Translations under genes and position numbers: made by a program
Notes under the pieces: generated by a model
What the model saw: the letters and a program-made list of their open reading frames with translations, nothing else
Told to the model about the DNA's origin: nothing
Databases searched by the model: none
Shown here: positions 1 through 64,000 of the stretch, one piece after another
Layout: the number at the start of each line of letters is the position of its first letter
Numbering within the stretch: the stretch's first letter is position 1
Assembly (NCBI GenBank): GCA_030681835.1
Contig: JAUXRN010000170.1
Location: 1 to 64,000, forward strand
From: Actinomycetota bacterium
GTDB taxonomy: Bacteria > Actinomycetota > Actinomycetes > S36-B12
Length of the DNA: 64,000 nt
Direction of reading: 5' to 3'

Positions 1-77
1 ACCTGCGCAACGGGGTTGCCCTGCGCGACCAGGTCAAGGGCACGACGCCGGAACTCCGGCGGCTTCGGTGCAGGCAT
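1..77 (-). CDS. IS3-family transposase OrfA, N-terminal fragment
   Basis: The first 25 codons are visible and the rest is off the window. The protein starts MPAPKPPEFRRRALDLVAQG, which matches the N-terminal helix-turn-helix region of IS3-family OrfA (InsE-like) proteins that bind the IS ends. The ATG at 77 is preceded by GGAGGAG at 84-90, about 6 nt upstream. It reads in a different frame from the interrupted radical SAM gene. The assignment rests on a short stretch, so the family is likely but the subgroup is open. Confidence 0.65.
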   Translation of the reverse strand, partial: MPAPKPPEFRRRALDLVAQGNPVAQ

Positions 78-134
78 AACGGACTCCTCCCAGGCGAATC
101 ATCGCCCAGATCAGGTGTCCGGAATAGCGGGTCA
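1..134 (-). mobile_element. End of an IS3-type insertion sequence (partial)
   Basis: A transposase start at 77 with a strong ribosome binding site lies just inside what looks like an IS terminus. Read on the minus strand from position 134, the sequence begins TGACCCGCTATTCCGGACA, which has the TGA start and short GC-rich imperfect repeat typical of IS3-family ends. The exact boundary is inferred, because the other end and the target duplication are outside the window. The element interrupts the 3' end of the radical SAM gene. Confidence 0.6.
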
Positions 135-2185
135 GGCTCCCATGTGAGCATGCGTCCGATGTTCTCGCGCGAGTGATGGAGGGCGAGGTCGTACACCGCA
201 TCATGGAGCGGGAGCCCCTCGCGATCCCCCGCTAGCTGGTCAGAGTAGGTGCGGGCCTTGTGAACGGGAATCCGCTGCGGTACCGAGAGGAGGCTGGCCG
301 GCCCGAGCGCCCGATCCTTCGGTGCCAGCGCGGCGGCCGTCAGGTCGTCGAGGGCGACCCGGATGTCCACGTAACCGCTCGACTGCCCGTCGAACGGGTA
401 GATGCGGGCCCGCACGAAGTCAAGGGCAGCCCGGACGACTTCGGGGTCCTGCCCATAGAGACGGACGATCCGCTCCTGCAGCAGAGCCAGGAAGTCCTCG
501 AGGATCGATGCGTCGTAGATCAACTTGCTCAGGAAGTAGGGGTTCAGCTTGAGGGACCTGGCGTCCTCCCGTGACGTGAACCGCAATTCGGCGAGTTGCT
601 CACGTGAGATGAACTCCGCGCTCGCTGCGGCCTCGAAGTCGGCCATGAGGCGACCGAACGGCCGCTCGGCCGAGGGTCGCTCTTGAGCGATGGACTCGAC
701 GAGTGGGTAGAGGGAGGTGCCACCCGTCAGTCCACGCAGGGCGTAGAAGATCCGGCCCCCCGCGTGTGCATCGATGAGGACGGACTGGACGAAATGGAGG
801 CGGCGCACGGTGAAGTAGTCATCCCGGGAGAACACCGCGGTCGTCGTGACGATCTCCTCGAACTCGGTCGCCGCGAACTCGCCGTAGTCGCCGGTTGCGC
901 TGTCGATCGCCCGGTACTCGCCCTGAAGGCCGAAGACGCGTCGCGACGCCTGGGTCGCCATCTCGGACCCGTCAAGGAGCATCGCCGGGAAGAAGTGCAG
1001 TCCATCCACATCGCTGTCGAGGACCTCGGCCACACCGGCCAGGAAACTGTCAAGGGACTCCCCTGGAAGGCCGTAGATCAGCTCGGCGAAACTGTCCACC
1101 CCCAGCGACTTGGCCTGGCGGGACAGGGCGTTGAACGTGTCGATGTCGATGTTCGAGCGCTTGATGTTGTCGAGCACCTCGGGGTTCTGGGTCTGCCGCG
1201 AAAGCGAAATGGCCGTCATTCCGCGGAGGATCCCGGCGATCTCCACGACCCGCTTCGAGCTGTTCTTGGCGAAGTACAGGTAGACATGATCGGGGAATCC
1301 ACGCTCTTCGCGGAGCCGGCGCAACTGCTCCGCGATCTGAACGTCCCTCTGGAACAGCCCGAAGTTGGCATCTCCCAGATACAGGTAGGACACGCGGGAA
1401 ACGTTGGCCTCCGCGATGTAGTCCAGTTCCTTGAGGATCCGCTCGACAGGGAAGGACGAAGACTTGGATTTAGCCATGTCGCCCCACGAGCAGAACGTGC
1501 ACGAGTAGGGACAGCCCCGGTTGGTCTCGATGAGCGGCACGTAACCGGGATGCGCCAGGTAGTCGTCCATGACTCCCGTGAGGTAAGGCGACGGAATGTC
1601 ATCCAGGTCGAGCAGCCGGCCGGTCCGCGCATCCAATCCGCCGGGCACCTCGGCCATGGGCACCGTGAGCGATGACTCGAGGAGCGATGCACCGCCCGGT
1701 GCCAGTGCCCACGTGCCGGGGATGCCGGATCCCGTCAAACCCGCCCGTTCGCCGTCGACGGCCCGCAACGCCTCGAGTACGCGCAGGAAGGGGACCTCCC
1801 CCTCCTGCGGGATGTAGTAGTCGATGGCTGGGTTCGTCGCAAGGAAGTCGATGGCCGCCTCGGGCTCGGTCGAATTGACATTCGGACCGCCCATCACGAT
1901 GAGGGTGTCCGGCCGCACTCGCCGGATCCAAGCAGCAGCGGCCGCAGCGAGGTTCGCGTTCCAGATGTAGTTCGACAGGGCGACCACATGCGGGTCGAAG
2001 TCGCGCACCAGGTCGATGAGATCCTGCGGTGACTTGCAGATCCGGATATCCAGGGTTCCCGTGAAGTACTGGGTAGTGAATGCCGCGAGGTAGCCCATGT
2101 TGATGGGCATGGGAAGCACGGACCACTCTGTTCCCGTCTTGACATGGCTTAGGTCGCCGAGGACGACTCGCAACTCACCCGTCAT
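1..2185 (-). CDS. B12-binding radical SAM protein, 3' end cut by an insertion sequence
   Basis: The N-terminal ~140 residues look like a cobalamin-binding domain (segments such as VALSNYIWNANLAA and IVMGGPNVNSTEPEA). A radical SAM core follows, with the [4Fe-4S] cysteines C225, C229 and C232 in NRGCPYSCTFCSWGD. Such proteins do B12-dependent radical chemistry, often methylation or ring rearrangement of sugars and natural products. The ATG at 2185 has AAGGACGG upstream. The frame is open to the window edge, so no native stop is seen. The native sequence probably ends near IGRMLTWEP at about 135, where the IS begins, and the remaining codons are read through the IS. If only a few residues are lost the enzyme may still work. 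It lies 53 nt downstream of the next gene on the same strand. The substrate is unknown; a surface sugar is a guess from context. Confidence 0.8.
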   Translation of the reverse strand, partial: MTGELRVVLGDLSHVKTGTEWSVLPMPINMGYLAAFTTQYFTGTLDIRICKSPQDLIDLVRDFDPHVVALSNYIWNANLAAAAAAWIRRVRPDTLIVMGGPNVNSTEPEAAIDFLATNPAIDYYIPQEGEVPFLRVLEALRAVDGERAGLTGSGIPGTWALAPGGASLLESSLTVPMAEVPGGLDARTGRLLDLDDIPSPYLTGVMDDYLAHPGYVPLIETNRGCPYSCTFCSWGDMAKSKSSSFPVERILKELDYIAEANVSRVSYLYLGDANFGLFQRDVQIAEQLRRLREERGFPDHVYLYFAKNSSKRVVEIAGILRGMTAISLSRQTQNPEVLDNIKRSNIDIDTFNALSRQAKSLGVDSFAELIYGLPGESLDSFLAGVAEVLDSDVDGLHFFPAMLLDGSEMATQASRRVFGLQGEYRAIDSATGDYGEFAATEFEEIVTTTAVFSRDDYFTVRRLHFVQSVLIDAHAGGRIFYALRGLTGGTSLYPLVESIAQERPSAERPFGRLMADFEAAASAEFISREQLAELRFTSREDARSLKLNPYFLSKLIYDASILEDFLALLQERIVRLYGQDPEVVRAALDFVRARIYPFDGQSSGYVDIRVALDDLTAAALAPKDRALGPASLLSVPQRIPVHKARTYSDQLAGDREGLPLHDAVYDLALHHSRENIGRMLTWEPDPLFRTPDLGDDSPGRSPLCLHRSRRSSGVVPLTWSRRATPLRR

Positions 2186-2238
2186 GACCGTCCTTACGCC
2201 GCAGGAACTTCGCAAGCGTACTGTCCCTCGCGGAGCCG

Positions 2239-4089
2239 TCAGTCCACGGCCAGTCGCGCGAGTTCGCGACGCGCCCGGGACCGCACGGATCCGTCGCTGT
2301 AGTCCCCGAAGGCCCGGCGACGGCGCGGCTCCCACCACGTTCGGAACTGCTCGCCACCGTCCGCGAGAGCGAACTCCACCCGGCGCCACAGTTCGTCCGA
2401 GTCCTCGGCCCACACGCCGGGATCGAGGTGCCGGGCCAGGGGCCGGGCGATGCCGGATGCATTGGCCGTGAAGTCGTGCACGACGCTGGGGATCCCGACC
2501 GTCAGTGCCTCGTCCACGAGCGAGGTGTACTTGGCCAGTACCAGGTCGGCCTGGGCGCAGAGCCGATAGGACTCGTTGAGGGTGCGGTAGTCGCGGCTCA
2601 GACTGACGTTGGCCGCGGTGCGCAATAGCGCTACGGAATCGGCCAGTCGCGGGTCCTCGACCCAGGCATCGCTCTTGCCGCGCACGACGATGCGCGCATC
2701 CGGTCGACGCTCGGCCAGTTCGGCGACATGGCGCAGGAAGTGGCCGACGGACTCGACGGACGTGGCAAGCGGATTTCCGCCCCACCCGGCCCCCGGGTGA
2801 GCGTGGTACGGCAGCACCACGATGCATCTCTGCCCGCGGTCGCGGGCCAGTTGCCACTCCGGGTGGGCCGGCGCACGCCGGTACTCGACCAGGAGGTCCG
2901 ACCGCCACATGCCCACAGGGGCGGCCGACCCGACAGCCACCGTGCGCGACGCCAAGGCCGCCTGCGCCGTCTCGTCACTGGCGGTCAGCAGGGTCCCGAC
3001 GGCGAACGGCTGTGATTCCGTGAGGATCGACGTGATCCGCTCGTTGATCGCCGCCGTACGCACTCCATTGGCCTCCAGTGCGAGCGTCAGGCTGATCGGC
3101 ACCTGGACCTCGTACGCCAGGACGGCCAAGCGCAGCGATGCGAACGAGTCCGCCAACCTGGCCTGCTGCGCCAGCGTCTGTGCGGCGAACGCCGCGAAGA
3201 ACCACTGGAATCGAGCCGGGTAACGCCAGCGGAAGCGGCGCCAGGACCCGGCGTAGAGAGTCACCGCGACTCGCACCCTGCTAGGGGCTCCACCCGCGTC
3301 GGGGTAGGCATGACGGATCCCCTCGGCGTTGCCCGGACCGCCGGTCCGGGCCATCATCAGCACGTTATCCGGGGCGAGATCCGCCAGGCCGTCGTCTCCC
3401 TGCAGCAGGTCGTAGGCGTAGAGCTGGCCGTAGGTCAAGCCTTGGTTGAGCACGAGCATGACGGTGGCCCGCATGGGATCAGCTGGCTCGCTCGCACCGA
3501 GCGGCCCCGCCACGGGGGCAGGTCCCGGCGGCGCAACTGGCGCTCCCCGGCGCGCAACTCGCCGGATCAGCCCCGCGGCTCCCCGTGCCCCTCTCGGGAT
3601 CCGGCCCGCGACCCTCCTGCCGTTCGAGGGATCCGACAGAAGCAGGTCGTCCCACCGGTTCGCCGCGACGAAGACGACGTCGTCGAGTCCATTGGTCCGG
3701 GCCCACAGGTCCGCGTAGTAGGCGTCAAGCGCACCGTCCGCGATGTCGCGCAGCAGGGCGCATCGAAGGGCGGCAGCCGCGCCCGGCGCCGCTGGCCACA
3801 ATCGCGCGTAGTGATCCAGCAGATCGCCCAATGTGGCGTCCGCGACCTTGTCGACCGCACGCCGCATCGCCGCGTCTGTCGAGGTGGGCCCCACCGGCAG
3901 CGACGAGGCGGCTGCGAGGTCGACGGGGCTGACCTTCAACGAGGCAAGCAGCCGTTGACCCAGCCGCGAGGTCATGCGCTCACGCAGGTACCACGATCTA
4001 CGTGATCCCAGGGACCACCTCAGCAGGCTGGGCAGTTGCGCCCAGCCAACATCGAGGTAGATCACACCGCGTGATCGTGACGCCTGCAC
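2239..4089 (-). CDS. Putative GT-B-fold surface-polysaccharide protein
   Basis: This is a 616-residue soluble protein with no recognised full-length family. The C-terminal third resembles CDP-glycerol glycerophosphotransferase and capsule-synthesis (KpsC/S-like) proteins. RIVVRGKSDAW is followed by CAQADLVLAKYTSLVDEALTVG and IPSVVHDFT, the usual donor-site pattern of a polar residue in a loop followed by an EA helix and a gly-Pro strand. The N-terminal half is poorly conserved. The start is GTG at 4089, with only a weak GAGAGG upstream; the ATG at codon 39 is a possible alternative. It is the upstream partner of the radical SAM gene and divergent from the methyltransferase at 4172. A transferase acting on surface glycan is an inference. 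Confidence 0.5.
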   Translation of the reverse strand: MQASRSRGVIYLDVGWAQLPSLLRWSLGSRRSWYLRERMTSRLGQRLLASLKVSPVDLAAASSLPVGPTSTDAAMRRAVDKVADATLGDLLDHYARLWPAAPGAAAALRCALLRDIADGALDAYYADLWARTNGLDDVVFVAANRWDDLLLSDPSNGRRVAGRIPRGARGAAGLIRRVARRGAPVAPPGPAPVAGPLGASEPADPMRATVMLVLNQGLTYGQLYAYDLLQGDDGLADLAPDNVLMMARTGGPGNAEGIRHAYPDAGGAPSRVRVAVTLYAGSWRRFRWRYPARFQWFFAAFAAQTLAQQARLADSFASLRLAVLAYEVQVPISLTLALEANGVRTAAINERITSILTESQPFAVGTLLTASDETAQAALASRTVAVGSAAPVGMWRSDLLVEYRRAPAHPEWQLARDRGQRCIVVLPYHAHPGAGWGGNPLATSVESVGHFLRHVAELAERRPDARIVVRGKSDAWVEDPRLADSVALLRTAANVSLSRDYRTLNESYRLCAQADLVLAKYTSLVDEALTVGIPSVVHDFTANASGIARPLARHLDPGVWAEDSDELWRRVEFALADGGEQFRTWWEPRRRRAFGDYSDGSVRSRARRELARLAVD

Positions 4090-4171
4090 TCTCGTAGCCT
4101 CTCATCACGAAGCGGACGCCGGGCCGGGGAGCGTACGGTCCCGCGCCCGCGGGAGGCCCTCATGTGATCGG

Positions 4172-5080
4172 ATGGGGCCCATGGCGGCTGGCGGCAGGAG
4201 AGTCGAGAGCCTGATCCAGCGGATCGGGCGCTGGTTCATGCCACTGCGGCTTGAGGTGCAGCGCGCTGTCGTCGATGCCCGTTTCGTGCGGGCACAGGGA
4301 CTCCCTCCGACCCTCGCGTCCCGTCTGGTGGGGCCGCCGGCATCCTTCGCCGCACGACTGCGCCGCCGGCAGCACGCGGTCTACCAGGACGTGATCCTCG
4401 CCAAGTACGCGCGGCTGCTGCCCCTGCACTACGCCCCCGGCGGCCGCGGCTACCAGACGGTCGCTCCCTCCAGCAGCGCCGAGAGACACGTGCGCTACGC
4501 CACCCAGACCTCCAGGTTGGCCTACTTCGCGGATCGCTACGGTGACCTCCTCGGCTATCGGGACGGGGACTCGTTTCTCGACCTGGGTTGCGGCACGGGA
4601 CAGAGCATCAGGACTCTGGTGGAGCGATTCCCCCAGTCCCGCGTAACGGGGATCGACGTCAATGCCGACGCGTTGGCGCTGATCCGTGAGTGCGAGCCGA
4701 GCGAACATCTGCGCCTGGAGGAAGGCAGCATCACCGACCAGCGCTTCCTCTCCGGAATCCTCACGACGGGTGCGGATCACATCGTGATGTCCCACGTCCT
4801 CTCGCTGCTGGTCGGCGCCAGCGCTGAGGAGACGCGGGCAAGCCGGCACCGCCTGCTGAGGACCCTGGCGGAGACGTGCACCAAGAGCGTCGTCGTCATT
4901 GACCGGTTTGGCTCAAGGGGCGAGTTCAGCGTCGAGATCGAGCAGGTCAATCGCGCATCGGTGGCGGATGACGTCCTCTCCTACTTCGACGATGACCTGG
5001 CGGGACGCGCGTTCCTTGTGCGGTCCCCGTCCACGGAAGCGATCCTCTTCATCAAGGATGGTCCGGCTGCCATTGGGTAG
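4172..5080 (+). CDS. Class I SAM-dependent methyltransferase
   Basis: This 302-residue protein has an N-terminal extension of about 130 residues rich in basic and aromatic residues. A Rossmann methyltransferase core follows, with motif I LDLGCGTG at 136-143 and an acidic motif II (VTGIDVNADAL). The acceptor cannot be told from sequence. It is immediately upstream of pseF, so a methylated sugar in the pseudaminic acid glycan is a fair guess. Translation starts at ATG 4172; a second ATG lies three codons later, and no strong ribosome binding site precedes either. The 82-nt gap before it separates it from the divergent gene and should hold promoters in both directions. Confidence 0.75.
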   Translation: MGPMAAGGRRVESLIQRIGRWFMPLRLEVQRAVVDARFVRAQGLPPTLASRLVGPPASFAARLRRRQHAVYQDVILAKYARLLPLHYAPGGRGYQTVAPSSSAERHVRYATQTSRLAYFADRYGDLLGYRDGDSFLDLGCGTGQSIRTLVERFPQSRVTGIDVNADALALIRECEPSEHLRLEEGSITDQRFLSGILTTGADHIVMSHVLSLLVGASAEETRASRHRLLRTLAETCTKSVVVIDRFGSRGEFSVEIEQVNRASVADDVLSYFDDDLAGRAFLVRSPSTEAILFIKDGPAAIG

Positions 5081-5104
5081 TGTCTCGATCGTGCAGACGG
5101 GCGC

Positions 5105-5110
5105 GGAGGT
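5105..5110 (+). promoter_or_regulatory. Strong ribosome binding site that decides the pseF start
   Basis: GGAGGT at 5105-5110 is a perfect Shine-Dalgarno core 7 nt before TTG 5118. It supports this TTG over the in-frame ATG at 5058 or GTG at 5091, neither of which has a comparable site. Confidence 0.65.
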
Positions 5111-5117
5111 CCATCGG

Positions 5118-5798
5118 TTGGCCGTCATACCGGCTCGCGGTGGCTCCAAGCGCATTCCTCGCAAGAACATCCGCGCGATGTCTGGCCGGCCACTCATGGC
5201 GTGGGCCATCGAGACCGCACTCGCGTCCGGCGAGTTCGACGAGGTGACCGTGTCCACGGACGACGACGAGATCGCGCGAATCGCGGAATCGATAGGCGCC
5301 ACCGTGCCTTTCCGCCGGCCCGCGGCTCTCGCAGACGACCACGCCTCGACCGCCTCGGTGATTGCGCACGCCACGTCCGAGATGAGAAGGCAGGGCCTGG
5401 CGCCCGACCTCGTTTGCTGCCTCTACCCGGCCGCCATCTTCGTGACGGCCGATGACCTGGCCGGCGCCCGGCGGCTCCTGGAGACGTCGACCCGTCCGTA
5501 TGCCGCTGCGGTCGTGCGCTACTCGCATCCGATCCAGCGGGCTCTCGCGTTGGACGAGGGTGGCGAACTGACTCCGGTCGACCCGGAGGGGCTGGCGATG
5601 CGCACGCAGGACCTGCCCAGCCGCTGGCACGATGCCGGGCAGTTCTACTGGGGCAGGACCGACGCATGGGTGGCAGGGCAGCCCATCCTCCCCAACGCGG
5701 TGGGGTACCCACTGGCTGAGGGAAGCGTGGTCGACATCGACACCGAAGAAGACTGGCGGGTAGCCGAGCGACTGCATTCCGTGAAGCTCAGGTCGTAG
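5118..5798 (+). CDS. pseF: Pseudaminic acid cytidylyltransferase PseF
   Basis: PseF activates pseudaminic acid with CTP to give CMP-pseudaminic acid, the donor for flagellar or surface glycosylation. The protein begins AVIPARGGSKRIPRKNIR, the nucleotide-binding motif of CMP-sugar synthetases. It also has FDEVTVSTDDDEIARIA, FRRPAALADDHAST and the PseF-type ending QDLPSRWHDAGQFYWG, which separates it from NeuA and LegF. From TTG 5118 it has 226 residues, slightly short for the family. The GTG at 5091 would add 9 residues. Its 3' end overlaps the convergent phosphatase gene by 11 nt. It is cotranscribed with the upstream methyltransferase, judging by the 37-nt gap. Confidence 0.88.
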   Translation: MAVIPARGGSKRIPRKNIRAMSGRPLMAWAIETALASGEFDEVTVSTDDDEIARIAESIGATVPFRRPAALADDHASTASVIAHATSEMRRQGLAPDLVCCLYPAAIFVTADDLAGARRLLETSTRPYAAAVVRYSHPIQRALALDEGGELTPVDPEGLAMRTQDLPSRWHDAGQFYWGRTDAWVAGQPILPNAVGYPLAEGSVVDIDTEEDWRVAERLHSVKLRS

Positions 5799-6576
5799 CC
5801 ATCCACGTCGCCACCCGACGCCCAAGCGCCGTGTCTGCGGCGAAGACCACGCCGTCGAGCTTCTCGTAGTCGCCGGCGAGCTCATAGGAGGCACCGCCCG
5901 GCAGACTCATGAATGCGCCGACCTCAAGGGTGACCGCCATCGCGGGGGCGACGTCCCAGTCGCGCACGACCACATCCTTCACGAACAGATCCGCGCGGCC
6001 GCTGGCCACGAGCGCCGCCTTGAGACCGATGCTCCCTGACTCGACGTACGAGTCCGTGCCCAGCCAGTGCATCACCCGCTCGCACACTCCCCTGGGCTCG
6101 GGGTAGTTGTCCACGACGACGACCGGATCGATCGCCGGGGCGCGATCGGGCAGCCGATCGCCGTTGAGAAAGGCTCCTGCGCCTCGCCTCGCCGTCCACG
6201 TCATGCCGAGGACGGGCGCGTGGATGGCGGCGAACTCGACGACCCCGGACGTGATCAGCGCCAGCTGGCAGACGAACCCAGCGTGGCCGCCGGACCAGCT
6301 TGCCGTGCCGTCGATCGGATCGATCAGCCAGTACGTCTCTGGTCTCTTCACGTCATGCGAAGCGTCTTCCTCGGACACCACGGGCACGCCCGGGTGACGG
6401 GCCTCGAGCAGTCCCACCAACATCTCGTGCGCGAGCCGGTCTGCCTGTTCCTGCGAACGTGCGCGATTCGCCGCTACGTCCGGTCCCAGTTCGTCCCGGA
6501 ACGCCGCCACCGCGTTTCCGACGTCTATCGCCGCACCCTCGGCTGCAGCGAACTCATCGGGCCCAGTGCGGGCCAT
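5788..6576 (-). CDS. Inositol-monophosphatase family phosphatase
   Basis: The 262-residue protein carries the family metal-binding motifs: VVSEED, WLIDPIDGTASW and, near the C terminus, WDVAPAMAV. These supply the Asp and Glu residues that hold Mg2+ and attack a phosphate monoester. Members cleave inositol phosphate, PAP (CysQ) or sugar phosphates. The start chosen is ATG 6576, which overlaps the pseI stop as TGATG; the longer GTG form at 6603 would overlap pseI by 28 nt. Its place as third gene after the ATP-grasp gene and pseI suggests it removes phosphate from a sugar or from a nonulosonate 9-phosphate, though canonical Pse synthesis needs no such step. Alternatively it could recycle PAP from the sulfotransferase encoded at 43.6 kb. 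Confidence 0.82.
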   Translation of the reverse strand: MARTGPDEFAAAEGAAIDVGNAVAAFRDELGPDVAANRARSQEQADRLAHEMLVGLLEARHPGVPVVSEEDASHDVKRPETYWLIDPIDGTASWSGGHAGFVCQLALITSGVVEFAAIHAPVLGMTWTARRGAGAFLNGDRLPDRAPAIDPVVVVDNYPEPRGVCERVMHWLGTDSYVESGSIGLKAALVASGRADLFVKDVVVRDWDVAPAMAVTLEVGAFMSLPGGASYELAGDYEKLDGVVFAADTALGRRVATWMATT

Positions 6577-7613
6577 CACTGCAGTGCATCCCAGGTGATC
6601 CACTCGTCCCGCTCGATCTCGCGCGCGGCGTGACGGCCGACCACGTGCGGCCTGAGGGACGGCGTGATCCCGAGCCCCGGCCGCTTGACCACGAGCATGC
6701 CATCTTCGATGACGGTCCCCGCGGCGATGTCGACCGCCGCATGCAGGCTGCGCCGGCCCTTCTCCGCCATCTCGCGCTCTTCGGGCCGGGGGCCGGCCTT
6801 GCGCCCGTCACCGAGTGCAGCCTCCACATCCCGAATGCGCCGGACCATCGCGGTGAGCTCAGCCGGCTCCATGGCGAACGGATGGTCCGGGCCGGGTGCC
6901 GAGCGGTCCAGGGTGAAGTGCTTCTCGATGAAGCAGGCCCCGAGAGCCACCGCAGCGATGCAGACCTGGTCGCCGAGAGTGTGGTCCGAGTAGCCGACAA
7001 GGGTGCCGAAGGCCGATCGCATGCTGGCCATCGCACGCAGGTTGGCGAGCGGAGCAGGTGCCGGGTAGAGGGACGTGCATTGAAGGAGGATGGCCTGGTC
7101 GTTGCCCTCAGCAGCCATGGCGTCGAGGGCCAACTGGATATCCATCCACGTCGCCATTCCTGTGGACATCACGATCGGCTTGCCGGTGCGGGCCATGGCC
7201 CCGACTAGTCCGGTGTCCGGCAAGTCGAAGGACGCCACCTTGTGGGTCGGCACGCCCAACGCGTCTAGCTCGAGGAGGGCGTCGACGTCGCATGGAGATG
7301 AGAAGAACTCGATCCCGTGGCCGGCCGCGTGCTCGAGCAGTCGCGGCTGCCATGACCGATCGAGTTCGAGTGACTCGATCAACGCATAGGTGTCCTGGCC
7401 ATCGAGGTACGTGAAGCCTGGAGTCCGTCGCGAGTAGTGGCTTGACGCGCGGAACGTCTGGAACTTGACCGCGTCCACGCCCGCCTCTGCGGCGGCATCG
7501 ATCAGCCGAAGTGCCTTGCCGAGATCCTGATCGTGGTTGGAGCCGACCTCCGCGGTGATGAACACCGGATGGCCGTCACCAACCCATCGGCCGCCTATCC
7601 TCACGTCGGTCAT
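6576..7613 (-). CDS. pseI: Pseudaminic acid synthase PseI (NeuB family)
   Basis: PseI condenses phosphoenolpyruvate with 6-deoxy-AltdiNAc to form pseudaminic acid in the cytosol. The TIM-barrel domain has ITAEVGSNHDQDLGKAL (E22, N26, H27) and DAVKFQTFRA. It also has KVASFDLPDTGLVGAMART and GKPIVMSTGMATW, whose SFD and STGMA pattern is that of PseI rather than NeuB. SDHTLGDQ, FIEKHFTLDR and PGPDHPFAMEP follow. The last ~55 residues form the SAF (antifreeze-like) domain that completes the active site of the dimer partner. At 345 residues the length is normal. The ATG overlaps the upstream ATP-grasp stop as ATGA, so the two are translationally coupled. Confidence 0.87.
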   Translation of the reverse strand: MTDVRIGGRWVGDGHPVFITAEVGSNHDQDLGKALRLIDAAAEAGVDAVKFQTFRASSHYSRRTPGFTYLDGQDTYALIESLELDRSWQPRLLEHAAGHGIEFFSSPCDVDALLELDALGVPTHKVASFDLPDTGLVGAMARTGKPIVMSTGMATWMDIQLALDAMAAEGNDQAILLQCTSLYPAPAPLANLRAMASMRSAFGTLVGYSDHTLGDQVCIAAVALGACFIEKHFTLDRSAPGPDHPFAMEPAELTAMVRRIRDVEAALGDGRKAGPRPEEREMAEKGRRSLHAAVDIAAGTVIEDGMLVVKRPGLGITPSLRPHVVGRHAAREIERDEWITWDALQ

Positions 7614-8569
7614 GCGTGCCGCTCCCCTGCCTCATTGCTGCCGCCGATCAGGACATTCGTCCAGTAGCGCTCGAGTCTGACCCCCGGCTCGAATCTCGCC
7701 AGGCCGCCGTCGCCGACGTCATCGAAGCAGAGTTCGAGGGGATCCAGGCCCGACGCAACCGCGAGGCACAAGGTGGTCGACACTCGCGGATTGATCTCGA
7801 AAGGCACGAAGCGACCGCTGCCATCGAGAATGCCCTGAACGTTGTAGCAGCCGGGCGTGGGCTCTGCAGCATGGATCGCCCGGCACGCGTCCTCGACAGC
7901 CGCGTGGGCCTGCCCCACGGCGCTGATCGTGATGCCGCGCTTGGCAAGCACACGAGCGGGGAACACCCCTCGCAGGGTGCCGCGCGCGTTCACCATGACC
8001 TGCACGGAGTACTCGTCGCCGGGGATGAGCTCCTGGACCACGTGCAAGCCCGCGTCCTCACCCACGTTCCCGCGGTGGTTGGCAAGCGACGTGGCGTCAT
8101 CCACGACGACGACGCCACGCGACCCGCGCCCACGCCGAGGCTTCACGATGGCGGGGAACCTGTCCCACCCGGCCGAGTCGGCCATGACTGCCGTGACCGG
8201 CAAGCGCACGCCGCTTTCGCTCAGGCGCTCGACGAAATGGAGCTTGTCCAGCATCGCCTCGACGAAGTCCTCGCTCGGTACCAGGATCGCCGTTGCCCCG
8301 AAGAGTGATCGGCCGCGCGCCAGAGCCGACAGTTCCTCGTCTACTCCCGGCACCACGACATCGATGGCCTCGCGCCGGCACAGAGCGGCCAGGGCCCCGA
8401 CGAAGCCCGGGTCCGATGCCATCGGGATCGCGTGGACGCGGGTGACCGGCACCGCGGGCGTCACCCGGCGCGGATCTGCGTCGCAGAAGTGCACCTCGTA
8501 GCGGGGGCTGAGCAGGTCCCACAGTGCCTGCGTTCCGGCCCCGCCTCCCCCGGTGAAGAGCACCTTCAC
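7610..8569 (-). CDS. ATP-grasp ligase of the carbamoyl-phosphate-synthase-like type
   Basis: The 319-residue protein starts with a Rossmann-like pre-ATP-grasp domain (VLFTGGGGAGTQALWDLL). It continues into an ATP-grasp fold with FPAIVKPRRGRGSRGVVVV as the ATP-lysine strand. GDEYSVQVMVNARG and the metal-binding FEINPRVSTT come next. Enzymes of this family join a carboxylate to an amine or thiol through an acyl phosphate. The start is GTG 8569, with GGGAGGAG well placed upstream; longer frames have no support. It is the first gene of a three-gene overlapping operon with pseI and the phosphatase. Amide-linked decoration of a Pse sugar is a possible role, but the sequence does not name the substrate. 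Confidence 0.8.
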   Translation of the reverse strand: MKVLFTGGGGAGTQALWDLLSPRYEVHFCDADPRRVTPAVPVTRVHAIPMASDPGFVGALAALCRREAIDVVVPGVDEELSALARGRSLFGATAILVPSEDFVEAMLDKLHFVERLSESGVRLPVTAVMADSAGWDRFPAIVKPRRGRGSRGVVVVDDATSLANHRGNVGEDAGLHVVQELIPGDEYSVQVMVNARGTLRGVFPARVLAKRGITISAVGQAHAAVEDACRAIHAAEPTPGCYNVQGILDGSGRFVPFEINPRVSTTLCLAVASGLDPLELCFDDVGDGGLARFEPGVRLERYWTNVLIGGSNEAGERHA

Positions 8570-8617
8570 GCGCTCTCCTCCCGCCCGCGGAACACGATTG
8601 CCGCGCAACCTCGCCTG

Positions 8618-8623
8618 TAGGCT
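8618..8623 (+). promoter_or_regulatory. -10 box of a leaderless promoter (PIG-L/pseGH operon)
   Basis: TAGGCT ends 6 nt before the GTG at 8630, placing the transcription start on the start codon. There is no ribosome binding site, in line with leaderless initiation. Confidence 0.5.
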
Positions 8624-8629
8624 ACCGGC

Positions 8630-9304
8630 GTGACGGTACTCGTGGTCGCGGCCCACCCGGACGACGAAACCCTGGGATGCGGCGGGGCCATCGCCAGGCA
8701 CACGGATGCCGGGGACACGGTCATAGTCATGTTCCTCGCCGACGGCGTGACTTCACGCGATCCGGATGCGGACCACGCCGCCGAACTAGCCCGGCGTCGC
8801 CAAGCGGCCGAAGCCGCCGCCCGGATCCTTGGCGTGGCCGACCTCGCATTCGGCGACCTTCCTGACAACCGCATGGACACCGTGCCCCTTCTGGAGATAG
8901 CACAGGCAGTCGAGTTGGCTGTCGCGTCATACGCCCCCACCACGGTGTACACGCACCACCGGCACGACCTGAACGTGGACCACCGCCGCACTCACGAGGC
9001 GGTGATGACGGCCTGCCGGCCGCAGCCCGGTTCGACGGTGGCCACGATCCTTGCCTTCGAGACCCCGTCCAGCACGGAGTGGCGTACCGCCGACCCCACG
9101 AGCGCATTCGCCCCCACCTGGTACGTCGACATCGGCGCGACCCTGGACCGGAAGATCCTGGCCCTGGAGGCATACGCCGAGGAGATGCGGCCGTGGCCGC
9201 ACCCGCGCTCGACGCAAGCCGTGCGGCATCTCGCTCATTGGCGGGGCTCAACCGTGGGTCGGGAGGCCGCAGAGGCGTTCGTCCTCACGCGCCACGTGTC
9301 ATGA
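8630..9304 (+). CDS. PIG-L family N-acetyl sugar deacetylase
   Basis: The protein has 224 residues. The zinc-binding motif AHPDDE sits at 8-13 and a second histidine-rich motif reads HHRHDLNVDHRRTHEA. Both are typical of PIG-L/LmbE deacetylases that remove N-acetyl groups from GlcNAc-type substrates using Zn2+. It starts at GTG 8630 directly after a TAGGCT box and has no Shine-Dalgarno, so it is probably leaderless. Its stop overlaps the pseGH start as ATGA. Coupling to the PseG-PseH fusion suggests it deacetylates an intermediate or the finished pseudaminic acid so that another N-acyl group can be added; this is inferred from context. Confidence 0.82.
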   Translation: MTVLVVAAHPDDETLGCGGAIARHTDAGDTVIVMFLADGVTSRDPDADHAAELARRRQAAEAAARILGVADLAFGDLPDNRMDTVPLLEIAQAVELAVASYAPTTVYTHHRHDLNVDHRRTHEAVMTACRPQPGSTVATILAFETPSSTEWRTADPTSAFAPTWYVDIGATLDRKILALEAYAEEMRPWPHPRSTQAVRHLAHWRGSTVGREAAEAFVLTRHVS

Positions 9305-10773
9305 GGGTCGTCTTCCGGGTCGACGCCTCCACGGCAATCGGCTCCGGCCACGTCATGAGGTGCCTGGCCCTGGCCGAGTCCCTCCGGGCACGCGGGTCAG
9401 ACGTCGGTTTCGTGTGCCGCCAGCAGGCGGGCGACCTCACCGGCCTGATCACCGCACGGGGCTTCGACGTCCACGTGCTGTCCGCTCCCGGTATCCAGGA
9501 CGCCGACGAGACTCTCCAATGCCTCGTCGAGCCGGTGGACTGGATGGTCGTGGACCACTATGGCCTCGGCCTGCCGTGGGAGGAGCGGATCCGCTCGAGG
9601 GCCGAGCAGGTACTCGTGATGGACGACCTCGCGCAACAGCGCCACGACTGCGACATCCTCGTCGATCCCATGTACCCAGGAGACGCCGAGCGCTACAACG
9701 GCCTCGTGCCACCGTCGGCCGCGCTCCTCCTTGGTCCGCGCTACGCGCAGATGGACGAGGCGTACGCCGTGCACGCGCACAGGCCCGCAATCCATCACAC
9801 GCCGGACCGCTTGCTGGTGTTCTTCGGTGGCAGCGACCTGCCCGACCTGACCGGCCGGACGTTGCGTGCAGTCACCGGGTCCGCGCTCGGCGTCTTGCCG
9901 GTCGAGGTCGTCGTGGGCCAGACGAACCCGCACGTGCGCAGACTCGCCGAGCTGGTCTCCCGGCGCCCAGGAACGACCATTCATGGCCCCCAGCCGAGCC
10001 TGGCTGCCCTGATGTCCACCTGCACGGTCGCCGCGGGTGCAGGAGGCGTCACGCTGTGGGAGCGCATGTGCATGGGGCTCGCGGGAATAGTGGTCAGTCT
10101 CGCTGACAACCAGGTGCCATCGTGCCGGGCGCTCGACGAGGCCGGTTACGTCACGTATCTCGGGACGTCTGACGACGTGACCGAGGCGCACCTGTCGGCG
10201 GGGATACACGGCGTCCTGGCTGATCCCGAGGGCGCCCGGAACCAAGCCGAGCTCGGCCAGGCCCTGGTCGATGGCCTCGGGGCGTTGCGCGTCGGTGAGA
10301 CGATGCAGCCCACCCCCACCTCTGGCCTGGTGCTCAGGAATGCGCGGCCGGCGGATCGCGGGCTCCTCTTCGGCTGGGCCAATGACCCCGACGTCCGCAG
10401 GCACTCATTCAGCCCCGAGGCGATCACCTGGGCGGCCCACTGCGCCTGGTTCTCCAACCGCCTGTCCGAGCCAAGAACACGCATGTTCGTCATGGAGGCT
10501 GCCGGCCTGCCGGTGGGACAGGCTCGTTTCGACCTGGACGATTCGGGTGCTGTTCTGGACTACTCGGTCGACGAGGCCTTTCGCGGCCGTGGGTGGGGGG
10601 CGGCGCTCCTCTCCCTCGCCTGCGCTCGATTGCGATCCGAGACGGCCCTCCCGATTCGCGCCGAGACGCAGCGCGACAACGCGGCCTCGATCCATGCCCT
10701 CGAGCATGCTGGATTCCGGATCCACGCGGACGCTGACGTCCGGGCCGGGGCGGTCCTTTTAGTGCTCGAGTGA
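9301..10773 (+). CDS. pseG/pseH: PseG-PseH fusion: UDP-sugar hydrolase plus GNAT N-acetyltransferase
   Basis: Two consecutive enzymes of pseudaminic acid synthesis are joined in one 490-residue chain. Residues 1 to ~330 are PseG, a GT-B-fold hydrolase that releases UDP from UDP-6-deoxy-AltdiNAc. The GSGHVMRCLALA motif places the histidine at position 17, the same number as the catalytic base of Campylobacter PseG. LLVFFGGSDLPD and AGAGGVTLWERMCMG form the UDP site. Residues ~343-490 are a GNAT domain (PseH) with the acetyl-CoA loop RGRGWGAALL at 429-438 and an N..S...LE..GF ending. PseH acetylates the 4-amino group one step before PseG acts, so the fusion could channel the intermediate. The start ATG overlaps the PIG-L stop. 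The 3' end overlaps convergent pseC by 15 nt. Confidence 0.88.
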   Translation: MRVVFRVDASTAIGSGHVMRCLALAESLRARGSDVGFVCRQQAGDLTGLITARGFDVHVLSAPGIQDADETLQCLVEPVDWMVVDHYGLGLPWEERIRSRAEQVLVMDDLAQQRHDCDILVDPMYPGDAERYNGLVPPSAALLLGPRYAQMDEAYAVHAHRPAIHHTPDRLLVFFGGSDLPDLTGRTLRAVTGSALGVLPVEVVVGQTNPHVRRLAELVSRRPGTTIHGPQPSLAALMSTCTVAAGAGGVTLWERMCMGLAGIVVSLADNQVPSCRALDEAGYVTYLGTSDDVTEAHLSAGIHGVLADPEGARNQAELGQALVDGLGALRVGETMQPTPTSGLVLRNARPADRGLLFGWANDPDVRRHSFSPEAITWAAHCAWFSNRLSEPRTRMFVMEAAGLPVGQARFDLDDSGAVLDYSVDEAFRGRGWGAALLSLACARLRSETALPIRAETQRDNAASIHALEHAGFRIHADADVRAGAVLLVLE

Positions 10774-11886
10774 CGCGATGACGGCGTCTCCGACGACCGC
10801 CACCTGTTCGTCGGTGAGGGTCGTCGACATGGGCAGCGAGATCTCCCGGCGGTAGAACTCCTCGGCTACCGGGCACAGCCCGCGCGGGAAGCCCAGGTCC
10901 GCGAACGCCGGGTGCCAGTAGGCGGGCAGGTAGTTGACCTGGACTCCCACCCCGACCTCGCGCAGTCGCTCGAAGACGGCCCGTCGGCGGTTCACAGGAA
11001 CCCTCAGCGGGTAGAGGTGCCACATCGGATCGACATGAGGGCGCTGCGCCGGGATCTCGAGATCGGCACGGCCAGCGAAGGCGGCATCATGGCTAGCCTT
11101 CACCTCGGCTCGACGCGCCTTGAAGGCGGCTAGGCGGGTCAACTGGCTCGACCCAAGGGCGGCAAGCACATCCGGAAGCCGGTAGTTCAGCCCGAAGGCG
11201 TGCACCTCCTGATGCCACGGTCCCTCGCCGGTTATGCGATGGCGGGAGGGTTCTCGCACAAGCCCCTGCCGGGCGAACTCACGGGCCCGCTGCAATGTGG
11301 CGGCATCGCGGACGGCCACGGCGCCGCCCTCCGCCGTCGTGATGTTCTTGGTGGGGAAGAACGAGAAGGCCGTGATGTCGGCCAGGGACCCCACCGGTCT
11401 GCCCTTGTACGTGGAGCCGAGGCTGTGCGCGGCATCCTCGATGAGGATCAAGCCGTGCTGGTCCGCGATTGCCCGGAGGGCATCCATGTCGGCGGGATGA
11501 CCGGCGTAGTCCACCGCCACGATCGCCTTGGTACGGCTGGTGATGGCGGCCTCCACGGCGCCGGGGTCGATGTTGGCCGTGTCCGAGCAGACGTCCGCGA
11601 ACACGATGGTCGCGCCGAGTGCCACCGCCGTCGCCTGTGTGGCGATGAACGTCATCGGGGGCGTGATCACCTCATCACCAGGGCCGACTCCGGCAGCCGC
11701 GTAGGCCACGTGCAGGGCAGCGGTACCCGAAGAGACCGCGACTACTGGCGTGCCTCCGGTGAAGCCCCGCAGGTCGGCCTCGAACTGCTCGAGGACGGGA
11801 CCCGTGGTCAGCCACTCGCCGCGCAGGACGGCGGACACGGCAGCGACGTCGTCCTCGTCTATGTCATGGTGGCCGTACGGGATCAC
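10759..11886 (-). CDS. pseC: UDP-4-amino-sugar aminotransferase PseC
   Basis: PseC transfers an amino group from glutamate to the 4-keto sugar made by PseB, using pyridoxal phosphate. The 375-residue protein belongs to the DegT/DnrJ/EryC1 family. It opens with the PseC-type signature IPYGHHDIDEDDVAAV and GEWLTTGP. Also visible are VSSGTAALHVA, IEDAAHSLGS with the cofactor-binding aspartate D151, and SFFPTKNITTAEGG with the Schiff-base lysine K180. It starts at GTG 11886, four nucleotides after the pseB stop, so pseB and pseC form one operon. No strong Shine-Dalgarno is seen, which fits coupling to pseB. Confidence 0.9.
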   Translation of the reverse strand: MIPYGHHDIDEDDVAAVSAVLRGEWLTTGPVLEQFEADLRGFTGGTPVVAVSSGTAALHVAYAAAGVGPGDEVITPPMTFIATQATAVALGATIVFADVCSDTANIDPGAVEAAITSRTKAIVAVDYAGHPADMDALRAIADQHGLILIEDAAHSLGSTYKGRPVGSLADITAFSFFPTKNITTAEGGAVAVRDAATLQRAREFARQGLVREPSRHRITGEGPWHQEVHAFGLNYRLPDVLAALGSSQLTRLAAFKARRAEVKASHDAAFAGRADLEIPAQRPHVDPMWHLYPLRVPVNRRRAVFERLREVGVGVQVNYLPAYWHPAFADLGFPRGLCPVAEEFYRREISLPMSTTLTDEQVAVVGDAVIASLEH

Positions 11887-11890
11887 GGAG

Positions 11891-12868
11891 TCACTCGATG
11901 CCGAGGATCGACCGCAGTTCGGCCGGGGTCATCCACAGGTCGTTTGTATCCGACCGGTAGCTGAAGCCCAGCGGAACCGGCTCGCCGTCGACGGGCGTGA
12001 AGCCCCAGTCCGCAATTGTCGGTGTCACGACGTAGCGATCCTCCTGGCGGACCGTGCGGTGGCTGTCGTCCGGGGAGATCATCTCCTCGTGCAGCTTCTC
12101 CCCCGGGCGGATGCCGAACGGAACCGTCGGGTACCCGGGCGCGATCGCCTCCACGAGGTCCACGAGCTTCATGCTGGGGATGCGTGGCACGTAGAGCTCG
12201 CCACCTGCCATGAGCTCGAAGGAATCGACCACGAACTCGACGGCCTGCGGGAGGGTGATCCAGAAGCGCGTCATCCTCGGGTCGGTGACAGGCAGCGGCT
12301 CGCCGGTCAGCATCTTCTCGCGGAAGAACGGCACGACCGAGCCACGGCTGCCCATGACGTTGCCGTACCGCACGACGGACATCCGCGTCTCGTGATCGTG
12401 GGCGTAATGGTTGGCCGCGACGAACAGCTTGTCCGCCGTGAGCTTGGTGGCCCCGTACAGGTTGATGGGCGACGAGGCCTTGTCAGTCGACAAGGCCACC
12501 ACCTTCCGCACGCCCTCGTCGATCGCCGCGTCGATCACGTTCTGGCTGCCCAGGACATTCGTCTTCACGAACTCGAAAGGGTTGTACTCAGCCGTATCGA
12601 CCTGCTTCAGGGCGGCAGCGTGGACGACATAGTCAATTCCCTTGAACGCACGGTGCAAGCGATCGCGATCACGGATGTCGCCGAGGAACCAGCGCAGCCG
12701 GCGGTCGTCATTGAACGCGGCCCGCATCTCGTACTGCTTGAGTTCGTCGCGCGAGAGGACGGCAATTCGCTTGGGATCCAGATGGTCGAGTGCGTACCGG
12801 ACGAACGCCCTTCCGAACGACCCCGTCCCACCCGTGATGAGAATGGAGGAGCCTTCGAGCTCGGACAT
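11891..12868 (-). CDS. pseB: UDP-GlcNAc 4,6-dehydratase (inverting) PseB
   Basis: PseB performs the first committed step to pseudaminic acid, converting UDP-GlcNAc to a 4-keto-6-deoxy-L-altro sugar by dehydration and C5 inversion. The 325-residue SDR has GGTGSFG at 13-19 for NADP binding, STDK at 127-130 giving the Asp-Lys catalytic pair, and NLYGATK with Y138 and K142. AALKQVDTAEYNPFE and VVRYGNVMGSRGSV are further PseB family blocks. The ATG at 12868 is preceded by GACGAGG. A -10-like TATCCT lies 35 nt upstream. It leads the pseBC operon. Confidence 0.9.
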   Translation of the reverse strand: MSELEGSSILITGGTGSFGRAFVRYALDHLDPKRIAVLSRDELKQYEMRAAFNDDRRLRWFLGDIRDRDRLHRAFKGIDYVVHAAALKQVDTAEYNPFEFVKTNVLGSQNVIDAAIDEGVRKVVALSTDKASSPINLYGATKLTADKLFVAANHYAHDHETRMSVVRYGNVMGSRGSVVPFFREKMLTGEPLPVTDPRMTRFWITLPQAVEFVVDSFELMAGGELYVPRIPSMKLVDLVEAIAPGYPTVPFGIRPGEKLHEEMISPDDSHRTVRQEDRYVVTPTIADWGFTPVDGEPVPLGFSYRSDTNDLWMTPAELRSILGIE

Positions 12869-12902
12869 GAAACCTCGTCTCTACGCGACAATCGCCACGG
12901 CA

Positions 12903-12908
12903 AGGATA
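12903..12908 (-). promoter_or_regulatory. Likely -10 box of the pseBC promoter
   Basis: TATCCT on the minus strand would start a transcript near 12896, leaving a leader of roughly 25-30 nt with GAGG before the pseB ATG. No clear -35 box is seen. Confidence 0.4.
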
Positions 12909-12923
12909 CAGAGGCGCGTCACG

Positions 12924-14762
12924 TCACAAGCCGAGCAACTGCGCCTGGTGATCGAATGCCGGTGACTGGCGGCGGACTTCCTCGAACGAACCCTGGGCCA
13001 CGACCCTGCCGTCCTCCAGATAGAGCACGAGGTCGCAGTGCCGGACGGTGGCCAGGCGATGAGCGATCGTGACCGTGGTGACGTTCCCCTCAAGGTCCTG
13101 CATCGTCTGGGCGATCGACTGCTCCGTCTCGGCGTCGAGCGCACTGGTGGCCTCGTCCAGCACGAGCAGCCGTGGGTGCGTGAACAGCGCACGCGCCACG
13201 CCCAGCCGCTGGCGCTGGCCGCCACTGAGCCTCATGCCGTTCTCGCCAATGAGGGTCTCCAGGCCTTCCCGGGAATCCCGCAGGAAGTCAGCGAGGTGGG
13301 CGCGCTCCAGCGCCTCCCACACCCATGTGTCGTCGAAGGATCCTTGCGGGAGGCCCAGGGCGACGTTGTCGCGGACGGTGCCGTTGGCGAGAGCCACCTC
13401 CTGCGGCACGTAGGCGATGCCGCCCGGCCACTGGGACACCGCGGTTGACGGGGCCACCCCACCGATGGTCACCGAGCCCTCGTCAGGCTCCACGACGCCG
13501 AGGAGGATGTCGGCGATCGTGGACTTGCCGGCCCCTGTCGACCCCACCAGCGCCACCGAGGCTCCCTCACGGGCGGTGAAGCTCACCTCGGCCACTGCCG
13601 GGGCGCCGACACCGTCGTAGGTGAGTCCGACCCCGCGCACCTCCACGACCGGGACAAAGCCTGGGTAGCCGCTCTCCAGGCTCCTGCGGATCTCGTCAAC
13701 CCGCACGGGCGAGTCTGGCGGTGCAGGGGCCGCTGCAAGTTGCTGGGCGAGCCGGTAGGCCTTGCCCGCCGGAGCCTCCGATCGAAGGATCGACAAGGCG
13801 GCCGTCTGCAGGCGCATGACGGCGGGCATGACCCGCGAGCCGGCCACGAGGAAGACCGCGACAATGCCCACCGCGGCGGCGGCGTCCTTGGACGCCAACT
13901 GCGACACCGCGAGGCCTAGTGCGCCGACGACAAGTGCCACCTCGAACACGTACTTGGGAATGAGGCCCATGAACTGGGTATCGGCGCTCAAGGCGGCTGA
14001 CCTCCAGCGCAACCGCTGGATCCGGTCCACGTAGACGCCGCGGCGGTTCGACACCGTGACCTCACGGTAGCTCGCGAGAGCCTCCTGGATCGCCATGTAG
14101 CTGTCGATGTCGACGAAGGTCGCATCGTGCCCCATGCGCCGAGCCCAGCCGGACAGGAGACGCTGCAAGCCGAAGGCCAGCAGGCCGAAGAACAGGATCG
14201 CGAAGACCGTGACGACCGGGTCGATGACGAAGAGGCCCAGTCCCAGCACAACAAGCAGCGAGACGTCGGCAATCGCCGCGGAGGCGCCGCCGAGCACTCC
14301 CACGGTTGCTGCCTGAGTACCCAGGGTGAGGATGAAGGCGACGTCCTGGCTGGCCATGGCCTGCACTTCCAGGAGCGGCCGAGACAGCAGCCCAGCCGTG
14401 AGCCTGCCCGACAGGGCCGCCTGGCGGTTGGCGAGGAAGCGGAGCGTGCGCCGAGCAAGGAGCGCGCTGATGAGCGTCTTGGCGATCAGTGCCACGCCCG
14501 CGGCGATGCACATTGCCGCCACCCACGTCAGCTCGTCGCCCTCCGTGAACCCGAATCGCTCGATCGCCGACAGGGCGAAGCCGGGGAGCGGCTCGCCCGT
14601 CACGACCGCGACGGACAGGACGCTGACCGCACCGAGCAGCAGGACTCCGATGAGGTCGAGGAATGCAGTGGCCATCTGCGCCAGTGTGATGAGGCCCAGG
14701 AGCCACTGGTTTCGCCGATCGAGGAGGGAGAAGGACTCCCGGACAATCTGGCCGACCTTCAC
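12924..14762 (-). CDS. ABC exporter, fused membrane and ATPase domains (glycan or lipid flippase type)
   Basis: The N-terminal ~330 residues contain about six membrane segments of the ABCB exporter fold. The ATPase follows with Walker A GSTGAGKST at 407-415, signature LSGGQRQR at 512-519, Walker B LLVLDEATS from 532 and the H-loop AHR. Such half-transporters work as homodimers; PglK-type members flip lipid-linked oligosaccharides, and the location in a glycan locus supports that role. It closely resembles the exporter at 24.4-26.4 kb. It starts at GTG 14762, which lies 6 nt after a TAGGCT box, so it may have its own leaderless promoter as well as read-through from the upstream genes. Confidence 0.87.
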   Translation of the reverse strand: MKVGQIVRESFSLLDRRNQWLLGLITLAQMATAFLDLIGVLLLGAVSVLSVAVVTGEPLPGFALSAIERFGFTEGDELTWVAAMCIAAGVALIAKTLISALLARRTLRFLANRQAALSGRLTAGLLSRPLLEVQAMASQDVAFILTLGTQAATVGVLGGASAAIADVSLLVVLGLGLFVIDPVVTVFAILFFGLLAFGLQRLLSGWARRMGHDATFVDIDSYMAIQEALASYREVTVSNRRGVYVDRIQRLRWRSAALSADTQFMGLIPKYVFEVALVVGALGLAVSQLASKDAAAAVGIVAVFLVAGSRVMPAVMRLQTAALSILRSEAPAGKAYRLAQQLAAAPAPPDSPVRVDEIRRSLESGYPGFVPVVEVRGVGLTYDGVGAPAVAEVSFTAREGASVALVGSTGAGKSTIADILLGVVEPDEGSVTIGGVAPSTAVSQWPGGIAYVPQEVALANGTVRDNVALGLPQGSFDDTWVWEALERAHLADFLRDSREGLETLIGENGMRLSGGQRQRLGVARALFTHPRLLVLDEATSALDAETEQSIAQTMQDLEGNVTTVTIAHRLATVRHCDLVLYLEDGRVVAQGSFEEVRRQSPAFDHQAQLLGL

Positions 14763-14768
14763 GCGCGC

Positions 14769-14774
14769 AGCCTA
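14769..14774 (-). promoter_or_regulatory. -10 box of a leaderless promoter (ABC exporter)
   Basis: TAGGCT on the minus strand ends 6 nt before GTG 14762. It lies over the last codons of the FkbM gene, so it would be an internal operon promoter. Confidence 0.45.
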
Positions 14775-15668
14775 CCTTTGCCCCGTCGAGTCGGCGCGCA
14801 CCCAGATCTGGTTGAACGTACTGGCAAATGCGCTCGTCGCGACCATGTCTGCCTGGCGCCGCTCGGCCAGCACGAACCCTGCCTGAAGCATCAACCGATC
14901 GACTTCGCGGGCTTGCACCTCGAAGTCGTCATTGACCTCGATCAGGACGGTCCTCAGCGTCGGGTCCGCCAACGTCCGCTCGGCCCCGGCGAGGATCAGG
15001 TGCTCGATGCCATCGACGTCGATCTTGACCATCGCCGGTCGCTGCGGCACGACGCCGCTATCGACGAGGAAGTCCAGTGTCACGCCGGCGGTCCGGTACT
15101 CCATGCTCGAGCGGACCTCACCGCCGTCGTGGCCGGGCTCGGCCCCGAAGGTCGACATCGCGCCGCCTTCGTCGAGCATCGTGAGATGGAATTCGGCCAC
15201 CTGGTTGGTCGAGGTCAACGGCGTGGGCACGAGCACGACCTGCGCAGCGACGCCGCTGGCCGACGCATTCTGGGCCAGCAGGCCCACATTGAGCACCGAC
15301 GGCTCGAAGGCATACACCGTTCCGGGCTGCGTCTTCGCGTAGTAGACGCTGTACAGGCCGACGTTTGCGCCGATGTCGAAGAATGCGCCCGTCCCGCCGT
15401 AGCGGTCGATCCACTCCAGTGTCTCGGGCTCCTTCGTGCTGAACGTGTCCGCCCGGTACCGGCATACCTCATTGGGCACGTAGAAGGTCATCTCGACCGC
15501 CCCGGCAGGCCCAGGGTGGATGACTCTCGACGTTCTGGCGCGTGCGCGCTGGTAGGCGCGATCGCCCCACCAGATGCCGACTCCAGGCCACCACCGGCTG
15601 AGCAGCCCGGCGTACCAGCCGGCGAGGGCCAGCGGCCAGAGCGCCAATGACTTCAGGGCCTTCCTCAT
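14772..15668 (-). CDS. FkbM-family methyltransferase
   Basis: The 298-residue protein has a hydrophobic N-terminal stretch (about residues 9-25) that may anchor it to the membrane. A FkbM-type Rossmann domain follows, with FFDIGANVGLYSVYYA, VYAFEPSVLNVGLL and MVKIDVDGIEHLILAGA. FkbM enzymes O-methylate hydroxyl groups of macrolides and of surface sugars. The ATG at 15668 follows GAGGAG and lies four nucleotides after the aminotransferase stop, so both are in one operon. The acceptor is unknown; a sugar of the neighbouring pathway is the likeliest. Confidence 0.83.
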   Translation of the reverse strand: MRKALKSLALWPLALAGWYAGLLSRWWPGVGIWWGDRAYQRARARTSRVIHPGPAGAVEMTFYVPNEVCRYRADTFSTKEPETLEWIDRYGGTGAFFDIGANVGLYSVYYAKTQPGTVYAFEPSVLNVGLLAQNASASGVAAQVVLVPTPLTSTNQVAEFHLTMLDEGGAMSTFGAEPGHDGGEVRSSMEYRTAGVTLDFLVDSGVVPQRPAMVKIDVDGIEHLILAGAERTLADPTLRTVLIEVNDDFEVQAREVDRLMLQAGFVLAERRQADMVATSAFASTFNQIWVRADSTGQR

Positions 15669-15672
15669 GCGG

Positions 15673-16971
15673 TCAGCTCCTCAAGGTGAACAGCGGCACC
15701 AACGTGTCGCACTCGAGCCTCGCCTGCACGTCGCCGTCGGCCAGCGCGCCGACGATCACGTCCAGCGACTCGGCATAGGCCCCCGCGCAATGGTCGATGT
15801 CGACTGACGTGAACGCGGTGGTGACATCGTGCGTCCCCAGGACGAGCACCCCTCGTCGAAGCATCTCCTGCAGGAAGAGCGTCTTGACTTCGTTGAGTGT
15901 CGTGGCATCGGCGATGGACCACTTCAGGAAGAGCCACGCCGGATGCCCGGTGAACGACAGGACCTCCCGCGACTCCAGGGAACGCGCGGCATCGATGGCG
16001 GTCTGGAGGGACTGGCCGACCGACGCAAGCGTGTCGGTCGCCTCGCCGGATGCCATCCTGCGCAGGACCACCCTCGCGGCCGCCAGCGAGAGCGTCTCAC
16101 CGCCATAGGTACCGGAGAAGAAGATCCGCTCCATGAGCATCATCAGGTCCCTGCGGCCCATGACCGCGGACAGCGGCAGGCCGTTCGCCAGGCCCTTGCC
16201 GAATGCCGCAAGGTCAGGAGTGACACCGAAGAACTCCTGCGCACCGCCGGGCGCGAAGCGGAAGCCAGTGAGCATCTCGTCAAACACCAGGATGATCCCG
16301 CGATCCTGAGTGATGCGTCGCACACCCTCGAGGTAGCCCGGGTCCGGGAACGTGGACGTCATCGGCTCCATGATCAGGGCGGCCACCCTGTCCGGGTGCT
16401 GGGCGATGACCCGTTCGATCGCGGCAAGGTCGTTGTACGGCACGGCGTGCGTCAGTGCCTGAGTGGCGGCGGGGACTCCGAGGTTCCTCGTCGTGGAGCC
16501 GATGAACCAGTCCTGCCACCCGTGGTACCCGCACGCGATGACGTGCTCGCGCCCGGTGGCAGCGCGGGCCAGGCGGATGGCGGCCGACGTCGCATCGGTG
16601 CCGTTCTTCGCGAACCGGACCATCTCGGCGCATGGGATGAGTTCGACGAGACGGGAAGCGACCTCCTCCTCGAGTGGATGCGACAAGGACAGGGTGACCC
16701 CGTCGCGAAGCTGCCGGATGACGGCCTCATTGACCTCCTCATCCCCGTAGCCGAGCACCACGGCGCCCAGGGAACTGACGAGGTCGACGTACTCGTTGCC
16801 GTCGACGTCCCAGGTACGGCTGCCGTGGGCTCGGGAGGCGAAGAGCGGTGCCGCGCCGACCGGGTACTGGGTCCGGGACTTGCTGAATGTCTGTGACCCG
16901 AGCGGGATGACCCGCTCGGCCCGCTCGAGTTGGAGTACGGACTGCTGATACCGAGCCATGAGGTCACGCAT
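15673..16971 (-). CDS. Class III aminotransferase related to glutamate-1-semialdehyde aminomutase
   Basis: The 432-residue PLP enzyme has AKNGTDATSAAIRLARA, the cofactor-binding GYHGWQDW, ILVFDEMLTGFRF with D231, and AFGKGLANG with the Schiff-base lysine K259. The true haem-pathway HemL has the same fold, but homologues in polysaccharide loci act on other substrates. Here the gene overlaps the SpsF-like cytidylyltransferase by 8 nt and precedes an FkbM methyltransferase, which argues for a sugar-acid or sugar-like carbonyl substrate rather than tetrapyrrole synthesis. The ATG at 16971 fits this coupling. The precise reaction is not predictable. Confidence 0.8.
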   Translation of the reverse strand: MRDLMARYQQSVLQLERAERVIPLGSQTFSKSRTQYPVGAAPLFASRAHGSRTWDVDGNEYVDLVSSLGAVVLGYGDEEVNEAVIRQLRDGVTLSLSHPLEEEVASRLVELIPCAEMVRFAKNGTDATSAAIRLARAATGREHVIACGYHGWQDWFIGSTTRNLGVPAATQALTHAVPYNDLAAIERVIAQHPDRVAALIMEPMTSTFPDPGYLEGVRRITQDRGIILVFDEMLTGFRFAPGGAQEFFGVTPDLAAFGKGLANGLPLSAVMGRRDLMMLMERIFFSGTYGGETLSLAAARVVLRRMASGEATDTLASVGQSLQTAIDAARSLESREVLSFTGHPAWLFLKWSIADATTLNEVKTLFLQEMLRRGVLVLGTHDVTTAFTSVDIDHCAGAYAESLDVIVGALADGDVQARLECDTLVPLFTLRS

Positions 16972-17722
16972 GCATTGCCCCCGTGTCGAGACCTGCGAGG
17001 GCCGCGTTGCGTGCCTCGTCAGCGGTCGTCCTGTTCAGTTCCGGTCGGCGTTCCAGGAGCTCGAGGATGGCGTCGACGTCGAAGGACGGATCAGCCGGAA
17101 AGAGTTCCTCGTACACAGCCTTCACGAACTCGTAGTCGGGCCGCGTGTCGACGGTCCAGCGCAGTGAAGAGAGGTCGCGCGGCCCGGTGTGGCTCGCGAG
17201 CCGGTAGCGGTCGGGGCGCCGGTAGACCCCCAACGTCACGTGCTCACGCTCAGCAGGATCGGTGCTGACGGCCGCCACATCGAGAAGCACGTGGGCGCGT
17301 ACCACTTCGGCATCGAGCCCATCCGGGAACGTCGGCGTCAGCGTGTTCGAGCAGTAGTCCGCCTCGACGGACCCGAACTGCTCGATGACAGCATCGATGA
17401 CCGCCGGCGAGGCTAGTGGGCAGTCGGCGGTGAGCCGGACGACGACGTCCGGCGCGAACTCCTCGACGGCGAGGACGAAGCGCTGCAGCACGTCATCCTG
17501 CGGGCCGCGCACGAGCCCAGTGCCCTGAGTGCGCGCCAGTTCGGCGATGACGTCGTCCCTCGGGTCCGTGGACGTGGCGATAACGATCCCGTCGATCCGA
17601 TCCGCGCGGCGGATCCTCTCCAGCTGCCGGACCAGCATGGGCTCGCCCATGAGCGGGAGCATCGCCTTTCCGGGAAGCCGCGTCGACGACATCCGCGCCT
17701 GCAGCACCGCGAGCGTGGTCAC
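16964..17722 (-). CDS. SpsF-like cytidylyltransferase family protein
   Basis: The 252-residue protein begins with TLAVLQARMSSTRLPGKAML, the nucleotide-binding motif of the SpsF branch of CMP-sugar synthetases. IVIATSTDPRDDVIAELA, RGPQDDVLQRF and VVRLTADCPLASP follow, all typical of this branch. SpsF proteins are thought to activate keto-sugar acids or related sugars with CTP. It starts at GTG 17722 with GGGAGGAT upstream. Next to the second NeuB-type synthase gene at 20.6 kb, it is the natural candidate to activate that enzyme's product, because PseF already serves the Pse branch. Confidence 0.82.
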   Translation of the reverse strand: MTTLAVLQARMSSTRLPGKAMLPLMGEPMLVRQLERIRRADRIDGIVIATSTDPRDDVIAELARTQGTGLVRGPQDDVLQRFVLAVEEFAPDVVVRLTADCPLASPAVIDAVIEQFGSVEADYCSNTLTPTFPDGLDAEVVRAHVLLDVAAVSTDPAEREHVTLGVYRRPDRYRLASHTGPRDLSSLRWTVDTRPDYEFVKAVYEELFPADPSFDVDAILELLERRPELNRTTADEARNAALAGLDTGAMHA

Positions 17723-17741
17723 CTGCAGATCCTCCCAGCCG

Positions 17742-18608
17742 TCACCGGGACCACAGACGCGGGTCCACGAGGCCCGGGTCGTGGGACCGCACGGCGGCCC
17801 AGTCCAGGTCGACCGGGGAGAGCGCCCATGCCTGCCCGATCTCGCGCAGTTCGCCAGCCGACGTCACCCCCACGACCACCTGGTCGACCCAGGCAATTGA
17901 CCTGAGGAAGGACAGGGCCGCACGTATGGGCGAGACCGCCAAGCCGGCGCAGGCGCGATGGAACCGGATCACGTCCGGGTGCGCCGACAGGGCGGCACCG
18001 GACGTCGCGTCGACGAGGAGGCCCTGCAGGAAGGCACTTCGCACCTGAAGCTCGGTGCCCGCCGCGCCCAGCTCTGACATCAGTGGCTCTCCCACCAGCC
18101 GTTGGTCCAGTGCATTGAGGGGCACCTGCACGGCGCCGAGGGCGGGGAACAGCCGGGCGGCGCGCTCAATATCGACCCGGTCGTAGGCGGAGATACCCAC
18201 GCGCCCCACCAGTCCCTCGCGCATGAGCACGTCGAGCTCCCTAGCGGTCCCGGCGGCCAGGTCGTCGTCGAGGTCGAACCAGTCGTGGACCAGGCAGGCA
18301 TGCACCCGATCCACGCCGAGGCGGTCGAGGGACTCCTCCAGCTGGCCGCGGACCGGCAGGTCCGCCGCGGCTCCACCGAAGACCTTCGTCGTGATCGCGA
18401 ACCCGGACGCCCACGGCCGCAGGCGTTCTTGAGCGTGCCCGTAGCCGTGGGCGGGATCAGCGGTGCGGTGGGTGTCGACCGCATCGATCCCGACGCGTCG
18501 CGCCTCCTCGACGATCGCGGATACGTCCGCATCGGAGAGCACGCCGGTGCGATTGGTCACGCCGTACGTCCCGCCCCACTGCGCGGTACCGAGAGCAAGC
18601 GAAGCCAC
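17742..18608 (-). CDS. Aldo/keto reductase of the polysaccharide-cluster type
   Basis: The 288-residue TIM-barrel oxidoreductase opens with LALGTAQWGGTYGVTNRTG, the pattern seen in aldo/keto reductases of surface-sugar loci. D, Y, K and H of the catalytic tetrad can be placed in GIDAVDTHRT, AHGYGHAQERL, AITTKVFGG and ACLVHDW. It would reduce or oxidise a sugar carbonyl with NADPH. It starts at GTG 18608, nine nucleotides after the stop of the next reductase, and is followed 19 nt later by the SpsF-like gene. The conserved pairing with SpsF and a GSA-type aminotransferase suggests a shared pathway. Confidence 0.8.
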   Translation of the reverse strand: MASLALGTAQWGGTYGVTNRTGVLSDADVSAIVEEARRVGIDAVDTHRTADPAHGYGHAQERLRPWASGFAITTKVFGGAAADLPVRGQLEESLDRLGVDRVHACLVHDWFDLDDDLAAGTARELDVLMREGLVGRVGISAYDRVDIERAARLFPALGAVQVPLNALDQRLVGEPLMSELGAAGTELQVRSAFLQGLLVDATSGAALSAHPDVIRFHRACAGLAVSPIRAALSFLRSIAWVDQVVVGVTSAGELREIGQAWALSPVDLDWAAVRSHDPGLVDPRLWSR

Positions 18609-18617
18609 CGGACGACC

Positions 18618-19592
18618 CTACGCGGGCCGGCGCCAGTGGATGGCATCTGCCAGCAGGCGATCCACCAGGGCGCGGGTCTCCTGGTCAAGCTCGACCCCCG
18701 AAGCCGCTGCGTTCTCGGCCAGTTGCTCGGGTCGCGAGGCACCGATGATCGCGGAGGAGACGCTGGGGTTGCCCAGGACCCAGGCAAGGGCGAGTTGCGC
18801 GGGTGTCAGGCCCAGCCGCTCGGCGACCGGCACCAGCGACTGCACGGCCTCAATGACGGTGCCTGTCATCCACCGGGCGATGTACCCCGACCCGTCACGA
18901 TCGTCAGCGCGGGATCCCTGCGGCGGGCGAGCGCCTGGCCGGTACTTGCCGGACAGCACGCCCTGGGCAAGCGGTGACCAGACGATCTGGCCGATGCCCC
19001 ACTCATCGCACGTAGGGATCACCTCCTCCTCGATGATCCGCCAGAGCATCGAGTACTGCGGCTGGTTGGCCACCAGGGGGGAGTACCCGCGATCCCTCGA
19101 CACGATCGCGGCGTCCCGGATCTGGCCGGCACTCCACTCGGAGACGCCGACATAGAGGATCTTGCCCTCGCGGACCAGGTCATCGAAGGCCGACAGCGTC
19201 TCCTCCACCGGCGTCTCCGGGTCGAATCGATGGGCCTGGTAGATGTCGATGTGGTCGGTCCGCAGGCGCCGGAGGGACGCGTGGCAAGCCTCGCGGACGT
19301 GCTTGCGCGAGAGTCCGCGCTGGTTCGGTCCGGGGCCGGTGGGCCAGAACACCTTCGTGGACAGCTCGATCGAGCCGCGCGGGACTCCCGTCAACGCGCG
19401 GCCGAGCAGCTCCTCGGCCCGGCCGTCCGCGTAGGCATCGGAGGTGTCGAACGTCGTGATCCCGCAGTCCAGCGCCGCACGGACGAGGGCCTGGCTAACG
19501 TCGTCATCGACCTGCGCCCCCATGGTCGCCCAGTTGCCGAGGGCCAATTCGCTCACCTTCAGGCCGGAGGAACCGAGCCGCCGATGACGCAC
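18618..19592 (-). CDS. Aldo/keto reductase (Kv-beta/YghZ-like)
   Basis: The 324-residue protein reads VRHRRLGSSGLKVSELALG at its start, the usual opening of this NADPH-dependent family. It has TFDTSDAYADGRAEELLG with the Asp and Tyr, ELSTKVF with the Lys and IDIYQAHRFDPETPVEE with the His of the catalytic tetrad. GTG 19592 is chosen rather than the upstream frame because a TACTCT box ends exactly 6 nt before it. It may be the first gene of the minus-strand operon down to 12.9 kb. It could be a sugar reductase of the neighbouring pathway or a general detoxifying enzyme. Confidence 0.8.
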   Translation of the reverse strand: MRHRRLGSSGLKVSELALGNWATMGAQVDDDVSQALVRAALDCGITTFDTSDAYADGRAEELLGRALTGVPRGSIELSTKVFWPTGPGPNQRGLSRKHVREACHASLRRLRTDHIDIYQAHRFDPETPVEETLSAFDDLVREGKILYVGVSEWSAGQIRDAAIVSRDRGYSPLVANQPQYSMLWRIIEEEVIPTCDEWGIGQIVWSPLAQGVLSGKYRPGARPPQGSRADDRDGSGYIARWMTGTVIEAVQSLVPVAERLGLTPAQLALAWVLGNPSVSSAIIGASRPEQLAENAAASGVELDQETRALVDRLLADAIHWRRPA

Positions 19593-19598
19593 GCACTC

Positions 19599-19604
19599 AG
19601 AGTA
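19599..19604 (-). promoter_or_regulatory. -10 box of a leaderless promoter (aldo/keto reductase operon)
   Basis: TACTCT ends 6 nt before GTG 19592 on the minus strand. It fixes the start of the reductase and faces a divergent TACACT box at 19671-19676. Confidence 0.5.
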
Positions 19605-19670
19605 GGGGCGCACCTGCGCGCTGGCGGTCGGCAATTGCCGCGGACATCAATTGATTACGCGGGTCCTGTC

Positions 19671-19676
19671 TACACT
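19671..19676 (+). promoter_or_regulatory. -10 box upstream of the RmlD-like gene
   Basis: TACACT ends 8 nt before ATG 19685, so the transcript would have a leader of about one nucleotide or none. No ribosome binding site is present. Confidence 0.45.
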
Positions 19677-19684
19677 CCACAACC

Positions 19685-20593
19685 ATGGAGACCTGGCTGG
19701 TGACGGGGTCGCGCGGCTTCCTCGGCACCAACGCCGCCGTCTACCTGTCCGGTCGCGCACGACTCGTGGGCCAGGCCCGCACGACGGAAGACTCCCGCCT
19801 GTACGAACGGATCATCGGCCTCGACCTGAGGGATGCCGAGGGTGTCGGGGCCCTCGTCCGTGAAGTCAATCCGGACGTGGTCCTCCACGCTGCCGCCATC
19901 TCCGGGCACGAGACGTCCGCCAATGATCCCGAGCAGGCCTTCGCAGTCAACGTGGTGGCCACGAAGTCCATCGCCGAGGCATGCGCCGACATCGGTGCGC
20001 GCATGGTGCACATCTCCACCGACGCCGTGTTCGACGGCAGCACGGGGGGCTACTCCGAGGTGGACGAACCACAGCCGTTCTCGTACTACGGCGAGACGAA
20101 GCTCGGCGGGGAGCAGGCCGTCCGCGACACCGTCGAGGACCACCTGATCGTTCGCACCAACTTCTTCGGCTGGAGCGAGACCGGACGCAAGTCGGTCCTT
20201 GAGTTCTTCGTCAACTCCCTGCGCGAGGGCCGCAACGTGCGCGGATACCCGGACTTCGTCGTGACCTCGCTGTACGTCCCGGCACTCCTGCAGGCGATCT
20301 GGGATCTCGGCGAGATCGGCGCGGTCGGCACCGTGCACGTCGCCTCCTCGGATGCACTGTCCAAGTACGACTTCGGCATGCGCATCGCCGAGCAGTTCGG
20401 CCTCGATCCAGGGCTGATCGCCCGGCAGGGGCCTGATGCCGATGCCCACACCGCCTCTCGGAGCCGCGACCTGTCCTTGGACACCAGCAGGGTCGCGGCG
20501 ATCCTCGGGGCGCCCATGCAGACGCAAGGCCAGGGCATCGCGCAGGCGTACCATGACGAGCCCCGGATCGCCGGGACCATCCGCGACCGCTGA
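19685..20593 (+). CDS. RmlD-like NAD(P)-dependent sugar reductase or epimerase
   Basis: The 302-residue SDR has WLVTGSRGFLG for nucleotide binding, ISTDAVFDGSTGGYSE and FSYYGETKLGGEQAV with the catalytic Tyr and Lys. These match the RmlD (dTDP-4-dehydrorhamnose reductase) branch. No RmlA, B or C genes are visible here, so rhamnose synthesis is not implied; a sugar-nucleotide or free keto-sugar reductase is more cautious. It is followed 16 nt later by the second NeuB-type synthase and is probably its pathway partner. Confidence 0.8.
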   Translation: METWLVTGSRGFLGTNAAVYLSGRARLVGQARTTEDSRLYERIIGLDLRDAEGVGALVREVNPDVVLHAAAISGHETSANDPEQAFAVNVVATKSIAEACADIGARMVHISTDAVFDGSTGGYSEVDEPQPFSYYGETKLGGEQAVRDTVEDHLIVRTNFFGWSETGRKSVLEFFVNSLREGRNVRGYPDFVVTSLYVPALLQAIWDLGEIGAVGTVHVASSDALSKYDFGMRIAEQFGLDPGLIARQGPDADAHTASRSRDLSLDTSRVAAILGAPMQTQGQGIAQAYHDEPRIAGTIRDR

Positions 20594-20609
20594 GGGGATG
20601 CCGCCAGCC

Positions 20610-21692
20610 ATGGCCACGCCGTTCACCATCGGGAACCGACTCGTCGGCCCGGACCAGCCGACCTACTTCATCGCCGACATCGCCGCCAACCACGACGGCG
20701 ACCTCGGGAGAGCGCTGGACCTCATGACCCTGGCCAAGCAGGCCGGGGCCGACTGCGCGAAGTTCCAGCACTTCCGCGCGCCCTACATCGTCAGCGACTA
20801 CGGCTTCCGCAACCTCGGGGAGCAGCAGGACCACCAGGCGACCTGGACCAAGTCCGTCTTCGAGGTGTACGCGGACGCGAGCCTGCCGTGGGACTGGACA
20901 CCGGTCCTCGCGGCGCATGGCCAGGCCATCGGCATCGAGTTCATGTCATCGCCCTACGATCCCGAGGCGGTGGCCCACCTCGACCCGTTCGTCAGCGCCT
21001 TCAAGGTCGGGTCCGGCGACATCAACTGGATCGAGGAACTCGAGGTGATCGCCGCGCTGGGCAAGCCCGTCCTCCTGGCCACGGGCGCCGCGACCCTCGA
21101 CGACGTCGATCGCGCCATGGCCGTGCTCGCCACCGCAGGGGTCGATGCCGTCCTCATGCAGTGCAACACCAACTACACCGGCTCCATCGAGAACGTCGGG
21201 CATGTCAACCTCCGCGTGCTCGACCAGTTCGCCGAGCGCTACCCGGGCATCACCCTGGGCCTGTCGGACCACACGCCGGGCCATGTGACCGTCCTCGGTG
21301 GCGTCGCGCTCGGCGCCCGCGTCATCGAGAAGCACTTCACCGACGACACCAGCCGCACCGGACCCGACCATGGCTTCTCGATGGACCCGGTCACCTGGCG
21401 GGCGATGGTCGACGCCACCCGGATGCTGGAGTCGGCCCTCGGCGATGGCCGCAAGCGGGTCGAGCCGAACGAGCAGGCGACCGTCGTCCTGCAACGGCGC
21501 TGCGTGCGTGCCGCTCGGGACCTCCCGTCCGGGCACGTCATCGCCAGAACGGACCTGGCGGTCCTGCGCCCCGCTCCGCTCGAGGCCGTCCCCGCCCACG
21601 AGGTGGGCCTTGTCGTCGGCCGTTGCCTCGACCGCGCGCTGGATGCCGGTGAGCACGTCTCGTGGTCGGACCTGGCCCCGACCCGCGGATGA
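20610..21692 (+). CDS. Second NeuB-family nonulosonate-type synthase, distinct from PseI
   Basis: The 360-residue protein has a NeuB TIM barrel and a C-terminal SAF domain, and by family it condenses PEP with an aldose. Its motifs differ from PseI: IADIAANHDGDLGRAL carries D23 where NeuB and PseI have Glu, and DCAKFQHFRAPYIVSDYGF replaces the usual KFQT region. AFKVGSGDINW and GKPVLLATGAAT replace the SFE and STGMA motifs. LSDHTPGH, VIEKHFTDD and TGPDHGFSMDP are conserved. The ATG at 20610 follows GAGGGG at 20592-20597; the ATG at 20598 would leave that site no spacing. The sugar product is not predictable. The neighbouring SDR, SpsF-like, GSA-type and aldo/keto reductase genes suggest a dedicated pathway. 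Confidence 0.84.
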   Translation: MATPFTIGNRLVGPDQPTYFIADIAANHDGDLGRALDLMTLAKQAGADCAKFQHFRAPYIVSDYGFRNLGEQQDHQATWTKSVFEVYADASLPWDWTPVLAAHGQAIGIEFMSSPYDPEAVAHLDPFVSAFKVGSGDINWIEELEVIAALGKPVLLATGAATLDDVDRAMAVLATAGVDAVLMQCNTNYTGSIENVGHVNLRVLDQFAERYPGITLGLSDHTPGHVTVLGGVALGARVIEKHFTDDTSRTGPDHGFSMDPVTWRAMVDATRMLESALGDGRKRVEPNEQATVVLQRRCVRAARDLPSGHVIARTDLAVLRPAPLEAVPAHEVGLVVGRCLDRALDAGEHVSWSDLAPTRG

Positions 21693-21702
21693 CGGACGGC
21701 GA

Positions 21703-22686
21703 ATGACGGTCGTCGGCTACGCCTCGCCGGCCTGGGGGGTCCACGACCAGCGGTGGGTCGAAGGGCTGCGCGCCTGTGGCTTCGAGGTGGAGGTCCTGTC
21801 CGGGATCGAGGACCTCGCTGCCGAGGTCCCCCGTCGGCTGCCGCGCGGCGCGCCCGTGCTGGCCGGCCCCCTGCCTACCCTGGCCCGCACCCTGGTGGAC
21901 TCAGCCCACCCCATCGTCGGGCTCTCCCATGGCTGGGACCTTCAGGCCGGACACGCCCAATCCGTACCGATCGCCGACCTCGCCTGGCTGCCGAGGCTCG
22001 CCCGGCTCATCGTCGATTCGGCCAGCACGGGGTCACGGGCCGAGGCCGCCGGGATGCCGACGGACCGGATCCACCTGTTGCCATGGGGGATCGACCTCGA
22101 CCGGTTCGAGCCTGACGGCGAGAAGGCCGCGCTGGCCGGCCCCGCAGACGCACGGATCGTGCTGTCGCTCCGCACGCATGACCGCCTCTACCGCACGGCC
22201 GACGTCATTGAGGCGTTCGCCCTCGCCGCGAGCCGCGATCCCGCGCTGTTCCTCGTCATGGGCGGTACCGGACCGCTGGCGAACGAGCACCGCGAACGCC
22301 TGCACGGGCTCGGGCTCGCCGACCGCGTCGCCTTCCCAGGCCAGGTCGACGAGACTGCCGTGGCACCACTCCTGCGGGCGGCCGACTGCTACGTCACCGC
22401 CTCGGAGACGGACGGCACGTCGGTCACCCTCCTGCAGGCCATGGCCTGCAGGGTCCCGGTTGTGTGCTCGCGCAACCCCGGCAACGGCTGGTGGATCGAG
22501 GACGGGGTGACCGGGCACACGTTCGACGTCGGCGACATCGACCGGCTCGCTGAGCTCATGGCCACCGCGACCGTGCCCGGGAGCGGACTGGACCAGGCCC
22601 GGGCAAACGTGGTCGAGCGCGCCGACTGGCGGCGCAACCGCCTGATGCTTGCCGGGATCATGGGCTCATCGACCACGACGTCCTAG
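21703..22686 (+). CDS. Family 4-type glycosyltransferase
   Basis: The 327-residue GT-B enzyme has an acceptor half beginning VVGYASPAWGVHDQRWVEGL. Its donor half has RIHLLPWGIDLDRFEP, VLSLRTHDRLYRTADVIEAF, FLVMGGTGPLANEH and the EX7E-like SETDGTSVTLLQAMACRVPV. It would transfer a nucleotide-activated sugar onto a growing glycan in the cytosol. The ATG at 21703 lies 10 nt after the synthase stop, so it is in the same operon. Transfer of the nonulosonate made next door is possible, but the donor is unknown. Confidence 0.8.
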   Translation: MTVVGYASPAWGVHDQRWVEGLRACGFEVEVLSGIEDLAAEVPRRLPRGAPVLAGPLPTLARTLVDSAHPIVGLSHGWDLQAGHAQSVPIADLAWLPRLARLIVDSASTGSRAEAAGMPTDRIHLLPWGIDLDRFEPDGEKAALAGPADARIVLSLRTHDRLYRTADVIEAFALAASRDPALFLVMGGTGPLANEHRERLHGLGLADRVAFPGQVDETAVAPLLRAADCYVTASETDGTSVTLLQAMACRVPVVCSRNPGNGWWIEDGVTGHTFDVGDIDRLAELMATATVPGSGLDQARANVVERADWRRNRLMLAGIMGSSTTTS

Positions 22687-22698
22687 GGTGGAACTGCC

Positions 22699-23565
22699 AT
22701 GACCACGTCACGAATCCGACAGACGCTGCGCGACCTCGGCGCCATCCGCGACGACGACGTCACGCTCTTCCGGGCGCAGACGAGGGACCGGGAGGTCCCG
22801 GTGTACCGCGACAGCCGTAGCGGGGTCATCTTCATCGACGACTACTACGTCGGGGACGACGAGTACGTGACGGGCGAGTATCGCGGCGCCCTGATCCCGA
22901 CCTACGAAGACGCCGTCGACACCGAACGGCGAGTTGCCGCCTTCCGCGATGTCTACTACGGACGCTCCGTCCTCGACTTCGGCTGCGGCGAAGGAAACTT
23001 CCTGCGCGCGGTTGCCCCCGGGGCCACGTCCGTCACAGGGATCGAGCTTCAGGACTCCTATCGGAACCGCCTCAACGCCGATGGGATCGCGTGCTACGCC
23101 GGGCTTGACGAGGTGCCTGAGGACCTCGATGCGGTCTTCATGTTCCACGTGCTGGAGCACCTTCCCGAACCCCTGGAAACGCTCGCCAGGATCCGCGCAC
23201 TCCTGGCGCCGAAGTCAGGACGCCTCGTGGTCGAGGTCCCCCATGCCCGGGACCTGCTGCTGTCGACCCTGCAGAACGAGGCCTTCACGTCGTTCACCCT
23301 GTGGTCCCAGCATCTTGTCCTGCACACGCGCGACTCGCTGGATCGCCTGCTGCGAGCCGCCGGCTTCCGGGTCGAATCGATCATGGGAGTCCAGCGGTAC
23401 GGCCTGCCCAACCACCTCACCTGGCTCTCCGAGGGCAAGCCGGGCGGTCATCGCGGCCCGCTGGCACCGATGGAGACCCCCGCGCTCCACCACGCCTATG
23501 CCTCGGCGCTGAGTGGTCTGGACGCCAACGACACGCTGGTCGCGGTCGCCGTCGCCACGAGCTAG
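22699..23565 (+). CDS. Class I SAM-dependent methyltransferase
   Basis: The 288-residue protein has an N-terminal segment with many Asp and Tyr residues. A methyltransferase core follows with SVLDFGCGEGNFLRAV, VTGIELQDSYRNRL and AVFMFHVLEHLPEPLETL, as in sugar C- or O-methyltransferases of LPS loci. The start is ATG 22699, 12 nt after the glycosyltransferase stop. The 3' end overlaps the convergent glycosyltransferase by 4 nt. It closes the plus-strand operon begun by the RmlD-like gene. Confidence 0.78.
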   Translation: MTTSRIRQTLRDLGAIRDDDVTLFRAQTRDREVPVYRDSRSGVIFIDDYYVGDDEYVTGEYRGALIPTYEDAVDTERRVAAFRDVYYGRSVLDFGCGEGNFLRAVAPGATSVTGIELQDSYRNRLNADGIACYAGLDEVPEDLDAVFMFHVLEHLPEPLETLARIRALLAPKSGRLVVEVPHARDLLLSTLQNEAFTSFTLWSQHLVLHTRDSLDRLLRAAGFRVESIMGVQRYGLPNHLTWLSEGKPGGHRGPLAPMETPALHHAYASALSGLDANDTLVAVAVATS

Positions 23566-24425
23566 CGGTCCTGGCGCGACCTCGTGAGCAGCGCCGTCCG
23601 CCCCCAGAAGCCATAGCGCATCGCGGCGAAGGCAAGCAGAAACGGCGCAGCGGCGAGCGCTTCGGCGGGTTCGAGCCGGATCATCGGCTGCACGAAGTCG
23701 GCGCGGGCCGGGTGGAGCAGCGACCGGCCTTGACGGGCAAGGTCCCAGCCCCCCTCACGGCCGATGCGAAAGACCTCTTCGTCGGAGATGCCGTACATGC
23801 GGCATCGGGCGACGACCTCGTCCCACGATGTCTTGCCGACCTCCAGCACGTGCGCATCGGAGATCGCGAACCTCGCCCCGAGTTCGCGGGCCCACCGCTC
23901 GCAGAGCTCGGAGTCATCCGAGAACCGCCGCGTCGCGTCGAAGGGGTACGCCCTGAGCAGGGCGCCCACGAACAGGGTGGGGGTGCCGATCACTGCCGCT
24001 GGCCCGGGGCGGAATCGGCCGGACCGCCAGGCGTTGAGGCCACGGCTGAGGTAGTCGTCGCCCTCGATGACGGTCTGGGCGCTGACACCCTGGACGCCCT
24101 CGGCCTCGAGATCGCTGATCATCCGCTCGAGCTGCCCCGGCGGCATGACGTTGTCCGAGCCCATGTTCAGCACGAGCGCACCGGAGGTCGCGGCGATGCC
24201 GATGTTCCGCGCGTTCCCGAGCCCCGTCCCCGGGTCGTCGAGGACGGCGTCGGCCAGCCCGTCCGCGATGGCCCTCGTGCCATCGCGCGAGCCCGCGTCC
24301 ACGACGACGATCTCGCCCACGCCGGCCGCGCGAAGGGAGGTCAGGCACCGCTCGATGCCCGCGATCGAGTCGAGGGTGCACACGACCGCCGAGACATCCG
24401 ACGGGACCCAGGGCATGCCGCTCAC
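23562..24425 (-). CDS. Family 2 glycosyltransferase
   Basis: The 287-residue GT-A enzyme has VSAVVCTLDSIAGIERCLTS and EIVVVDAGSRDGTRAIA. GLGNARNIGIAATSGALVLN comes next. NMGSDNVMPP stands where the DXD usually is, with only one of the acidic residues. FSDDSELCERW is the later acceptor-side acidic motif. The last ~40 residues contain a hydrophobic stretch (AAAPFLLAFAAMRYGFWG). GTG 24425 overlaps the exporter stop as GTGA, so exporter and transferase are translated together. Donor and acceptor are unknown. Confidence 0.78.
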   Translation of the reverse strand: MSGMPWVPSDVSAVVCTLDSIAGIERCLTSLRAAGVGEIVVVDAGSRDGTRAIADGLADAVLDDPGTGLGNARNIGIAATSGALVLNMGSDNVMPPGQLERMISDLEAEGVQGVSAQTVIEGDDYLSRGLNAWRSGRFRPGPAAVIGTPTLFVGALLRAYPFDATRRFSDDSELCERWARELGARFAISDAHVLEVGKTSWDEVVARCRMYGISDEEVFRIGREGGWDLARQGRSLLHPARADFVQPMIRLEPAEALAAAPFLLAFAAMRYGFWGRTALLTRSRQDR

Positions 24426-26374
24426 AGCCCGAGGAGGGACGCCTGGCGGTCGAAGTCCGCGACCTCTGCCCTGACCTCGTCGAAGGTGCCCCGGGCACTG
24501 ATCCGCCCGCCCTCCAGGTAGAGCACCTGGTCCGCGTACCGGACCGTCGCCAGGCGGTGGGCCACCGTGATGGTGGTGACCTCCCCTTCGAGCTCCTGCA
24601 GGGTCTGGATGATCGCCTGCTCGGTTTCCGCGTCCAGGGCGCTGGTCGCCTCGTCGAGGACGAGGAGCTTGGGGCGGGTGTAGAGGGCACGGGCAATACC
24701 CAGGCGCTGCCGCTGCCCCCCGCTCAGCCGGAACCCGCGCTCGCCGATCATGGTGTCCAGGCCCTCGCGGTTCTCGACCAGGAACGTATCGAGGTGGGCG
24801 CGCTTCAGGGCCTCCCAGACGAGGTCGTCGTCGATGGCTCCCGACGGGAGCCCGAGCGCGACGTTCTCGCGCACGGACCCTGCGACCAGGGCGACGGCCT
24901 GCGGGACGTAGGAGATCGCTCCGGGCCAGCGGTCGATGGCGGCGCGCGGTGCCTCTCCGCTGATGGTGACGGATCCGGAGTCAGGCTTCATCACCCCGAG
25001 GATCACATCGGCGAGCGTCGACTTCCCCGCTCCGGTCGACCCCACGAGCGCGATCGACGTGCCCGTCTGGGCCGTGAAGGTGGCGTCGACCAGGGCCGGA
25101 TCTGCCGCGTCGCTGTAGGTCAGGGTCACCGCTTCGACCCGCACCTCCGCGACGAAGTCGGGGTACCCGCGAACGACGTGCGCGTGGATCTCCTCCGCGC
25201 TCATGCGAGGGGCCGGGGCATCTCCGTCAGTTGTCCGGGTCCGCTCGAGGTAGTCGGACATGAAGAAGGTGGGCTGCGCCTGGACCGCCGCGTTGCGGAT
25301 CGTGATGCTGGCTCCCTGGAGGCGGAGCAGTCCGGGCAGGATTCGCGAGCCGGCCGCGAGGAAGAGCGCCACGGTCGCGGCTGCCGTCGTCCAGTCCTCG
25401 GTCAGGAATTGCACGACACCGAGCACGAGGACACCGAGGTACAGCGCGATGTCGAGCACGTACTTGGGGATTTCCAGGATGAAGGCCGCGGTGGCGCTGG
25501 CTCCGGCGTACCGGCCCACGAGGCCTTCGTACCTGCTGATGTAGAGGTCGCGCCGGTTCAGGACCGTGGCCTCCCGGTAGGTGGCCAGTGCCTCGGAGAC
25601 GGCGGTCAGGGTGTCGATGGACGCGTCGGTCATGACCTGGGCATTGCGGGAGGTCCACGATCCCAGGGCCTTGTAGAGCACGAGTGCGATGACGACGAAC
25701 AGGGCGATGCAGATGATGGTCAAGGTGGGGTCGTAGAGGAACAGGCTGATGCCGACGATGGAGAACAGGAACAGTTCCGCCGCGATCATGATCGCGGACC
25801 CCAGCAGCGAGACCGTGGCGGCTCCCACGCCGCTGCCGAGTGCGTACATCGCCTCAGGCGTCGTCCATCTCTGCACGACCGCCAGGGGCCGGGACAGGAA
25901 CTCGCGGGCCAGCCGGGCGGAGACGTCGGCCTGGCGGTGGGCAAGGAACCTGATGATCCGCCGGGACATGAGGGCCGACAGGACCGTCTTGAGGACCAGG
26001 ATGACAACGGCCGCCACGGCCAGGATCACGGACAGTTGCGAGATGGTCAGGCTCTCCAGGCCCACCGTCGACAGCAGGTTCGTGACCCAGTCGGGGGTGG
26101 TCGGCGCGCTGGTGTCGGAGTTGGCCGTCGCGCCCAGTCCAGAGACCGCGACCGCCGCCACCAGGCCGATCAGGGCGATGCCGATGAGGTCGAGCACCCC
26201 GAGGGAGATCTGGACTGCGGACGCGAGGAACAGCAGGCGCCGCTTGCTGGGGGGAAGGAGCGACACGGCCTTGCGGACGGCCGGCACCACGCCGGGGCTC
26301 TCGAAGTCGACGACGTTGAGGCCGCGATGGGGGACGTCCGGCTCGGCGGTCTCCAGGCCGTCCGGGTCGCTCAC
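24422..26374 (-). CDS. ABC exporter, paralogue of the 12.9 kb exporter
   Basis: The 650-residue half-transporter has about six membrane helices and an ATPase with Walker A GSTGAGKST, signature LSGGQRQRLGIARALYTRP, Walker B LLVLDEATSALDAETEQ and H-loop AHR. It shares long near-identical stretches with the protein at 12924-14762, including the C-terminal QASLLGL/QAQLLGL ending, so the two are paralogues. It starts at GTG 26374, 7 nt after TAGGTT, with no ribosome binding site. The gene is probably leaderless and heads a two-gene operon with the glycosyltransferase. A lipid-linked glycan flippase role is the likeliest. Confidence 0.86.
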   Translation of the reverse strand: MSDPDGLETAEPDVPHRGLNVVDFESPGVVPAVRKAVSLLPPSKRRLLFLASAVQISLGVLDLIGIALIGLVAAVAVSGLGATANSDTSAPTTPDWVTNLLSTVGLESLTISQLSVILAVAAVVILVLKTVLSALMSRRIIRFLAHRQADVSARLAREFLSRPLAVVQRWTTPEAMYALGSGVGAATVSLLGSAIMIAAELFLFSIVGISLFLYDPTLTIICIALFVVIALVLYKALGSWTSRNAQVMTDASIDTLTAVSEALATYREATVLNRRDLYISRYEGLVGRYAGASATAAFILEIPKYVLDIALYLGVLVLGVVQFLTEDWTTAAATVALFLAAGSRILPGLLRLQGASITIRNAAVQAQPTFFMSDYLERTRTTDGDAPAPRMSAEEIHAHVVRGYPDFVAEVRVEAVTLTYSDAADPALVDATFTAQTGTSIALVGSTGAGKSTLADVILGVMKPDSGSVTISGEAPRAAIDRWPGAISYVPQAVALVAGSVRENVALGLPSGAIDDDLVWEALKRAHLDTFLVENREGLDTMIGERGFRLSGGQRQRLGIARALYTRPKLLVLDEATSALDAETEQAIIQTLQELEGEVTTITVAHRLATVRYADQVLYLEGGRISARGTFDEVRAEVADFDRQASLLGL

Positions 26375-26381
26375 GCCCGAT

Positions 26382-26387
26382 AACCTA
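26382..26387 (-). promoter_or_regulatory. -10 box of a leaderless promoter (second ABC exporter)
   Basis: TAGGTT on the minus strand ends 7 nt before GTG 26374. The gene's first codons contain no upstream Shine-Dalgarno. Confidence 0.5.
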
Positions 26388-26424
26388 CCTTCACCAGCGT
26401 GACCACCGGCCTTGGAGCGAGCGC

Positions 26425-27267
26425 GTGACAGCCCTGTTCGTCGGCGTGGTCAGCCATCAGGGATCACGCTTCTCCGTCAGTCAGGGGCCGGACGGCCTGG
26501 CAGCGCGACTGGCCGAGGCCCTCCGCGGGCACGGGGTCGACTGCACCGTCGTCGTCTGCACCGAGGACCTGCTCGACGAGTCCCGATTCCAACTCACCGA
26601 GGCCATGGTCCAGTCGAGCCTCAGCGAGCAACTGCGGCTGGATCGGCGCTGGACCGCGTTCCTACGCCGACCCCAAGGCCCGGGCTGGTGGGCGCACCAC
26701 GCCGCCCGCTGGGGCCGTCGCTCCACCCAGCGGGTCCGGTCGCCAGGACCGGGCATGGTGCGGCGACTGCTGAACATCGAGTTGGCCCACCTGAGGCTGC
26801 TCGGCGAGGGAGCCAGGTCGGCAGCGGACTGGGTGCTGATCCTCGAGGACGACGCCGGCTGCACCGACGTCGCCGACGCGGCCGCGGGGCTGGCCGGGAT
26901 CATCCAGGCCCCCGGCGCCCAGCCGGAGTTCGTGAACGTTTCGCAGTCGTTCAGCCTGGCCCAGCTCGGCATCGTGCACCTGCTCACCCCGGCGGATGGC
27001 CACTGGGCCGGCACGCAGGATCGCTCGCTCCTGCAGTCCGCGGTTCCGGTGACCAACACCGTGTGCGCCATCGCCTACCGGGCGGCGTTCGCTGGCCGGC
27101 TGCTCGAGGTCATGGAGGCGCTGCCGCTGGAGCCGGTCGTGCCCATCGACTGGAAGCTCAACCTCGCGCTTATGGCGATGGCTGACTCCGGCGAGCTCAC
27201 CGCTGGCGACTGCTGGCTGGTGGACCCGGCGCCCATCGACCAACTCTCCATGCAGCCACAGGGATAA
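26425..27267 (+). CDS. Putative glycosyltransferase, GT25-like
   Basis: The 280-residue protein has DWVLILEDDAGCTDVADAA, the acidic motif found in family 25 (LPS and procollagen-type) transferases. It is followed by EFVNVSQSFS and by PVVPIDWKLNLAL, a second acidic site. The remainder is not clearly related to anything I know. GTG 26425 follows TTGGAGCG. It leads a plus-strand operon with a TylF-like methyltransferase, a GT2 and a large membrane protein, spaced 6-7 nt or overlapping. The family call is tentative. Confidence 0.55.
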   Translation: MTALFVGVVSHQGSRFSVSQGPDGLAARLAEALRGHGVDCTVVVCTEDLLDESRFQLTEAMVQSSLSEQLRLDRRWTAFLRRPQGPGWWAHHAARWGRRSTQRVRSPGPGMVRRLLNIELAHLRLLGEGARSAADWVLILEDDAGCTDVADAAAGLAGIIQAPGAQPEFVNVSQSFSLAQLGIVHLLTPADGHWAGTQDRSLLQSAVPVTNTVCAIAYRAAFAGRLLEVMEALPLEPVVPIDWKLNLALMAMADSGELTAGDCWLVDPAPIDQLSMQPQG

Positions 27268-27274
27268 TGCCGGA

Positions 27275-28045
27275 GTGAAGCGCTACGAGCAGGTCGTGGA
27301 CTCCGTGGCCAGGAGGATGGGCCTGCAGGTGTCCCGGCTCGGCAGCGCCGAGCGACGCCTACCCGTCGAGGCCACCAAGGCCGACTCGGACCTCATCGAC
27401 TCGCTGCGCCCCTACACGATGACATCGGCCGAGCGGCTGTGGAGCCTGCTCAACGCCGTGCGGTACGTCGTTGACGAAGGGCTGACCGGGGACTTCGCCG
27501 AGTGCGGGGTCTGGCGAGGTGGCAGCGTCATGGCGATGGCTCGCGGGCTGCTGGACCTAGGCGTCACGGACCGGCGGATCTGGCTGTACGACACCTTCGC
27601 CGGGATGACCGACCCGACCGCAGCGGATGTCGAGGCCGGCACGGGCGTCACAGCCGCGCAGATGCTCGCGACGACCGACGTGGGCGACGGCAACAACGTG
27701 TGGTGCATCGCCGACCGCAACGACGTCGAGGCCAATGTTCGATCCACCGGGTACCCGGCGGACATGTTCAGGTTCGTCGAGGGCGACGTGGCGGTCACGC
27801 TTCGCGAGTCGGTCCCCGAATCGATCGCGCTGCTCCGGCTGGACACGGACTGGTACGAGTCCACGCGCATCGGCATGGAGGTCCTGTACCCGCGCCTCGT
27901 CGTTGGCGGGGTGTGCATCCTCGATGACTACGGCCACTGGCAGGGCGCACGGACGGCCGTGGACGAGTACTTCGCCGGACAGGGGCACCGGCCGTACATG
28001 CACCCGATCGACTACTCCGGCCGCGTCTTCATCAAGACGCGGTAG
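27275..28045 (+). CDS. TylF/MycF-family O-methyltransferase
   Basis: The 256-residue protein has the TylF signature FAECGVWRGGSVMAMA at 74-89, RIWLYDTFAGMTDPT, LLRLDTDWYESTR and the Mg2+-binding ILDDYGHWQGAR. Members of this family O-methylate deoxysugars on macrolides and sugars in surface polysaccharides, using S-adenosylmethionine and Mg2+. GTG 27275 follows GGAG only one nucleotide upstream, but a GATAAT box ends 6 nt before it, so it may be partly leaderless. It belongs to the operon begun at 26425. Confidence 0.82.
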   Translation: MKRYEQVVDSVARRMGLQVSRLGSAERRLPVEATKADSDLIDSLRPYTMTSAERLWSLLNAVRYVVDEGLTGDFAECGVWRGGSVMAMARGLLDLGVTDRRIWLYDTFAGMTDPTAADVEAGTGVTAAQMLATTDVGDGNNVWCIADRNDVEANVRSTGYPADMFRFVEGDVAVTLRESVPESIALLRLDTDWYESTRIGMEVLYPRLVVGGVCILDDYGHWQGARTAVDEYFAGQGHRPYMHPIDYSGRVFIKTR

Positions 28046-28051
28046 CGACAC

Positions 28052-28825
28052 GTGACCGAGCAGCCCTGGCTCAGCGTGATCACGGTCGTCAAGGACGATC
28101 CGCCCGGCATGCGACGCAGCATCGAGTCGCTCGTGGCCCAGGACCTCGACGGCGTGGAGTACCTCGTCAACGACGGGTCGGCAGACAGGGATGCCGTGCC
28201 CAGCCAGCTCGCCGGAGTGGATCACCGTTACGCGTGGTCGCCGCCGCTCGGCATCTACCCGGCCATGAACGCCGCGCTGGCATCCGCGACCGGCGACTAC
28301 GTGTACTTCCTCAACGCTGGCGACGCCTTCCATTCGGCCGACGTGCTCCAGCGTGTCCGCACGGCACTCCAAGGCCAGCCCACCTGGGCATTCGGGGAGG
28401 TCGAGATCGTGCAGCGGGACGGAGCACGGGTAGTCACCCCGCGTTGGGACTACGCCCGGGAGAAGGCCGCGCAGTTCAGCAACGGCCGGTTCCCACCCCA
28501 CCAGGGCACCTTCGCCCAGCGCGCGGCCCTGATCGAGGCCGGTGGGTTCGACCCGCGGTACTCGATCGTGGCCGACTACGTCGCCTTCCTGCGGCTGGGC
28601 CAGCGCGCCAACCCGCTGTACCTCGACCTCGTGGTCGGCACCTTCGCCGAAGGAGGCATCTCCACGACACGATGGCCCGAGTCGCTGCGCCAGTTCCATC
28701 GGGCCCGCCGGGAGGTCCTGCGACCGCGTGGCTGGGACGCGGCAAGGGAGTACGCAGGGACCGCCCGGCAGGCCGTGGCCATGACCGTCTACCGGGGTGT
28801 CGTGTCCCGATTCCGGCGGGCCTGA
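28052..28825 (+). CDS. Family 2 glycosyltransferase
   Basis: The 257-residue GT-A enzyme has SVITVVKDDPPGMRRSIES, YLVNDGSADRD and YVYFLNAGDAFHSADV, where the DXD site is reduced to AGD. Substitutions of this kind occur in the branch of family 2 that contains WfgS- and WfeV-like transferases. GGFDPRYSIVADYVAFLRL is the later acceptor motif. GTG 28052 lies 6 nt after the methyltransferase stop, and its own stop overlaps the next gene as TGATG. It adds a sugar to the glycan repeat; identity of the sugar is open. Confidence 0.78.
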   Translation: MTEQPWLSVITVVKDDPPGMRRSIESLVAQDLDGVEYLVNDGSADRDAVPSQLAGVDHRYAWSPPLGIYPAMNAALASATGDYVYFLNAGDAFHSADVLQRVRTALQGQPTWAFGEVEIVQRDGARVVTPRWDYAREKAAQFSNGRFPPHQGTFAQRAALIEAGGFDPRYSIVADYVAFLRLGQRANPLYLDLVVGTFAEGGISTTRWPESLRQFHRARREVLRPRGWDAAREYAGTARQAVAMTVYRGVVSRFRRA

Positions 28826-30939
28826 TGGCCCTCGCGCTGGCAGTCCTCATCGTCCTCGCCCAGGCAGCGACCGGGGCCTTCTGGTGGCGGCTTGCGCGAG
28901 GCCCCTCGGTGCGCGTCCTCGAGGCGGCTGGCATGGGCCTGGCCCTCGGCTCGGCGGCTGCCACCTTGTCCGGAGTCCTCCTGGTAGGGATAGCGCCGGC
29001 CGGTTGGGGCTGGGCGGCGCCGACAGTCGTGACTGTGATTGCCGCGCCCATCCTGCTGAGTAGGCGGCCCGGGCTCCTGCGCACGTGGCGGCCAACCCCC
29101 TGGCGACCGGCCCTGGTGGCCCTCGTCATCAGCGGGGGCCTTGGCCTGGCGTCCATCGCCGTGAACCTGCGCAACTACCCCCTCGAGTCGGCCGGAACGA
29201 TCACCACGTACCACCCCGACATGACCTTCTTCGAGGCCTTGTCGACGTCGCTGGCCAGGCTCGGCCCTTCGGACAGCATCTTCATGGCCGGGGCCGAACT
29301 CCGGTACCACTGGTTCTCGTACGCCTGGGCCGGGCAGGTCGCGCAGGCCGCCGCGACGGAGCCCTTCGTCGTGCTCACCCGGCTGCTGCCGGTTGTCGCT
29401 CTCGCGGGATCAGTGCTCATCGCCGTGTCGTGGACGCAGCGCCTCACGAAGGGGTTCTGGGCCCCGTCAGTGGCCGGTGTCCTCATCGTCTTCGGTGGCT
29501 ACGTCGGGGCGACCTACGGCACCATTCTCAACTTCGACTCCCCCTCCCAGGCCCTTGCCACGGTGTGGATGCTCGCGCTCTGCTTCGCCCTGCTCGGCAC
29601 GCTCGGCCGCCGGGCGACGCGCCCACGCGTGCTGGCCGGCCTGCTGGCCGTAGTCGCCCTCCTGTCGGTGGCCACCACAGCCGGCAAGGTGAACTCCGCG
29701 GCGGTCGTCGTCGCGGGCTGGGGGCTCGTGGCACTGGTGGCACTCCTGCGCCGCGAGCCGTGGACCGGGCGGGCCTGGCTCGCCCTCGGCTTCCTCGCCG
29801 CCGCCTCGGGGATCGCCTACGTCGCGTGGATCAGCGGTCCGGCCGAGGCCGACAACTTCGGGGTGGGCACGCTGCTGAACAAGGCTTCCAGCGTCCAGGG
29901 ACTCAACCCGAGCCAGGCCTCGTGGGGCATCGTCGCCGGGACCCTCATCCTGGCGATCGCCATGCTGCCGCGCTGGGCCGGCGTCGCCTGGCTGGTGGCC
30001 TCGGTGCGCTCGCGCTGGCAGCCCTTCACGGTGCTCAGCGTCGGCACGGGGGCAGCGGGGATCCTCGCCCTGCTGCTGCTCAGCGGAGGCATGAACGACT
30101 CGTGGTTCGCCCTCTCCGCCTCTGCGCCGCTGTCCGTCGCGTCGGCCGTGGGGCTGTCGCGGGCCGTGCGGGCGACGGCACCCGGGCGGGGTTGGCGTCC
30201 CGCCCCGCTCATCGTGGTCGCCATGGGATGCGGCGTTGCGCTGGCCGCCGTCGTGCTCGTGCTGTGGTCGTTCGGGCCCGACCGATCGCCCACGCTCCGG
30301 TGGCTGGGACCCCTTGTCGCCGTCGGAGGCGCGATCGCGCTCGGCACCCTCCTCGCGCGCCGACGCACGCCTCCGGGAGCCCGACGGGCGACCGGTCTGG
30401 CGCTGACCCTCGTCATCCTCGTGGCTATGGCAGGACTGGGACGAGTCCTCAGCCTCGGCGCGGGCAGCTTCGCGGTCCAGCCGGAGACCGGCTTCTCGCC
30501 GAGCGAGTTCAGCCCGTTCGAGGCGGCCACCGACGCCATCGACCAGCAGGGCGTCAACTCGTGGTCTCCGGCTCAGGTGGGCGCGGCCGCGTGGCTGCGC
30601 CAGCACGTAGGCGACGACGGGTTGGTGGCCACCAACATCGCGTTCGGCTCCCTCGTACCGGCCCTGAGCGGTCGCACCATGTACGTGTCCGAGATCCGCT
30701 ACCTGGCCAAGTACGGCCGGGCCAGCCGCATCGACGACATGCTCGCCCGCGAAGAGGCCACCTGGTCGTTCGTCGAGTCACCCAGCGCCGCGACAGCCAC
30801 GCCCCTGTGCGAGGCGGGGGTCGACGCGCTCTGGGTGGACCCCGACCGCACGTCCACCCGTGACTGGGCGCCCTGGGCGGCTCCCGTCATCACGGCCGAT
30901 GACGTCATCGTGCTGGCGCTGGACCCGTCAGCCTGCTGA
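28825..30939 (+). CDS. Large polytopic membrane protein, GT-C-like
   Basis: The 704-residue protein has around 14 hydrophobic segments from residue 1 to ~560. A soluble C-terminal part follows, containing AWLRQHVGDDGLVATN and YVSEIRYLAKYGRAS. An extracytoplasmic loop holds TYHPDMTFFEALS and AELRYHWFSYAWAGQVAQAA. Its layout resembles lipid-linked-sugar-dependent GT-C transferases and related membrane proteins. The ATG at 28825 overlaps the GT2 stop; longer in-frame versions are not supported. It might transfer a sugar outside the membrane or act in polymerisation. The 3' end overlaps a convergent GT2 by 12 nt. Confidence 0.6.
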   Translation: MALALAVLIVLAQAATGAFWWRLARGPSVRVLEAAGMGLALGSAAATLSGVLLVGIAPAGWGWAAPTVVTVIAAPILLSRRPGLLRTWRPTPWRPALVALVISGGLGLASIAVNLRNYPLESAGTITTYHPDMTFFEALSTSLARLGPSDSIFMAGAELRYHWFSYAWAGQVAQAAATEPFVVLTRLLPVVALAGSVLIAVSWTQRLTKGFWAPSVAGVLIVFGGYVGATYGTILNFDSPSQALATVWMLALCFALLGTLGRRATRPRVLAGLLAVVALLSVATTAGKVNSAAVVVAGWGLVALVALLRREPWTGRAWLALGFLAAASGIAYVAWISGPAEADNFGVGTLLNKASSVQGLNPSQASWGIVAGTLILAIAMLPRWAGVAWLVASVRSRWQPFTVLSVGTGAAGILALLLLSGGMNDSWFALSASAPLSVASAVGLSRAVRATAPGRGWRPAPLIVVAMGCGVALAAVVLVLWSFGPDRSPTLRWLGPLVAVGGAIALGTLLARRRTPPGARRATGLALTLVILVAMAGLGRVLSLGAGSFAVQPETGFSPSEFSPFEAATDAIDQQGVNSWSPAQVGAAAWLRQHVGDDGLVATNIAFGSLVPALSGRTMYVSEIRYLAKYGRASRIDDMLAREEATWSFVESPSAATATPLCEAGVDALWVDPDRTSTRDWAPWAAPVITADDVIVLALDPSAC

Positions 30940-31710
30940 CGCCCGGATCGCGCGGCGCTGCACCTCGGCCGCTGCCATGCGAGTGGCCACCCGCACCGGC
31001 CCCTCCCACATCCAGGCGCACCGTCGTGCCCACGGCCCCAGCGCAGCGCGCTTGGCCCGCTCGGACTCCGCGATGTTGGTCGCTCGGTCGTCGACGGTCA
31101 GCGAGTCGGCGTGCCACCGGAAGGCCGAGACCACCACGCCCGTGTCGACCAGCCGGCCGAGGGCCTTCAGGCGCAGCAGCAGGTCGAGGTCGAACGCCAG
31201 CCGGTAGGACTGGTCCAGGCCGCCGACGGCCCGCCACGCATCGGCCCTGATCAGCAGGCCCGGCTGCGGGATCAGGTCGGGACCCCACCCGAGGATGCGC
31301 GGCGCCCAGGGACCGGCCCGGCTGATCCACAGCTCGCGGCCATGCGCGTCGACGTACCGGCATGCCCCGAACGCCACGACCGCCGACCGGTCGCGATCCA
31401 GGGCCCCTGCGGTGGCGGCAAGCGATCCGGGCTCGAGCAGGTCGTCGTCATTGAGCCAGTTCACGTACGCGTGCCGGTCCTGCGCCTGGCCCATGCCGAG
31501 GTTGATGGCCCCGGTCAGGCTGCCGGGATCGGGGAGCATGCGTGCCCCGAACTCGTCGGCCAGCGCGGCCGTCGCGGCGATGCCCGGAGGGGCCACGATG
31601 ACGACGTCGACCGGCTCGTCCTGCTCACGAATCGACGTGAGGGTCTCGCGCAGGTAGTCGTTGCGCCGGCCGAGCGTGGCGACGACGAGCAGGATCCGTG
31701 CCTCGGCCAT
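30928..31710 (-). CDS. Family 2 glycosyltransferase
   Basis: The 260-residue GT-A enzyme has RILLVVATLGRRNDYLRETL, NLGMGQAQDRHAYVNWLNDD with the NDDD metal site, IPQPGLLIRADAWRAVGG and LAFDLDLLLRLKAL. These are standard blocks for transferases acting on lipid-linked or capsular glycans. The ATG at 31710 is preceded by TAGACT, ending 9 nt upstream, so the transcript leader is probably two or three nucleotides. It is a single-gene unit facing the operon at 26.4-30.9 kb and divergent from the DUF4910 gene. Confidence 0.82.
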   Translation of the reverse strand: MAEARILLVVATLGRRNDYLRETLTSIREQDEPVDVVIVAPPGIAATAALADEFGARMLPDPGSLTGAINLGMGQAQDRHAYVNWLNDDDLLEPGSLAATAGALDRDRSAVVAFGACRYVDAHGRELWISRAGPWAPRILGWGPDLIPQPGLLIRADAWRAVGGLDQSYRLAFDLDLLLRLKALGRLVDTGVVVSAFRWHADSLTVDDRATNIAESERAKRAALGPWARRCAWMWEGPVRVATRMAAAEVQRRAIRASAG

Positions 31711-31719
31711 AGTCCCGTT

Positions 31720-31725
31720 AGTCTA
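31720..31725 (-). promoter_or_regulatory. -10 box upstream of the GT2 at 31710
   Basis: TAGACT on the minus strand ends 9 nt before ATG 31710, which would leave a leader of only 2-3 nt. It sits in the 56-nt divergent gap. Confidence 0.4.
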
Positions 31726-31766
31726 GGCGGGTTCGCCTTCCTCACCCGAGACGCAACGGGAGCCGC

Positions 31767-33080
31767 ATGGCCGCCGGGACGACCGACCTCGCTGAGGGTC
31801 GCTTCATGCACGACCTCGCCGGCCGCCTCTTCCCCATCTGTCGCAGCCTCACCGGCGACGGTGTCCGCGAGACCCTCTCCATCCTGAGCGAGCACCTGCC
31901 CGGACTGTCCGTCCATGAGGTCCCCAGCGGGACAGCGGCATTCGACTGGTCGGTGCCGGACGAATGGAACATCCGCGGCGCCTACCTCGACGGGCCGGAC
32001 GGCGAGCGGGTCCTCGACTTCGTCGACTCCAACATCCACGTCGTGGGGTACTCCGAGCCGGTCGACGCCCACCTGACCCTGGCCGAGCTCCAGCGCCACC
32101 TGCACTCGGATCCCGAGCTGCCCGAGGCGATCCCGTATGTCACGAGCTACTACAACCGCACGTGGGGCCTGTGCCTGAGCCACGCTCAACGCGAGTCCCT
32201 GTCCGACGGCACGTACCACGCCGTCATCGACAGCACCCTGGCCCCGGGCAGCCTGACCTACGCCGAGCTCGTCCTTCCCGGGCAATCGACCGACGAGGTC
32301 TTCATATCGACCTACGTGTGCCACCCATCCCTGGCGAACAACGAACTGTCCGGGCCGGTCGTGGCCACGGCACTGGCGCAATGGCTGGCCGCGCAGCCCG
32401 ACCGGCACTACACCTACCGATTCGTGTTCGTTCCCGAATCGATCGGAGCGCTGACCTACGCGAGCCGCAACCTCGACCACCTCAGGTCGCACGTCGTGGC
32501 GGGCTTCAACCTCACCTGCATCGGCGACGAGGGCCACCACTCCTACCTCGCGTCGCGCATGGGCAACCTCGCCATCGACCGCATCGCGCGCCGCGTGCTG
32601 GCGGGGCGGGACAACGCCGTCGAGTACTCCTACCTCGACCGCGGCAGCGACGAGCGGACCTACTGCGCACCGGGGATCGACCTGCCGCTCGTCTCCCTCA
32701 TGCGCACGAAGTACGGCGCCTACCGCGAGTACCACACCTCGCTCGACGACCTGAGCGTCATCACGCCGGTCGGCCTGCAGGGCGGCCTGGACCTCGTGCG
32801 CGACTGCGTCGAGGCGCTGGAGTCGGGCGTCTACTACCGCGCGACCGTCCTCGGCGAGCCCCAGCTCGGCCGTCGCGGCCTCTACCACGCGATGCACGCG
32901 CGCACCGTCGCCGACGAGGTCCTGCTTCGCACCCACGTCCTGGCCTATGCCGACGGGCAGCACTCGATCGACGATCTCGTGGAGCTCCTCTCCGTGCCCG
33001 CGCCGGACCTGCTCGCGCTCGTCGACGAACTCGTCGCCCACGGCCTGCTCGTGCCGGGCCCCCTGCGGAAGGAGTCCTGA
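31767..33080 (+). CDS. DUF4910/DUF2172 peptidase-like protein of glycan clusters
   Basis: The 437-residue protein has the DUF4910 layout: an M28-like fold interrupted by an inserted domain, and a winged-helix-like C terminus (HSIDDLVELLSVPAPDLLALV). Conserved stretches include FPICRSLTGDGVRETL, VPDEWNIRGAYL, the putative metal motif CHPSLANNELSGPVV, VPESIGALTYASRN and YREYHTSLDDLSVI. Aminopeptidase activity is the family guess, but such genes recur in surface-polysaccharide loci, where a sugar amidase or deacylase role would also fit. The ATG at 31767 follows GGGAG. Its stop overlaps the next methyltransferase as TGATG. Confidence 0.75.
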   Translation: MAAGTTDLAEGRFMHDLAGRLFPICRSLTGDGVRETLSILSEHLPGLSVHEVPSGTAAFDWSVPDEWNIRGAYLDGPDGERVLDFVDSNIHVVGYSEPVDAHLTLAELQRHLHSDPELPEAIPYVTSYYNRTWGLCLSHAQRESLSDGTYHAVIDSTLAPGSLTYAELVLPGQSTDEVFISTYVCHPSLANNELSGPVVATALAQWLAAQPDRHYTYRFVFVPESIGALTYASRNLDHLRSHVVAGFNLTCIGDEGHHSYLASRMGNLAIDRIARRVLAGRDNAVEYSYLDRGSDERTYCAPGIDLPLVSLMRTKYGAYREYHTSLDDLSVITPVGLQGGLDLVRDCVEALESGVYYRATVLGEPQLGRRGLYHAMHARTVADEVLLRTHVLAYADGQHSIDDLVELLSVPAPDLLALVDELVAHGLLVPGPLRKES

Positions 33081-33979
33081 TGTCGGTGTCCTCGCACTAT
33101 GACGGAAGCGCCTCGAGCTACTCCGACCAGTACGACCCGGAGCGTCTCTGGACGAACGAGGAGTACCCAGCCAACCTCTTCCGGCTGCAACTGGTCCAGC
33201 GACTGCTCGCCGCGTCGGGTGCGCGGTCGCTCTACGAGCTCGGCGTCGGCGACGCGACGCCGCTCGTGACGATCGCCGCTGATGGGCTGAGGGTGGCCGG
33301 CAACGACGTCTCTCCGGAGATGGTGCGCTTCGCCCGCTCCAACATGGAGCGACACGGCCAGGATCCTGCGGCGATCGCCCTGCTGGATGCGCAGGACCCG
33401 GCTGCCATCTCGGCCGAACAGGCCCGCGCCGGAACGTTCGATGCGGTCATGGCCCTCGGCGTCATCCCCCACGTCACGGACGACGTTGCCTTCGTCGCCT
33501 CCATGGACGGTTTCCTGCGCCCCGGCGGTCAGTTGCTGCTGCAGTTCCGCAACGCCATGTTCTCGATGTTCACCTTCAACCGACTCACCAAGGAGTTCGT
33601 CATGGACGCACTTCTCGCCGGGGTCGACGAAGGCATCCGCCAGGTCGTCTCGGATGACCTCGATGCACGCCTCGCCGTCGACAAGCCGCCCGTGCGTACC
33701 CGACCGACAGGGGATGGCTACGACGAGATCCTGTCCCGCTTCCACAACCCCTTCGAGCTCGCCGATGTCGTGCGGGCTCACGGCTACTCCGACATCAGGT
33801 TCCACTGGTACAACTACCACCCCGCCTACCCGATGCTGGCGCCGCAGATCGACCCGATGGCCTACCGCAAGGCGCAGGTGGCACTCGAGCACGAGGGCAC
33901 CTGGCGCGGGATGTTCCTGTGCTCGGCCGGACTGATCGAGGCCACCAAGGCTGTCCCGGATCCGGGCGGCGAGCTCTAG
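33080..33979 (+). CDS. Class I SAM-dependent methyltransferase
   Basis: The 299-residue protein has SLYELGVGDATPLVTIA as motif I, VAGNDVSPEMVRFARSN as motif II and FDAVMALGVIPHVTDDVAFV. GGQLLLQFRNAMFSMFTFN follows. Similar proteins sit beside DUF4910 genes in sugar clusters. The ATG overlaps the DUF4910 stop and GGAAGGAG precedes it. Its acceptor is unknown. It lies 2 nt before the DUF6492 gene, completing a compact three-gene unit. Confidence 0.78.
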   Translation: MSVSSHYDGSASSYSDQYDPERLWTNEEYPANLFRLQLVQRLLAASGARSLYELGVGDATPLVTIAADGLRVAGNDVSPEMVRFARSNMERHGQDPAAIALLDAQDPAAISAEQARAGTFDAVMALGVIPHVTDDVAFVASMDGFLRPGGQLLLQFRNAMFSMFTFNRLTKEFVMDALLAGVDEGIRQVVSDDLDARLAVDKPPVRTRPTGDGYDEILSRFHNPFELADVVRAHGYSDIRFHWYNYHPAYPMLAPQIDPMAYRKAQVALEHEGTWRGMFLCSAGLIEATKAVPDPGGEL

Positions 33980-33981
33980 CC

Positions 33982-34902
33982 ATGCACCGCATCGCGCTGC
34001 TCCTGAAGTCCCATGCCCCGGACGCGGAGTACGCCCGACGCCTCATCGCCTCGTTCCACCGCTTCAATGCCGACGGGCTGCACCTGTACCTGTCGGCTCC
34101 CGCAGTCGACCTGCCCGCCTTTGCCGACCTCGCCGCAGACACCGTCACGGTGCTTCCGGACGAGGAACTGGCCGGGCACCTCGTCGACGAACCCGTCGGC
34201 GGAATGCGGCCGGGCTACATCAACCAGGAGATCGTCAAGCTCTCATTCTGGGAACTGGGCTTGGCCGCCAACTACTTCTGCGTCGACTCCGACGCCGTCT
34301 TCATCCGTTCCTTCGGCGCGGCCGACCTCATGCACGACGAGGCGACTCCGTACACCGTGCTCGTGGAGGACAACGAGCTCAAGGTGGAACCGCGGTACTA
34401 CCGCCAGTACTGGGAATCGCGCGAGGCAGCGATTCGCCGGATCGCGTCGCTGGTGGGTCTCGACGACCCCGTCCTGCGCACCTGCCACGGCCACCAGGTG
34501 CTGTCGGCCACCGTGCTGTGCAGCCTCCGCGACGACTTCCTGGCCCCGCGCGGCTGGACCTACCGCGACGCCCTGGCCGAAGCCCCCTACGAGTTCAGCT
34601 GGTACAACCTGTGGCTCCAGGCCAGCAACGCCATCCCCATCCATGCGCGGGAGCCCTTCGTGAAGGTCTTCCACCACGAGGGCCAGCACCTGGAGTACAT
34701 CCTGCGCGGCATCACCGTCGACGACATCGCCCGCGGCTACCTGGCCCTCGTCATCAACTCCAACTACTCGCGCGACCTCGGCCTGATCGACGCCGACGCC
34801 CCCAAGCCGGAGGCGCTCAGCCACTACCTGTCCTACGGCGAGGTCGGCCAGGTGCTGTCGGCCAAGGCCCGGGACACGCTGCGGCGTCGCCTCGGTCGCT
34901 GA
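33982..34902 (+). CDS. DUF6492-type putative glycosyltransferase
   Basis: The 306-residue protein has IALLLKSHAPDAEYARRLI at its start. GYINQEIVKLSFWELG and NYFCVDSDAVFIRSFG follow, the latter carrying a DXD motif as in GT-A enzymes. TPYTVLVEDNEL and TCHGHQVLSATVL are further conserved blocks. Families like DUF6492 are considered glycosyltransferase-like but are not characterised to my knowledge. The ATG at 33982 follows the methyltransferase stop by 2 nt. A role in adding a sugar to the surface glycan is inferred from fold and context. Confidence 0.62.
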   Translation: MHRIALLLKSHAPDAEYARRLIASFHRFNADGLHLYLSAPAVDLPAFADLAADTVTVLPDEELAGHLVDEPVGGMRPGYINQEIVKLSFWELGLAANYFCVDSDAVFIRSFGAADLMHDEATPYTVLVEDNELKVEPRYYRQYWESREAAIRRIASLVGLDDPVLRTCHGHQVLSATVLCSLRDDFLAPRGWTYRDALAEAPYEFSWYNLWLQASNAIPIHAREPFVKVFHHEGQHLEYILRGITVDDIARGYLALVINSNYSRDLGLIDADAPKPEALSHYLSYGEVGQVLSAKARDTLRRRLGR

Positions 34903-34910
34903 CCCGCCGT

Positions 34911-34916
34911 TATCCT
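34911..34916 (+). promoter_or_regulatory. -10 box of a leaderless promoter (PhyH dioxygenase)
   Basis: TATCCT ends exactly 6 nt before ATG 34923, and there is no ribosome binding site between the two. The dioxygenase is thus likely a separate leaderless unit. Confidence 0.5.
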
Positions 34917-34922
34917 CGTCCC

Positions 34923-35945
34923 ATGGCCACGCACGAAGCCGTCGAGACCGTCCTGCGCATCCCCCGCCTGGTCAGCACGATGACCTCCGCTCGATCCTTC
35001 AGCGCCCGCCCCGCACCCCCGGCGAGCACGAGCGGCGACCTGCAGTTCAAGATGCGCTCGGCGATGGATCTGCACCCCGGCGTCGGCAAGTGGGTCTCGC
35101 GGCGCGTCGTCCGGCAGCCCGATCCCCGGGCCGGCGTGATCGCCGACCCCAGTCAGAGCCGTTTCATCGACGCCACCGAGATCGACGCCGCCGTCGCCGG
35201 CATCGGGCGGGACGGGTTCTACGTCTTCCGGCGCACTGTCGACAGCAGCATCACCGACGCGATCCGCGAGCACGCCCAGCGGGCGCCGGCCATCGCTCGG
35301 GGGGCAGGCACGCCACCGGCGCCGTACCCCCGGCAGGCCCCCGCCGTCGGTCGCTACGACCTGAGCGAGGAAGTCGCCCTGCAGTGCCCCGAGGTCCAGG
35401 AGTTCGCCACCGATCCCGGCATGGCCACCGTCGCGCAGCGCTACCTCGGCCAGCCCGTGCTCATGGACGAGGTTGCATTCTGGTGGACCACCACCCAGCG
35501 GGCCGAGGACGCGGACGTCAACGCCCAGTTGTTCCACCAGGACCGTGACCGCCTGTCCTTCCTGAAGTTCTTCATCTACCTGACCGACGTCACGCCCGAC
35601 ACCGGGCCGCACGTGTACCTGAAGGGTTCGCACCGCAGCATCCCATGGTCGCTGCGCGGCGACGGTCGCAAGACCGACGACCTCGTTCGGCGCGCCGGGC
35701 TATGGGACAACGTGACCGAGCTATGCGGCCCGGCCGGGACCATCATGGGCGTCGACACGATCGGGCTGCACAAGGGCAAGACCCCCATCGCCAGCGACCG
35801 GCTGGCCCTGGAGAACGAGTTCAGCACGACGCTGTACGGCATGGACTACGAACGACCGCACTTTGCCCCGACCGACCTCGTACGCGAGCGGTACGCGGCC
35901 ATGCCATGGGTGCTGCAGCGCTATGCCGATGCGGTAGGCGCGTAA
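34923..35945 (+). CDS. Phytanoyl-CoA dioxygenase (PhyH) family oxygenase
   Basis: The 340-residue protein has the Fe(II)-binding HXD in AQLFHQDRDRLSFLKFFIYL, then TDVTPDTGPHVYLKGSHR and a distal histidine in IGLHKGKTPIASDRLALE. This is the double-stranded beta-helix of 2-oxoglutarate-dependent oxygenases. PhyH enzymes hydroxylate lipids, sugars or natural products. It has its own likely leaderless promoter and is followed by the 67-bp hairpin element, so it seems to be a one-gene transcription unit. A hydroxylated sugar or lipid carrier is possible; the substrate is unknown. Confidence 0.8.
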   Translation: MATHEAVETVLRIPRLVSTMTSARSFSARPAPPASTSGDLQFKMRSAMDLHPGVGKWVSRRVVRQPDPRAGVIADPSQSRFIDATEIDAAVAGIGRDGFYVFRRTVDSSITDAIREHAQRAPAIARGAGTPPAPYPRQAPAVGRYDLSEEVALQCPEVQEFATDPGMATVAQRYLGQPVLMDEVAFWWTTTQRAEDADVNAQLFHQDRDRLSFLKFFIYLTDVTPDTGPHVYLKGSHRSIPWSLRGDGRKTDDLVRRAGLWDNVTELCGPAGTIMGVDTIGLHKGKTPIASDRLALENEFSTTLYGMDYERPHFAPTDLVRERYAAMPWVLQRYADAVGA

Positions 35946-35950
35946 TCCAC

Positions 35951-36017
35951 CCCGCCGACCTTGAGGTTGGCGCGGCTTTGCCGCCCTGGAATCCACGCCA
36001 ACCTCAAGGTCGGCGGG
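35951..36017. repeat. 67-bp hairpin repeat element, copy 1
   Basis: Two 22-nt arms, 35951-35972 and 35996-36017, are perfect inverted copies; the left arm begins CCCGCCGACCTTGAGG. The 23-nt centre holds a small nested hairpin, GCGGC-TTT-GCCGC at 72-84 of the same decade. The same element recurs at 55001-55067 with three changed bases. Copy 1 lies between two plus-strand genes, after the PhyH stop. It could act as a terminator or be a REP-like or MITE-like unit. No run of T follows, so it is not a textbook Rho-independent terminator. Confidence 0.75.
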
Positions 36018-36042
36018 CGTCCGCTCGATCCTGGAGGCACCC

Positions 36043-37386
36043 GTGACCGTGTCCTATCGAGCCCTGTATGGACTCGTGGCTGCGGTCGCCGTCGCCCGGT
36101 TGTTGCTCATCACCCTCCTGCTGCCGGACGGTTCCTCGCACTTCCCCGACGAGATCAACTACGCAGAGCTGGCTGCCGTCATCTCGGGCGGCGGCGACTG
36201 GCAGGCCTGGAACTCCGGCGAAGGGGCCACCCTGCTCCCCGCCAACCTCGCCCTCCTCGGACCGGCCGCGCTCGGCATCACGCTGGGAGTCGAACCCTTG
36301 GCCTCCGTGCGACTCGTGTCCATCGTCCTCTCCGCCCTGGCTCAGGCCTGCCTCATCTGGATCATCTCCACCATCCCCGCCGTGCGGCAGGAGAGGTCGG
36401 CCGACCGGCTACGGGTACTCGGCTGGCCGATGCTGGCCATCGCGGTGTTCGTGCTCCTTCCCGGCAGCCTGTTCTGGAACTCACTCGGGCTGAAGGAGTC
36501 AGCGGTCACGCTCGCCTCGCTCCTGGCCGTGGCCGCGTGCATCGTCTTCGTCAGGTCCGGACGGCTGTTCGTGCGCGCGACTGCGTTGGTCGTGGTTCTC
36601 GGATGCGTAGGGCTGCAGATGATCAGCCGCGCCTACATTGCCCCGGCCCTGCTCCTGTCGGTGGGCGTCTTCCTGGCCTGGAACGCGCTCAGCCAAGCCC
36701 GCGCGGTCGCGGGACGACAGCGTCTGCGCGCCCTCGCTCCCATCCTCACGGCTGTCGCCATTGTGGGAATGCTCGGGGTCGCAACCATCGTGGGCAGCGG
36801 TGCCACGCCGTCCGAGCAGTCCTCCCTCGCCAGCAGGGTGGCCACCAGCATCGGAGTGCAGTCGCCCCTGCAGCACGTCATGGCCCTCCGAGGCATCCGG
36901 GCCCGAACGGCGACCATCGGGGAGTCCGGGGTTGTCATGGAAGCCTGCGCCACGGTCCCGGCCGAAGGCGTCGAGACTCTCTACTGCGAAGCGCTGAGAC
37001 TCCCGGCGGCCACCGCCTCGATCATCACGCGGCCGATGTGGCCGATCGACGACTTCGACGCACTCTCGCCGGGTTGGTCGCGCTTCGGCCTTGCCGTGCA
37101 GGTCGACAGCCTCGCGTCCGTCGCATTGGTCCTGCTGGTGCTGTTCCTGGCGGCGACCCATCGCATCCGCTCCCGGCCGTTGGCGGCCACCGCCGTCGTC
37201 TACTTCGTGTCCGTGCTCATCGGCCTCGCGCTGATCGAGGGCAACATGGGGACGTGGATGCGGCACCGACTGATGCTGCTGTGGCCCCTGTGCCTGCTGA
37301 TCGCCCTGACCGGGCTCCCTCGCTGGTCTCGCCGGAGCCCGGCAGCACCTTCTGCCGAGGAGATCACCACCGGCGTGGGGCACTAG
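36043..37386 (+). CDS. Polytopic membrane protein, possible GT-C or polymerase-like
   Basis: The 447-residue protein has about ten hydrophobic segments. An early loop reads SSHFPDEINYAELA, with the adjacent acidic residues often found in the first extracytoplasmic loop of GT-C enzymes. A later periplasmic loop of ~80 residues lies between about 260 and 350. Near the C terminus is GTWMRHRLMLLWPLCLL, as in O-antigen-related membrane proteins. GTG 36043 follows CTGGAGG. It starts 25 nt after the hairpin element. Polymerase or membrane transferase is a context guess. Confidence 0.58.
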   Translation: MTVSYRALYGLVAAVAVARLLLITLLLPDGSSHFPDEINYAELAAVISGGGDWQAWNSGEGATLLPANLALLGPAALGITLGVEPLASVRLVSIVLSALAQACLIWIISTIPAVRQERSADRLRVLGWPMLAIAVFVLLPGSLFWNSLGLKESAVTLASLLAVAACIVFVRSGRLFVRATALVVVLGCVGLQMISRAYIAPALLLSVGVFLAWNALSQARAVAGRQRLRALAPILTAVAIVGMLGVATIVGSGATPSEQSSLASRVATSIGVQSPLQHVMALRGIRARTATIGESGVVMEACATVPAEGVETLYCEALRLPAATASIITRPMWPIDDFDALSPGWSRFGLAVQVDSLASVALVLLVLFLAATHRIRSRPLAATAVVYFVSVLIGLALIEGNMGTWMRHRLMLLWPLCLLIALTGLPRWSRRSPAAPSAEEITTGVGH

Positions 37387-37410
37387 ATTCAGGCCAACGG
37401 GGAGGTCGGC

Positions 37411-38829
37411 ATGGAGCCAGCAAGAGGCGTGGCGGGCCAGCGCCCGCTGCGCGTCCTGCACGTTGGCAACATCGCCAACAACGCCTACCTGCTGGCGAAG
37501 GCCCAGCGCGAGGTGGGCATCGATGCGCTGGTCGCGTCACCGCACTTCACCCACGTCATGGGATTTCCGGAATGGGAGGAGGCCTCCTTCTCGATCGCAG
37601 GCGACCAACACTTCCGCGGGCCGATCACGGATGTCCCGTTCACGAGTCCAGACTGGTTCCTGGCCGGCTCGTGGGGCGAGATCGCCAGCAAGGTCGGTGA
37701 GCGCTGGGATCCCGGCGTCACCCCTGACGTTGGCGGACCGACCCGGATCCGCAGCCGGATGGGGAGCGCCTTCTACCGGGCCTGGCCTCATTTGCGCGGC
37801 CTGGTGGTCAGTGTCGTGCCCGCCAGTGCGAAGCCGTGGCTCGCATCGTCCGTCCTGTACTGGCTCAAGGACTCGATCTCCTCGAAAGCCGATATCTCGC
37901 GGGCCGTGAACCTCGCCGACATCCTGCACGTCTACGGGCCATCCGCAGGTATCCTCGACCACGTTCCGCCAGGGGTGCCCATCGTGGCTACCGAGCACGG
38001 AACCCTTCGTGACTTCATCTGGGCTGACCTCCCCGCTGCGCGGGCCACCTCACGGGGCTTCAAGCGAGCCGACCGGGTCATCGTGACCAACCAAGACTGC
38101 CTCGAGCCAGCGTTGCGGCTCGGCATCCCTCCCGAGCACGTCCTGAAGAGCCCGCACCCCACCACGCCAGGACCGCTGCACCAGGCCCGTAACCGCAGGA
38201 GCACGCGACTCGAACGCGCGTCGTCCGGCGCGCCCACCATCTTGATCCCGGCACGCCACACCCGGCCGAATCCCGTCGACGTCGGCAAGGGGACGTCCGA
38301 GATCCTCCACTGCGTGGTGACCCTCGCCGAGCGGCGCCCCGACATCGTCTTCCAGTTCATCGACTGGGGGGACTTCACCCATGGGTCCCGCCGGTACCTG
38401 GCCCACGCCGGCCTCGCCCCACGAGTCGAGTGGCTACCGCTCCTCTCCCGGCCCTTGCTGCAGGAGTACATGGCCGATGCCACCCTCGTCATCGACCAGC
38501 TCCGCGCTCCGGCCTACGGCGGACTCACGGCCGATTGCCTCGGAGTCGGCGTGCCCGTCGTCACCGCTCATTCATGCGAGATCGACACAGCATTCTTCGG
38601 CGGGTGCGCCCCTGTCCGGCCCGCGATGTCGGCGGACGAGGCGGTCGAGGCGGCCATGGCCCTCCTTGATCCGGCCTTCGATCCCGTGGATCACGGCCGG
38701 GTTTCAACGGCCTGGCATGACGAGCACCTATCCAGCGACCTGGCACTGGCTGCGTCACTCGCCGCGTATTCGGACCTGGCGCCGTCGGGCGCTTATGTGT
38801 ATCCGGCGGGTCCGGGGAGGAGCGCCTGA
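37411..38829 (+). CDS. GT-B glycosyltransferase of the GN(I/V)ANNAYL type
   Basis: The 472-residue protein has LHVGNIANNAYLLAKAQREV at 16-35 and HVMGFPEWEEASF. It also has PIVATEHGTLRDFIWADLPA, RADRVIVTNQDC and TLVIDQLRAPAYGGLTADCL in the donor half. This pattern is shared with the protein at 52005-53489, and the VIDQ motif with the C-terminal half of the protein at 45.7 kb. It looks like a GT-B enzyme related to family 4. GGGAGGT precedes the ATG at 37411, and a TAGATT box stands 21 nt further up. Its stop is 2 nt before the SDR gene, so it may lead the 37.4-45.7 kb operon. Confidence 0.7.
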   Translation: MEPARGVAGQRPLRVLHVGNIANNAYLLAKAQREVGIDALVASPHFTHVMGFPEWEEASFSIAGDQHFRGPITDVPFTSPDWFLAGSWGEIASKVGERWDPGVTPDVGGPTRIRSRMGSAFYRAWPHLRGLVVSVVPASAKPWLASSVLYWLKDSISSKADISRAVNLADILHVYGPSAGILDHVPPGVPIVATEHGTLRDFIWADLPAARATSRGFKRADRVIVTNQDCLEPALRLGIPPEHVLKSPHPTTPGPLHQARNRRSTRLERASSGAPTILIPARHTRPNPVDVGKGTSEILHCVVTLAERRPDIVFQFIDWGDFTHGSRRYLAHAGLAPRVEWLPLLSRPLLQEYMADATLVIDQLRAPAYGGLTADCLGVGVPVVTAHSCEIDTAFFGGCAPVRPAMSADEAVEAAMALLDPAFDPVDHGRVSTAWHDEHLSSDLALAASLAAYSDLAPSGAYVYPAGPGRSA

Positions 38830-38831
38830 CG

Positions 38832-39809
38832 ATGCAACTGAGCGGCAAGTCAGTACTGGTCATCGGCGGCGCCGGGTTCATCGGCAGCCACGTCGTCGAA
38901 GCCCTCTTGCAAACCGACGTGGCTCGGGTCGTGGTGTACGACAACTTCACCCGCGGCCGCATGGCCAGCCTCGAAACGGCATTGTCGGACTCGCGCTGCT
39001 CCGTGTTCCCGAGCGGAGGTGACATCCGGGATCTTGACGTGCTGGACGATGCGGTGGCGGGCGCGGACGGGGTGATCCATCTCGCGGCGATGTGGCTGCT
39101 CCACTGTCGTGAGTACCCACGCACCGCGTTCGACGTCAATGTGCAAGGAACCTTCAACGTGCTCGAGGCCTGCGCCAAGCATGGGGTCGAGCGGCTGGTC
39201 TACTCGTCTTCGGCGAGTGTGTACGGCGATGCCGTCGAGATCCCGATGACCGAGCAACACCCCTTCAACAACCGCAACTTCTATGGCGCGACCAAGATCG
39301 CCGGTGAGGCCATGTGCCGCGCGTTCGGCGATCGGTACGACCTTTCATACGTCGGCTTGCGCTACATGAATGTGTACGGCCCCCACCAGGACCAGACGGC
39401 GGCCTACACCGGCGTCATCCCCATCCTGCTCAACTGCATCGAGGCCCAGGAACCGCCCGTTGTCAACGGGACCGGCGCCCAGGCGTACGACTTCGTGACG
39501 GCGCGCGACGTAGCACGCTGCAATGTACTCGCCCTTGAAGCCAGCGCGACCGACCAGTTCTACAACGTGGGGACGGGTGTGCAGACATCGATTCGCGACC
39601 TCTGCGACCTGATCCTGCGCCTGGCCGGATCCGAGCTTGCCGTGACGTACCGCCCGTACACGGCCAGCGATGTGCGAAGCATGGTGCAGAACCGCATCGG
39701 CTCGACGGCAGCCGCCGAACGTGATCTAGGCTTCCGCTACGAGGATGACCTGCAGAAGGGGCTCACCGAACTCATGCGCTGGCGCGGGATGAACGTGAGC
39801 CGCGTGTAG
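38832..39809 (+). CDS. UDP-sugar 4-epimerase-like SDR
   Basis: The 325-residue extended SDR has VLVIGGAGFIGSHVVEAL with the nucleotide-binding glycines at 12-19. SSSASVYGD gives the catalytic Ser and NFYGATKIAGE gives Y151 and K155. LRYMNVYGPHQDQTAAYTGV and AYDFVTARDVA are typical of UDP-glucose epimerase or UDP-glucuronate epimerase/decarboxylase types. It is two nucleotides from the asparagine-synthase-like gene. It likely supplies or modifies the sugar that the operon then amidates, sulfates or aminates. Confidence 0.82.
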   Translation: MQLSGKSVLVIGGAGFIGSHVVEALLQTDVARVVVYDNFTRGRMASLETALSDSRCSVFPSGGDIRDLDVLDDAVAGADGVIHLAAMWLLHCREYPRTAFDVNVQGTFNVLEACAKHGVERLVYSSSASVYGDAVEIPMTEQHPFNNRNFYGATKIAGEAMCRAFGDRYDLSYVGLRYMNVYGPHQDQTAAYTGVIPILLNCIEAQEPPVVNGTGAQAYDFVTARDVARCNVLALEASATDQFYNVGTGVQTSIRDLCDLILRLAGSELAVTYRPYTASDVRSMVQNRIGSTAAAERDLGFRYEDDLQKGLTELMRWRGMNVSRV

Positions 39810-39811
39810 CC

Positions 39812-41677
39812 GTGTGCGGAATCGCCGGCATCGTCAACCGGGGTGGTCGGCCTGCCGACCGCAGCGTGCTGGGACGCATGACCACAGCCCTCGCGCACCG
39901 CGGCCCGGACGGCCAGGGACTGTTCGTGGACGGGCCCGTCGGACTCGGGCACCGGCGGCTGGCCATCATCGATCCATCCCCGGCTGGCGCGCAGCCGATG
40001 GCATCGGACGACGGACGCACCGCGATCACGTACAACGGCGCGGTCTACAACTTCCCCAGCCTGCGCGATGAGCTTGTGCGCCTGGGATACGCATTCCGAT
40101 CCAGGACGGACACCGAGGTCGTCCTCAATGCCTGGCATGCGTGGGGTCCCGCCTGCATCTCACGATTCAACGGGATGTTCGCCTTCGCCGTGCTCGACAC
40201 GGCCAGGAACAGCGTGTACCTCGTCCGCGACCGGTACGGGATCAAGCCGCTGTACTGGTGCGTTACCCCCCAGGGCGTGCTGTTCGGGTCGGAGCAGCGC
40301 AGCCTGCGAGCAAGCCCTTCGTGCCCGTCCGAGCCAGACCTGAAGGGATACGTCGAGTACTTCACCTTCCAGAACATCCTCAGCGACCGGACCCTGGTCG
40401 ACGGTATCCGACTGCTGCCGGCCGGGTCCTACCTGCGCATCGACCTGGCCGGAACCGGCGAGCCTGAGCTGACCCGGTACTGGGACTTCGACTTCAGCCC
40501 GTGCGACTCGCTGGGCGACGAGCGTGAGTACGAGGAGGAACTGGACCGCCTGTTGCGGCAGGCGGTCGGCAGGCAGCTCGTGGCCGACGTCGACGTCGGC
40601 GCGTACCTGTCTGGGGGCATGGACTCCGGAGCGCTGAGCGCCATCGCATCGACCACCCTGCCCGGCCTGCCCACGTTCACCGTGGGCTTCGACATGTCCT
40701 CGGCGAGCGGACTGGAGTTGGGGTTCGACGAGCGTGCGCGGGCCGAGCTCATGTCCGCGCACCTGGGCAGCGAGCACTACGAGGTCGTCCTCAAGGCGGG
40801 CGACATGGAACGGGCCCTCGGGCCCGTCACGGACATCCTCGAGGAACCCAGGGTCGGGCAGAGCTACCCCAACTACTACGCGGCCCGGCTGGCCAGCCGG
40901 TTCGTCAAGGTGGTGCTCACCGGCATCGGCAGCGACGAGCTGTTCGCGGGCTACCCCTGGCGCTACTACGTCGCCGCCCGTTCAGAGTCCTTCTCCACTT
41001 TCATGGACCAATACTTCGTGCTGTGGAACAGGTTGCTGCCGGGCGTGCCCGCCGATGTCGCGTTCGCGCCCATCTGGAACCAAGTCCGGGACTACTCGGC
41101 CAGGGACGTATTCACCGATGTGTTCCGGGGCCGCACGGCATCCCTTGACTCCCCGAGCGACTTCGTCAACCAGTGCCTGTACTTCGACGCCAAGGTGTTC
41201 CTTGGCGGCCTCCTGGTGGTCGAGGACAAGCTCAGCATGGCCCAGGCCCTCGAGAGCAGGGTGCCCTTCCTCGACAACGACCTGGTCGACTTCGCCCTGA
41301 CCTGTCCCACGCACTACAAGCTGTCCGACCCGCTGCACCTGCCGCCCACGGATCACAACGCGTTGGCGAGTACCCGGATGAGTGCATACGACGCGCGCGC
41401 CGATGGGAAGCGGCTGCTGCGCCGCGTTATGGGCCGGTATCTGCCCCACGGCATCGAGACCTACCAGAAGCAGGGCTTCTCGGGACCGGACTCGAGTTGG
41501 TTCAAAGGCCCCAGCATGGAACTGGTTCGCAACCGCCTGCTCGACCCGACTGCGCCCGTGTACGCGATCCTGGACTACCGGGCCGTGAGCGCTCTCATCA
41601 CCGAGCACCTCGCCGGCACGTCCAACCACCGGCTGCTGATCTGGTCCCTCCTCACCACCAACGAGGCCCTGTCATGA
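39812..41677 (+). CDS. Asparagine-synthase-like glutamine amidotransferase
   Basis: The 621-residue enzyme has an intact class II glutaminase domain with nucleophile C2, HRGPDGQG, AITYNGAVYN and RTDTEVVLNAW. The synthase domain has the pyrophosphate loop YLSGGMDSGALSA at 266-272. In sugar loci such proteins (WbpS and WbmI types) turn a uronic or nonulosonic carboxylate into a carboxamide using ATP and glutamine. GTG 39812 gives the MCGIAGI start, and the stop overlaps the next gene as ATGA. Amidation of a surface sugar acid is the preferred reading over asparagine synthesis, because the gene sits inside a glycan operon. Confidence 0.85.
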   Translation: MCGIAGIVNRGGRPADRSVLGRMTTALAHRGPDGQGLFVDGPVGLGHRRLAIIDPSPAGAQPMASDDGRTAITYNGAVYNFPSLRDELVRLGYAFRSRTDTEVVLNAWHAWGPACISRFNGMFAFAVLDTARNSVYLVRDRYGIKPLYWCVTPQGVLFGSEQRSLRASPSCPSEPDLKGYVEYFTFQNILSDRTLVDGIRLLPAGSYLRIDLAGTGEPELTRYWDFDFSPCDSLGDEREYEEELDRLLRQAVGRQLVADVDVGAYLSGGMDSGALSAIASTTLPGLPTFTVGFDMSSASGLELGFDERARAELMSAHLGSEHYEVVLKAGDMERALGPVTDILEEPRVGQSYPNYYAARLASRFVKVVLTGIGSDELFAGYPWRYYVAARSESFSTFMDQYFVLWNRLLPGVPADVAFAPIWNQVRDYSARDVFTDVFRGRTASLDSPSDFVNQCLYFDAKVFLGGLLVVEDKLSMAQALESRVPFLDNDLVDFALTCPTHYKLSDPLHLPPTDHNALASTRMSAYDARADGKRLLRRVMGRYLPHGIETYQKQGFSGPDSSWFKGPSMELVRNRLLDPTAPVYAILDYRAVSALITEHLAGTSNHRLLIWSLLTTNEALS

Positions 41678-42531
41678 GGGTGGCAGTCGTCGGGGCAGGC
41701 GGCTTCCTCGGACGCGCGCTGTGCTCCCGTCTGGAGGTGCTCGGGCACTCGGTCGTGCGGCTCTCCTCGAAGTCAGGCGATTTCGAAGCAGGGTCCGGAC
41801 TACTCACCACCCCGCGCCTGCCCGACGGCATCGACGCCGGCGTGTACCTGGCACAGTCGCCGCACGGACGGTCCGGCCCCGAGCGCGCGGATCACCTGTG
41901 GAACGTCAACGTGACGTCCGCCCTTCGCGCACACCGCCTCGTAGCAGCCGCGGGAGGGTATCGGTTCCTGTACGCCTCGACGGGGAGCGTGTACGCACCG
42001 GCGTTCGCGGCGCACCGCGAGAGCGACCCCGTGGACCGGTCCAGCGCCTACCCGCTGAGCAAGATCCACGCCGAGGAAGCCCTTGCCCTCGATGCCGGGG
42101 ACGTCGACGTGTCGGTCCTGCGGCTCTTCGGCATATTCGGGGCCGGTCAGCACGCCCGCCTCTTCCCGCGGCTGTGCGAGGCTATCCGTGCCGAACGTCC
42201 GGTGGACCTGTTCCCTGCGGCTGCGGGCGCCCAGGACCGGGGGTTGCGGCTGTCGCTGTGCCACGTCGACGACGCGGTGGATGTCATCATCGCCCTGCTG
42301 CCGGTCCTCGGACTCCCCCGCGTGAACGTGGCCGCGCCGGCCCCCACCACCATGTACGACCTCGCCCGGGAGATCGGCCGGAATCTCGGGTGCCCGCCGC
42401 ACTTCAGCTATGCACCGGAGCCACGCACCTGCGACCTGCTCGCCGACACCTCGTTGCTGGCGGGACTTCGGGTTCATGACTTCCCTCCGCTGGCCGACAG
42501 GATCGCAATGTCATGCACGGAGCTCCCGTGA
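41674..42531 (+). CDS. NAD-dependent sugar epimerase or dehydratase family SDR
   Basis: The 285-residue protein starts RVAVVGAGGFLGRALCSRL, with the Rossmann glycine motif at 7-13. YASTGSVYAPAF and SSAYPLSKIHAEEA give the Ser, Tyr and Lys of the SDR active site. It overlaps the amidotransferase stop as ATGA, and its own stop overlaps the next start as TGATG. It is shorter than classical epimerases. The reaction is unknown, but it should act on the same sugar as its neighbours. Confidence 0.78.
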   Translation: MRVAVVGAGGFLGRALCSRLEVLGHSVVRLSSKSGDFEAGSGLLTTPRLPDGIDAGVYLAQSPHGRSGPERADHLWNVNVTSALRAHRLVAAAGGYRFLYASTGSVYAPAFAAHRESDPVDRSSAYPLSKIHAEEALALDAGDVDVSVLRLFGIFGAGQHARLFPRLCEAIRAERPVDLFPAAAGAQDRGLRLSLCHVDDAVDVIIALLPVLGLPRVNVAAPAPTTMYDLAREIGRNLGCPPHFSYAPEPRTCDLLADTSLLAGLRVHDFPPLADRIAMSCTELP

Positions 42532-43574
42532 TGGACCGGGCCGCGTGGGATGACGTGATGGCCCGGACACAGCCCTTCCCCATGTACTTCACCTCGTGGT
42601 TCACGGACTTCGCCTGCGACGTCTCGGGTGGGGCGAGGATCGAAAGGTCGGTCGCCGAAGGGGGCGACCTGATGGCCACGATGGTCATGGCCAGCCGGGA
42701 CGACGACCAGGTGGGCCGCGTCTTGAACAGTCTGCCGTGGTTCGGCAGCTACGGGGGGGTCGCGCTGGCACCGGGGGCCCCCGGGCAGGCCCGCACGGAG
42801 GTGCTGGACGGGGTGCGCCCGCTGATCGACGACCCGTCCGTCGGTTTCGCGGCCATCAACCTCGTTCCCAGCGAGATGGCGCACATCAGCGAGTACGCAT
42901 CTGTGCTGTCGCCACGCAAGGTGGTGCCTCGGCGAACTCAAGTGACCGCGCTGCCGCCTGGCCCCGCAGGCCTCGAGGAGTCGCTCATGGACCGGTTCCA
43001 CCCGAAGGCACGCAACGCCATCCGCAAGGGCCTCGGCCAGGGCTTTCGGGTCGACGTACAGGACACGGACGAGGCCTGGGCGACCCTGACCGCCCTTCAT
43101 GCGGCGAGCATGGCTCGGGTCGGCGGCCGGGCGAAGTCCGCCGAAACGCTGCGCAGGCTGCGTGAGCACGTGCCGCCCGGCAACCGGCGCCTGGCCCTCG
43201 CCCACTCTCAGAGGGGCCCGGTGGCCGCATTGCTCACCACGAGGGTGGGACGCACCGTCGAGTACCTCGTGCCGGCGGTCGATGAGGAGTTCCGGGCCAC
43301 GCAGGCCCTCAGTGCACTCATCTGGCACGAGATGCTCGAGGCGAGCGCCACCGGGGCGCGGTGGTGGAACTGGGGTGGCACCGGGTGGAGGCAGGAGAGC
43401 CTCCTGAGCTTCAAGGCCCGCCTCGGCGGGACGGTCGTGGACTACGCGACGCTGGTGTGGTGCACGGACCACGCCCTGCGGATCCTGCGGGACCTTGGCG
43501 GCACGCTGCCCATCGGCCTGCTGGACTACTACCTCTACCCCTTCTCCGAGCTCCACGAGGAAGTACCGGCATGA
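42531..43574 (+). CDS. FemAB/GNAT-like acyltransferase
   Basis: The 347-residue protein resembles the FemAB-like branch of GNAT (Acetyltransf_6), with MDRFHPKARNAIRKGLGQG, LTALHAASMARVGGRAKS, GRTVEYLVPAVDEEFRATQA and RWWNWGGTGWRQESLLSFK. Such proteins transfer acyl or aminoacyl groups to amino sugars or peptidoglycan peptides. ATG 42531 is chosen because it forms TGATG with the previous stop and has GGAG upstream; ATG 42513 would add six residues. The amino group put on by the DegT aminotransferase at 44.6 kb could be its acceptor. Confidence 0.72.
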   Translation: MDRAAWDDVMARTQPFPMYFTSWFTDFACDVSGGARIERSVAEGGDLMATMVMASRDDDQVGRVLNSLPWFGSYGGVALAPGAPGQARTEVLDGVRPLIDDPSVGFAAINLVPSEMAHISEYASVLSPRKVVPRRTQVTALPPGPAGLEESLMDRFHPKARNAIRKGLGQGFRVDVQDTDEAWATLTALHAASMARVGGRAKSAETLRRLREHVPPGNRRLALAHSQRGPVAALLTTRVGRTVEYLVPAVDEEFRATQALSALIWHEMLEASATGARWWNWGGTGWRQESLLSFKARLGGTVVDYATLVWCTDHALRILRDLGGTLPIGLLDYYLYPFSELHEEVPA

Positions 43575-44563
43575 GCCCAGCGAGCGACGGGAACGAGGCA
43601 GATCGCGGGTTCGAAGCTACCTTCGACGCCGTCAACAGCGCGCTGGTGCGAGCGCCCCTGCCCGGCCCGGCGAGTGGGATCGATCCCGCGCCCATTCCGT
43701 TGATCTACGTGGTCGGCGTCCCCCGGGCGGGGACCACGCTCGCCAGCCAAGTACTCGCCCGCGCCCTCGACGTCGGCTACGTCAACAACCTCATCGCCCG
43801 GTTCTGGCTGAGGCCTTCGGTCGGCATCCGGCTCAGCCGGGTCCTTGGCACGTCGACTGATCGCGGACTGATCGACCTGGGGTCCACGTGGGGGGAGACC
43901 ATGGGCGCGGCCGGCCCGCACGAGTTCGGCCACTTCTGGACTCACTGGCTGCGGCTGGCGGACGCGCCCACCCACCGGCTCGACGGCGACCACCTCGCCC
44001 GACTGGACGCCGCGGGCCTGCGCGGCGCCCTGGAGCAGGAGATCCTCGCCGAGTTCGCCGGGCCAGTCGTCCTGCGCAATCCGATCTGCGGGTTGCAGGC
44101 ACGGTTCCTGGCCAGCGTGCACCCGGCCAGCCTGTTCGTGCACGTGACGCGGGATCCGCTCGACGTCTGCCTTTCGCTGCTGCGGGCGCGCCGGGACAAA
44201 CTCGGATCCGAGGCGACGTGGTGGTCGGTTCGACCGGGCGGCATGGAGATCGTCCCCGACGACCCCGTCGACCAGGTCGTGCGACAGGTGACGGACACTC
44301 GATCCCAGTTGGACACCGAGCTGGACGGGCTCGGCCAGCGTTCGCTTGCGGTCGCGTACCAGGACCTGTGCGCCAGCCCGGAGATGCAGGTCCGGCTGGT
44401 GAGCGAACGGGTCCGGGAACTGTTCTCCGTCGACATCCCTCTGCTGTGGCACCCCACGGCCCTGATGCCGCAGGAGCATCGAGGCGACAACCCTGAGCTG
44501 ACCGACAAGGTGGCCGCCCGGCTGTTCGAGGCACGGCCCACACCGATCGAGGAGCGCGCCTGA
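43571..44563 (+). CDS. Sulfotransferase family protein
   Basis: The 330-residue protein has YVVGVPRAGTTLASQ, the PAPS 5'-phosphosulfate loop at 49-56. SLFVHVTRDPLDVCLSLL is the 3'-phosphate-binding motif. LAVAYQDLCASPEMQVRLV is also conserved. It would transfer sulfate from PAPS to a hydroxyl or amine of the glycan. No PAPS synthesis gene is visible here, so PAPS must come from elsewhere in the genome. The ATG overlaps the acyltransferase stop as ATGA, and its stop overlaps the aminotransferase as TGATG. Confidence 0.8.
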   Translation: MSPASDGNEADRGFEATFDAVNSALVRAPLPGPASGIDPAPIPLIYVVGVPRAGTTLASQVLARALDVGYVNNLIARFWLRPSVGIRLSRVLGTSTDRGLIDLGSTWGETMGAAGPHEFGHFWTHWLRLADAPTHRLDGDHLARLDAAGLRGALEQEILAEFAGPVVLRNPICGLQARFLASVHPASLFVHVTRDPLDVCLSLLRARRDKLGSEATWWSVRPGGMEIVPDDPVDQVVRQVTDTRSQLDTELDGLGQRSLAVAYQDLCASPEMQVRLVSERVRELFSVDIPLLWHPTALMPQEHRGDNPELTDKVAARLFEARPTPIEERA

Positions 44564-45705
44564 TGGAGCTCACCCGCCCCTCGTTCGACGAGCGAGAGCT
44601 CGACCTGGTCAAGGAGTGCCTTGCCTCGGGATGGGTCACCCAAGGGCCGATGGTGCAGCGCTTCGAGGCGTTGATGGCAGCCGAGCACGCGGTCGACTTC
44701 GCCCTGGCCACCACGTCCTGCACCGCCGCGCTCCACCTTGCGGCCATGGCACTCGAGCTCGGGCCGGGTGACGAGGTGCTGGTCCCGGCGTTCACCTGGG
44801 TGACCAGTGCCCACTCGATTGCCTACGTCGGAGCGGATCCGGTATTCGTCGACATCGACCTCGACACCTACAACATCGACATCGCGGCCCTCGAAGGGGC
44901 GATCAGCGACCGGACCCGCGCAATCATGGCGGTCCACCTCTTCGGGCTCCCATGCGACATGGCCCCACTGCTCGCTATCGCGAAGAGGCATGGCCTGCTC
45001 GTCATCGAGGACGCCGCCTGCGCGGTCGGCTCGCGGTACCGAGGCCAGCCTGTCGGAGGCATAGGAGACGTCGGCTGCTTCTCCTTCCATCCGCGGAAGG
45101 TGATCACCACGGGGGAAGGCGGCATGGTCACAACCAGGAGCGAGTCGGTCGCCCGACGTGTTGCCTCGCTGCGAAACCATGGCGCCACGGGACTGCCGTC
45201 AGGAACCGGGCCCAACGACCCCTGGGCGATGAGCACGTTCGACAACCTCGGCTACAACCTCCGGATGTCAGACATCCAGGCCGCCATCGGAGTCGCCCAG
45301 ATGGCCAAGCTGAACGGGCTCATCACTCATCGTCGCCGGCAGGCCGGGCTCTACGACGAGGCGCTGACCGGCTTCGACTGGCTGGTCACGCCGGGCGAGC
45401 CCGAGTATGCCCTGCACACGTATCAGTCGTACGTGGTCCGGCTGGCCGATGGTGATGTCACGGATCGCAACGCGATCATGATGTCGCTCGCCGACCGGGG
45501 CATCCAGACGCGGCCAGGCACCCACGCCGTCCCTGACCTTGGGTACTACAAGAGGCGAGCCCCATCCTCGGAAGGCAGGTGGCCCATGGCCCGGCAAGCC
45601 CAGGACATGACGATCACCCTTCCGCTCTTCCCGGCCATGACCGAAGGCGACGTGGGCAAGGTCGTGCAGGCACTCGTCAGCGCCCGGGATTCCTCCCGGC
45701 CCTGA
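44563..45705 (+). CDS. DegT/DnrJ/EryC1 sugar aminotransferase
   Basis: The 380-residue PLP enzyme has ALATTSCTAALHLAAMAL, VPAFTWVTSAHSIAYVG, VIEDAACAVGSRY with D150 and FSFHPRKVITTGEGG with K179. These are the cofactor sites of sugar-nucleotide aminotransferases such as WbpE and ArnB. A second such gene beside pseC shows that a different amino sugar is made. The ATG overlaps the sulfotransferase stop. It ends the six-gene operon starting at 38.8 kb and lies 4 nt from the convergent deacetylase-glycosyltransferase gene. Confidence 0.86.
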   Translation: MELTRPSFDERELDLVKECLASGWVTQGPMVQRFEALMAAEHAVDFALATTSCTAALHLAAMALELGPGDEVLVPAFTWVTSAHSIAYVGADPVFVDIDLDTYNIDIAALEGAISDRTRAIMAVHLFGLPCDMAPLLAIAKRHGLLVIEDAACAVGSRYRGQPVGGIGDVGCFSFHPRKVITTGEGGMVTTRSESVARRVASLRNHGATGLPSGTGPNDPWAMSTFDNLGYNLRMSDIQAAIGVAQMAKLNGLITHRRRQAGLYDEALTGFDWLVTPGEPEYALHTYQSYVVRLADGDVTDRNAIMMSLADRGIQTRPGTHAVPDLGYYKRRAPSSEGRWPMARQAQDMTITLPLFPAMTEGDVGKVVQALVSARDSSRP

Positions 45706-45709
45706 GGCG

Positions 45710-48556
45710 TCAGGACGCCAGGCAGGCCCGGTGATACGCCTGCTCGGCCTCGGACAAGGGCTGCAGCAGCGGATTGCGGGCCACGACTCGATGTGGTGGT
45801 GATGTGCGATGCGATGCGGCCGCCATGAGGTTCAGCATCTTCGCGCCTGCCGTGCGTTCTCCGTGGTTCCGCAGCACCCACTCACGACAAGCCTTGCCTG
45901 CCTGGAGACGCGTCTCACGTGATCCCAGGAGCCGCTCCAGCGGACCCGCGATGCCTGCCTCCCCGGCGGTGTTCAGCACCGGGGCGACGTCCCCTCGATA
46001 CAGCGGCGAGTACTGCTCGTCTCGCACGTGCATGACGACCGGCTTGCCGACCGACATGGCTTCGAGTGCCGCGGCCCCGTAGTAGCCGAAAGTGAGTTGG
46101 TCCACCACGACGTCGCTGGACCGGTAGTAGTCGATGAGCCGGACCTTGCCGACAGGCGGAAGCAGCAGCACCTGAGTCCCGAGTCCACGCGAAGTGACTC
46201 CCGCGGCAAAGTGGGCAACGTCGTTCCCCCACTGCAGGAAGACGAACCTGGCCTGCGGGAAGCGGAGGGCGACTTCGGCAAGGTCATCGAGGAACGGCTC
46301 ACCGAAGCCCTTGACTGCCTCGTCGATGCGCGATGTCGTCAGGACGAACAGTTCCCCTCCAGTCCGCTGCACCCATTCGCGCCGACTCGCTCCCTCGCCG
46401 GGCGAATAGCGCTCGGTGTCCATGGGGTACGGAACGTGCACCGCGTTCTGGAAGCCCAGCCGGCGGCAGTGCCCGAGGGTGTGCGGGTTGGTTGCCAGGA
46501 GGTAATCGGCCTGCGAGAACGCCTTGCGCTGCAGGCGGCTTGCATCGTCAACGCGACCACATTCGAACTGCAGGTCCCCGCCGACTGAGAAGGCAACGTA
46601 CGGCTGGCCGGACGCGTAGGAGGCGATCGGGGACCCTGCGGCACATGACACATCGAAGCCAGCCAGTTCGCGGGCCCACGCGTAGTACGGGTAGCAGGCC
46701 TCATAGTCCAGCAACTCCGCTAGGCGCCCGGGAAGCGGTTCAGCCGGCCTCCGAGCCCTCGCGATCCGCGTCCACCACGGTCGGTGGCGCGAGGCGATCA
46801 GGTCCGCCCCGTCCATGACGCACTCGCGCAAGGGAACCCTGGTAGGCGGGAACTCGAACGAATCGATGAACCGTTGCCCATCCAACGGCCACCGCCACTC
46901 ACCGTCGAAGTCCTCCCAATGCGGGTCGTTGAGGGCCGTGCGTTCCTGCGGATGCGGGATGAGCGCGACGTCCCACCCGGCGGACTGTGCTATCGCCGCC
47001 CATCGGTACATGTTCTGGGCCATGTTCACCGTGAACGCCGCGGTCGGCAGGGTGGCCGAGGCATCCGCCAACTCTGCAGCCCACTCATGGACCTCTTCGC
47101 TGTACGCCCGGAACTCCGCAATGTGCTCGCTGCTCAGGAAGGGGTGCTCCCACGGGTGCGTGTCGACCGAAGCGGAGGCGAGGGGCCCCTGAGCGGCACT
47201 GCCGAGGTGCGGCGGATCGGGGAAGGTGCCACCGTCGCGCCGAGCGAACCAGGACAGGCAATCGGTGAGGGACCATGCGATGAATCCCGCGTCGATCGAC
47301 TCGAGCAGCGCTCGGTGCATGAGCGGGGTGTCCGCGATGTTCTGGGGGTGCAGGTTGAGCACCAGGACCCCTGGGTTCCCTGATGCGACGACCTGCGCGG
47401 CCAGGTCGCGAATCCGGTCGGCCGCCTGCTCATCTGTGTACCCGCCCGCAAACAGCATCCCGTCGCCGAACACGGTCAGTACCGACCAGTGGTCCGTGAT
47501 GCGCCCGTCGAGCAGCAACCGGGCTGGCAGCAAGGAGCCGGTAAGGGCGTTGCCGTCCAGCCCCGGCAGGTTCGCGCTGCCGCGGATGCCCGTCGCAATC
47601 CATGCGTCCGCGTGCGTCCAGTAGCCCTTGTTCAGGTACCCGTGATTGCGGACGAGGGTCGGTGGCGACCCGACGAGCGACGTGAACCATGCGGCCTGGC
47701 GGTCCAGGCAGTCGGCGTATGCATCCGGCGTTTCGATCGCGTCGGGGTGCAGCCCGAACTCGGTCCGGCCCTTGGCGGCGAGATCCGCCAGGGATGCCCG
47801 GTCGTGGCGGGTGGCCGGGTGCAGGAAGTAGGTGATCGGTAGGTCGGTGAGCGCGGACCGCTGAGCGGCGTACGTATCCAGGTACGCGTGATCGTCATCA
47901 CCGGTGATCACCACGGCACCCACGGCACCACCGGGCAGTGTGGCGTGGAACGTCACCCCCGCCAGGTCCGCCAGCAGGCGTGCGAGCAGGAAGGCCCAGT
48001 CATCGGCCTGGCGCTCCCCCGGTGGATCCCCTGCCCGCTGTCGCTCGAAGAGGTAGTTGGGTCGTTCTATCGGCAGGTCCCACAGGGCGGCGCCATCGGC
48101 GGCCGGATCGGCCGAGGCATCCCCTTGCGCGTACTGCAGCAAGTCCTCGGTGATCGACGTCCCGATCAGCAAGACTCCTGACCTGTCCACCGGCAGCCAG
48201 GCCCAGCAGGGTTGGCCGTCTACTTCCAGGAGGGAGCGCCCCGCCGGGGGGAGGTCGTACGAATCGGCTCCGTGAAGCGCCTTGACCGACCCGGAGGCCA
48301 GCTCGCCTCGGTCCGATGCGGTGATGCGCTGGACTCCATCCCGACGCTGGACGAGACGGACCCCGAGCCCCTCGAGCGCTGCCGGTTCTGGCCGGATCGC
48401 CAGGCATAACCGACCTGCCGCGCAGGCCTGACGGACTGTCGTGGCCGATATGTGCGTGTCGTCGAGCACCACGACATTCGCGCGAAGCTCACCTGAGTCC
48501 ACCCCGACCACCGAGAGCCGATGCCGCAAGTAGTCGTTCATGTGCTGCCCGGTCAC
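45710..48556 (-). CDS. Polysaccharide deacetylase-like domain fused to a GT-B glycosyltransferase
   Basis: The 948-residue chain has a NodB-like half, about residues 170-480. It contains GAVVITGDDDHAYLDTYAAQ for the metal-binding acidic site, RTEFGLHPDAIET, LVRNHGYLNKGYW and VLVLNLHPQNIAD. The C-terminal ~400 residues are a GT-B transferase with FVLTTSRIDEAVKGFGEPF, FVFLQWGNDVAHFA and VVVDQLTFGYYGAAALEAMS. The combination would remove an acyl group and add a sugar in one polypeptide. GTG 48556 forms GTGA with the methyltransferase stop; ATG 48541 is an alternative. The N-terminal ~170 residues are unassigned. It is last in the Wzm-Wzt operon. Confidence 0.72.
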   Translation of the reverse strand: MTGQHMNDYLRHRLSVVGVDSGELRANVVVLDDTHISATTVRQACAAGRLCLAIRPEPAALEGLGVRLVQRRDGVQRITASDRGELASGSVKALHGADSYDLPPAGRSLLEVDGQPCWAWLPVDRSGVLLIGTSITEDLLQYAQGDASADPAADGAALWDLPIERPNYLFERQRAGDPPGERQADDWAFLLARLLADLAGVTFHATLPGGAVGAVVITGDDDHAYLDTYAAQRSALTDLPITYFLHPATRHDRASLADLAAKGRTEFGLHPDAIETPDAYADCLDRQAAWFTSLVGSPPTLVRNHGYLNKGYWTHADAWIATGIRGSANLPGLDGNALTGSLLPARLLLDGRITDHWSVLTVFGDGMLFAGGYTDEQAADRIRDLAAQVVASGNPGVLVLNLHPQNIADTPLMHRALLESIDAGFIAWSLTDCLSWFARRDGGTFPDPPHLGSAAQGPLASASVDTHPWEHPFLSSEHIAEFRAYSEEVHEWAAELADASATLPTAAFTVNMAQNMYRWAAIAQSAGWDVALIPHPQERTALNDPHWEDFDGEWRWPLDGQRFIDSFEFPPTRVPLRECVMDGADLIASRHRPWWTRIARARRPAEPLPGRLAELLDYEACYPYYAWARELAGFDVSCAAGSPIASYASGQPYVAFSVGGDLQFECGRVDDASRLQRKAFSQADYLLATNPHTLGHCRRLGFQNAVHVPYPMDTERYSPGEGASRREWVQRTGGELFVLTTSRIDEAVKGFGEPFLDDLAEVALRFPQARFVFLQWGNDVAHFAAGVTSRGLGTQVLLLPPVGKVRLIDYYRSSDVVVDQLTFGYYGAAALEAMSVGKPVVMHVRDEQYSPLYRGDVAPVLNTAGEAGIAGPLERLLGSRETRLQAGKACREWVLRNHGERTAGAKMLNLMAAASHRTSPPHRVVARNPLLQPLSEAEQAYHRACLAS

Positions 48557-49287
48557 GCGGACGCGCCCTTGCTCGCCGCGGCGATCACATTGACCCGGGC
48601 CTCGGCCGGGACCAGCCCGGACAGGGTCTCCTGCAACCGGATCGGGATCGGGCCATTGACAAGGAACCACCACGCGCCCCGGAAGCGTGCGGGCCAGAAC
48701 CCATAGGCATAAGTCGTAGTGACGAAGAAGCCGGCCCGGGTGAGCAGGTCTGTCAGTTCATCGGATGTATAGAGGTTGCGCGACGCCGGGTCGAGCGGCG
48801 CGCCGGTGCGCCGGGTGACGGCGTTGTCCCGGTTCACCGTCCTGACCAGCAGCCGACCGCCCGGCACGAGCACCCGGGACATCTCCGCGAGCGCACGCTC
48901 CGGGTCGTCGAAGTACAGCAGTGCCCCGAGGCAGCAGATCCCGTCAAAGGTGCCAGCACCAAAGGGGAGGTCCTCGGCGCGGACCCCCGACCGGAAGTCG
49001 ATTCCCGGCAACTCACTCAAGGTGCTCCAGAGGGGGAACTCGTATGGGTCGACCGCGGTCACGCGGGCACCCAACGCGTGCAGCAGGGGAACGTACCGAC
49101 CCGGGCCGCAGCCCAACTCGAGCACCCGGTCACCAGGAACGCTGGAATACCACTCCGCGATCCGGCTGTAGTGGTCGCGAAAGGCCATGCTGCGCGCGTG
49201 GGCCGCCTTTCGCATGAAACCCAAGATCTCCCGCCGCTGGTGCCGGGCTATGGCCCGGGTCATCCCCGCCGCAAGCCTCGAGGTCAT
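48553..49287 (-). CDS. Class I SAM-dependent methyltransferase
   Basis: The 244-residue protein has RVLELGCGPGRYVPLLHALG as motif I, VTAVDPYEFPLW as motif II, and FDGICCLGALLYFDDPERAL. GGRLLVRTVNRDN follows. The N-terminal ~50 residues are basic. It overlaps the Wzt gene by ATGA and the fusion gene by GTGA. In O-antigen systems exported by Wzm/Wzt, methylation of the chain end often sets chain length and is what the Wzt tail recognises. That would make this enzyme a candidate chain terminator, by inference. Confidence 0.78.
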   Translation of the reverse strand: MTSRLAAGMTRAIARHQRREILGFMRKAAHARSMAFRDHYSRIAEWYSSVPGDRVLELGCGPGRYVPLLHALGARVTAVDPYEFPLWSTLSELPGIDFRSGVRAEDLPFGAGTFDGICCLGALLYFDDPERALAEMSRVLVPGGRLLVRTVNRDNAVTRRTGAPLDPASRNLYTSDELTDLLTRAGFFVTTTYAYGFWPARFRGAWWFLVNGPIPIRLQETLSGLVPAEARVNVIAAASKGASA

Positions 49288-51047
49288 CCCGGCAGCCTCT
49301 CCGAGTGCACCCGCACGCCCTGACGCACCACGCCTGAGTCAAGTGCCTCGCTGGCAGTGCGGATCGTGAACGAGCACGCGTTCACCTTGCGTCCCAGGAC
49401 GTGCGAGTACGGGTAGTTGTCCGGGTAGTTCCAGCCGTTGCCGATCGCGACGTTGACGAAGTACTCACCCGCCCCGAGCACGACGTCGTCGAGTGCGAAC
49501 GACGTCCGAACCAGGCCGTCTACGTCGGTGAGGTTGGGGCCGCCCATGCCCGAGGAGTGGAAGAACATGTACGTCCCGTCCGCCCGGAACACGACGATCT
49601 GGACGTCGGCGAGCGTCTGACGTTCCAGGAAGTGGACATCGACGATGACGTCGAACGATTGCCCCTCCTGGACCACCGTGCATCGGCTACCCTCCGCCGC
49701 CACGAAGGCGTCGACGATCCTGGCGCCGCCCGACGCCTCGTCGGCAAGGGTCGCACTGACGGCGGATCGATCGACTCCGTGCAGGCTTGGCACGGCCCCC
49801 TCGAATGCATCGGCGCACACGCCGGCATCCGGGACCGCCGCGGGTGACAGTGGTCGCCACGAGGCCGCTCCCAGGTCGAGGTACTCCACGCCGAGGCGTT
49901 CAGCCGTGGCCTCCAGTTGCGCAACCACCACCCGGATCCGCGTCTCCGCTCCGGTCTTCGGGAGGTTGACGAGGAAGTGCCCGCCGGGTGATCGGCCGAA
50001 GGCCGGCGCGAGGACTCGGGTCGTCTGCCCATTCCGGGTCTGCACACCCGCCCACTCGCACCCGTGGATGTCCGCCTCGCCTGTGCTCGTCGGCCCCGTC
50101 GACGACCTTGCGAACAGGGGCACCTCCCGCGCCGGGCTCGTGCCCGGGAACTCCACGGTGAGCCGGCTGACGTAGTGCGTCTGCGTCACTCCCCCCTGGG
50201 TGTTCGCCGGAACGACACGCAGGCGAAGCACGCCGGGTGGATCCACATGCCGGGCCAGGACTGCCGCCCGGACGGCGGCGCCGGCCACCCGGTTTCCTTC
50301 CCGCAACCGCAGATCCTCCGCGTGCTTCAGGTCGGATTCGTAGGACGCCAGGACCGTCTCCATGCTGCCGTGCTCTCGCACCTCCCCGCCCTCCAGCCAC
50401 AGCGCGGTGTCGCACAGCTGGCGCACCGCACTGGTGCTGTGGCTGACGAACAGCAGTGCCTTCCCCTGGTCGCACAACTGCCTCATCCGCAGTGCGGCCT
50501 TGGCGGCGAAGTACCCGTCGCCGCCGCCGAGGGCTTCATCGATGATGAGCACCTCGGGTGCCACGGTCGTGGCAATGGCGAACACGAGCCGGGCAGCCAT
50601 GCCGGTGCTGTACGTCCGGACCGGCTGGGCCATGAATGGGCCGAGCTCGACGAAGTCCTCGATCTCATCGAGGAGCGCCGTGACCTCCTTGGGACGGCTT
50701 CCGCGAAGGAGGAGGTTGGCCTTGGCATTCTCTCGACCAGACTGCTCGTTGTTCCAGAAGGAGACCTGGCTCCACAGGGCGGAGATGGATCCGTCCACCT
50801 TCACCGACCCCGACGTCGGGGGCAGGTTCCCGCTGATCACGCGGAGCAGGGTGCTCTTGCCCGAGCCGTTAGGGCCGACGATGCCCAACCGCTCCCCGTA
50901 CTTGACGGTGAAGCTCACGTCGCGAAGCGCCCAGAAGTCATCATGCGCCGATCGAAACAGGAGGAGTTCCTTCGCCAAGTCGATCCGGGACGCGAAGAGT
51001 GGATAGGCGAAGGACAGTCCTCGCACGGCCACGCAGTCATCCGTCAC
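49284..51047 (-). CDS. wzt: Wzt-type ABC transporter ATPase with large C-terminal glycan-binding region
   Basis: Residues 1 to ~245 form the ATPase: Walker A GPNGSGKST at 58-66, signature YSTGMAARL at 146-154, Walker B LIIDE at 167-171 and the SHSTSAVRQLCD H-loop. The rest, to residue 587, is a long beta-rich tail with FDVIVDVHFLERQTLADVQI and SFALDDVVLGAGEYFVNVAI. The second half resembles the Wzt C-terminal domain that binds the non-reducing end of the exported glycan. The tail is about twice the usual size, so it may have two such domains. GTG 51047 overlaps the permease stop as GTGA; longer in-frame versions run into the permease. Confidence 0.86.
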   Translation of the reverse strand: MTDDCVAVRGLSFAYPLFASRIDLAKELLLFRSAHDDFWALRDVSFTVKYGERLGIVGPNGSGKSTLLRVISGNLPPTSGSVKVDGSISALWSQVSFWNNEQSGRENAKANLLLRGSRPKEVTALLDEIEDFVELGPFMAQPVRTYSTGMAARLVFAIATTVAPEVLIIDEALGGGDGYFAAKAALRMRQLCDQGKALLFVSHSTSAVRQLCDTALWLEGGEVREHGSMETVLASYESDLKHAEDLRLREGNRVAGAAVRAAVLARHVDPPGVLRLRVVPANTQGGVTQTHYVSRLTVEFPGTSPAREVPLFARSSTGPTSTGEADIHGCEWAGVQTRNGQTTRVLAPAFGRSPGGHFLVNLPKTGAETRIRVVVAQLEATAERLGVEYLDLGAASWRPLSPAAVPDAGVCADAFEGAVPSLHGVDRSAVSATLADEASGGARIVDAFVAAEGSRCTVVQEGQSFDVIVDVHFLERQTLADVQIVVFRADGTYMFFHSSGMGGPNLTDVDGLVRTSFALDDVVLGAGEYFVNVAIGNGWNYPDNYPYSHVLGRKVNACSFTIRTASEALDSGVVRQGVRVHSERLPG

Positions 51048-51865
51048 AAGGCACTCACGACCAAGGTGCTGCTCCGTCGGAGGATCCGGATGCCCAAGGG
51101 CACGCTGACCGCTGCGAACAGGGTGAAGACCAGCCAGGCCAGCGGCTGCGTGAATGCCCCGTACACGTAGACGTCCTGGTAGCACAGCACCATGTATGTC
51201 CACGGATTGAGGAGCATGACCCCCTTGAAGATCGCAGGGGCTGACTCGATGGTGTAGAAGACCGGCATCAGGAAGAGGACGGGCATCGCCAGGAGGGCGA
51301 TCACTTGGGAGAGGTCGCGGACGAACACGCCAATCACCGACAGGGCGAGGGCCCACCCGGTCATGGCAAGGACTTGCAGACCCAGCAAGAGGGGAAGCGT
51401 GAACCACATGCGCCATGACTCTGGGTTGATCACGATGGCAGCAGCGAGCGTGATGACCGTGCCTGACCCCCAGGTGAACAGGGCGATCACGACGGTCCTG
51501 ACCGGGAAGAGCTCAATCGGGAAGGACGCGTTGCGGACGAGGGATGGGTTGCCCGTGAGCGCCAGCGGGCTCGTGGTCAGGACGGACTGGAAGGTGAACC
51601 ACGGGATGAGGCCGGCGAGAAGGTAGAGCGAGTACTGCGTTGTCGCGCCACCTGCCGTCTGGAAGCGGCTGGGAAACACCAGGGTGAAGATGGCGAGGTA
51701 GAACAACGCGAAGAAGGTCGGCTGGATGAGCGCCCACCAGGTGCCCATCAGCGTCCCGCTGTGCTTCTCCGCCAGCCAGAAGCGGGTCATCACGTAGAGC
51801 GTGCGTCGGTTGCGTGCAACCGAACCCAGGAACTGCCACGTGGGACGACGGGATGCCACGTCCAT
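51044..51865 (-). CDS. wzm: Wzm-type polysaccharide ABC transporter permease
   Basis: The 273-residue protein has about six membrane segments and the ABC-2 permease opening LYVMTRFWLAEKHSGTLMGTW followed by WALIQPTFFALFYLAIFTLV. It pairs with the Wzt gene next to it to export a finished polysaccharide across the cytoplasmic membrane. ATG 51865 is preferred; TTG 51904 would add 13 residues but lies on the likely promoter TAGCCT. The four-gene operon starts here. Confidence 0.85.
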   Translation of the reverse strand: MDVASRRPTWQFLGSVARNRRTLYVMTRFWLAEKHSGTLMGTWWALIQPTFFALFYLAIFTLVFPSRFQTAGGATTQYSLYLLAGLIPWFTFQSVLTTSPLALTGNPSLVRNASFPIELFPVRTVVIALFTWGSGTVITLAAAIVINPESWRMWFTLPLLLGLQVLAMTGWALALSVIGVFVRDLSQVIALLAMPVLFLMPVFYTIESAPAIFKGVMLLNPWTYMVLCYQDVYVYGAFTQPLAWLVFTLFAAVSVPLGIRILRRSSTLVVSAL

Positions 51866-51903
51866 GGATACCCCGCCAATCCGCGACTCGGAACGCCCCG
51901 GCA

Positions 51904-51962
51904 AGGCTACAGCGCGGGGTCCCTGGGCGAGGGGCCGCCGGCGCCGGCCGGTCGCCTACTAT
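51904..51962. promoter_or_regulatory. Divergent promoter region between wzm and the 52.0 kb glycosyltransferase
   Basis: TAGCCT at 51904-51909 on the minus strand fits a -10 for the wzm operon with a leader of about 30 nt. TACTAT at 51957-51962 on the plus strand fits a -10 for the gene at 52005, which has GGGGAG as ribosome binding site. No clear -35 boxes are seen for either. Confidence 0.45.
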
Positions 51963-52004
51963 CCGGGGCAGACACGTCGAGCAGGGACCAGTGCGGGGAG
52001 CTTG

Positions 52005-53489
52005 ATGTCCGACTCGAAGGCCGTGAGCGAGTTCCGCCGCGCCCACGGGCGCGCACCGAGCCTGCTCATCACAGGCAACGTGGCCAACAACGCCTACTTG
52101 ATCGCGTACCACTTGCGGAGCGTGGGCTGGGATGCCGACGTGCTGTGCGCCGACTACTACCACTCGATGGGATGCCCGGAGTGGGAGCACGCAGTCTTCG
52201 ACGCATCCGCGATCGACGAGTTCGCACCGGACTGGAGCCAGGTGCATGCGGATGGCTACGTGCGGCCGCGGTGGTTCGCGCAGGGTCCCAGGGATCAGGC
52301 CGTGGAGTACCTGCAGGCCCGCAGGGCAGGGAAAGGCAGCGAGGCGAAGTGGGATCGACTCCGCAACCCGGCCCCGAGTGCGGCGGCCGACGCGCGCGCG
52401 GCGGGCCCCCGGAGCCGCGTCGACCGGGCATGGCACTTCGTGCGTACCTACAAGCAGACCCCTCAGCGGGTGGCCCTGGTTGGCCAGATCGCCTTGCAGA
52501 GGGTCCAGCACGCGCTGCCGGGCTTGGCCGCCCGCCCGTGGATATTCCACCGGCGAGCGGCCCGGTTGCGCGCCCTCATGTCGCGCTACGACGCTGTCGA
52601 GGCATGCGGTTCCGAGGTCGCGTGGGCGGGCATGACAGGGCGGCCGTTCGTGGCATTCGAGCACGGGACGATTCGCTGGGCAGCCCAGCGAGGTGACGTC
52701 ATGCAGTCGTTGACCATGGACGGCTTCGCCAGGTGTGCGGCCGTGATGGTGACCAACGGTGATTCGATCCCGCTGGCGGAACGGCACCACTTCCCGGCGG
52801 TCACCGCCACGGTGCACCCCCTCGTCGAGGTCGATCCGGCGCTCGCCGGTCCTGCCGAGGCGGAAGCGGAAAACGTTCTCGCCGCGGCACGCATCAATGC
52901 CGGACCGCTCCTGCTGTGCCCGCTGCGGCACGACTGGGACGTGAAGGGCACGGACCTGTACCTCCGGGCATTGCCGGGGTTGCGCGAGAGAGTCGGTGAC
53001 GACGTCACCCTGCTGCTCACCGCTTGGGGGAACGACATCCAGCGGAGCAAGGACCTCGTTGCCGACCTCGGGGCCGAGGACCTCGTCCGCTGGATCCCTC
53101 CACAGGGCAGGCAGGTACTGCTGTGCCTCATGACGTCCTCCCTGGTCGTCCTCGATCAGACTGCCCTGCCGCATTTCGGCAGCACGGCACCCCAGGCGTT
53201 GAGCCTCGGCGTCCCCGTGATGTCGTCGTACGATCCCGCCAGCACCGCGAGGATCTGCGCCGAGCCGGCGCCGATCCTGCCGGTCTTCACGCCGGGCGAT
53301 GTCGTGGAAGGGGTCGTTCGCCTCCTCGACGACGGCTTCCGGCAGGCTCTGTCCATGTCCGCCGTCACGTGGTGTCGCCGCTTCCACTCGACCGAGCGAG
53401 TAGTGGCAGACCACGAGGGGGTCATGTCCGCGCTCATCGATCCCCCCGCCGCACAGGGTCCGCGCACAAGAACAGCGGAGGCCTCATGA
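52005..53489 (+). CDS. GT-B glycosyltransferase of the GN(I/V)ANNAYL type
   Basis: The 494-residue protein has LLITGNVANNAYLIAYHLRS at 20-39 and YYHSMGCPEWEHAVF. RPFVAFEHGTIRWAAQ, LLLCPLRHDWDVKGTDLYL and LVVLDQTALPHFGSTAPQAL follow. It shares these blocks with the protein at 37.4 kb and so belongs to the same branch of GT-B enzymes. The donor half lacks the usual EX7E of family 4 in recognisable form. The ATG at 52005 follows GGGGAG. Its stop overlaps the next gene as ATGA. Confidence 0.7.
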   Translation: MSDSKAVSEFRRAHGRAPSLLITGNVANNAYLIAYHLRSVGWDADVLCADYYHSMGCPEWEHAVFDASAIDEFAPDWSQVHADGYVRPRWFAQGPRDQAVEYLQARRAGKGSEAKWDRLRNPAPSAAADARAAGPRSRVDRAWHFVRTYKQTPQRVALVGQIALQRVQHALPGLAARPWIFHRRAARLRALMSRYDAVEACGSEVAWAGMTGRPFVAFEHGTIRWAAQRGDVMQSLTMDGFARCAAVMVTNGDSIPLAERHHFPAVTATVHPLVEVDPALAGPAEAEAENVLAAARINAGPLLLCPLRHDWDVKGTDLYLRALPGLRERVGDDVTLLLTAWGNDIQRSKDLVADLGAEDLVRWIPPQGRQVLLCLMTSSLVVLDQTALPHFGSTAPQALSLGVPVMSSYDPASTARICAEPAPILPVFTPGDVVEGVVRLLDDGFRQALSMSAVTWCRRFHSTERVVADHEGVMSALIDPPAAQGPRTRTAEAS

Positions 53490-54280
53490 ACGACGACGAA
53501 CTGCTGGCCTCGCGCTACGCCGAGATAGCCGCGTCCGGCGACCACACGTCGACGGCCTCCGACGTCCAGTTGCGCGAGCTCGAGATCGAGTACGCGCGCG
53601 GGTTCATCCGCGAAGGCGACCGGGTCCTGGATGTCGGCTGCGGCATGGGGTACGCCGCCATCGAGTACGCGCGGATCCCGGGCACTCGGGTGACCGGGCT
53701 GGACTACATCAGCGGCATGGTCGACCAGGCCAACTCGACGCTGGTCGACGTTCCCGAGGAGCTCGGCCGACGGCTCGAGTTCATCCACGGATCCGTCCTC
53801 GAGATCCCCTTCCGCGACGCATCGCTCGACGTGGTCACCAGCCACCGTTGCCTGATGGCCCTGCTCACGTGGGAGAGGCAACGCGAAGCACTTCGTGAGA
53901 TCCACCGTGTCCTCAGGCCCGGCGGAGTGCTCGTGCTCCTCGAGGGCACCGTTGAGGGGCTCGACCGCCTGAACGCCCTGCGGACGGCGATGGGGTTGTC
54001 CGCCATCCCCGCGGACGGCCGGGACCGCCTGCTCACCCGCAAGTTCCGCGAGGAGGAGTTGCTCGACTTCACCGATTCGCTCTTCGCGCTGACCGAGAGG
54101 CGAGGATTCGGCACCTACTACTTCGTCGGACGCGTGGTCCACCCACTCCTGGTGGCTCCGGACCCGCCCCGGTACGACCACCCGATCAACGAGATCGCCC
54201 GCGCGCTCGAGCAGCACCTGCCGAACCTGGTCGACTGCGGCCACCTCCAGGCCTTCGTGCTGACGAAGGGGGTCGAATGA
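53486..54280 (+). CDS. Class I SAM-dependent methyltransferase
   Basis: The 264-residue protein has DRVLDVGCGMGYAAIEYAR as motif I, VTGLDYISGMVDQANSTL as motif II and FRDASLDVVTSHRCLMAL. LREIHRVLRPGGVLVLLEG follows. This is a UbiE/MenG-like methyltransferase fold. GGAGG precedes the ATG at 53486. It overlaps the genes on both sides by 4 nt (ATGA), forming a tight three-gene unit with a glycosyltransferase and a NodB-like deacetylase. The acceptor is unknown. Confidence 0.8.
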   Translation: MNDDELLASRYAEIAASGDHTSTASDVQLRELEIEYARGFIREGDRVLDVGCGMGYAAIEYARIPGTRVTGLDYISGMVDQANSTLVDVPEELGRRLEFIHGSVLEIPFRDASLDVVTSHRCLMALLTWERQREALREIHRVLRPGGVLVLLEGTVEGLDRLNALRTAMGLSAIPADGRDRLLTRKFREEELLDFTDSLFALTERRGFGTYYFVGRVVHPLLVAPDPPRYDHPINEIARALEQHLPNLVDCGHLQAFVLTKGVE

Positions 54281-54990
54281 TCTGCCTGACCTTCGACACC
54301 GACTGGATGCGCGCTGAGGATATGGAGGAGTTCCTCACGGCTTACCCCGACCTGCCTCGATCCACCTTCTTCATCCATGAGGCGTCAGCCGGCTGGAGAC
54401 CCGAAGGCCACGAATGGGGGCCGCATCCGACGATCGACCTGCGGAAGCCTTCGGGCCTGCGGGCGTGGCAGGACCCCGAGGCCCCAGCACTCGGCATCCG
54501 GTCGCACTCATGCGTGACCAGCCACCTGCTTTCCATTGAGTGGGCCGGTGCGGGCTTCCTTTACCAGTCCAACGAGACCCACCTCTTCGGACCTGGTTCT
54601 ATGCCGTTCCGGACTGCGTGGGGGATCTGGGAACTGCCTATCTCGTACATGGACAACATGGACATGTGGTTCGGCCGGAACTGGGCGGACGCGCCACGTG
54701 CTCCTTTCGCCGAGGACGTCATCGCCGCGGCCCTGGCCTGCGAGAGCGTCTACGTGTTCGATTTCCATCCTGTGCACATCGCGTTCAACTCCAGCAGCCC
54801 GGAGGACTACGTCCGCAAACGCGCCAGCCATGCGGGCGGCGCGTCTGCGTGGACACTGGGGGCGCCCGGTGGCGGCACCCGGTCATTCTTCGAGCGGCTG
54901 CTGGAGTCGATCCGCGATGCTGGAGCGCCGACCCAGTGCGCAAGCGAGGCGGTCCTGCGTGAGCAGGGCAACGGAAACGGGCTCGGATAG
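54277..54990 (+). CDS. NodB-like polysaccharide deacetylase family protein
   Basis: The 237-residue protein starts CLTFDTDWMRAEDM with the acidic pair D7 and D9. It has FFIHEASAGW, HEWGPHPTIDL with H45 and H50 as possible metal ligands, ALGIRSHSCVTS, and VFDFHPVHIAF near the end. These match the carbohydrate esterase 4 pattern in which a metal-bound water removes an N- or O-acetyl group. No signal peptide is present, so it acts in the cytosol on a precursor or lipid-linked glycan. It is followed by the second copy of the hairpin element. Confidence 0.7.
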   Translation: MICLTFDTDWMRAEDMEEFLTAYPDLPRSTFFIHEASAGWRPEGHEWGPHPTIDLRKPSGLRAWQDPEAPALGIRSHSCVTSHLLSIEWAGAGFLYQSNETHLFGPGSMPFRTAWGIWELPISYMDNMDMWFGRNWADAPRAPFAEDVIAAALACESVYVFDFHPVHIAFNSSSPEDYVRKRASHAGGASAWTLGAPGGGTRSFFERLLESIRDAGAPTQCASEAVLREQGNGNGLG

Positions 54991-55000
54991 CTCGAGCCAA

Positions 55001-55067
55001 CCCGCCGAGCTTGAGGTTGGCGCGGCTTTGCCGCCCTGGAACCCACGCCAACCTCAAGGTCGGCGGG
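55001..55067. repeat. 67-bp hairpin repeat element, copy 2
   Basis: The arms are 55001-55022 and 55046-55067. One base differs from copy 1 in the left arm (55009), giving a single mismatch in the 22-bp stem. The 23-nt centre with its nested GCGGC-TTT-GCCGC is kept with one change. It lies between two convergent genes, 10 nt after one stop and 3 nt from the other, the position expected of a bidirectional terminator. Confidence 0.75.
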
Positions 55068-55069
55068 TG

Positions 55070-55729
55070 TCAGCCCGGCTTGTGACCGGTGGCGTAGATC
55101 GACTCGAAGTCGCGTTCCGGCCGGTCGACCTCGGGATCCATGGCCCGCTCGCTCACGCCCTCGAACCCTGCCAGCCGCAGGACGTGCAGCAGGTTCTCCT
55201 GGTCGAACATGTACCGATGCTCGCCGGCCATATACGCCACGTAGTTGACGGCGTCGATCGACGTTGTTCGGTTGTACGCCGGCTTCCAGCCGAAGTACTC
55301 CTCGGGCAGCGTGCGATGCCCGAGGTACGCCTCGATGTACATGCGGGCGTTGGGCACCGCGATCGAGATGACGGCACCGGGCTTGAGCACTCGCAGGCAT
55401 TCGGCCAGCAGGGCCTGGCCCTGGTCGAAGGTCAGGTGCTCGAACAAGTGGCTGGAGTAGACCCGGTCGACGGAACCGTCCGGGAAGGGGATGCCACCGC
55501 TGAGGTCCCAGAAGATGTCGGCCTCGTTCGATATGTCGACATTGAGCCAGCCGTTGCGCCCAGGCTCGTAGCCGCCACCGAGGTCGAGCAGGATCGGGCG
55601 GCCGCTCGCGAGCACCTCGCGCACCTTGCGCCGTGCACCGGGCCTGCGTACGAGGCGCCGGGAGGCCTCGTAGGCCTCCGTGCTGAACGGGATCCTCCTG
55701 CGGATCGCCGCCCGCGCCGTGCCCATCAT
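55070..55729 (-). CDS. Class I SAM-dependent methyltransferase-like protein
   Basis: The 219-residue protein has ILLDLGGGYEPGRNGWLNVD, where GGG replaces the more usual GCG. DLSGGIPFPDGSVDRVYSSH, LFEHLTFDQGQALLAECLRV and LKPGAVISIAVPN follow. This is the type annotated as predicted SAM-dependent methyltransferase in many glycan loci. ATG 55729 and ATG 55726 are both possible. It lies 25 nt after the capsule-like gene in the same operon, and its stop abuts the hairpin. Confidence 0.75.
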   Translation of the reverse strand: MMGTARAAIRRRIPFSTEAYEASRRLVRRPGARRKVREVLASGRPILLDLGGGYEPGRNGWLNVDISNEADIFWDLSGGIPFPDGSVDRVYSSHLFEHLTFDQGQALLAECLRVLKPGAVISIAVPNARMYIEAYLGHRTLPEEYFGWKPAYNRTTSIDAVNYVAYMAGEHRYMFDQENLLHVLRLAGFEGVSERAMDPEVDRPERDFESIYATGHKPG

Positions 55730-55754
55730 GCCTGCCTGCCCCGCATGGACGCTC

Positions 55755-57281
55755 CTACCGGGAGAGGTACCAGCGCTGGATGCGCTTGAGGAGGTTACCC
55801 GCGTGACGCACCGCGATGCGCGGTTGCGCGAAAGTCCGCCCGGCCAGCTCGAAGGTCCCCCCCGAACGCCGCACCCTGGACAGCAGGAAGCCGCGGCGCC
55901 GCATCATGAGCCCGTAGGAGACGGCGCCCGGCCAGGACCCAGGCTCGCGCACGTCGAGGGCCGCGGCAAGCTGCTCGCGGGTGGACGCGCGGATGGCGCA
56001 GCCCAGCTCGTCATAGGCCGACGGCCCCATGACGATTACCGGCTTGTGCGCGTATGCCGCCTCGACTCCCGTCGTCGAGCCATAGGTGACGACGATGTCC
56101 GCCTGGCGCATGAGGGCGTACGAGTCCACGGTGGAGTACGGGTCCAGGTGCACGTCGGGCTGAGCCTGATCCACCGCATCCAGCCACTCGGCGAGGTCCT
56201 GGGCGGGCTTCATGCGCATGTGCGGGTGCGACCGGACCACCAGGGTGAAGCCGGGGCGGCTGCGGCACTCCTCGGCCAGGTACGCAAGCGCCTCGGGCTG
56301 GGTGCCAATGAACTGCCCCCAGTCCAGTTCCAGCTCGGCGATCTCGTCGCCGGAGGAACTGAAGTAGACCACCAGGCAGTCGGCCTCCGGCCGGTCGATG
56401 GTGGATCCCCGCTCCTGCGCCTCGGTGAACAGGGCGTTGTCGGGCGCGGAATGCTCGAGCCGCTCGCGGAACCAACTGCCGCCGACGACGTCACGCTCCT
56501 CGGGTGCCCACCCTTCATAGAGCGCGAGCATCCGGCGCTGGAGGTCCGACCAGTCGTGGGTGACCGAGTCGGTGAGATCGAAGTCGGTGTCCAGGCCACC
56601 CGTGTCGTAGTACAGGACGGGGACGCCGGCGACCTGCGCGGCCGCTGAGGCTGCCCGGTCGTGCAGGAACCGTCCGTTGTACACGCAGACGGCGGTGACG
56701 CCCCGCTGGGCGATGACGGCGCTCACCTGGTCGAACACCCAGGCATAGGAGCGGGCCGCGGCCTGGACCCATCGCCGGCTCCAGAAGAAGGTGTCCGTGA
56801 TGGGCGTCTCGGTGTCCGGGTGCACCTGGAGGATCGCGCGGCCCATCGGGGTGCCGTGATACTGCAAGGCCCGGATCTGCGTGCGGTTCATCGGGGCGTC
56901 GATCCGGATGTCCTGCCCGGGATGCCAGCGCCGGATCGGCGGACGCGTGTCGGCAGCGGCCGGGATGCCCACTGCCAGAAGGGCAGAGCGGGCGATGTCA
57001 TCGCAGGTCGGCGCTCCCGTCAGCCGGCCCAGCGCACGGCTGGCCGACCAGCCCGGGTCGCGCAGCGGGGTGTGCGGTCCCCAGAACGCGAGGGTGATTT
57101 CGGAGCCCTGCTCGTGCAGGCAGGCGGCGGTGTCGGCCAGGGCGGCCAACGCGAAGTCCCACTGCGTGAAGGACGGGAAGAGCACGTTGCGGCGCTGCTC
57201 GGGGGACAGTGCCGCCCGCAGGTACGCGTCGACCGAGGGGTTCTCGGCCCGCACCGGCACGGAGGTGGTTGACGCGGTCAC
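55755..57281 (-). CDS. Capsule-synthesis-like GT-B protein
   Basis: The 508-residue protein has CLVVYFSSSGDEIAELEL in the donor half. TLVVRSHPHMRMKPAQDLAE, MRQADIVVTYGSTTGVEAAY and AHKPVIVMG follow. This fits the pattern of capsular polysaccharide KpsC/S-like and CDP-glycerol transferases. The N-terminal half has FALAALADTAACL and WFRERLEHSAPDN. It resembles the C-terminal fold of the protein at 2239-4089. GTG 57281 is preceded by TAGCCT ending 10 nt upstream. The sugar is unknown; a capsule-type linkage is a family hint only. Confidence 0.65.
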   Translation of the reverse strand: MTASTTSVPVRAENPSVDAYLRAALSPEQRRNVLFPSFTQWDFALAALADTAACLHEQGSEITLAFWGPHTPLRDPGWSASRALGRLTGAPTCDDIARSALLAVGIPAAADTRPPIRRWHPGQDIRIDAPMNRTQIRALQYHGTPMGRAILQVHPDTETPITDTFFWSRRWVQAAARSYAWVFDQVSAVIAQRGVTAVCVYNGRFLHDRAASAAAQVAGVPVLYYDTGGLDTDFDLTDSVTHDWSDLQRRMLALYEGWAPEERDVVGGSWFRERLEHSAPDNALFTEAQERGSTIDRPEADCLVVYFSSSGDEIAELELDWGQFIGTQPEALAYLAEECRSRPGFTLVVRSHPHMRMKPAQDLAEWLDAVDQAQPDVHLDPYSTVDSYALMRQADIVVTYGSTTGVEAAYAHKPVIVMGPSAYDELGCAIRASTREQLAAALDVREPGSWPGAVSYGLMMRRRGFLLSRVRRSGGTFELAGRTFAQPRIAVRHAGNLLKRIQRWYLSR

Positions 57282-57291
57282 AGTGCCGACA

Positions 57292-57297
57292 AGGCTA
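57292..57297 (-). promoter_or_regulatory. -10 box upstream of the capsule-synthesis-like gene
   Basis: TAGCCT on the minus strand ends 10 nt before GTG 57281, predicting a leader of about 3 nt. No ribosome binding site is visible. Confidence 0.4.
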
Positions 57298-57320
57298 CAG
57301 GCCCGCCTCGGGCCGCCCGG

Positions 57321-58409
57321 TCAGCCGAGCGTCGAGCGATAGACCTCGGCGGTACGGAGCGCGCAGGCCTGCCAGGTGAAATCACGTGCGCGGGACAGCC
57401 CGGCGAGCGACATCGAGTGCCGAAGGGCAGGGTCGTCGAGGACCCTGGCCATCTCCCGGGCGAGGTCGCTATCACTGCCGGGCTCGAAGTAGCCGGCCGC
57501 GTCGCCGCCCACTTCTGGCAACGAGGTTGCCCGGGCCAGCAAGGCCGGCGTGCCGCTGGCCATCGCCTCGAGCGCGGGCAGCCCGAACCCCTCGAAGCGC
57601 GAGGGCAGGACGAACAGTTCTGCGTGGGTGTAGGCCGACGCCATCTGACCGTCCGACAGGTAGCGCTGGGACACGCGGTCACGGATACCCAGATCGATCA
57701 GCCGCTGGACCTCGGCGGCGGTCAGGCCCACGCCGCCCACGCACAGCAGGTGGAGGTCGTCGTGGTCGCGCGACACCCGGGCGAATGCGCGGAACAGCAC
57801 GTCCGCGTCCTTGTACTGGTCCCGGTTGCCGATGAACAGCACGTATCGCGCCGGCAGGAAGTCCAGCCGCGGAACGCCCGGGTGGAACCGCTCGTCGACA
57901 CCGTGGTGGACGACCGACACCGGTGCCGCGATCTCGCCGTACACGCTCAGGAGGTCCTGCCGCGTCGCCTCGGACACGCAGATCACGTGGTCGGCCGTCT
58001 CGACGTAGCGACGCTTCATGGTCAGCAGGTCCAGTCGCCGCCGAGTGGTGGGCATCAGTTCGGGAATCATGTCGTGCACCGTGACGATGCGGCGGCCGCC
58101 GCCCAGCGAGGCCAGGCCATGCGGCAGGTAGAAGGTGTTGTGCACGATGTCGCTCGACCGCCGGACGCGCACGCGGGCGAAGTAGCGAGCCAGCGCGGTC
58201 CACTGGTTGCGGGCCTCGCGGGCACGCAGCGGGATGCTCAGTTCGTCATGGTCAAGCACGTAGCGATTCACGATGCGTGCGTCAAGCGGCTCGAGCTCGA
58301 CGTCAGCGACCGAATGGATGACGAACTGCCTCGCCAGCTCGGCGAACATCCGCGAGATCCCGCCGTAGCGCTGGATGGCGAAGATCTGCTCGTCCATGGC
58401 CACCCGCAC
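57321..58409 (-). CDS. Family 4 glycosyltransferase
   Basis: The 362-residue GT-B enzyme has DEQIFAIQRYGGISRMFAEL and DIVHNTFYLPHG. RIVTVHDMIPELMP and CVSEATRQDLLSVYG come next. The donor half carries VVHHGVDERFHPG, YVLFIGNRDQYKDADVLFRA and FVLPSRFEGFGLPALEAMAS with the EX7E motif. It is close to mannosyl- and rhamnosyltransferases. GTG 58409 follows TAGGAT by 6 nt, so it is probably leaderless; the ATG at codon 5 is less likely. It adds a sugar in the cytosol. Confidence 0.85.
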   Translation of the reverse strand: MRVAMDEQIFAIQRYGGISRMFAELARQFVIHSVADVELEPLDARIVNRYVLDHDELSIPLRAREARNQWTALARYFARVRVRRSSDIVHNTFYLPHGLASLGGGRRIVTVHDMIPELMPTTRRRLDLLTMKRRYVETADHVICVSEATRQDLLSVYGEIAAPVSVVHHGVDERFHPGVPRLDFLPARYVLFIGNRDQYKDADVLFRAFARVSRDHDDLHLLCVGGVGLTAAEVQRLIDLGIRDRVSQRYLSDGQMASAYTHAELFVLPSRFEGFGLPALEAMASGTPALLARATSLPEVGGDAAGYFEPGSDSDLAREMARVLDDPALRHSMSLAGLSRARDFTWQACALRTAEVYRSTLG

Positions 58410-58415
58410 CCGTCG

Positions 58416-58421
58416 ATCCTA
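58416..58421 (-). promoter_or_regulatory. -10 box of a leaderless promoter (family 4 glycosyltransferase)
   Basis: TAGGAT on the minus strand ends 6 nt before GTG 58409. On the plus strand TACTGT at 58450-58455 is a candidate -10 for the divergent gene at 58484, which has GGAGCGGAG as a ribosome binding site. Confidence 0.5.
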
Positions 58422-58483
58422 GGGGCCGGTCGCGCAGAGGCCGGTCGACTACTGTTGCCGCACCCGGCCGGAGCGGAGCAAGC

Positions 58484-59452
58484 GTGACGACGCACTCAGT
58501 CGAGCGAGTGATCGTGGTGCCGCGCAACGGGTATGTGAACCGACTGCAGGCCTGGGCGAGCGCGGCGATCATGGCCGGCGACCTTGGTGTGCCGTGTCAG
58601 GTGGCGTGGCAGCCCCAGCCTGCCGGGCCGGCCGAAGCCGAGGTGCTGTTCGCGGGCGAGACGCTCGATCACTCGTTCGTGCGCATGGACAACGTCACGG
58701 CGGCGCTGGGCACCAGCCACGAGGACCTGCCCCGCTACCTCACCGTGCTGCCGGACCGCCACGTCGTTGCGCTGGCCGGGCACGACCGTGGAGAGCAGGT
58801 GTTCATGCCGCAGCTGCATGCGGCGCTGCAGCATGCGTCCGGGCCGACGACCCTCGTCATCATCGCCGGGGGCGCGTTCTGCCTGCCCGGGACGCGCGCT
58901 TTCGCCGACCGGCGACGGGACTTCTACCGCTCGATCGCGTGGAGTCCGCCGATCGACGAGCAGGTGAGCGCCGCACTGCTGGGCCGCGGGCGATACCTCG
59001 GCGCGCACATCCGGCAGACCGACCGGTCCCGCCAGGCGCCCACGCCGCGCGCCATCCGCGCGGGACTGGCCCGGCTGCGCGACCGGACCGGCATCACCAG
59101 CCTGTTCATCGCCGCCGACAACGAGGCGGCGCTGGCCAGATGGGCCGACGAGGCCGGCCGCCTCGGCCTGCGGGCCTGGACGGCGGAGCACGCTGACATC
59201 GACCGGGCGACCGACACCGGGGCCGTTGCCGCGATGACGGACTGGCGGCTCCTCGGGGGCAGCGAAGCGCTCGTCTACACCCGGGAGTCCTCGTTCGGCG
59301 CGGAGGCGACCGTGGCCGCCGGGGCCGTTGACGGCTCGGAGGCGCTGGCGGCGGGGCCGGTGACGCGGACGGGCCGAGCCCTGCTGCATGGCGCGTCATC
59401 CATCCACAGGCGGGCAACGGCCCGTCGACGTGAAGCATCGAGGCCTGTATAG
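58484..59452 (+). CDS. Putative fucosyltransferase-like protein
   Basis: The 322-residue protein has a short N-terminal RVIVVPRNGYVNRLQAWASA, a GN-R type opening seen in fucosyltransferases. It also has RGRYLGAHIRQTDRSRQA, which resembles the HXRXTD motif of NodZ and related alpha-fucosyltransferases that bind GDP-fucose. TSLFIAADNEAALARWADEA and DWRLLGGSEALVYTRESSFG follow, the usual later blocks. The overall match is partial, so this is a family-level guess. It ends 20 nt before the TA island and may be a one-gene unit. Confidence 0.5.
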   Translation: MTTHSVERVIVVPRNGYVNRLQAWASAAIMAGDLGVPCQVAWQPQPAGPAEAEVLFAGETLDHSFVRMDNVTAALGTSHEDLPRYLTVLPDRHVVALAGHDRGEQVFMPQLHAALQHASGPTTLVIIAGGAFCLPGTRAFADRRRDFYRSIAWSPPIDEQVSAALLGRGRYLGAHIRQTDRSRQAPTPRAIRAGLARLRDRTGITSLFIAADNEAALARWADEAGRLGLRAWTAEHADIDRATDTGAVAAMTDWRLLGGSEALVYTRESSFGAEATVAAGAVDGSEALAAGPVTRTGRALLHGASSIHRRATARRREASRPV

Positions 59453-59459
59453 GTTCCCG

Positions 59460-59465
59460 TATGCT
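59460..59465 (+). promoter_or_regulatory. -10 box of the MazEF-type operon
   Basis: TATGCT ends 7 nt before ATG 59473, supporting that ATG over the one at 59461 and implying a leaderless transcript. Confidence 0.45.
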
Positions 59466-59472
59466 GATTTGT

Positions 59473-59667
59473 ATGCAGTCAACGAGCGTTCGCGTCGATG
59501 TCGTTACCCACAGGAGTCTCAAGACCATTGCCGAGACCCTCGATGTCTCGGTCGGTGAAGCGGTCCGCTTGGCGGTTCGCGGCTTGCGCCAGGAACTCAT
59601 GGGCGCCGAGTTGACCGAGCCTCTGTCCGCCGAGGAAACGGCCTGGCTCGATGCTGAACTCGGGTGA
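59473..59667 (+). CDS. Ribbon-helix-helix antitoxin
   Basis: The 64-residue protein has STSVRVDVVTHRSLKTIAET followed by LDVSVGEAVRLAVRGLRQEL. This is the beta strand and two helices of a MetJ/Arc-type DNA-binding dimer. The acidic tail, with PLSAEETAWLDAELG, would bind the toxin. It overlaps the MazF-type gene by 17 nt. It should neutralise the toxin and repress its own promoter. ATG 59461 would add four residues, but TATGCT lies over it. Confidence 0.72.
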   Translation: MQSTSVRVDVVTHRSLKTIAETLDVSVGEAVRLAVRGLRQELMGAELTEPLSAEETAWLDAELG

Positions 59668-59989
59668 CGTCGTAGACGCCGACCTTGGAGTGCCTGCGGG
59701 ACACGAGGCCGGCTTCCCGCGTCCCGTCGTGATCATCACGGCACAGCGCTTCCTCGACCGCTCACCCACCGTCGTGCATGCGGTTCCGTTGACAACGAAT
59801 GTGCGGGCCATCGGTTCCGAGGTTCCCATCTCGCCAGAGGCCTCGGGCCTGGCGACGATGTCTTCCGCACAGTGCCAGCACCTTCGCAGCGTGAGCCCGT
59901 CGCGGCTGTCGTCACCGAGGGGAAACGTCGGTCCGGTCGACCTCGCACGGATCCGTGAGACAGTCGCCGTCCTCTTGGACCTTCCCTAG
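59651..59989 (+). CDS. MazF/PemK-type endoribonuclease toxin
   Basis: The 112-residue protein has SGDVVDADLGVPAGHEAGF and PRPVVIITAQRF, the opening strands and conserved RP of the PemK/MazF fold. VHAVPLTTNVRAIGSEVPIS, SSAQCQHLRSVS and LARIRETVAVLLDL complete it. MazF toxins cut mRNA at short motifs and stop translation. The start overlaps the antitoxin. It meets a convergent relE fragment 12 nt later. All family blocks are present, so it is probably functional. Confidence 0.82.
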   Translation: MLNSGDVVDADLGVPAGHEAGFPRPVVIITAQRFLDRSPTVVHAVPLTTNVRAIGSEVPISPEASGLATMSSAQCQHLRSVSPSRLSSPRGNVGPVDLARIRETVAVLLDLP

Positions 59990-60001
59990 GCGACGTTTCA
60001 C

Positions 60002-60202
60002 TCAGCGGTAGACCTCTCGACGCTGACCTACCCGCACGACGTGGACCAGCAACACTTCGTCCAGGACTTCGTAGACGATCCGGTAATCCCCCACCCGGAC
60101 CCGGCACACCGAGTCCTCCCCCTGCATGGCCACACAGTTCGGCGGCCGAGGGTTGTCGGCCAACAGGTCGAGTGCCGCACGGATCAGTTGAGCCGGCTCC
60201 AT
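60002..60202 (-). pseudogene. 5'-truncated relE copy
   Basis: The fragment encodes ALDLLADNPRPPNCVAMQGE, then RVRVGDYRIVYEVLDEVLL and the GQRREVYR ending, the same as the C-terminal two-thirds of the RelE at 61613. The 177 bp at 60009-60185 match 61635-61811 at 163 positions by my count, with no gaps. The first ~23 residues of RelE are missing and the frame runs into the end of abiEii. The ATG at 60202 would give 66 residues and lies in abiEii. It is likely a non-functional remnant or recombination scar. Confidence 0.75.
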
Positions 60203-60933
60203 GCCCGTACAACCTCGGCACGCGCATCCGCGGCGGTAAGGGTCAACCTCGTCTGGTGAGCCAGTTCCTGGCGCCAGGCGTCTTCGCTGGGCGCAGACGG
60301 GAGCGATGCTTCGCTTGGTTGCGAGGTGTAGGGCCCCAACCGTCGGAAGAGCATCGCTGCCTCGGCGTCCACCGCCCCACGCTGTGCCAGGGCCGCAAGG
60401 TCCCACAGGTCACGGGGGCTCCTGCGATCGAGCCATGCGGTGGTCTTCCACGCGACGAAACTCGGAAGCGTCGGAACAAGCAACGTGGCAGGCGGTACGC
60501 CGGCGAAACGCTGGTCAAGGACCCTGGCTTCGAAAGGCCAGGGTGCGTAGTGGTCCTCGGGAAGGAGCTGGATCTGGAGGGCTGCTCCGCTGGGGAATTG
60601 CACGAAGGCAGCCGCAGGAACCCGTGTGTCGGCCAAGGTCGGCGTGAACGTCGGGCGGCCGAACTCGCGAGCGAGATCGTTGGCGATGGCAGTCTCGACG
60701 GCGGCGGCGACATCCTGGCGTCGGCCAAGGGCGATGAGGTCGATGTCCTCGCTCAGTCTCCCTTCGGGAAGGAACGTCCGCGCCAGCGCCGTGCCGCCGT
60801 AGAACTTGACCCGGTCCGGGAGCCGAGTGCTTAGTACCGCGAGCACGTGCGAGATCAGGTAGTCGCGCTCCACTTGGTGGTCGTCGGCGCCGAACGACTC
60901 CTTGACCCTTCGCCTGTCCCCATCAGGCAGCAT
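60184..60933 (-). CDS. abiEii: AbiEii nucleotidyltransferase toxin
   Basis: The 249-residue protein has KFYGGTALARTFL (GG at 46-47) and RLSEDIDLIAL (S61, D63, D65), the nucleotidyltransferase signature of AbiEii/AbiGii toxins. VAWKTTAWLDRRSPRDLWDL is a second family block. These enzymes stop growth, usually by adding nucleotides to tRNA or other targets, and give phage resistance as a type IV TA system. The ATG at 60933 overlaps abiEi by 11 nt. Its 3' end overlaps the relE remnant. Confidence 0.86.
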   Translation of the reverse strand: MLPDGDRRRVKESFGADDHQVERDYLISHVLAVLSTRLPDRVKFYGGTALARTFLPEGRLSEDIDLIALGRRQDVAAAVETAIANDLAREFGRPTFTPTLADTRVPAAAFVQFPSGAALQIQLLPEDHYAPWPFEARVLDQRFAGVPPATLLVPTLPSFVAWKTTAWLDRRSPRDLWDLAALAQRGAVDAEAAMLFRRLGPYTSQPSEASLPSAPSEDAWRQELAHQTRLTLTAADARAEVVRAWSRLN

Positions 60934-61570
60934 GACGTGCCAGCCTCAAGGCCCGTGCCAACGCGGAGCGCCCTCGTACATTCGCAGCGAGGCTGGCGAG
61001 GCGATCAAGGTCCGCCCGCTCCATGAGAGCTCGGACGGCATCAGCCCGCGGCGTCTCGCCGTCCACGAATGGGCGGGTGCTGAGATCCAGGATCGTCTGA
61101 TGGATCGATGTAACAAGCGACGGCCCCAACTCCGTCGCCAAGTACTCCAGGTCCAGTCGCGCGGGGTCCCGCTTGGAGAACTCGACGAGTGCCGATCGGA
61201 TGGACAGCTCGATGTCGCCATGCTGGGTAGGTCCAAGGACGTACCCCGTGGCGGTGGCCCGAGGCAACGCTCCATGCACCCTGGCCGCCGAGAGCCCCCA
61301 GATCGCCCCTCTTCCAGGGCCGAATACAGCGACCGCGAGGCCGGCGCTCAGCGTCTCCAGCGAGGGAACCCAGTCGCCCCGTCGCTTGTCGGTGGGCAGC
61401 GCGGCGTAGTAGCCGTGGGCGATCTTGACGATGACGCCAGAACGAGCCAGGCGCGCAAGTTCGGCTGCGGGCTGACTGTAGACGGCCGCCGCACTTCGGC
61501 CCGTGATCATCAACGTCGGCTGGATGAGGATCGCGTGGGGAACGCCAGTGGCTCGCGGGGAGGTATTCAT
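60923..61570 (-). CDS. abiEi: AbiEi-type antitoxin and transcriptional repressor
   Basis: The 215-residue protein has an N-terminal winged-helix region (MITGRSAAAVYSQPAAELA, LARSGVIVKIAHGYYAALP). A C-terminal domain follows with AVFGPGRGAIWGLSAARVHG and LDLEYLATELGPSLVTSIHQ. AbiEi represses the abiE promoter and blocks the toxin effect. The ATG at 61570 follows TACTCT by 6 nt, and a perfect inverted repeat, TTTCTTGG-N7-CCAAGAAA, lies just upstream. The gene is the first of the pair. Confidence 0.8.
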   Translation of the reverse strand: MNTSPRATGVPHAILIQPTLMITGRSAAAVYSQPAAELARLARSGVIVKIAHGYYAALPTDKRRGDWVPSLETLSAGLAVAVFGPGRGAIWGLSAARVHGALPRATATGYVLGPTQHGDIELSIRSALVEFSKRDPARLDLEYLATELGPSLVTSIHQTILDLSTRPFVDGETPRADAVRALMERADLDRLASLAANVRGRSALARALRLARHAA

Positions 61571-61576
61571 GGATCA

Positions 61577-61582
61577 AGAGTA
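61577..61582 (-). promoter_or_regulatory. -10 box of a leaderless promoter (abiE operon)
   Basis: TACTCT on the minus strand ends 6 nt before ATG 61570. It lies beside the inverted repeat at 61588-61610, so a bound repressor would cover the promoter. Confidence 0.55.
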
Positions 61583-61587
61583 CGTGA

Positions 61588-61610
61588 TTTCTTGGGTGCA
61601 AGCCAAGAAA
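61588..61610. promoter_or_regulatory. Inverted repeat, candidate AbiEi operator
   Basis: TTTCTTGG at 61588-61595 and CCAAGAAA at 61603-61610 are perfect 8-bp inverted copies spaced by 7 nt, 18 nt upstream of the abiEi start. AbiEi proteins are known to repress their own operon by binding inverted repeats in the promoter. Confidence 0.6.
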
Positions 61611-61612
61611 AC

Positions 61613-61882
61613 TCATACTTTCCCCGTACATCGATAGACCTCTCTGCGATGGCCTATCCGCACGACGTGGACCAGCAGCACTTCGTCGAGGACTTCGTAG
61701 ACGATCCGGTAGTCCCCCACCCGGACCCGGTACACCGAGTCCTCGCCCTGCATGGCAACGCAGTTCGGCGGCCGAGGGTTGTCGGCCAACAGGTCGAGCG
61801 CCGCGCGGATCCGCTGCTGCTCGCGGCGCTCGAGAGATGCAAGAGGGCGCTGGGCACGCCGGGCGAGCCTGACCTCGTACAT
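61613..61882 (-). CDS. relE: RelE/ParE-type toxin
   Basis: The 89-residue protein starts MYEVRLARRAQRPLASLER. RIRAALDLLADNPRPPNCV and RVRVGDYRIVYEVLDEVLL follow, ending with RREVYRCTGKV. These are the RelE/ParE blocks; the basic and tyrosine residues at the end cut mRNA on the ribosome. The ATG at 61882 lies 5 nt after the antitoxin stop, so the pair is cotranscribed. A truncated near-identical copy lies 1.6 kb away, on the other side of abiE. Confidence 0.85.
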   Translation of the reverse strand: MYEVRLARRAQRPLASLERREQQRIRAALDLLADNPRPPNCVAMQGEDSVYRVRVGDYRIVYEVLDEVLLVHVVRIGHRREVYRCTGKV

Positions 61883-61887
61883 CGCGG

Positions 61888-62139
61888 TCACGTCAGGCCG
61901 AGGTCGGCCTTGACCTGCTCCCACGGGATGTAGTCGTCCTCGTCACGCGCCAGCGCCAGCTCGGCACGGTCCAGCGCGTCCTCGGCGTCCTCCACCAGCC
62001 GCTCGAACACCACGGGATCAATGACCACGGCCACGGCTCGACCGCGCCTGGTCAGGTACACCGGCTGGCCCGTGCGCTGGGCACTGTCGATCACCTCGGC
62101 CAGGTGTTCCCGGGCCTCGCTCACCGCCATCTCCGTCAT
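61888..62139 (-). CDS. Phd/YefM-family antitoxin
   Basis: The 83-residue protein has MAVSEAREHLAEVIDSAQRT, then PVYLTRRGRAVAVVIDPVVF and an acidic C terminus, DYIPWEQVKADLGLT. These match the Phd/YefM fold, which binds DNA with the N-terminal half and the toxin with the tail. ATG 62139 is preferred over ATG 62154 because TACGGT ends 6 nt upstream. The start lies within a perfect 21-bp palindrome. It represses itself and the relE gene behind it. Confidence 0.85.
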   Translation of the reverse strand: MTEMAVSEAREHLAEVIDSAQRTGQPVYLTRRGRAVAVVIDPVVFERLVEDAEDALDRAELALARDEDDYIPWEQVKADLGLT

Positions 62140-62156
62140 GTACGAACCGTACATGA
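62136..62156. promoter_or_regulatory. Perfect palindrome at the phd start, candidate autoregulatory operator
   Basis: TCATGTACG and CGTACATGA are perfect 9-bp inverted arms around AAC. It covers the -10 box (62146-62151) and the first ATG, so binding would block transcription. YefM operators in other bacteria contain similar TGTACA-type half sites. Confidence 0.65.
62146..62151 (-). promoter_or_regulatory. -10 box of a leaderless promoter (phd-relE operon)
   Basis: TACGGT on the minus strand ends 6 nt before ATG 62139 and lies fully within the palindrome. Confidence 0.5.
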
Positions 62157-62179
62157 CGGCGAGGGTCCTGGCCGCCCCC

Positions 62180-63958
62180 CTACGGCGCGAAGCCGTCCTG
62201 GATCGACGGGCCACGTTGCCTGATGTCGCTGAACACCTGCGGCGTGCAGAGCGGGAACACGTCCCAGCACTGATCGCTGGGGATCGGCTGCAGCAGGACC
62301 AGCCCGGTCGGCGTGGTCGCGGTGCTGACGGGGACGTCGGGCGCTCCCGGCACCGGCGCGACCGCGTACGGGATCGACACGCCCAGCCGCCACACGCGCT
62401 CCTGCGTGATCGCCGTCGCGTCGAACCGAGCGACCGCCGTGAACGCCGTCACGGCGAGAATGGCGTAGGCCAGGGTCCAGCCGGCCAGCCGCGGCCACGG
62501 CGAAGTGCCGGGCTTGCGGTCCGCGCGGGCCAGTTGCCATAGCGACCAGCCGATCGGCACGGCTGCCGTGCAGAACAGCGGGCCCCAGATGAAGCGGAAG
62601 GACGGCGGCGTGAACAGCCACCAGAAGGCCACCGCGATGACGCTCGGCAGCATGGCCAGCGCGAGCCCACGTGCCCGGATCCCGCCTGGCGCCCGTCGGT
62701 GGGCCAGCACGACGAGCACGGCAGCCGCGATGGCGAGCACGCCGAACGCGTATACCTCCCAATTGCCGGGCAGCCGGCCGATCCATCCGGGGACCCAGGC
62801 CCAGCCCTGCGCGGCGGACCACAGCTCCGCCGGGTCCCGGGCCGCACCCAGGGTCGCAGCACGGGCATCCACCGGGTCGAGCGCCCGCCATGGCACGTCG
62901 AACGACACCACCGACAGGGGGAACTGCAGCCAGCCGCTCAGCACGTAGTCACGGGCCGAGATGGCCAGCGCAGCGAGGGCGGCCATGCCCGCCGAGACCA
63001 TCACGGCGGCCGTCAGCCCCTCTTGGCGGGCGGTTCCGCGCCGCCGCACGGCGAGAGCCGTCACGACCACGACGGTGAGGATCGCGTAGATCGCCATCGT
63101 CGGCCGCAGCATGACCATCAGCGAGGCGAGGAGCACCGACACTGCCGCGTGGACGGCCCATCGGTGCCCGCCCGCCACCGCGTCGGCAACGTAGGCGGCC
63201 GCCGTGATCGACAGCACGAGGACCGCCGAATCCGACGATGGGCTGGTGACCCAATAGTCCGCGAGGGCCACCATGGGCAGCCACGCCGCAGTCACCCCGA
63301 CCATGAGGATGTAGGCGCCGACGGTGAGCCGGGGCCGCCTCAGCCGGGCGACGAGGTCCAGGGCCACCAGCGCGAAGAGAAGGCCGTTGAGCAGGCGGTA
63401 GCCAATCCCGTCCCACGGACCGTTGCCCAGCAGTGCAGCCAACGGGAACTCCGCATTGGCGTAGCCGAGCGGGAAGTACAGGTTGGCCAGGCCGGGGATG
63501 GCCGCGTAGTCGCCCGCGTAATGGATGGCCCCCAGGTGGTACAGCCCTGAGTCGTAGTTGGTCACCCGACCCAGGGCGGCCGCGGCCAGGAAGGCCTGGG
63601 CCACTGCCAACGCGGCCAGGACCGCCAACCGCCAGCCCTTGAGGGCCTGCGATCGGACGGGGGACCTCCGGCGCGCCCGGATGCCCCACCCGATCCCGAG
63701 TGCCCCGATCAGCGCAATGAAGACGAGGACGACGAAGGCGGCCGCCCCGCTGCGCAGCGGCACGACGACGCTGAGGCCCACCGTGACGATCGCGAGCGCG
63801 ACGAGGCCGGACCACACGGCCACCCGGAGGGTCGACGAGGTCCAGCGGCCCGACGTCATCGCGAGGGCTGGCACCAGCCCCACAGCCATGGCCGCGACGG
63901 CGCACGCTGCCCAGGTGGCCAGCACGAGCAGCATGCCGACGGCGATCTGACCAGGCAT
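62180..63958 (-). CDS. Polytopic membrane protein, LIC_10190-like, possible GT-C
   Basis: The 592-residue protein has about 13 hydrophobic segments. A loop carries TNYDSGLYHLGAIHYAGDYA and AIPGLANLYFPLGYANAEFP, the signature of the LIC_10190 family of membrane proteins in surface-sugar loci. These resemble GT-C enzymes, which use lipid-phosphate sugars outside the membrane; activity is unproven. ATG 63958 overlaps the stop of the upstream SDR as TGATG; GTG 63961 is possible. It resembles the 28.8 kb protein only in layout. Confidence 0.65.
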   Translation of the reverse strand: MPGQIAVGMLLVLATWAACAVAAMAVGLVPALAMTSGRWTSSTLRVAVWSGLVALAIVTVGLSVVVPLRSGAAAFVVLVFIALIGALGIGWGIRARRRSPVRSQALKGWRLAVLAALAVAQAFLAAAALGRVTNYDSGLYHLGAIHYAGDYAAIPGLANLYFPLGYANAEFPLAALLGNGPWDGIGYRLLNGLLFALVALDLVARLRRPRLTVGAYILMVGVTAAWLPMVALADYWVTSPSSDSAVLVLSITAAAYVADAVAGGHRWAVHAAVSVLLASLMVMLRPTMAIYAILTVVVVTALAVRRRGTARQEGLTAAVMVSAGMAALAALAISARDYVLSGWLQFPLSVVSFDVPWRALDPVDARAATLGAARDPAELWSAAQGWAWVPGWIGRLPGNWEVYAFGVLAIAAAVLVVLAHRRAPGGIRARGLALAMLPSVIAVAFWWLFTPPSFRFIWGPLFCTAAVPIGWSLWQLARADRKPGTSPWPRLAGWTLAYAILAVTAFTAVARFDATAITQERVWRLGVSIPYAVAPVPGAPDVPVSTATTPTGLVLLQPIPSDQCWDVFPLCTPQVFSDIRQRGPSIQDGFAP

Positions 63959-64000
63959 CACGCCAGGGTCGAGCGGAAGTACTCGATGGTCCGGGCCAGG
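63958..64000 (-). CDS. C-terminal fragment of an NAD-dependent sugar SDR
   Basis: Only the last 13 codons are in the window: LARTIEYFRSTLA and a stop. This ending is typical of UDP-glucuronate decarboxylase or dTDP-glucose dehydratase-like SDRs (GLxxTIEYFR). The stop overlaps the membrane protein's start as TGATG, so they are coupled. The fragment is short, so the family is tentative. Confidence 0.45.
   Translation of the reverse strand, partial: LARTIEYFRSTLA

Follow-up and report, generated by a model that had tools for sequence, protein, structure and literature searches.

The window, a 64,000-nucleotide stretch of DNA from an Actinomycetota bacterium (contig JAUXRN010000170.1), carries a pseudaminic acid (Pse) locus in which genes for an ATP-grasp ligase, an inositol monophosphatase (IMPase)-family phosphatase and a PIG-L de-N-acetylase are interleaved with pse genes. 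The features are:

4172..5080, plus strand: class I SAM methyltransferase adjoining PseF (PF08242)
5091..5798, plus strand: PseF, CMP-Pse synthetase, start not certain (TIGR03584)
5788..6576, minus strand: IMPase-family phosphatase of the cassette subfamily, preferred start being the ATG inside TGATG (PF00459)
6576..7613, minus strand: PseI-like NeuB, a sugar and PEP condensing enzyme of the cassette clade (PF03102 and SAF)
7610..8569, minus strand: ATP-grasp ligase, GTG start at 8569 (PF02655)
8630..9304, plus strand: PIG-L de-N-acetylase, GTG start at 8630 (PF02585)
9301..10773, plus strand: PseG–PseH fusion of a UDP-sugar hydrolase (TIGR03590, residues 1–272) and a GNAT N-acetyltransferase (PF13302, residues 343–473)
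10759..11886, minus strand: PseC aminotransferase, of actinobacterial lineage (TIGR03588; tree)
11891..12868, minus strand: PseB, UDP-GlcNAc 4,6-dehydratase, of the lineage of the window's own family (TIGR03589; tree)

On the minus strand (8569–5788), the genes for ATP-grasp, PseI-like NeuB and IMPase run as a single block with overlapping ends: an ATGA is common to the ATP-grasp stop and the NeuB start, and the NeuB stop and the IMPase start together form TGATG. The PIG-L stop and the PseGH start also share an ATGA, and 60 bp separate the divergent GTG starts of ATP-grasp and PIG-L. An earlier note on this DNA had proposed the coupling of pseI to the ATP-grasp and IMPase genes and of pseGH to PIG-L; both are borne out by the overlaps read in the sequence. 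The genes of the locus are open frames with no internal stops and a coding-type GC3 of 0.82–0.87. The methyltransferase is a possible decorator. At 19685–20593 on the plus strand lies an SDR gene, rather than a gene in the minus-strand open reading frame 19670–20629.

Family calls were decided by the curated cut-offs of Pfam and NCBIfam (figures are bits/cut-off). The ATP-grasp protein (PF02655, 49.1/23.2), NeuB (PF03102, 274.1/22.1), IMPase (PF00459, 99.2/27) and PIG-L (PF02585, 103.2/28.2) all pass. PseB (474.7/407.75), PseG (258.7/153.55) and PseF (266.6/205.7) are above their NCBIfam cut-offs; PseC lies just under that of TIGR03588 (398.0/423.5), still its best-scoring model, and the PseH domain fused to PseG reaches 28.1/93.1 with TIGR03585. 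The NeuB is under the cut-offs of both PseI (TIGR03586, 288.1/340.25) and the NeuB model (333.1/399.65). We infer that it has the role of a Pse-type synthase, without membership of the PseI family, because two other genomes (G503 and G505) have no PseI-level NeuB outside its clade. PIG-L falls below the NCBIfam cut-offs of BshB1 (64.5/182.5), BshB2 (47.3/195.25), MshB (21.5/224.35) and Mca (22.6/277.15), the IMPase below those of the CysQ (100.5/228.8), HisN (71.2/275.15) and inositol-1-monophosphatase (53.5/332) equivalogs, and the ATP-grasp protein below that of the SfmE-type ATP-grasp_4 family (PF13535, 24.4/27).

The gene set is small and rare, and recurs in pse gene clusters of distantly related bacteria, among them Geomonas propionica and Pinisolibacter aquiterrae, whose NeuB proteins each share 62% identity with that of the window. 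A scan with a DNA motif of the IMPase alone matched eight genomes, of which seven carry the same ATP-grasp subfamily, seven the same PIG-L subfamily and six PseG. Four genomes were reached through ATP-grasp, one as the closest in the class search and three as new finds in the alphaproteobacterial search; each of the four has PIG-L and three have the IMPase. Control loci chosen by NeuB contain ATP-grasp in 0/27 cases, IMPase in 0/27 and PIG-L in 1/27. Fisher tests of the ATP-grasp-reached genomes against these controls give 1.6e-4 for PIG-L and 8.9e-4 for IMPase (0.014 and 0.038 for alphaproteobacteria alone), values that are only indicative since the compared groups differ in phylum. The class controls are 17 of the best-scoring NeuB places (G364 and G422, from the best 17, were left out), one of which (L155) spans only 5 kb and some of which are incomplete pse loci; in three (G150, G176 and G496), another part of the genome gives a weaker match to ATP-grasp. 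These control counts reject a chance gathering: the extra genes are not random neighbours of pse genes. The earlier note had asked for a check of the conservation of the gene set near pse genes; the set recurs across phyla.

Among 195 genomes of the class of Geomonas, there is no ATP-grasp match at 1e-50 except in Geomonas itself, and a related-locus search of genome contigs with the window ATP-grasp gave no confirmed relative. Plasmid searches returned nothing at 1e-20 with the IMPase and eight records with ATP-grasp, at 28–31% identity. The comparison genomes include MAGs, and in one search for relatives the loci of 5 of the 16 other genomes matched were retrieved. The set also varies: G502 has ATP-grasp and IMPase without PIG-L of the cassette subfamily, G803 has no cassette-type IMPase and no ATP-grasp was seen in G506. 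G501 and G502 contain a second locus type, a consecutive run of genes for ATP-grasp, methyltransferase, another kind of NeuB, SDR and IMPase. In G263, PIG-L, ATP-grasp and IMPase lie beside a PseB-like gene, but the 19.9 kb stretch lacks PseC, PseG and PseI. One actinobacterial family has 17 loci that hold the ATP-grasp–IMPase pair in stretches with no pse gene; the enzymes are therefore not tied to Pse alone.

Motifs and folds of the extra enzymes are intact. The IMPase is 32–49% identical to the IMPases of seven loci from the motif scan, across which E78, D95, D98 and D217, presumably metal ligands, are invariant. PIG-L H9, D11, D12 and H118 of the AHPDDE...DH motif, to which we assign zinc and catalytic roles, are invariant in 12 rows, and ATP-grasp K110, K144, E259, N261 and R263, which we take to be ATP/Mg residues, in 8 rows. 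The predicted ATP-grasp model (pLDDT 82.9) has an ATP-grasp fold (2pn1, Z 27.8). It resembles PylC, L-amino acid ligases and GAR synthetase (Z 22–25), which join a carboxylate to an amine with the same fold, but these share only ~14–18% identity with it and use other substrates. Fold matches are broad, covering amine ligases but also biotin carboxylases and PurK; only matches, not absences, were used as evidence. The sequence itself has a single PDB match, an entry titled CPS large subunit. Grouping with a characterised enzyme of unrelated metabolism, which the earlier note had named as evidence against its proposal, did not occur.

A feature of the locus is its mixed ancestry. In quick trees with SH-aLRT support only (37 PseI, 19 PseG, 27 PseB and 25 PseC rows after score and length filters), the window 'PseI' falls among cassette NeuBs from unrelated bacteria, in a 7-row clade with SH-aLRT 99. 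PseG groups with cassette loci, in a tree with rows from only 7 of the 17 class controls, whereas PseB and PseC group with actinobacteria; the PseC tree puts the controls L144 and L145, both from the window's own family, on the cassette side. On these trees, the window pse locus is a mosaic. PseG and NeuB track the cassette; PseF does not. That 'pseI' belongs to the cassette and that the phosphatase is its recurring partner both go beyond the earlier note.

Fusions link the ATP-grasp enzyme to Pse synthesis. A PseH–ATP-grasp fusion (509 aa) occurs in Stappia and an ATP-grasp–NeuB fusion (755 aa) in a Verrucomicrobiota MAG, each a single case; the NeuB so fused, that of G500, is of the second type. 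In the window, G500 and Mariluticola, the PIG-L and PseG genes are adjacent or overlapping. Within the retrieved stretches, PseH above cut-off accompanies ATP-grasp in four genomes (G503, G504, G505 and G865), and a weaker PseH-like domain is fused to PseG in four others (the window and G527, far under the curated cut-off, and G501 and G803, which miss E 1e-5 with the PseH model). Two genomes in which no PseH was seen, G500 and G507, have a formyltransferase-like protein (that of G507 with no Pfam match). Loci L134 and L135 are formyl analogues of the PIG-L step, with a formyltransferase-like protein in the acylating place. A deacetylase together with a separate acylating enzyme for each amine is consistent with a swap of the GlcNAc-derived N-acetyl group (C5 of Pse) for another acyl group, which would take place before or at the NeuB step. 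Retention of PseH or a stand-in points to C5 rather than C7, another observation that the earlier note did not make.

With moderate confidence, we propose that these genes act as an N-acyl exchange cassette within the Pse pathway, which probably swaps one of the two Pse acetyl groups for a different acid to give an unusual surface sugar. The gene set and how it recurs, the fusions, the mixed ancestry and the intact folds and motifs are observed; the reactions are inferred, as follows. PseB and PseC would make UDP-4-amino-4,6-dideoxy-N-acetyl-altrosamine, the new C4 amine of which (C7 of Pse) would be acetylated by the PseH domain, as usual. Still at the hexose stage, PIG-L would take off the GlcNAc-derived acetyl (C2 of the hexose, C5 of Pse), and the ATP-grasp enzyme would convert a carboxylic acid and ATP to an acyl phosphate and join it to the freed amine. 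PseG would release the hexose from UDP, the cassette NeuB, an own-clade Pse synthase presumably tolerant of the new substituent, would condense it with PEP, and PseF would activate the product with CMP. The phosphatase may either free the acid from a phosphorylated precursor or dephosphorylate the acyl group once it has been attached. Our guess for the acid is a small hydroxy acid, for instance glycerate. The earlier note's proposal, that a deacetylase exposes an amine to which an ATP-grasp ligase adds a carboxylate, yielding an N-acyl Pse variant, gains support from the co-occurrence across phyla, from the two fusions and from the PIG-L loci with a formyltransferase-like protein. In a more specific and doubtful version, the phosphate serves as a handle: ATP-grasp would ligate a phosphorylated hydroxy acid (for example, 3-phosphoglycerate) and the IMPase would then dephosphorylate it, giving C5-N-glyceroyl (or similar) Pse; the module would be mobile, bringing its own NeuB and displacing the host PseI as it passes from one phylum to another, and the ATP-grasp–IMPase pair alone would serve another amine in one actinobacterial family. 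The IMPase as 9-phosphate phosphatase of a NANS-like route was tentatively rejected, since PseG is present.

Known systems offer partial parallels. Campylobacter jejuni flagellin carries Pse5(2,3-di-O-methylglyceroyl)7Ac, linked to Cj1295; this is a chemical precedent at C5, with another acyl group in place of the acetyl and an extra deacylase proposed to expose the amine, but Cj1295 is aminopeptidase-like rather than PIG-L, and the available part of that study describes no ATP-grasp or IMPase partner (PMC3068675). In the literature searched, one paper, a Shewanella study, brings together nonulosonic acids and ATP-grasp (PMC3765264). In S. oneidensis, sfmE is an ATP-grasp gene in a NeuB-containing cluster (sfmABCDE), needed for a Pse-type flagellin modification other than Pse5Ac7Ac; its product is an ATP-grasp_4 protein (412 aa), whereas that of the window is ATP-grasp_3, a TPP enzyme is present, neither PIG-L nor IMPase is among the five genes, and the authors report no clear PseH, PseG, PseI or PseF orthologues. 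A 2026 paper about Pse loci in Clostridium nowhere uses the terms grasp, ligase, deacetylase, PIG-L, glutam or carbamoyl in its main text (PMC13317340). Plasmids of Synechococcus NIES-970 and Mariluticola carry, among their pse genes and close to an acylating enzyme, a PIG-L of this subfamily (54% and 52% identity), but a formyltransferase-like protein (with WbqC in Mariluticola) replaces ATP-grasp and no IMPase was found in the stretch; their function is presumed. A literature search, with most subscription papers outside its scope, found no paper joining pseudaminic acid with PIG-L or inositol monophosphatase, and three that mention it together with ATP-grasp.

The Shewanella cluster suggests a different role for NeuB. 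Its genes encode NeuB, a TPP enzyme, an SDR-type reductase, a methyltransferase and ATP-grasp, and the flagellin bears mono-N-acetyl Pse with a nitrogen-free, methylated moiety of 236–264 Da, according to the part of the study available (PMC3765264); the second locus type in G501 and G502 is similarly suggestive. In this reading, the cassette NeuB would make, instead of Pse, a 3-deoxy-ulosonic acid (phosphate), which the IMPase would dephosphorylate and ATP-grasp would ligate as a side chain to an amine on Pse. However, G500, G503 and G505, all draft assemblies, have PseG and one PseI-level NeuB each (further matches: none, 34 bits and 72 bits), that of the cassette, although in G500 it is of the second type; the cassette NeuB therefore seems needed for Pse itself, and we reject the acid-making role as improbable.

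It is also unlikely that PIG-L, ATP-grasp and IMPase act on another amino sugar in the glycan that contains Pse and only happen to lie among pse genes. The G263 trio would fit such a role, as would Priestia and Cytobacillus plasmids on which a PIG-L (40–41% identity) is accompanied by a CPS-like gene and by a glycosyltransferase in stretches with no annotated pse genes; against it stand the fusions of ATP-grasp to PseH and to NeuB, the shared ancestry of NeuB and PseG with the cassette, and the contiguity of PIG-L and PseG at three loci. Finally, the exchange may be real but take place at C7, or only once CMP-Pse or the glycan has been formed. The ATP-grasp of G502, lacking a PIG-L partner, could act directly on the PseC-made amine, a use also suggested by the mono-acetyl Pse of S. 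oneidensis in the available text (PMC3765264). Yet a PseH or PseH-like domain is kept in eight PIG-L genomes, with the formyltransferase-like stand-in in two; keeping either would serve no purpose were C7 to lose its acyl group afterwards, and it is PseG and NeuB, but not PseF, that track the cassette. We consider this placement improbable and retain exchange at C5 on the hexose.

Acyl variation of nonulosonic acids helps to shape the recognition of bacterial surfaces and flagella by phages, antibodies and lectins, yet many N-acyl variants are not known to have an assigned enzyme. The cassette offers a testable route to C5-exchanged Pse, for which the ATP-grasp/IMPase/PIG-L trio provides a predictive genome marker, and the ATP-grasp ligase might serve to make N-acyl Pse analogues.

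The window, from a draft genome (269 contigs, completeness 96.01, contamination 5.27), holds the following genes at 5091-12868, with families assigned from Pfam and NCBIfam:

within 5091-12868, + strand: PseF, passing its TIGR/NCBIfam cut-off
within 5091-12868, all on the - strand: IMPase, PseI-like NeuB and ATP-grasp
within 5091-12868, + strand: PIG-L, then a PseG-PseH fusion
within 5091-12868, after the fusion, - strand: PseC and PseB

PseB, PseG and PseF pass curated cut-offs, PseC falls slightly below its own, and the PseH domain and NeuB lie far below theirs. The coupling described in the earlier note is seen in the sequence, with ATGA at the ATP-grasp/NeuB junction and TGATG at the NeuB/IMPase junction; PIG-L meets the fusion at ATGA, and ATP-grasp and PIG-L start divergently, 60 bp apart. 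Judging from sequence comparisons, the gene set is fairly probably an N-acyl exchange cassette for pseudaminic acid (Pse), set in a mosaic locus. The exchange most likely occurs at C5, before or at the NeuB step.

At the cluster edge, a 616-residue open reading frame (2239-4089, - strand) is without matches in Pfam or NCBIfam at 0.001 and is possibly a glycosyltransferase; in L067, the locus of G263, 4511-6019 likewise has no Pfam match. The window also carries a second nonulosonate-like set, whose aminotransferase/cytidylyltransferase pair has relatives in four fetched loci (L141, L124, L159 and L206):

15673-21692, the whole set, which also includes: a CMP-sugar transferase, a class-III (GSA-type) aminotransferase and two aldo-keto reductases (AKRs)
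19685-20593, + strand: RmlD-type SDR
20610-21692, + strand: the second NeuB of the window

The gene set was followed by three routes. The window ATP-grasp matched 33 of 394 genomes of its class at 1e-15, its own among them; the other 32 and 5 of 16 further matches gave 37 loci. The best match outside the window's genome, L067, contains PseB-like, PIG-L, ATP-grasp, SDR and IMPase genes consecutively and is one of seven loci in which PIG-L immediately adjoins ATP-grasp; the other 31 matches from the class are weaker, most of them in other contexts. In 17 of the 37 loci, exactly the 17 matches from actinobacterial family f22, ATP-grasp adjoins or overlaps IMPase, and the stretch lacks pse genes. 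A DNA motif from IMPase only, with no other cassette gene used for the choice, matched eight genomes (G500-G507) in Verrucomicrobiota, Alphaproteobacteria, Geomonas and Marinimicrobia. Seven contain the ATP-grasp subfamily (absent from G506), seven the PIG-L subfamily (absent from G502) and six PseG above cut-off (not G506 or G507). Finally, the ATP-grasp profile A4, built in part on loci of the first two routes, matched 4 of 385 genomes of the Pinisolibacter class at 1e-50, Pinisolibacter itself among them. The three new matches, G803, G865 and the weaker G527, all lie amid pse genes, with PIG-L in all three and IMPase in two; G803 has the cassette without IMPase.

With G263, which was selected as the highest class match without knowledge of its neighbours, the genomes reached through ATP-grasp at this level have PIG-L in 4/4 and IMPase in 3/4. 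As controls we used loci picked by NeuB, not all of them complete pse loci: 17 high-scoring matches to the window NeuB from its class (ATP-grasp, IMPase and PIG-L each 0/17) and 10 from alphaproteobacterial plasmids (ATP-grasp and IMPase 0/10, PIG-L 1/10, at L208). The Fisher values for PIG-L (4/4 versus 1/27, p 1.6e-4) and IMPase (3/4 versus 0/27, p 8.9e-4) are indicative, because the groups differ in phylum; with alphaproteobacteria alone they are 0.014 and 0.038.

ATP-grasp and IMPase share a contig in ten genomes, within 6 kb in nine and 9.7 kb apart in G865. IMPase and PIG-L do so in nine, spaced by 2-32 bp in six (G501, G503, G504, G505, G865 and G527); in G506, outside those nine, the spacing is 26 bp. 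Gene orders are as follows:

G505, Geomonas: PseB-PseC-PseF-PseH-ATP-grasp-NeuB-SDR-IMPase-PIG-L; PseG on a different contig
G504, Stappia: PseC-PseF-PseG-(PseH+ATP-grasp)-NeuB-SDR-IMPase-PIG-L
G503, Pinisolibacter: PIG-L-IMPase-SDR-NeuB-ATP-grasp; PseG, PseH, PseB and PseC ~6-12 kb further
G500, Verrucomicrobiota: PseB-PseC-PseF-PIG-L-(PseG+formyltransferase-like)-(ATP-grasp+NeuB); IMPase on a different contig
G501: PseG/H-like-ATP-grasp-methyltransferase-NeuB-SDR-IMPase-PIG-L
G527: PseB-PseC-AKR-aminotransferase/cytidylyltransferase-PseG/H-like-ATP-grasp-IMPase-PIG-L-NeuB

Two fusions, each a single occurrence in one open frame that spans both domains, have a CPS-like ATP-grasp part: PseH-ATP-grasp in Stappia (509 aa, PseH part 119.2 bits, above cut-off) and ATP-grasp-NeuB in G500 (755 aa). 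In locus L119 a 732-aa open frame (2370-4568, - strand) joins PseG and a formyltransferase-like domain. Two cassette loci (L133, 9515-12055; L139, 12583-15341) have extra genes for the N-acetyl sugar amidotransferase WbuX (297.8 bits in L133) and/or HisF/HisH-like genes, the latter recognised by eye, which suggests that the same glycan bears acetamidino groups.

The model of the window ATP-grasp (pLDDT 82.9) has the ATP-grasp fold; its closest match is the CPS-like protein 2pn1 (Z 27.8), followed by GAR synthetase (Z 25.2), biotin carboxylases, PurK, PylC (22.9) and L-amino acid ligase (22.4); this predicted fold fits amide formation, short of proof. In alignments, PIG-L retains its zinc motif and IMPase its metal site. 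In five loci (L082, L083, L086, L050 and L080) ATP-grasp directly neighbours a PIG-L protein whose N-terminal part is long and, in the two read (L082 and L086), resembles a response-regulator receiver domain.

The C7 amine of Pse is made by PseC and acetylated by PseH; the C5 amine comes from GlcNAc and is acetylated from the start. Deacetylation before a new acylation is needed solely at C5. PseH above cut-off stands beside PIG-L and ATP-grasp in G503, G504, G505 and G865. A weaker PseH-like domain is fused to PseG in the window (28.1 bits), G527 (26.7 bits), and G501 and G803, where it was detected only through similarity to the window's domain. In G500 and G507, PseH was not seen in the stretches read; a formyltransferase-like protein, below curated cut-offs, is fused to PseG in G500 and overlaps PIG-L in G507, the latter with no Pfam match. 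Thus, a second acylating enzyme is present in each of the 10 genomes that combine PIG-L and ATP-grasp with pse genes. In G263, ATP-grasp is the sole acylator recognised, and its stretch has no PseC. Two plasmid pse loci have the same PIG-L subfamily and a formyltransferase-like protein without ATP-grasp, in Synechococcus NIES-970, alongside a PseH-like protein (47.6 bits), and in Mariluticola, alongside WbqC. On Cytobacillus and Priestia plasmids (L137, L138), a same-subfamily PIG-L precedes GT4, a gene with the annotation carbamoyl-phosphate synthase, and either a kinase or a phosphotransferase.

The window locus, judged by trees and scores, is a mosaic. Its NeuB is 62% identical to those of Geomonas and Pinisolibacter and at best 47% to sampled genomes of its own class, and falls in a seven-row clade of cassette NeuBs only (SH-aLRT 99). 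The PseG tree places the window sequence among cassette and formyl-type loci and separates it from the seven class controls with a PseG row (SH-aLRT 99). By contrast, PseC groups with ten class controls (SH-aLRT 100) and PseB with two genomes from the same family as the window (SH-aLRT 95); these two have a different PseC. Best scores in controls versus cassette loci are 548 and 387 for PseB, 508 and 312 for PseC, 270 and 220 for PseF, 60 and 219 for PseG, and 300 and 493 for NeuB. PseG (hexose release) and NeuB (PEP condensation) therefore track the ligase and deacetylase, whereas PseF does not, which suggests that the substrate is altered before PseG and NeuB meet it.

The phosphatase is the least explained part of the cassette. 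It scores below the curated cut-offs of CysQ, HisN and inositol monophosphatase, and accompanies ATP-grasp both in pse loci and in the 17 f22 loci (L060-L064, L068-L079), which have no pse genes in the stretch. This recurring pairing suggests that IMPase serves the ligase; it might release the acid by dephosphorylating a precursor, or act once ligation is done and take off a phosphate. In the two f22 loci read by eye (L076 and L079), a HAD-like gene lies immediately upstream. The acid joined by ATP-grasp is less probably a NeuB product, since PseG occurs in G500, G503 and G505 with just one PseI-level NeuB each.

The type of end product implied by C5 exchange is already known: in one study (PMC3068675), C. 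jejuni Pse carries di-O-methylglyceroyl at C5, and removal of the acetyl at that position is attributed, as a proposal, to Cj1295. The enzymes of the cassette are different ones. Together with sfmE and the formyl-type loci, this variant makes such exchange known in kind; what is new is the parts of the cassette and its recurring phosphatase.
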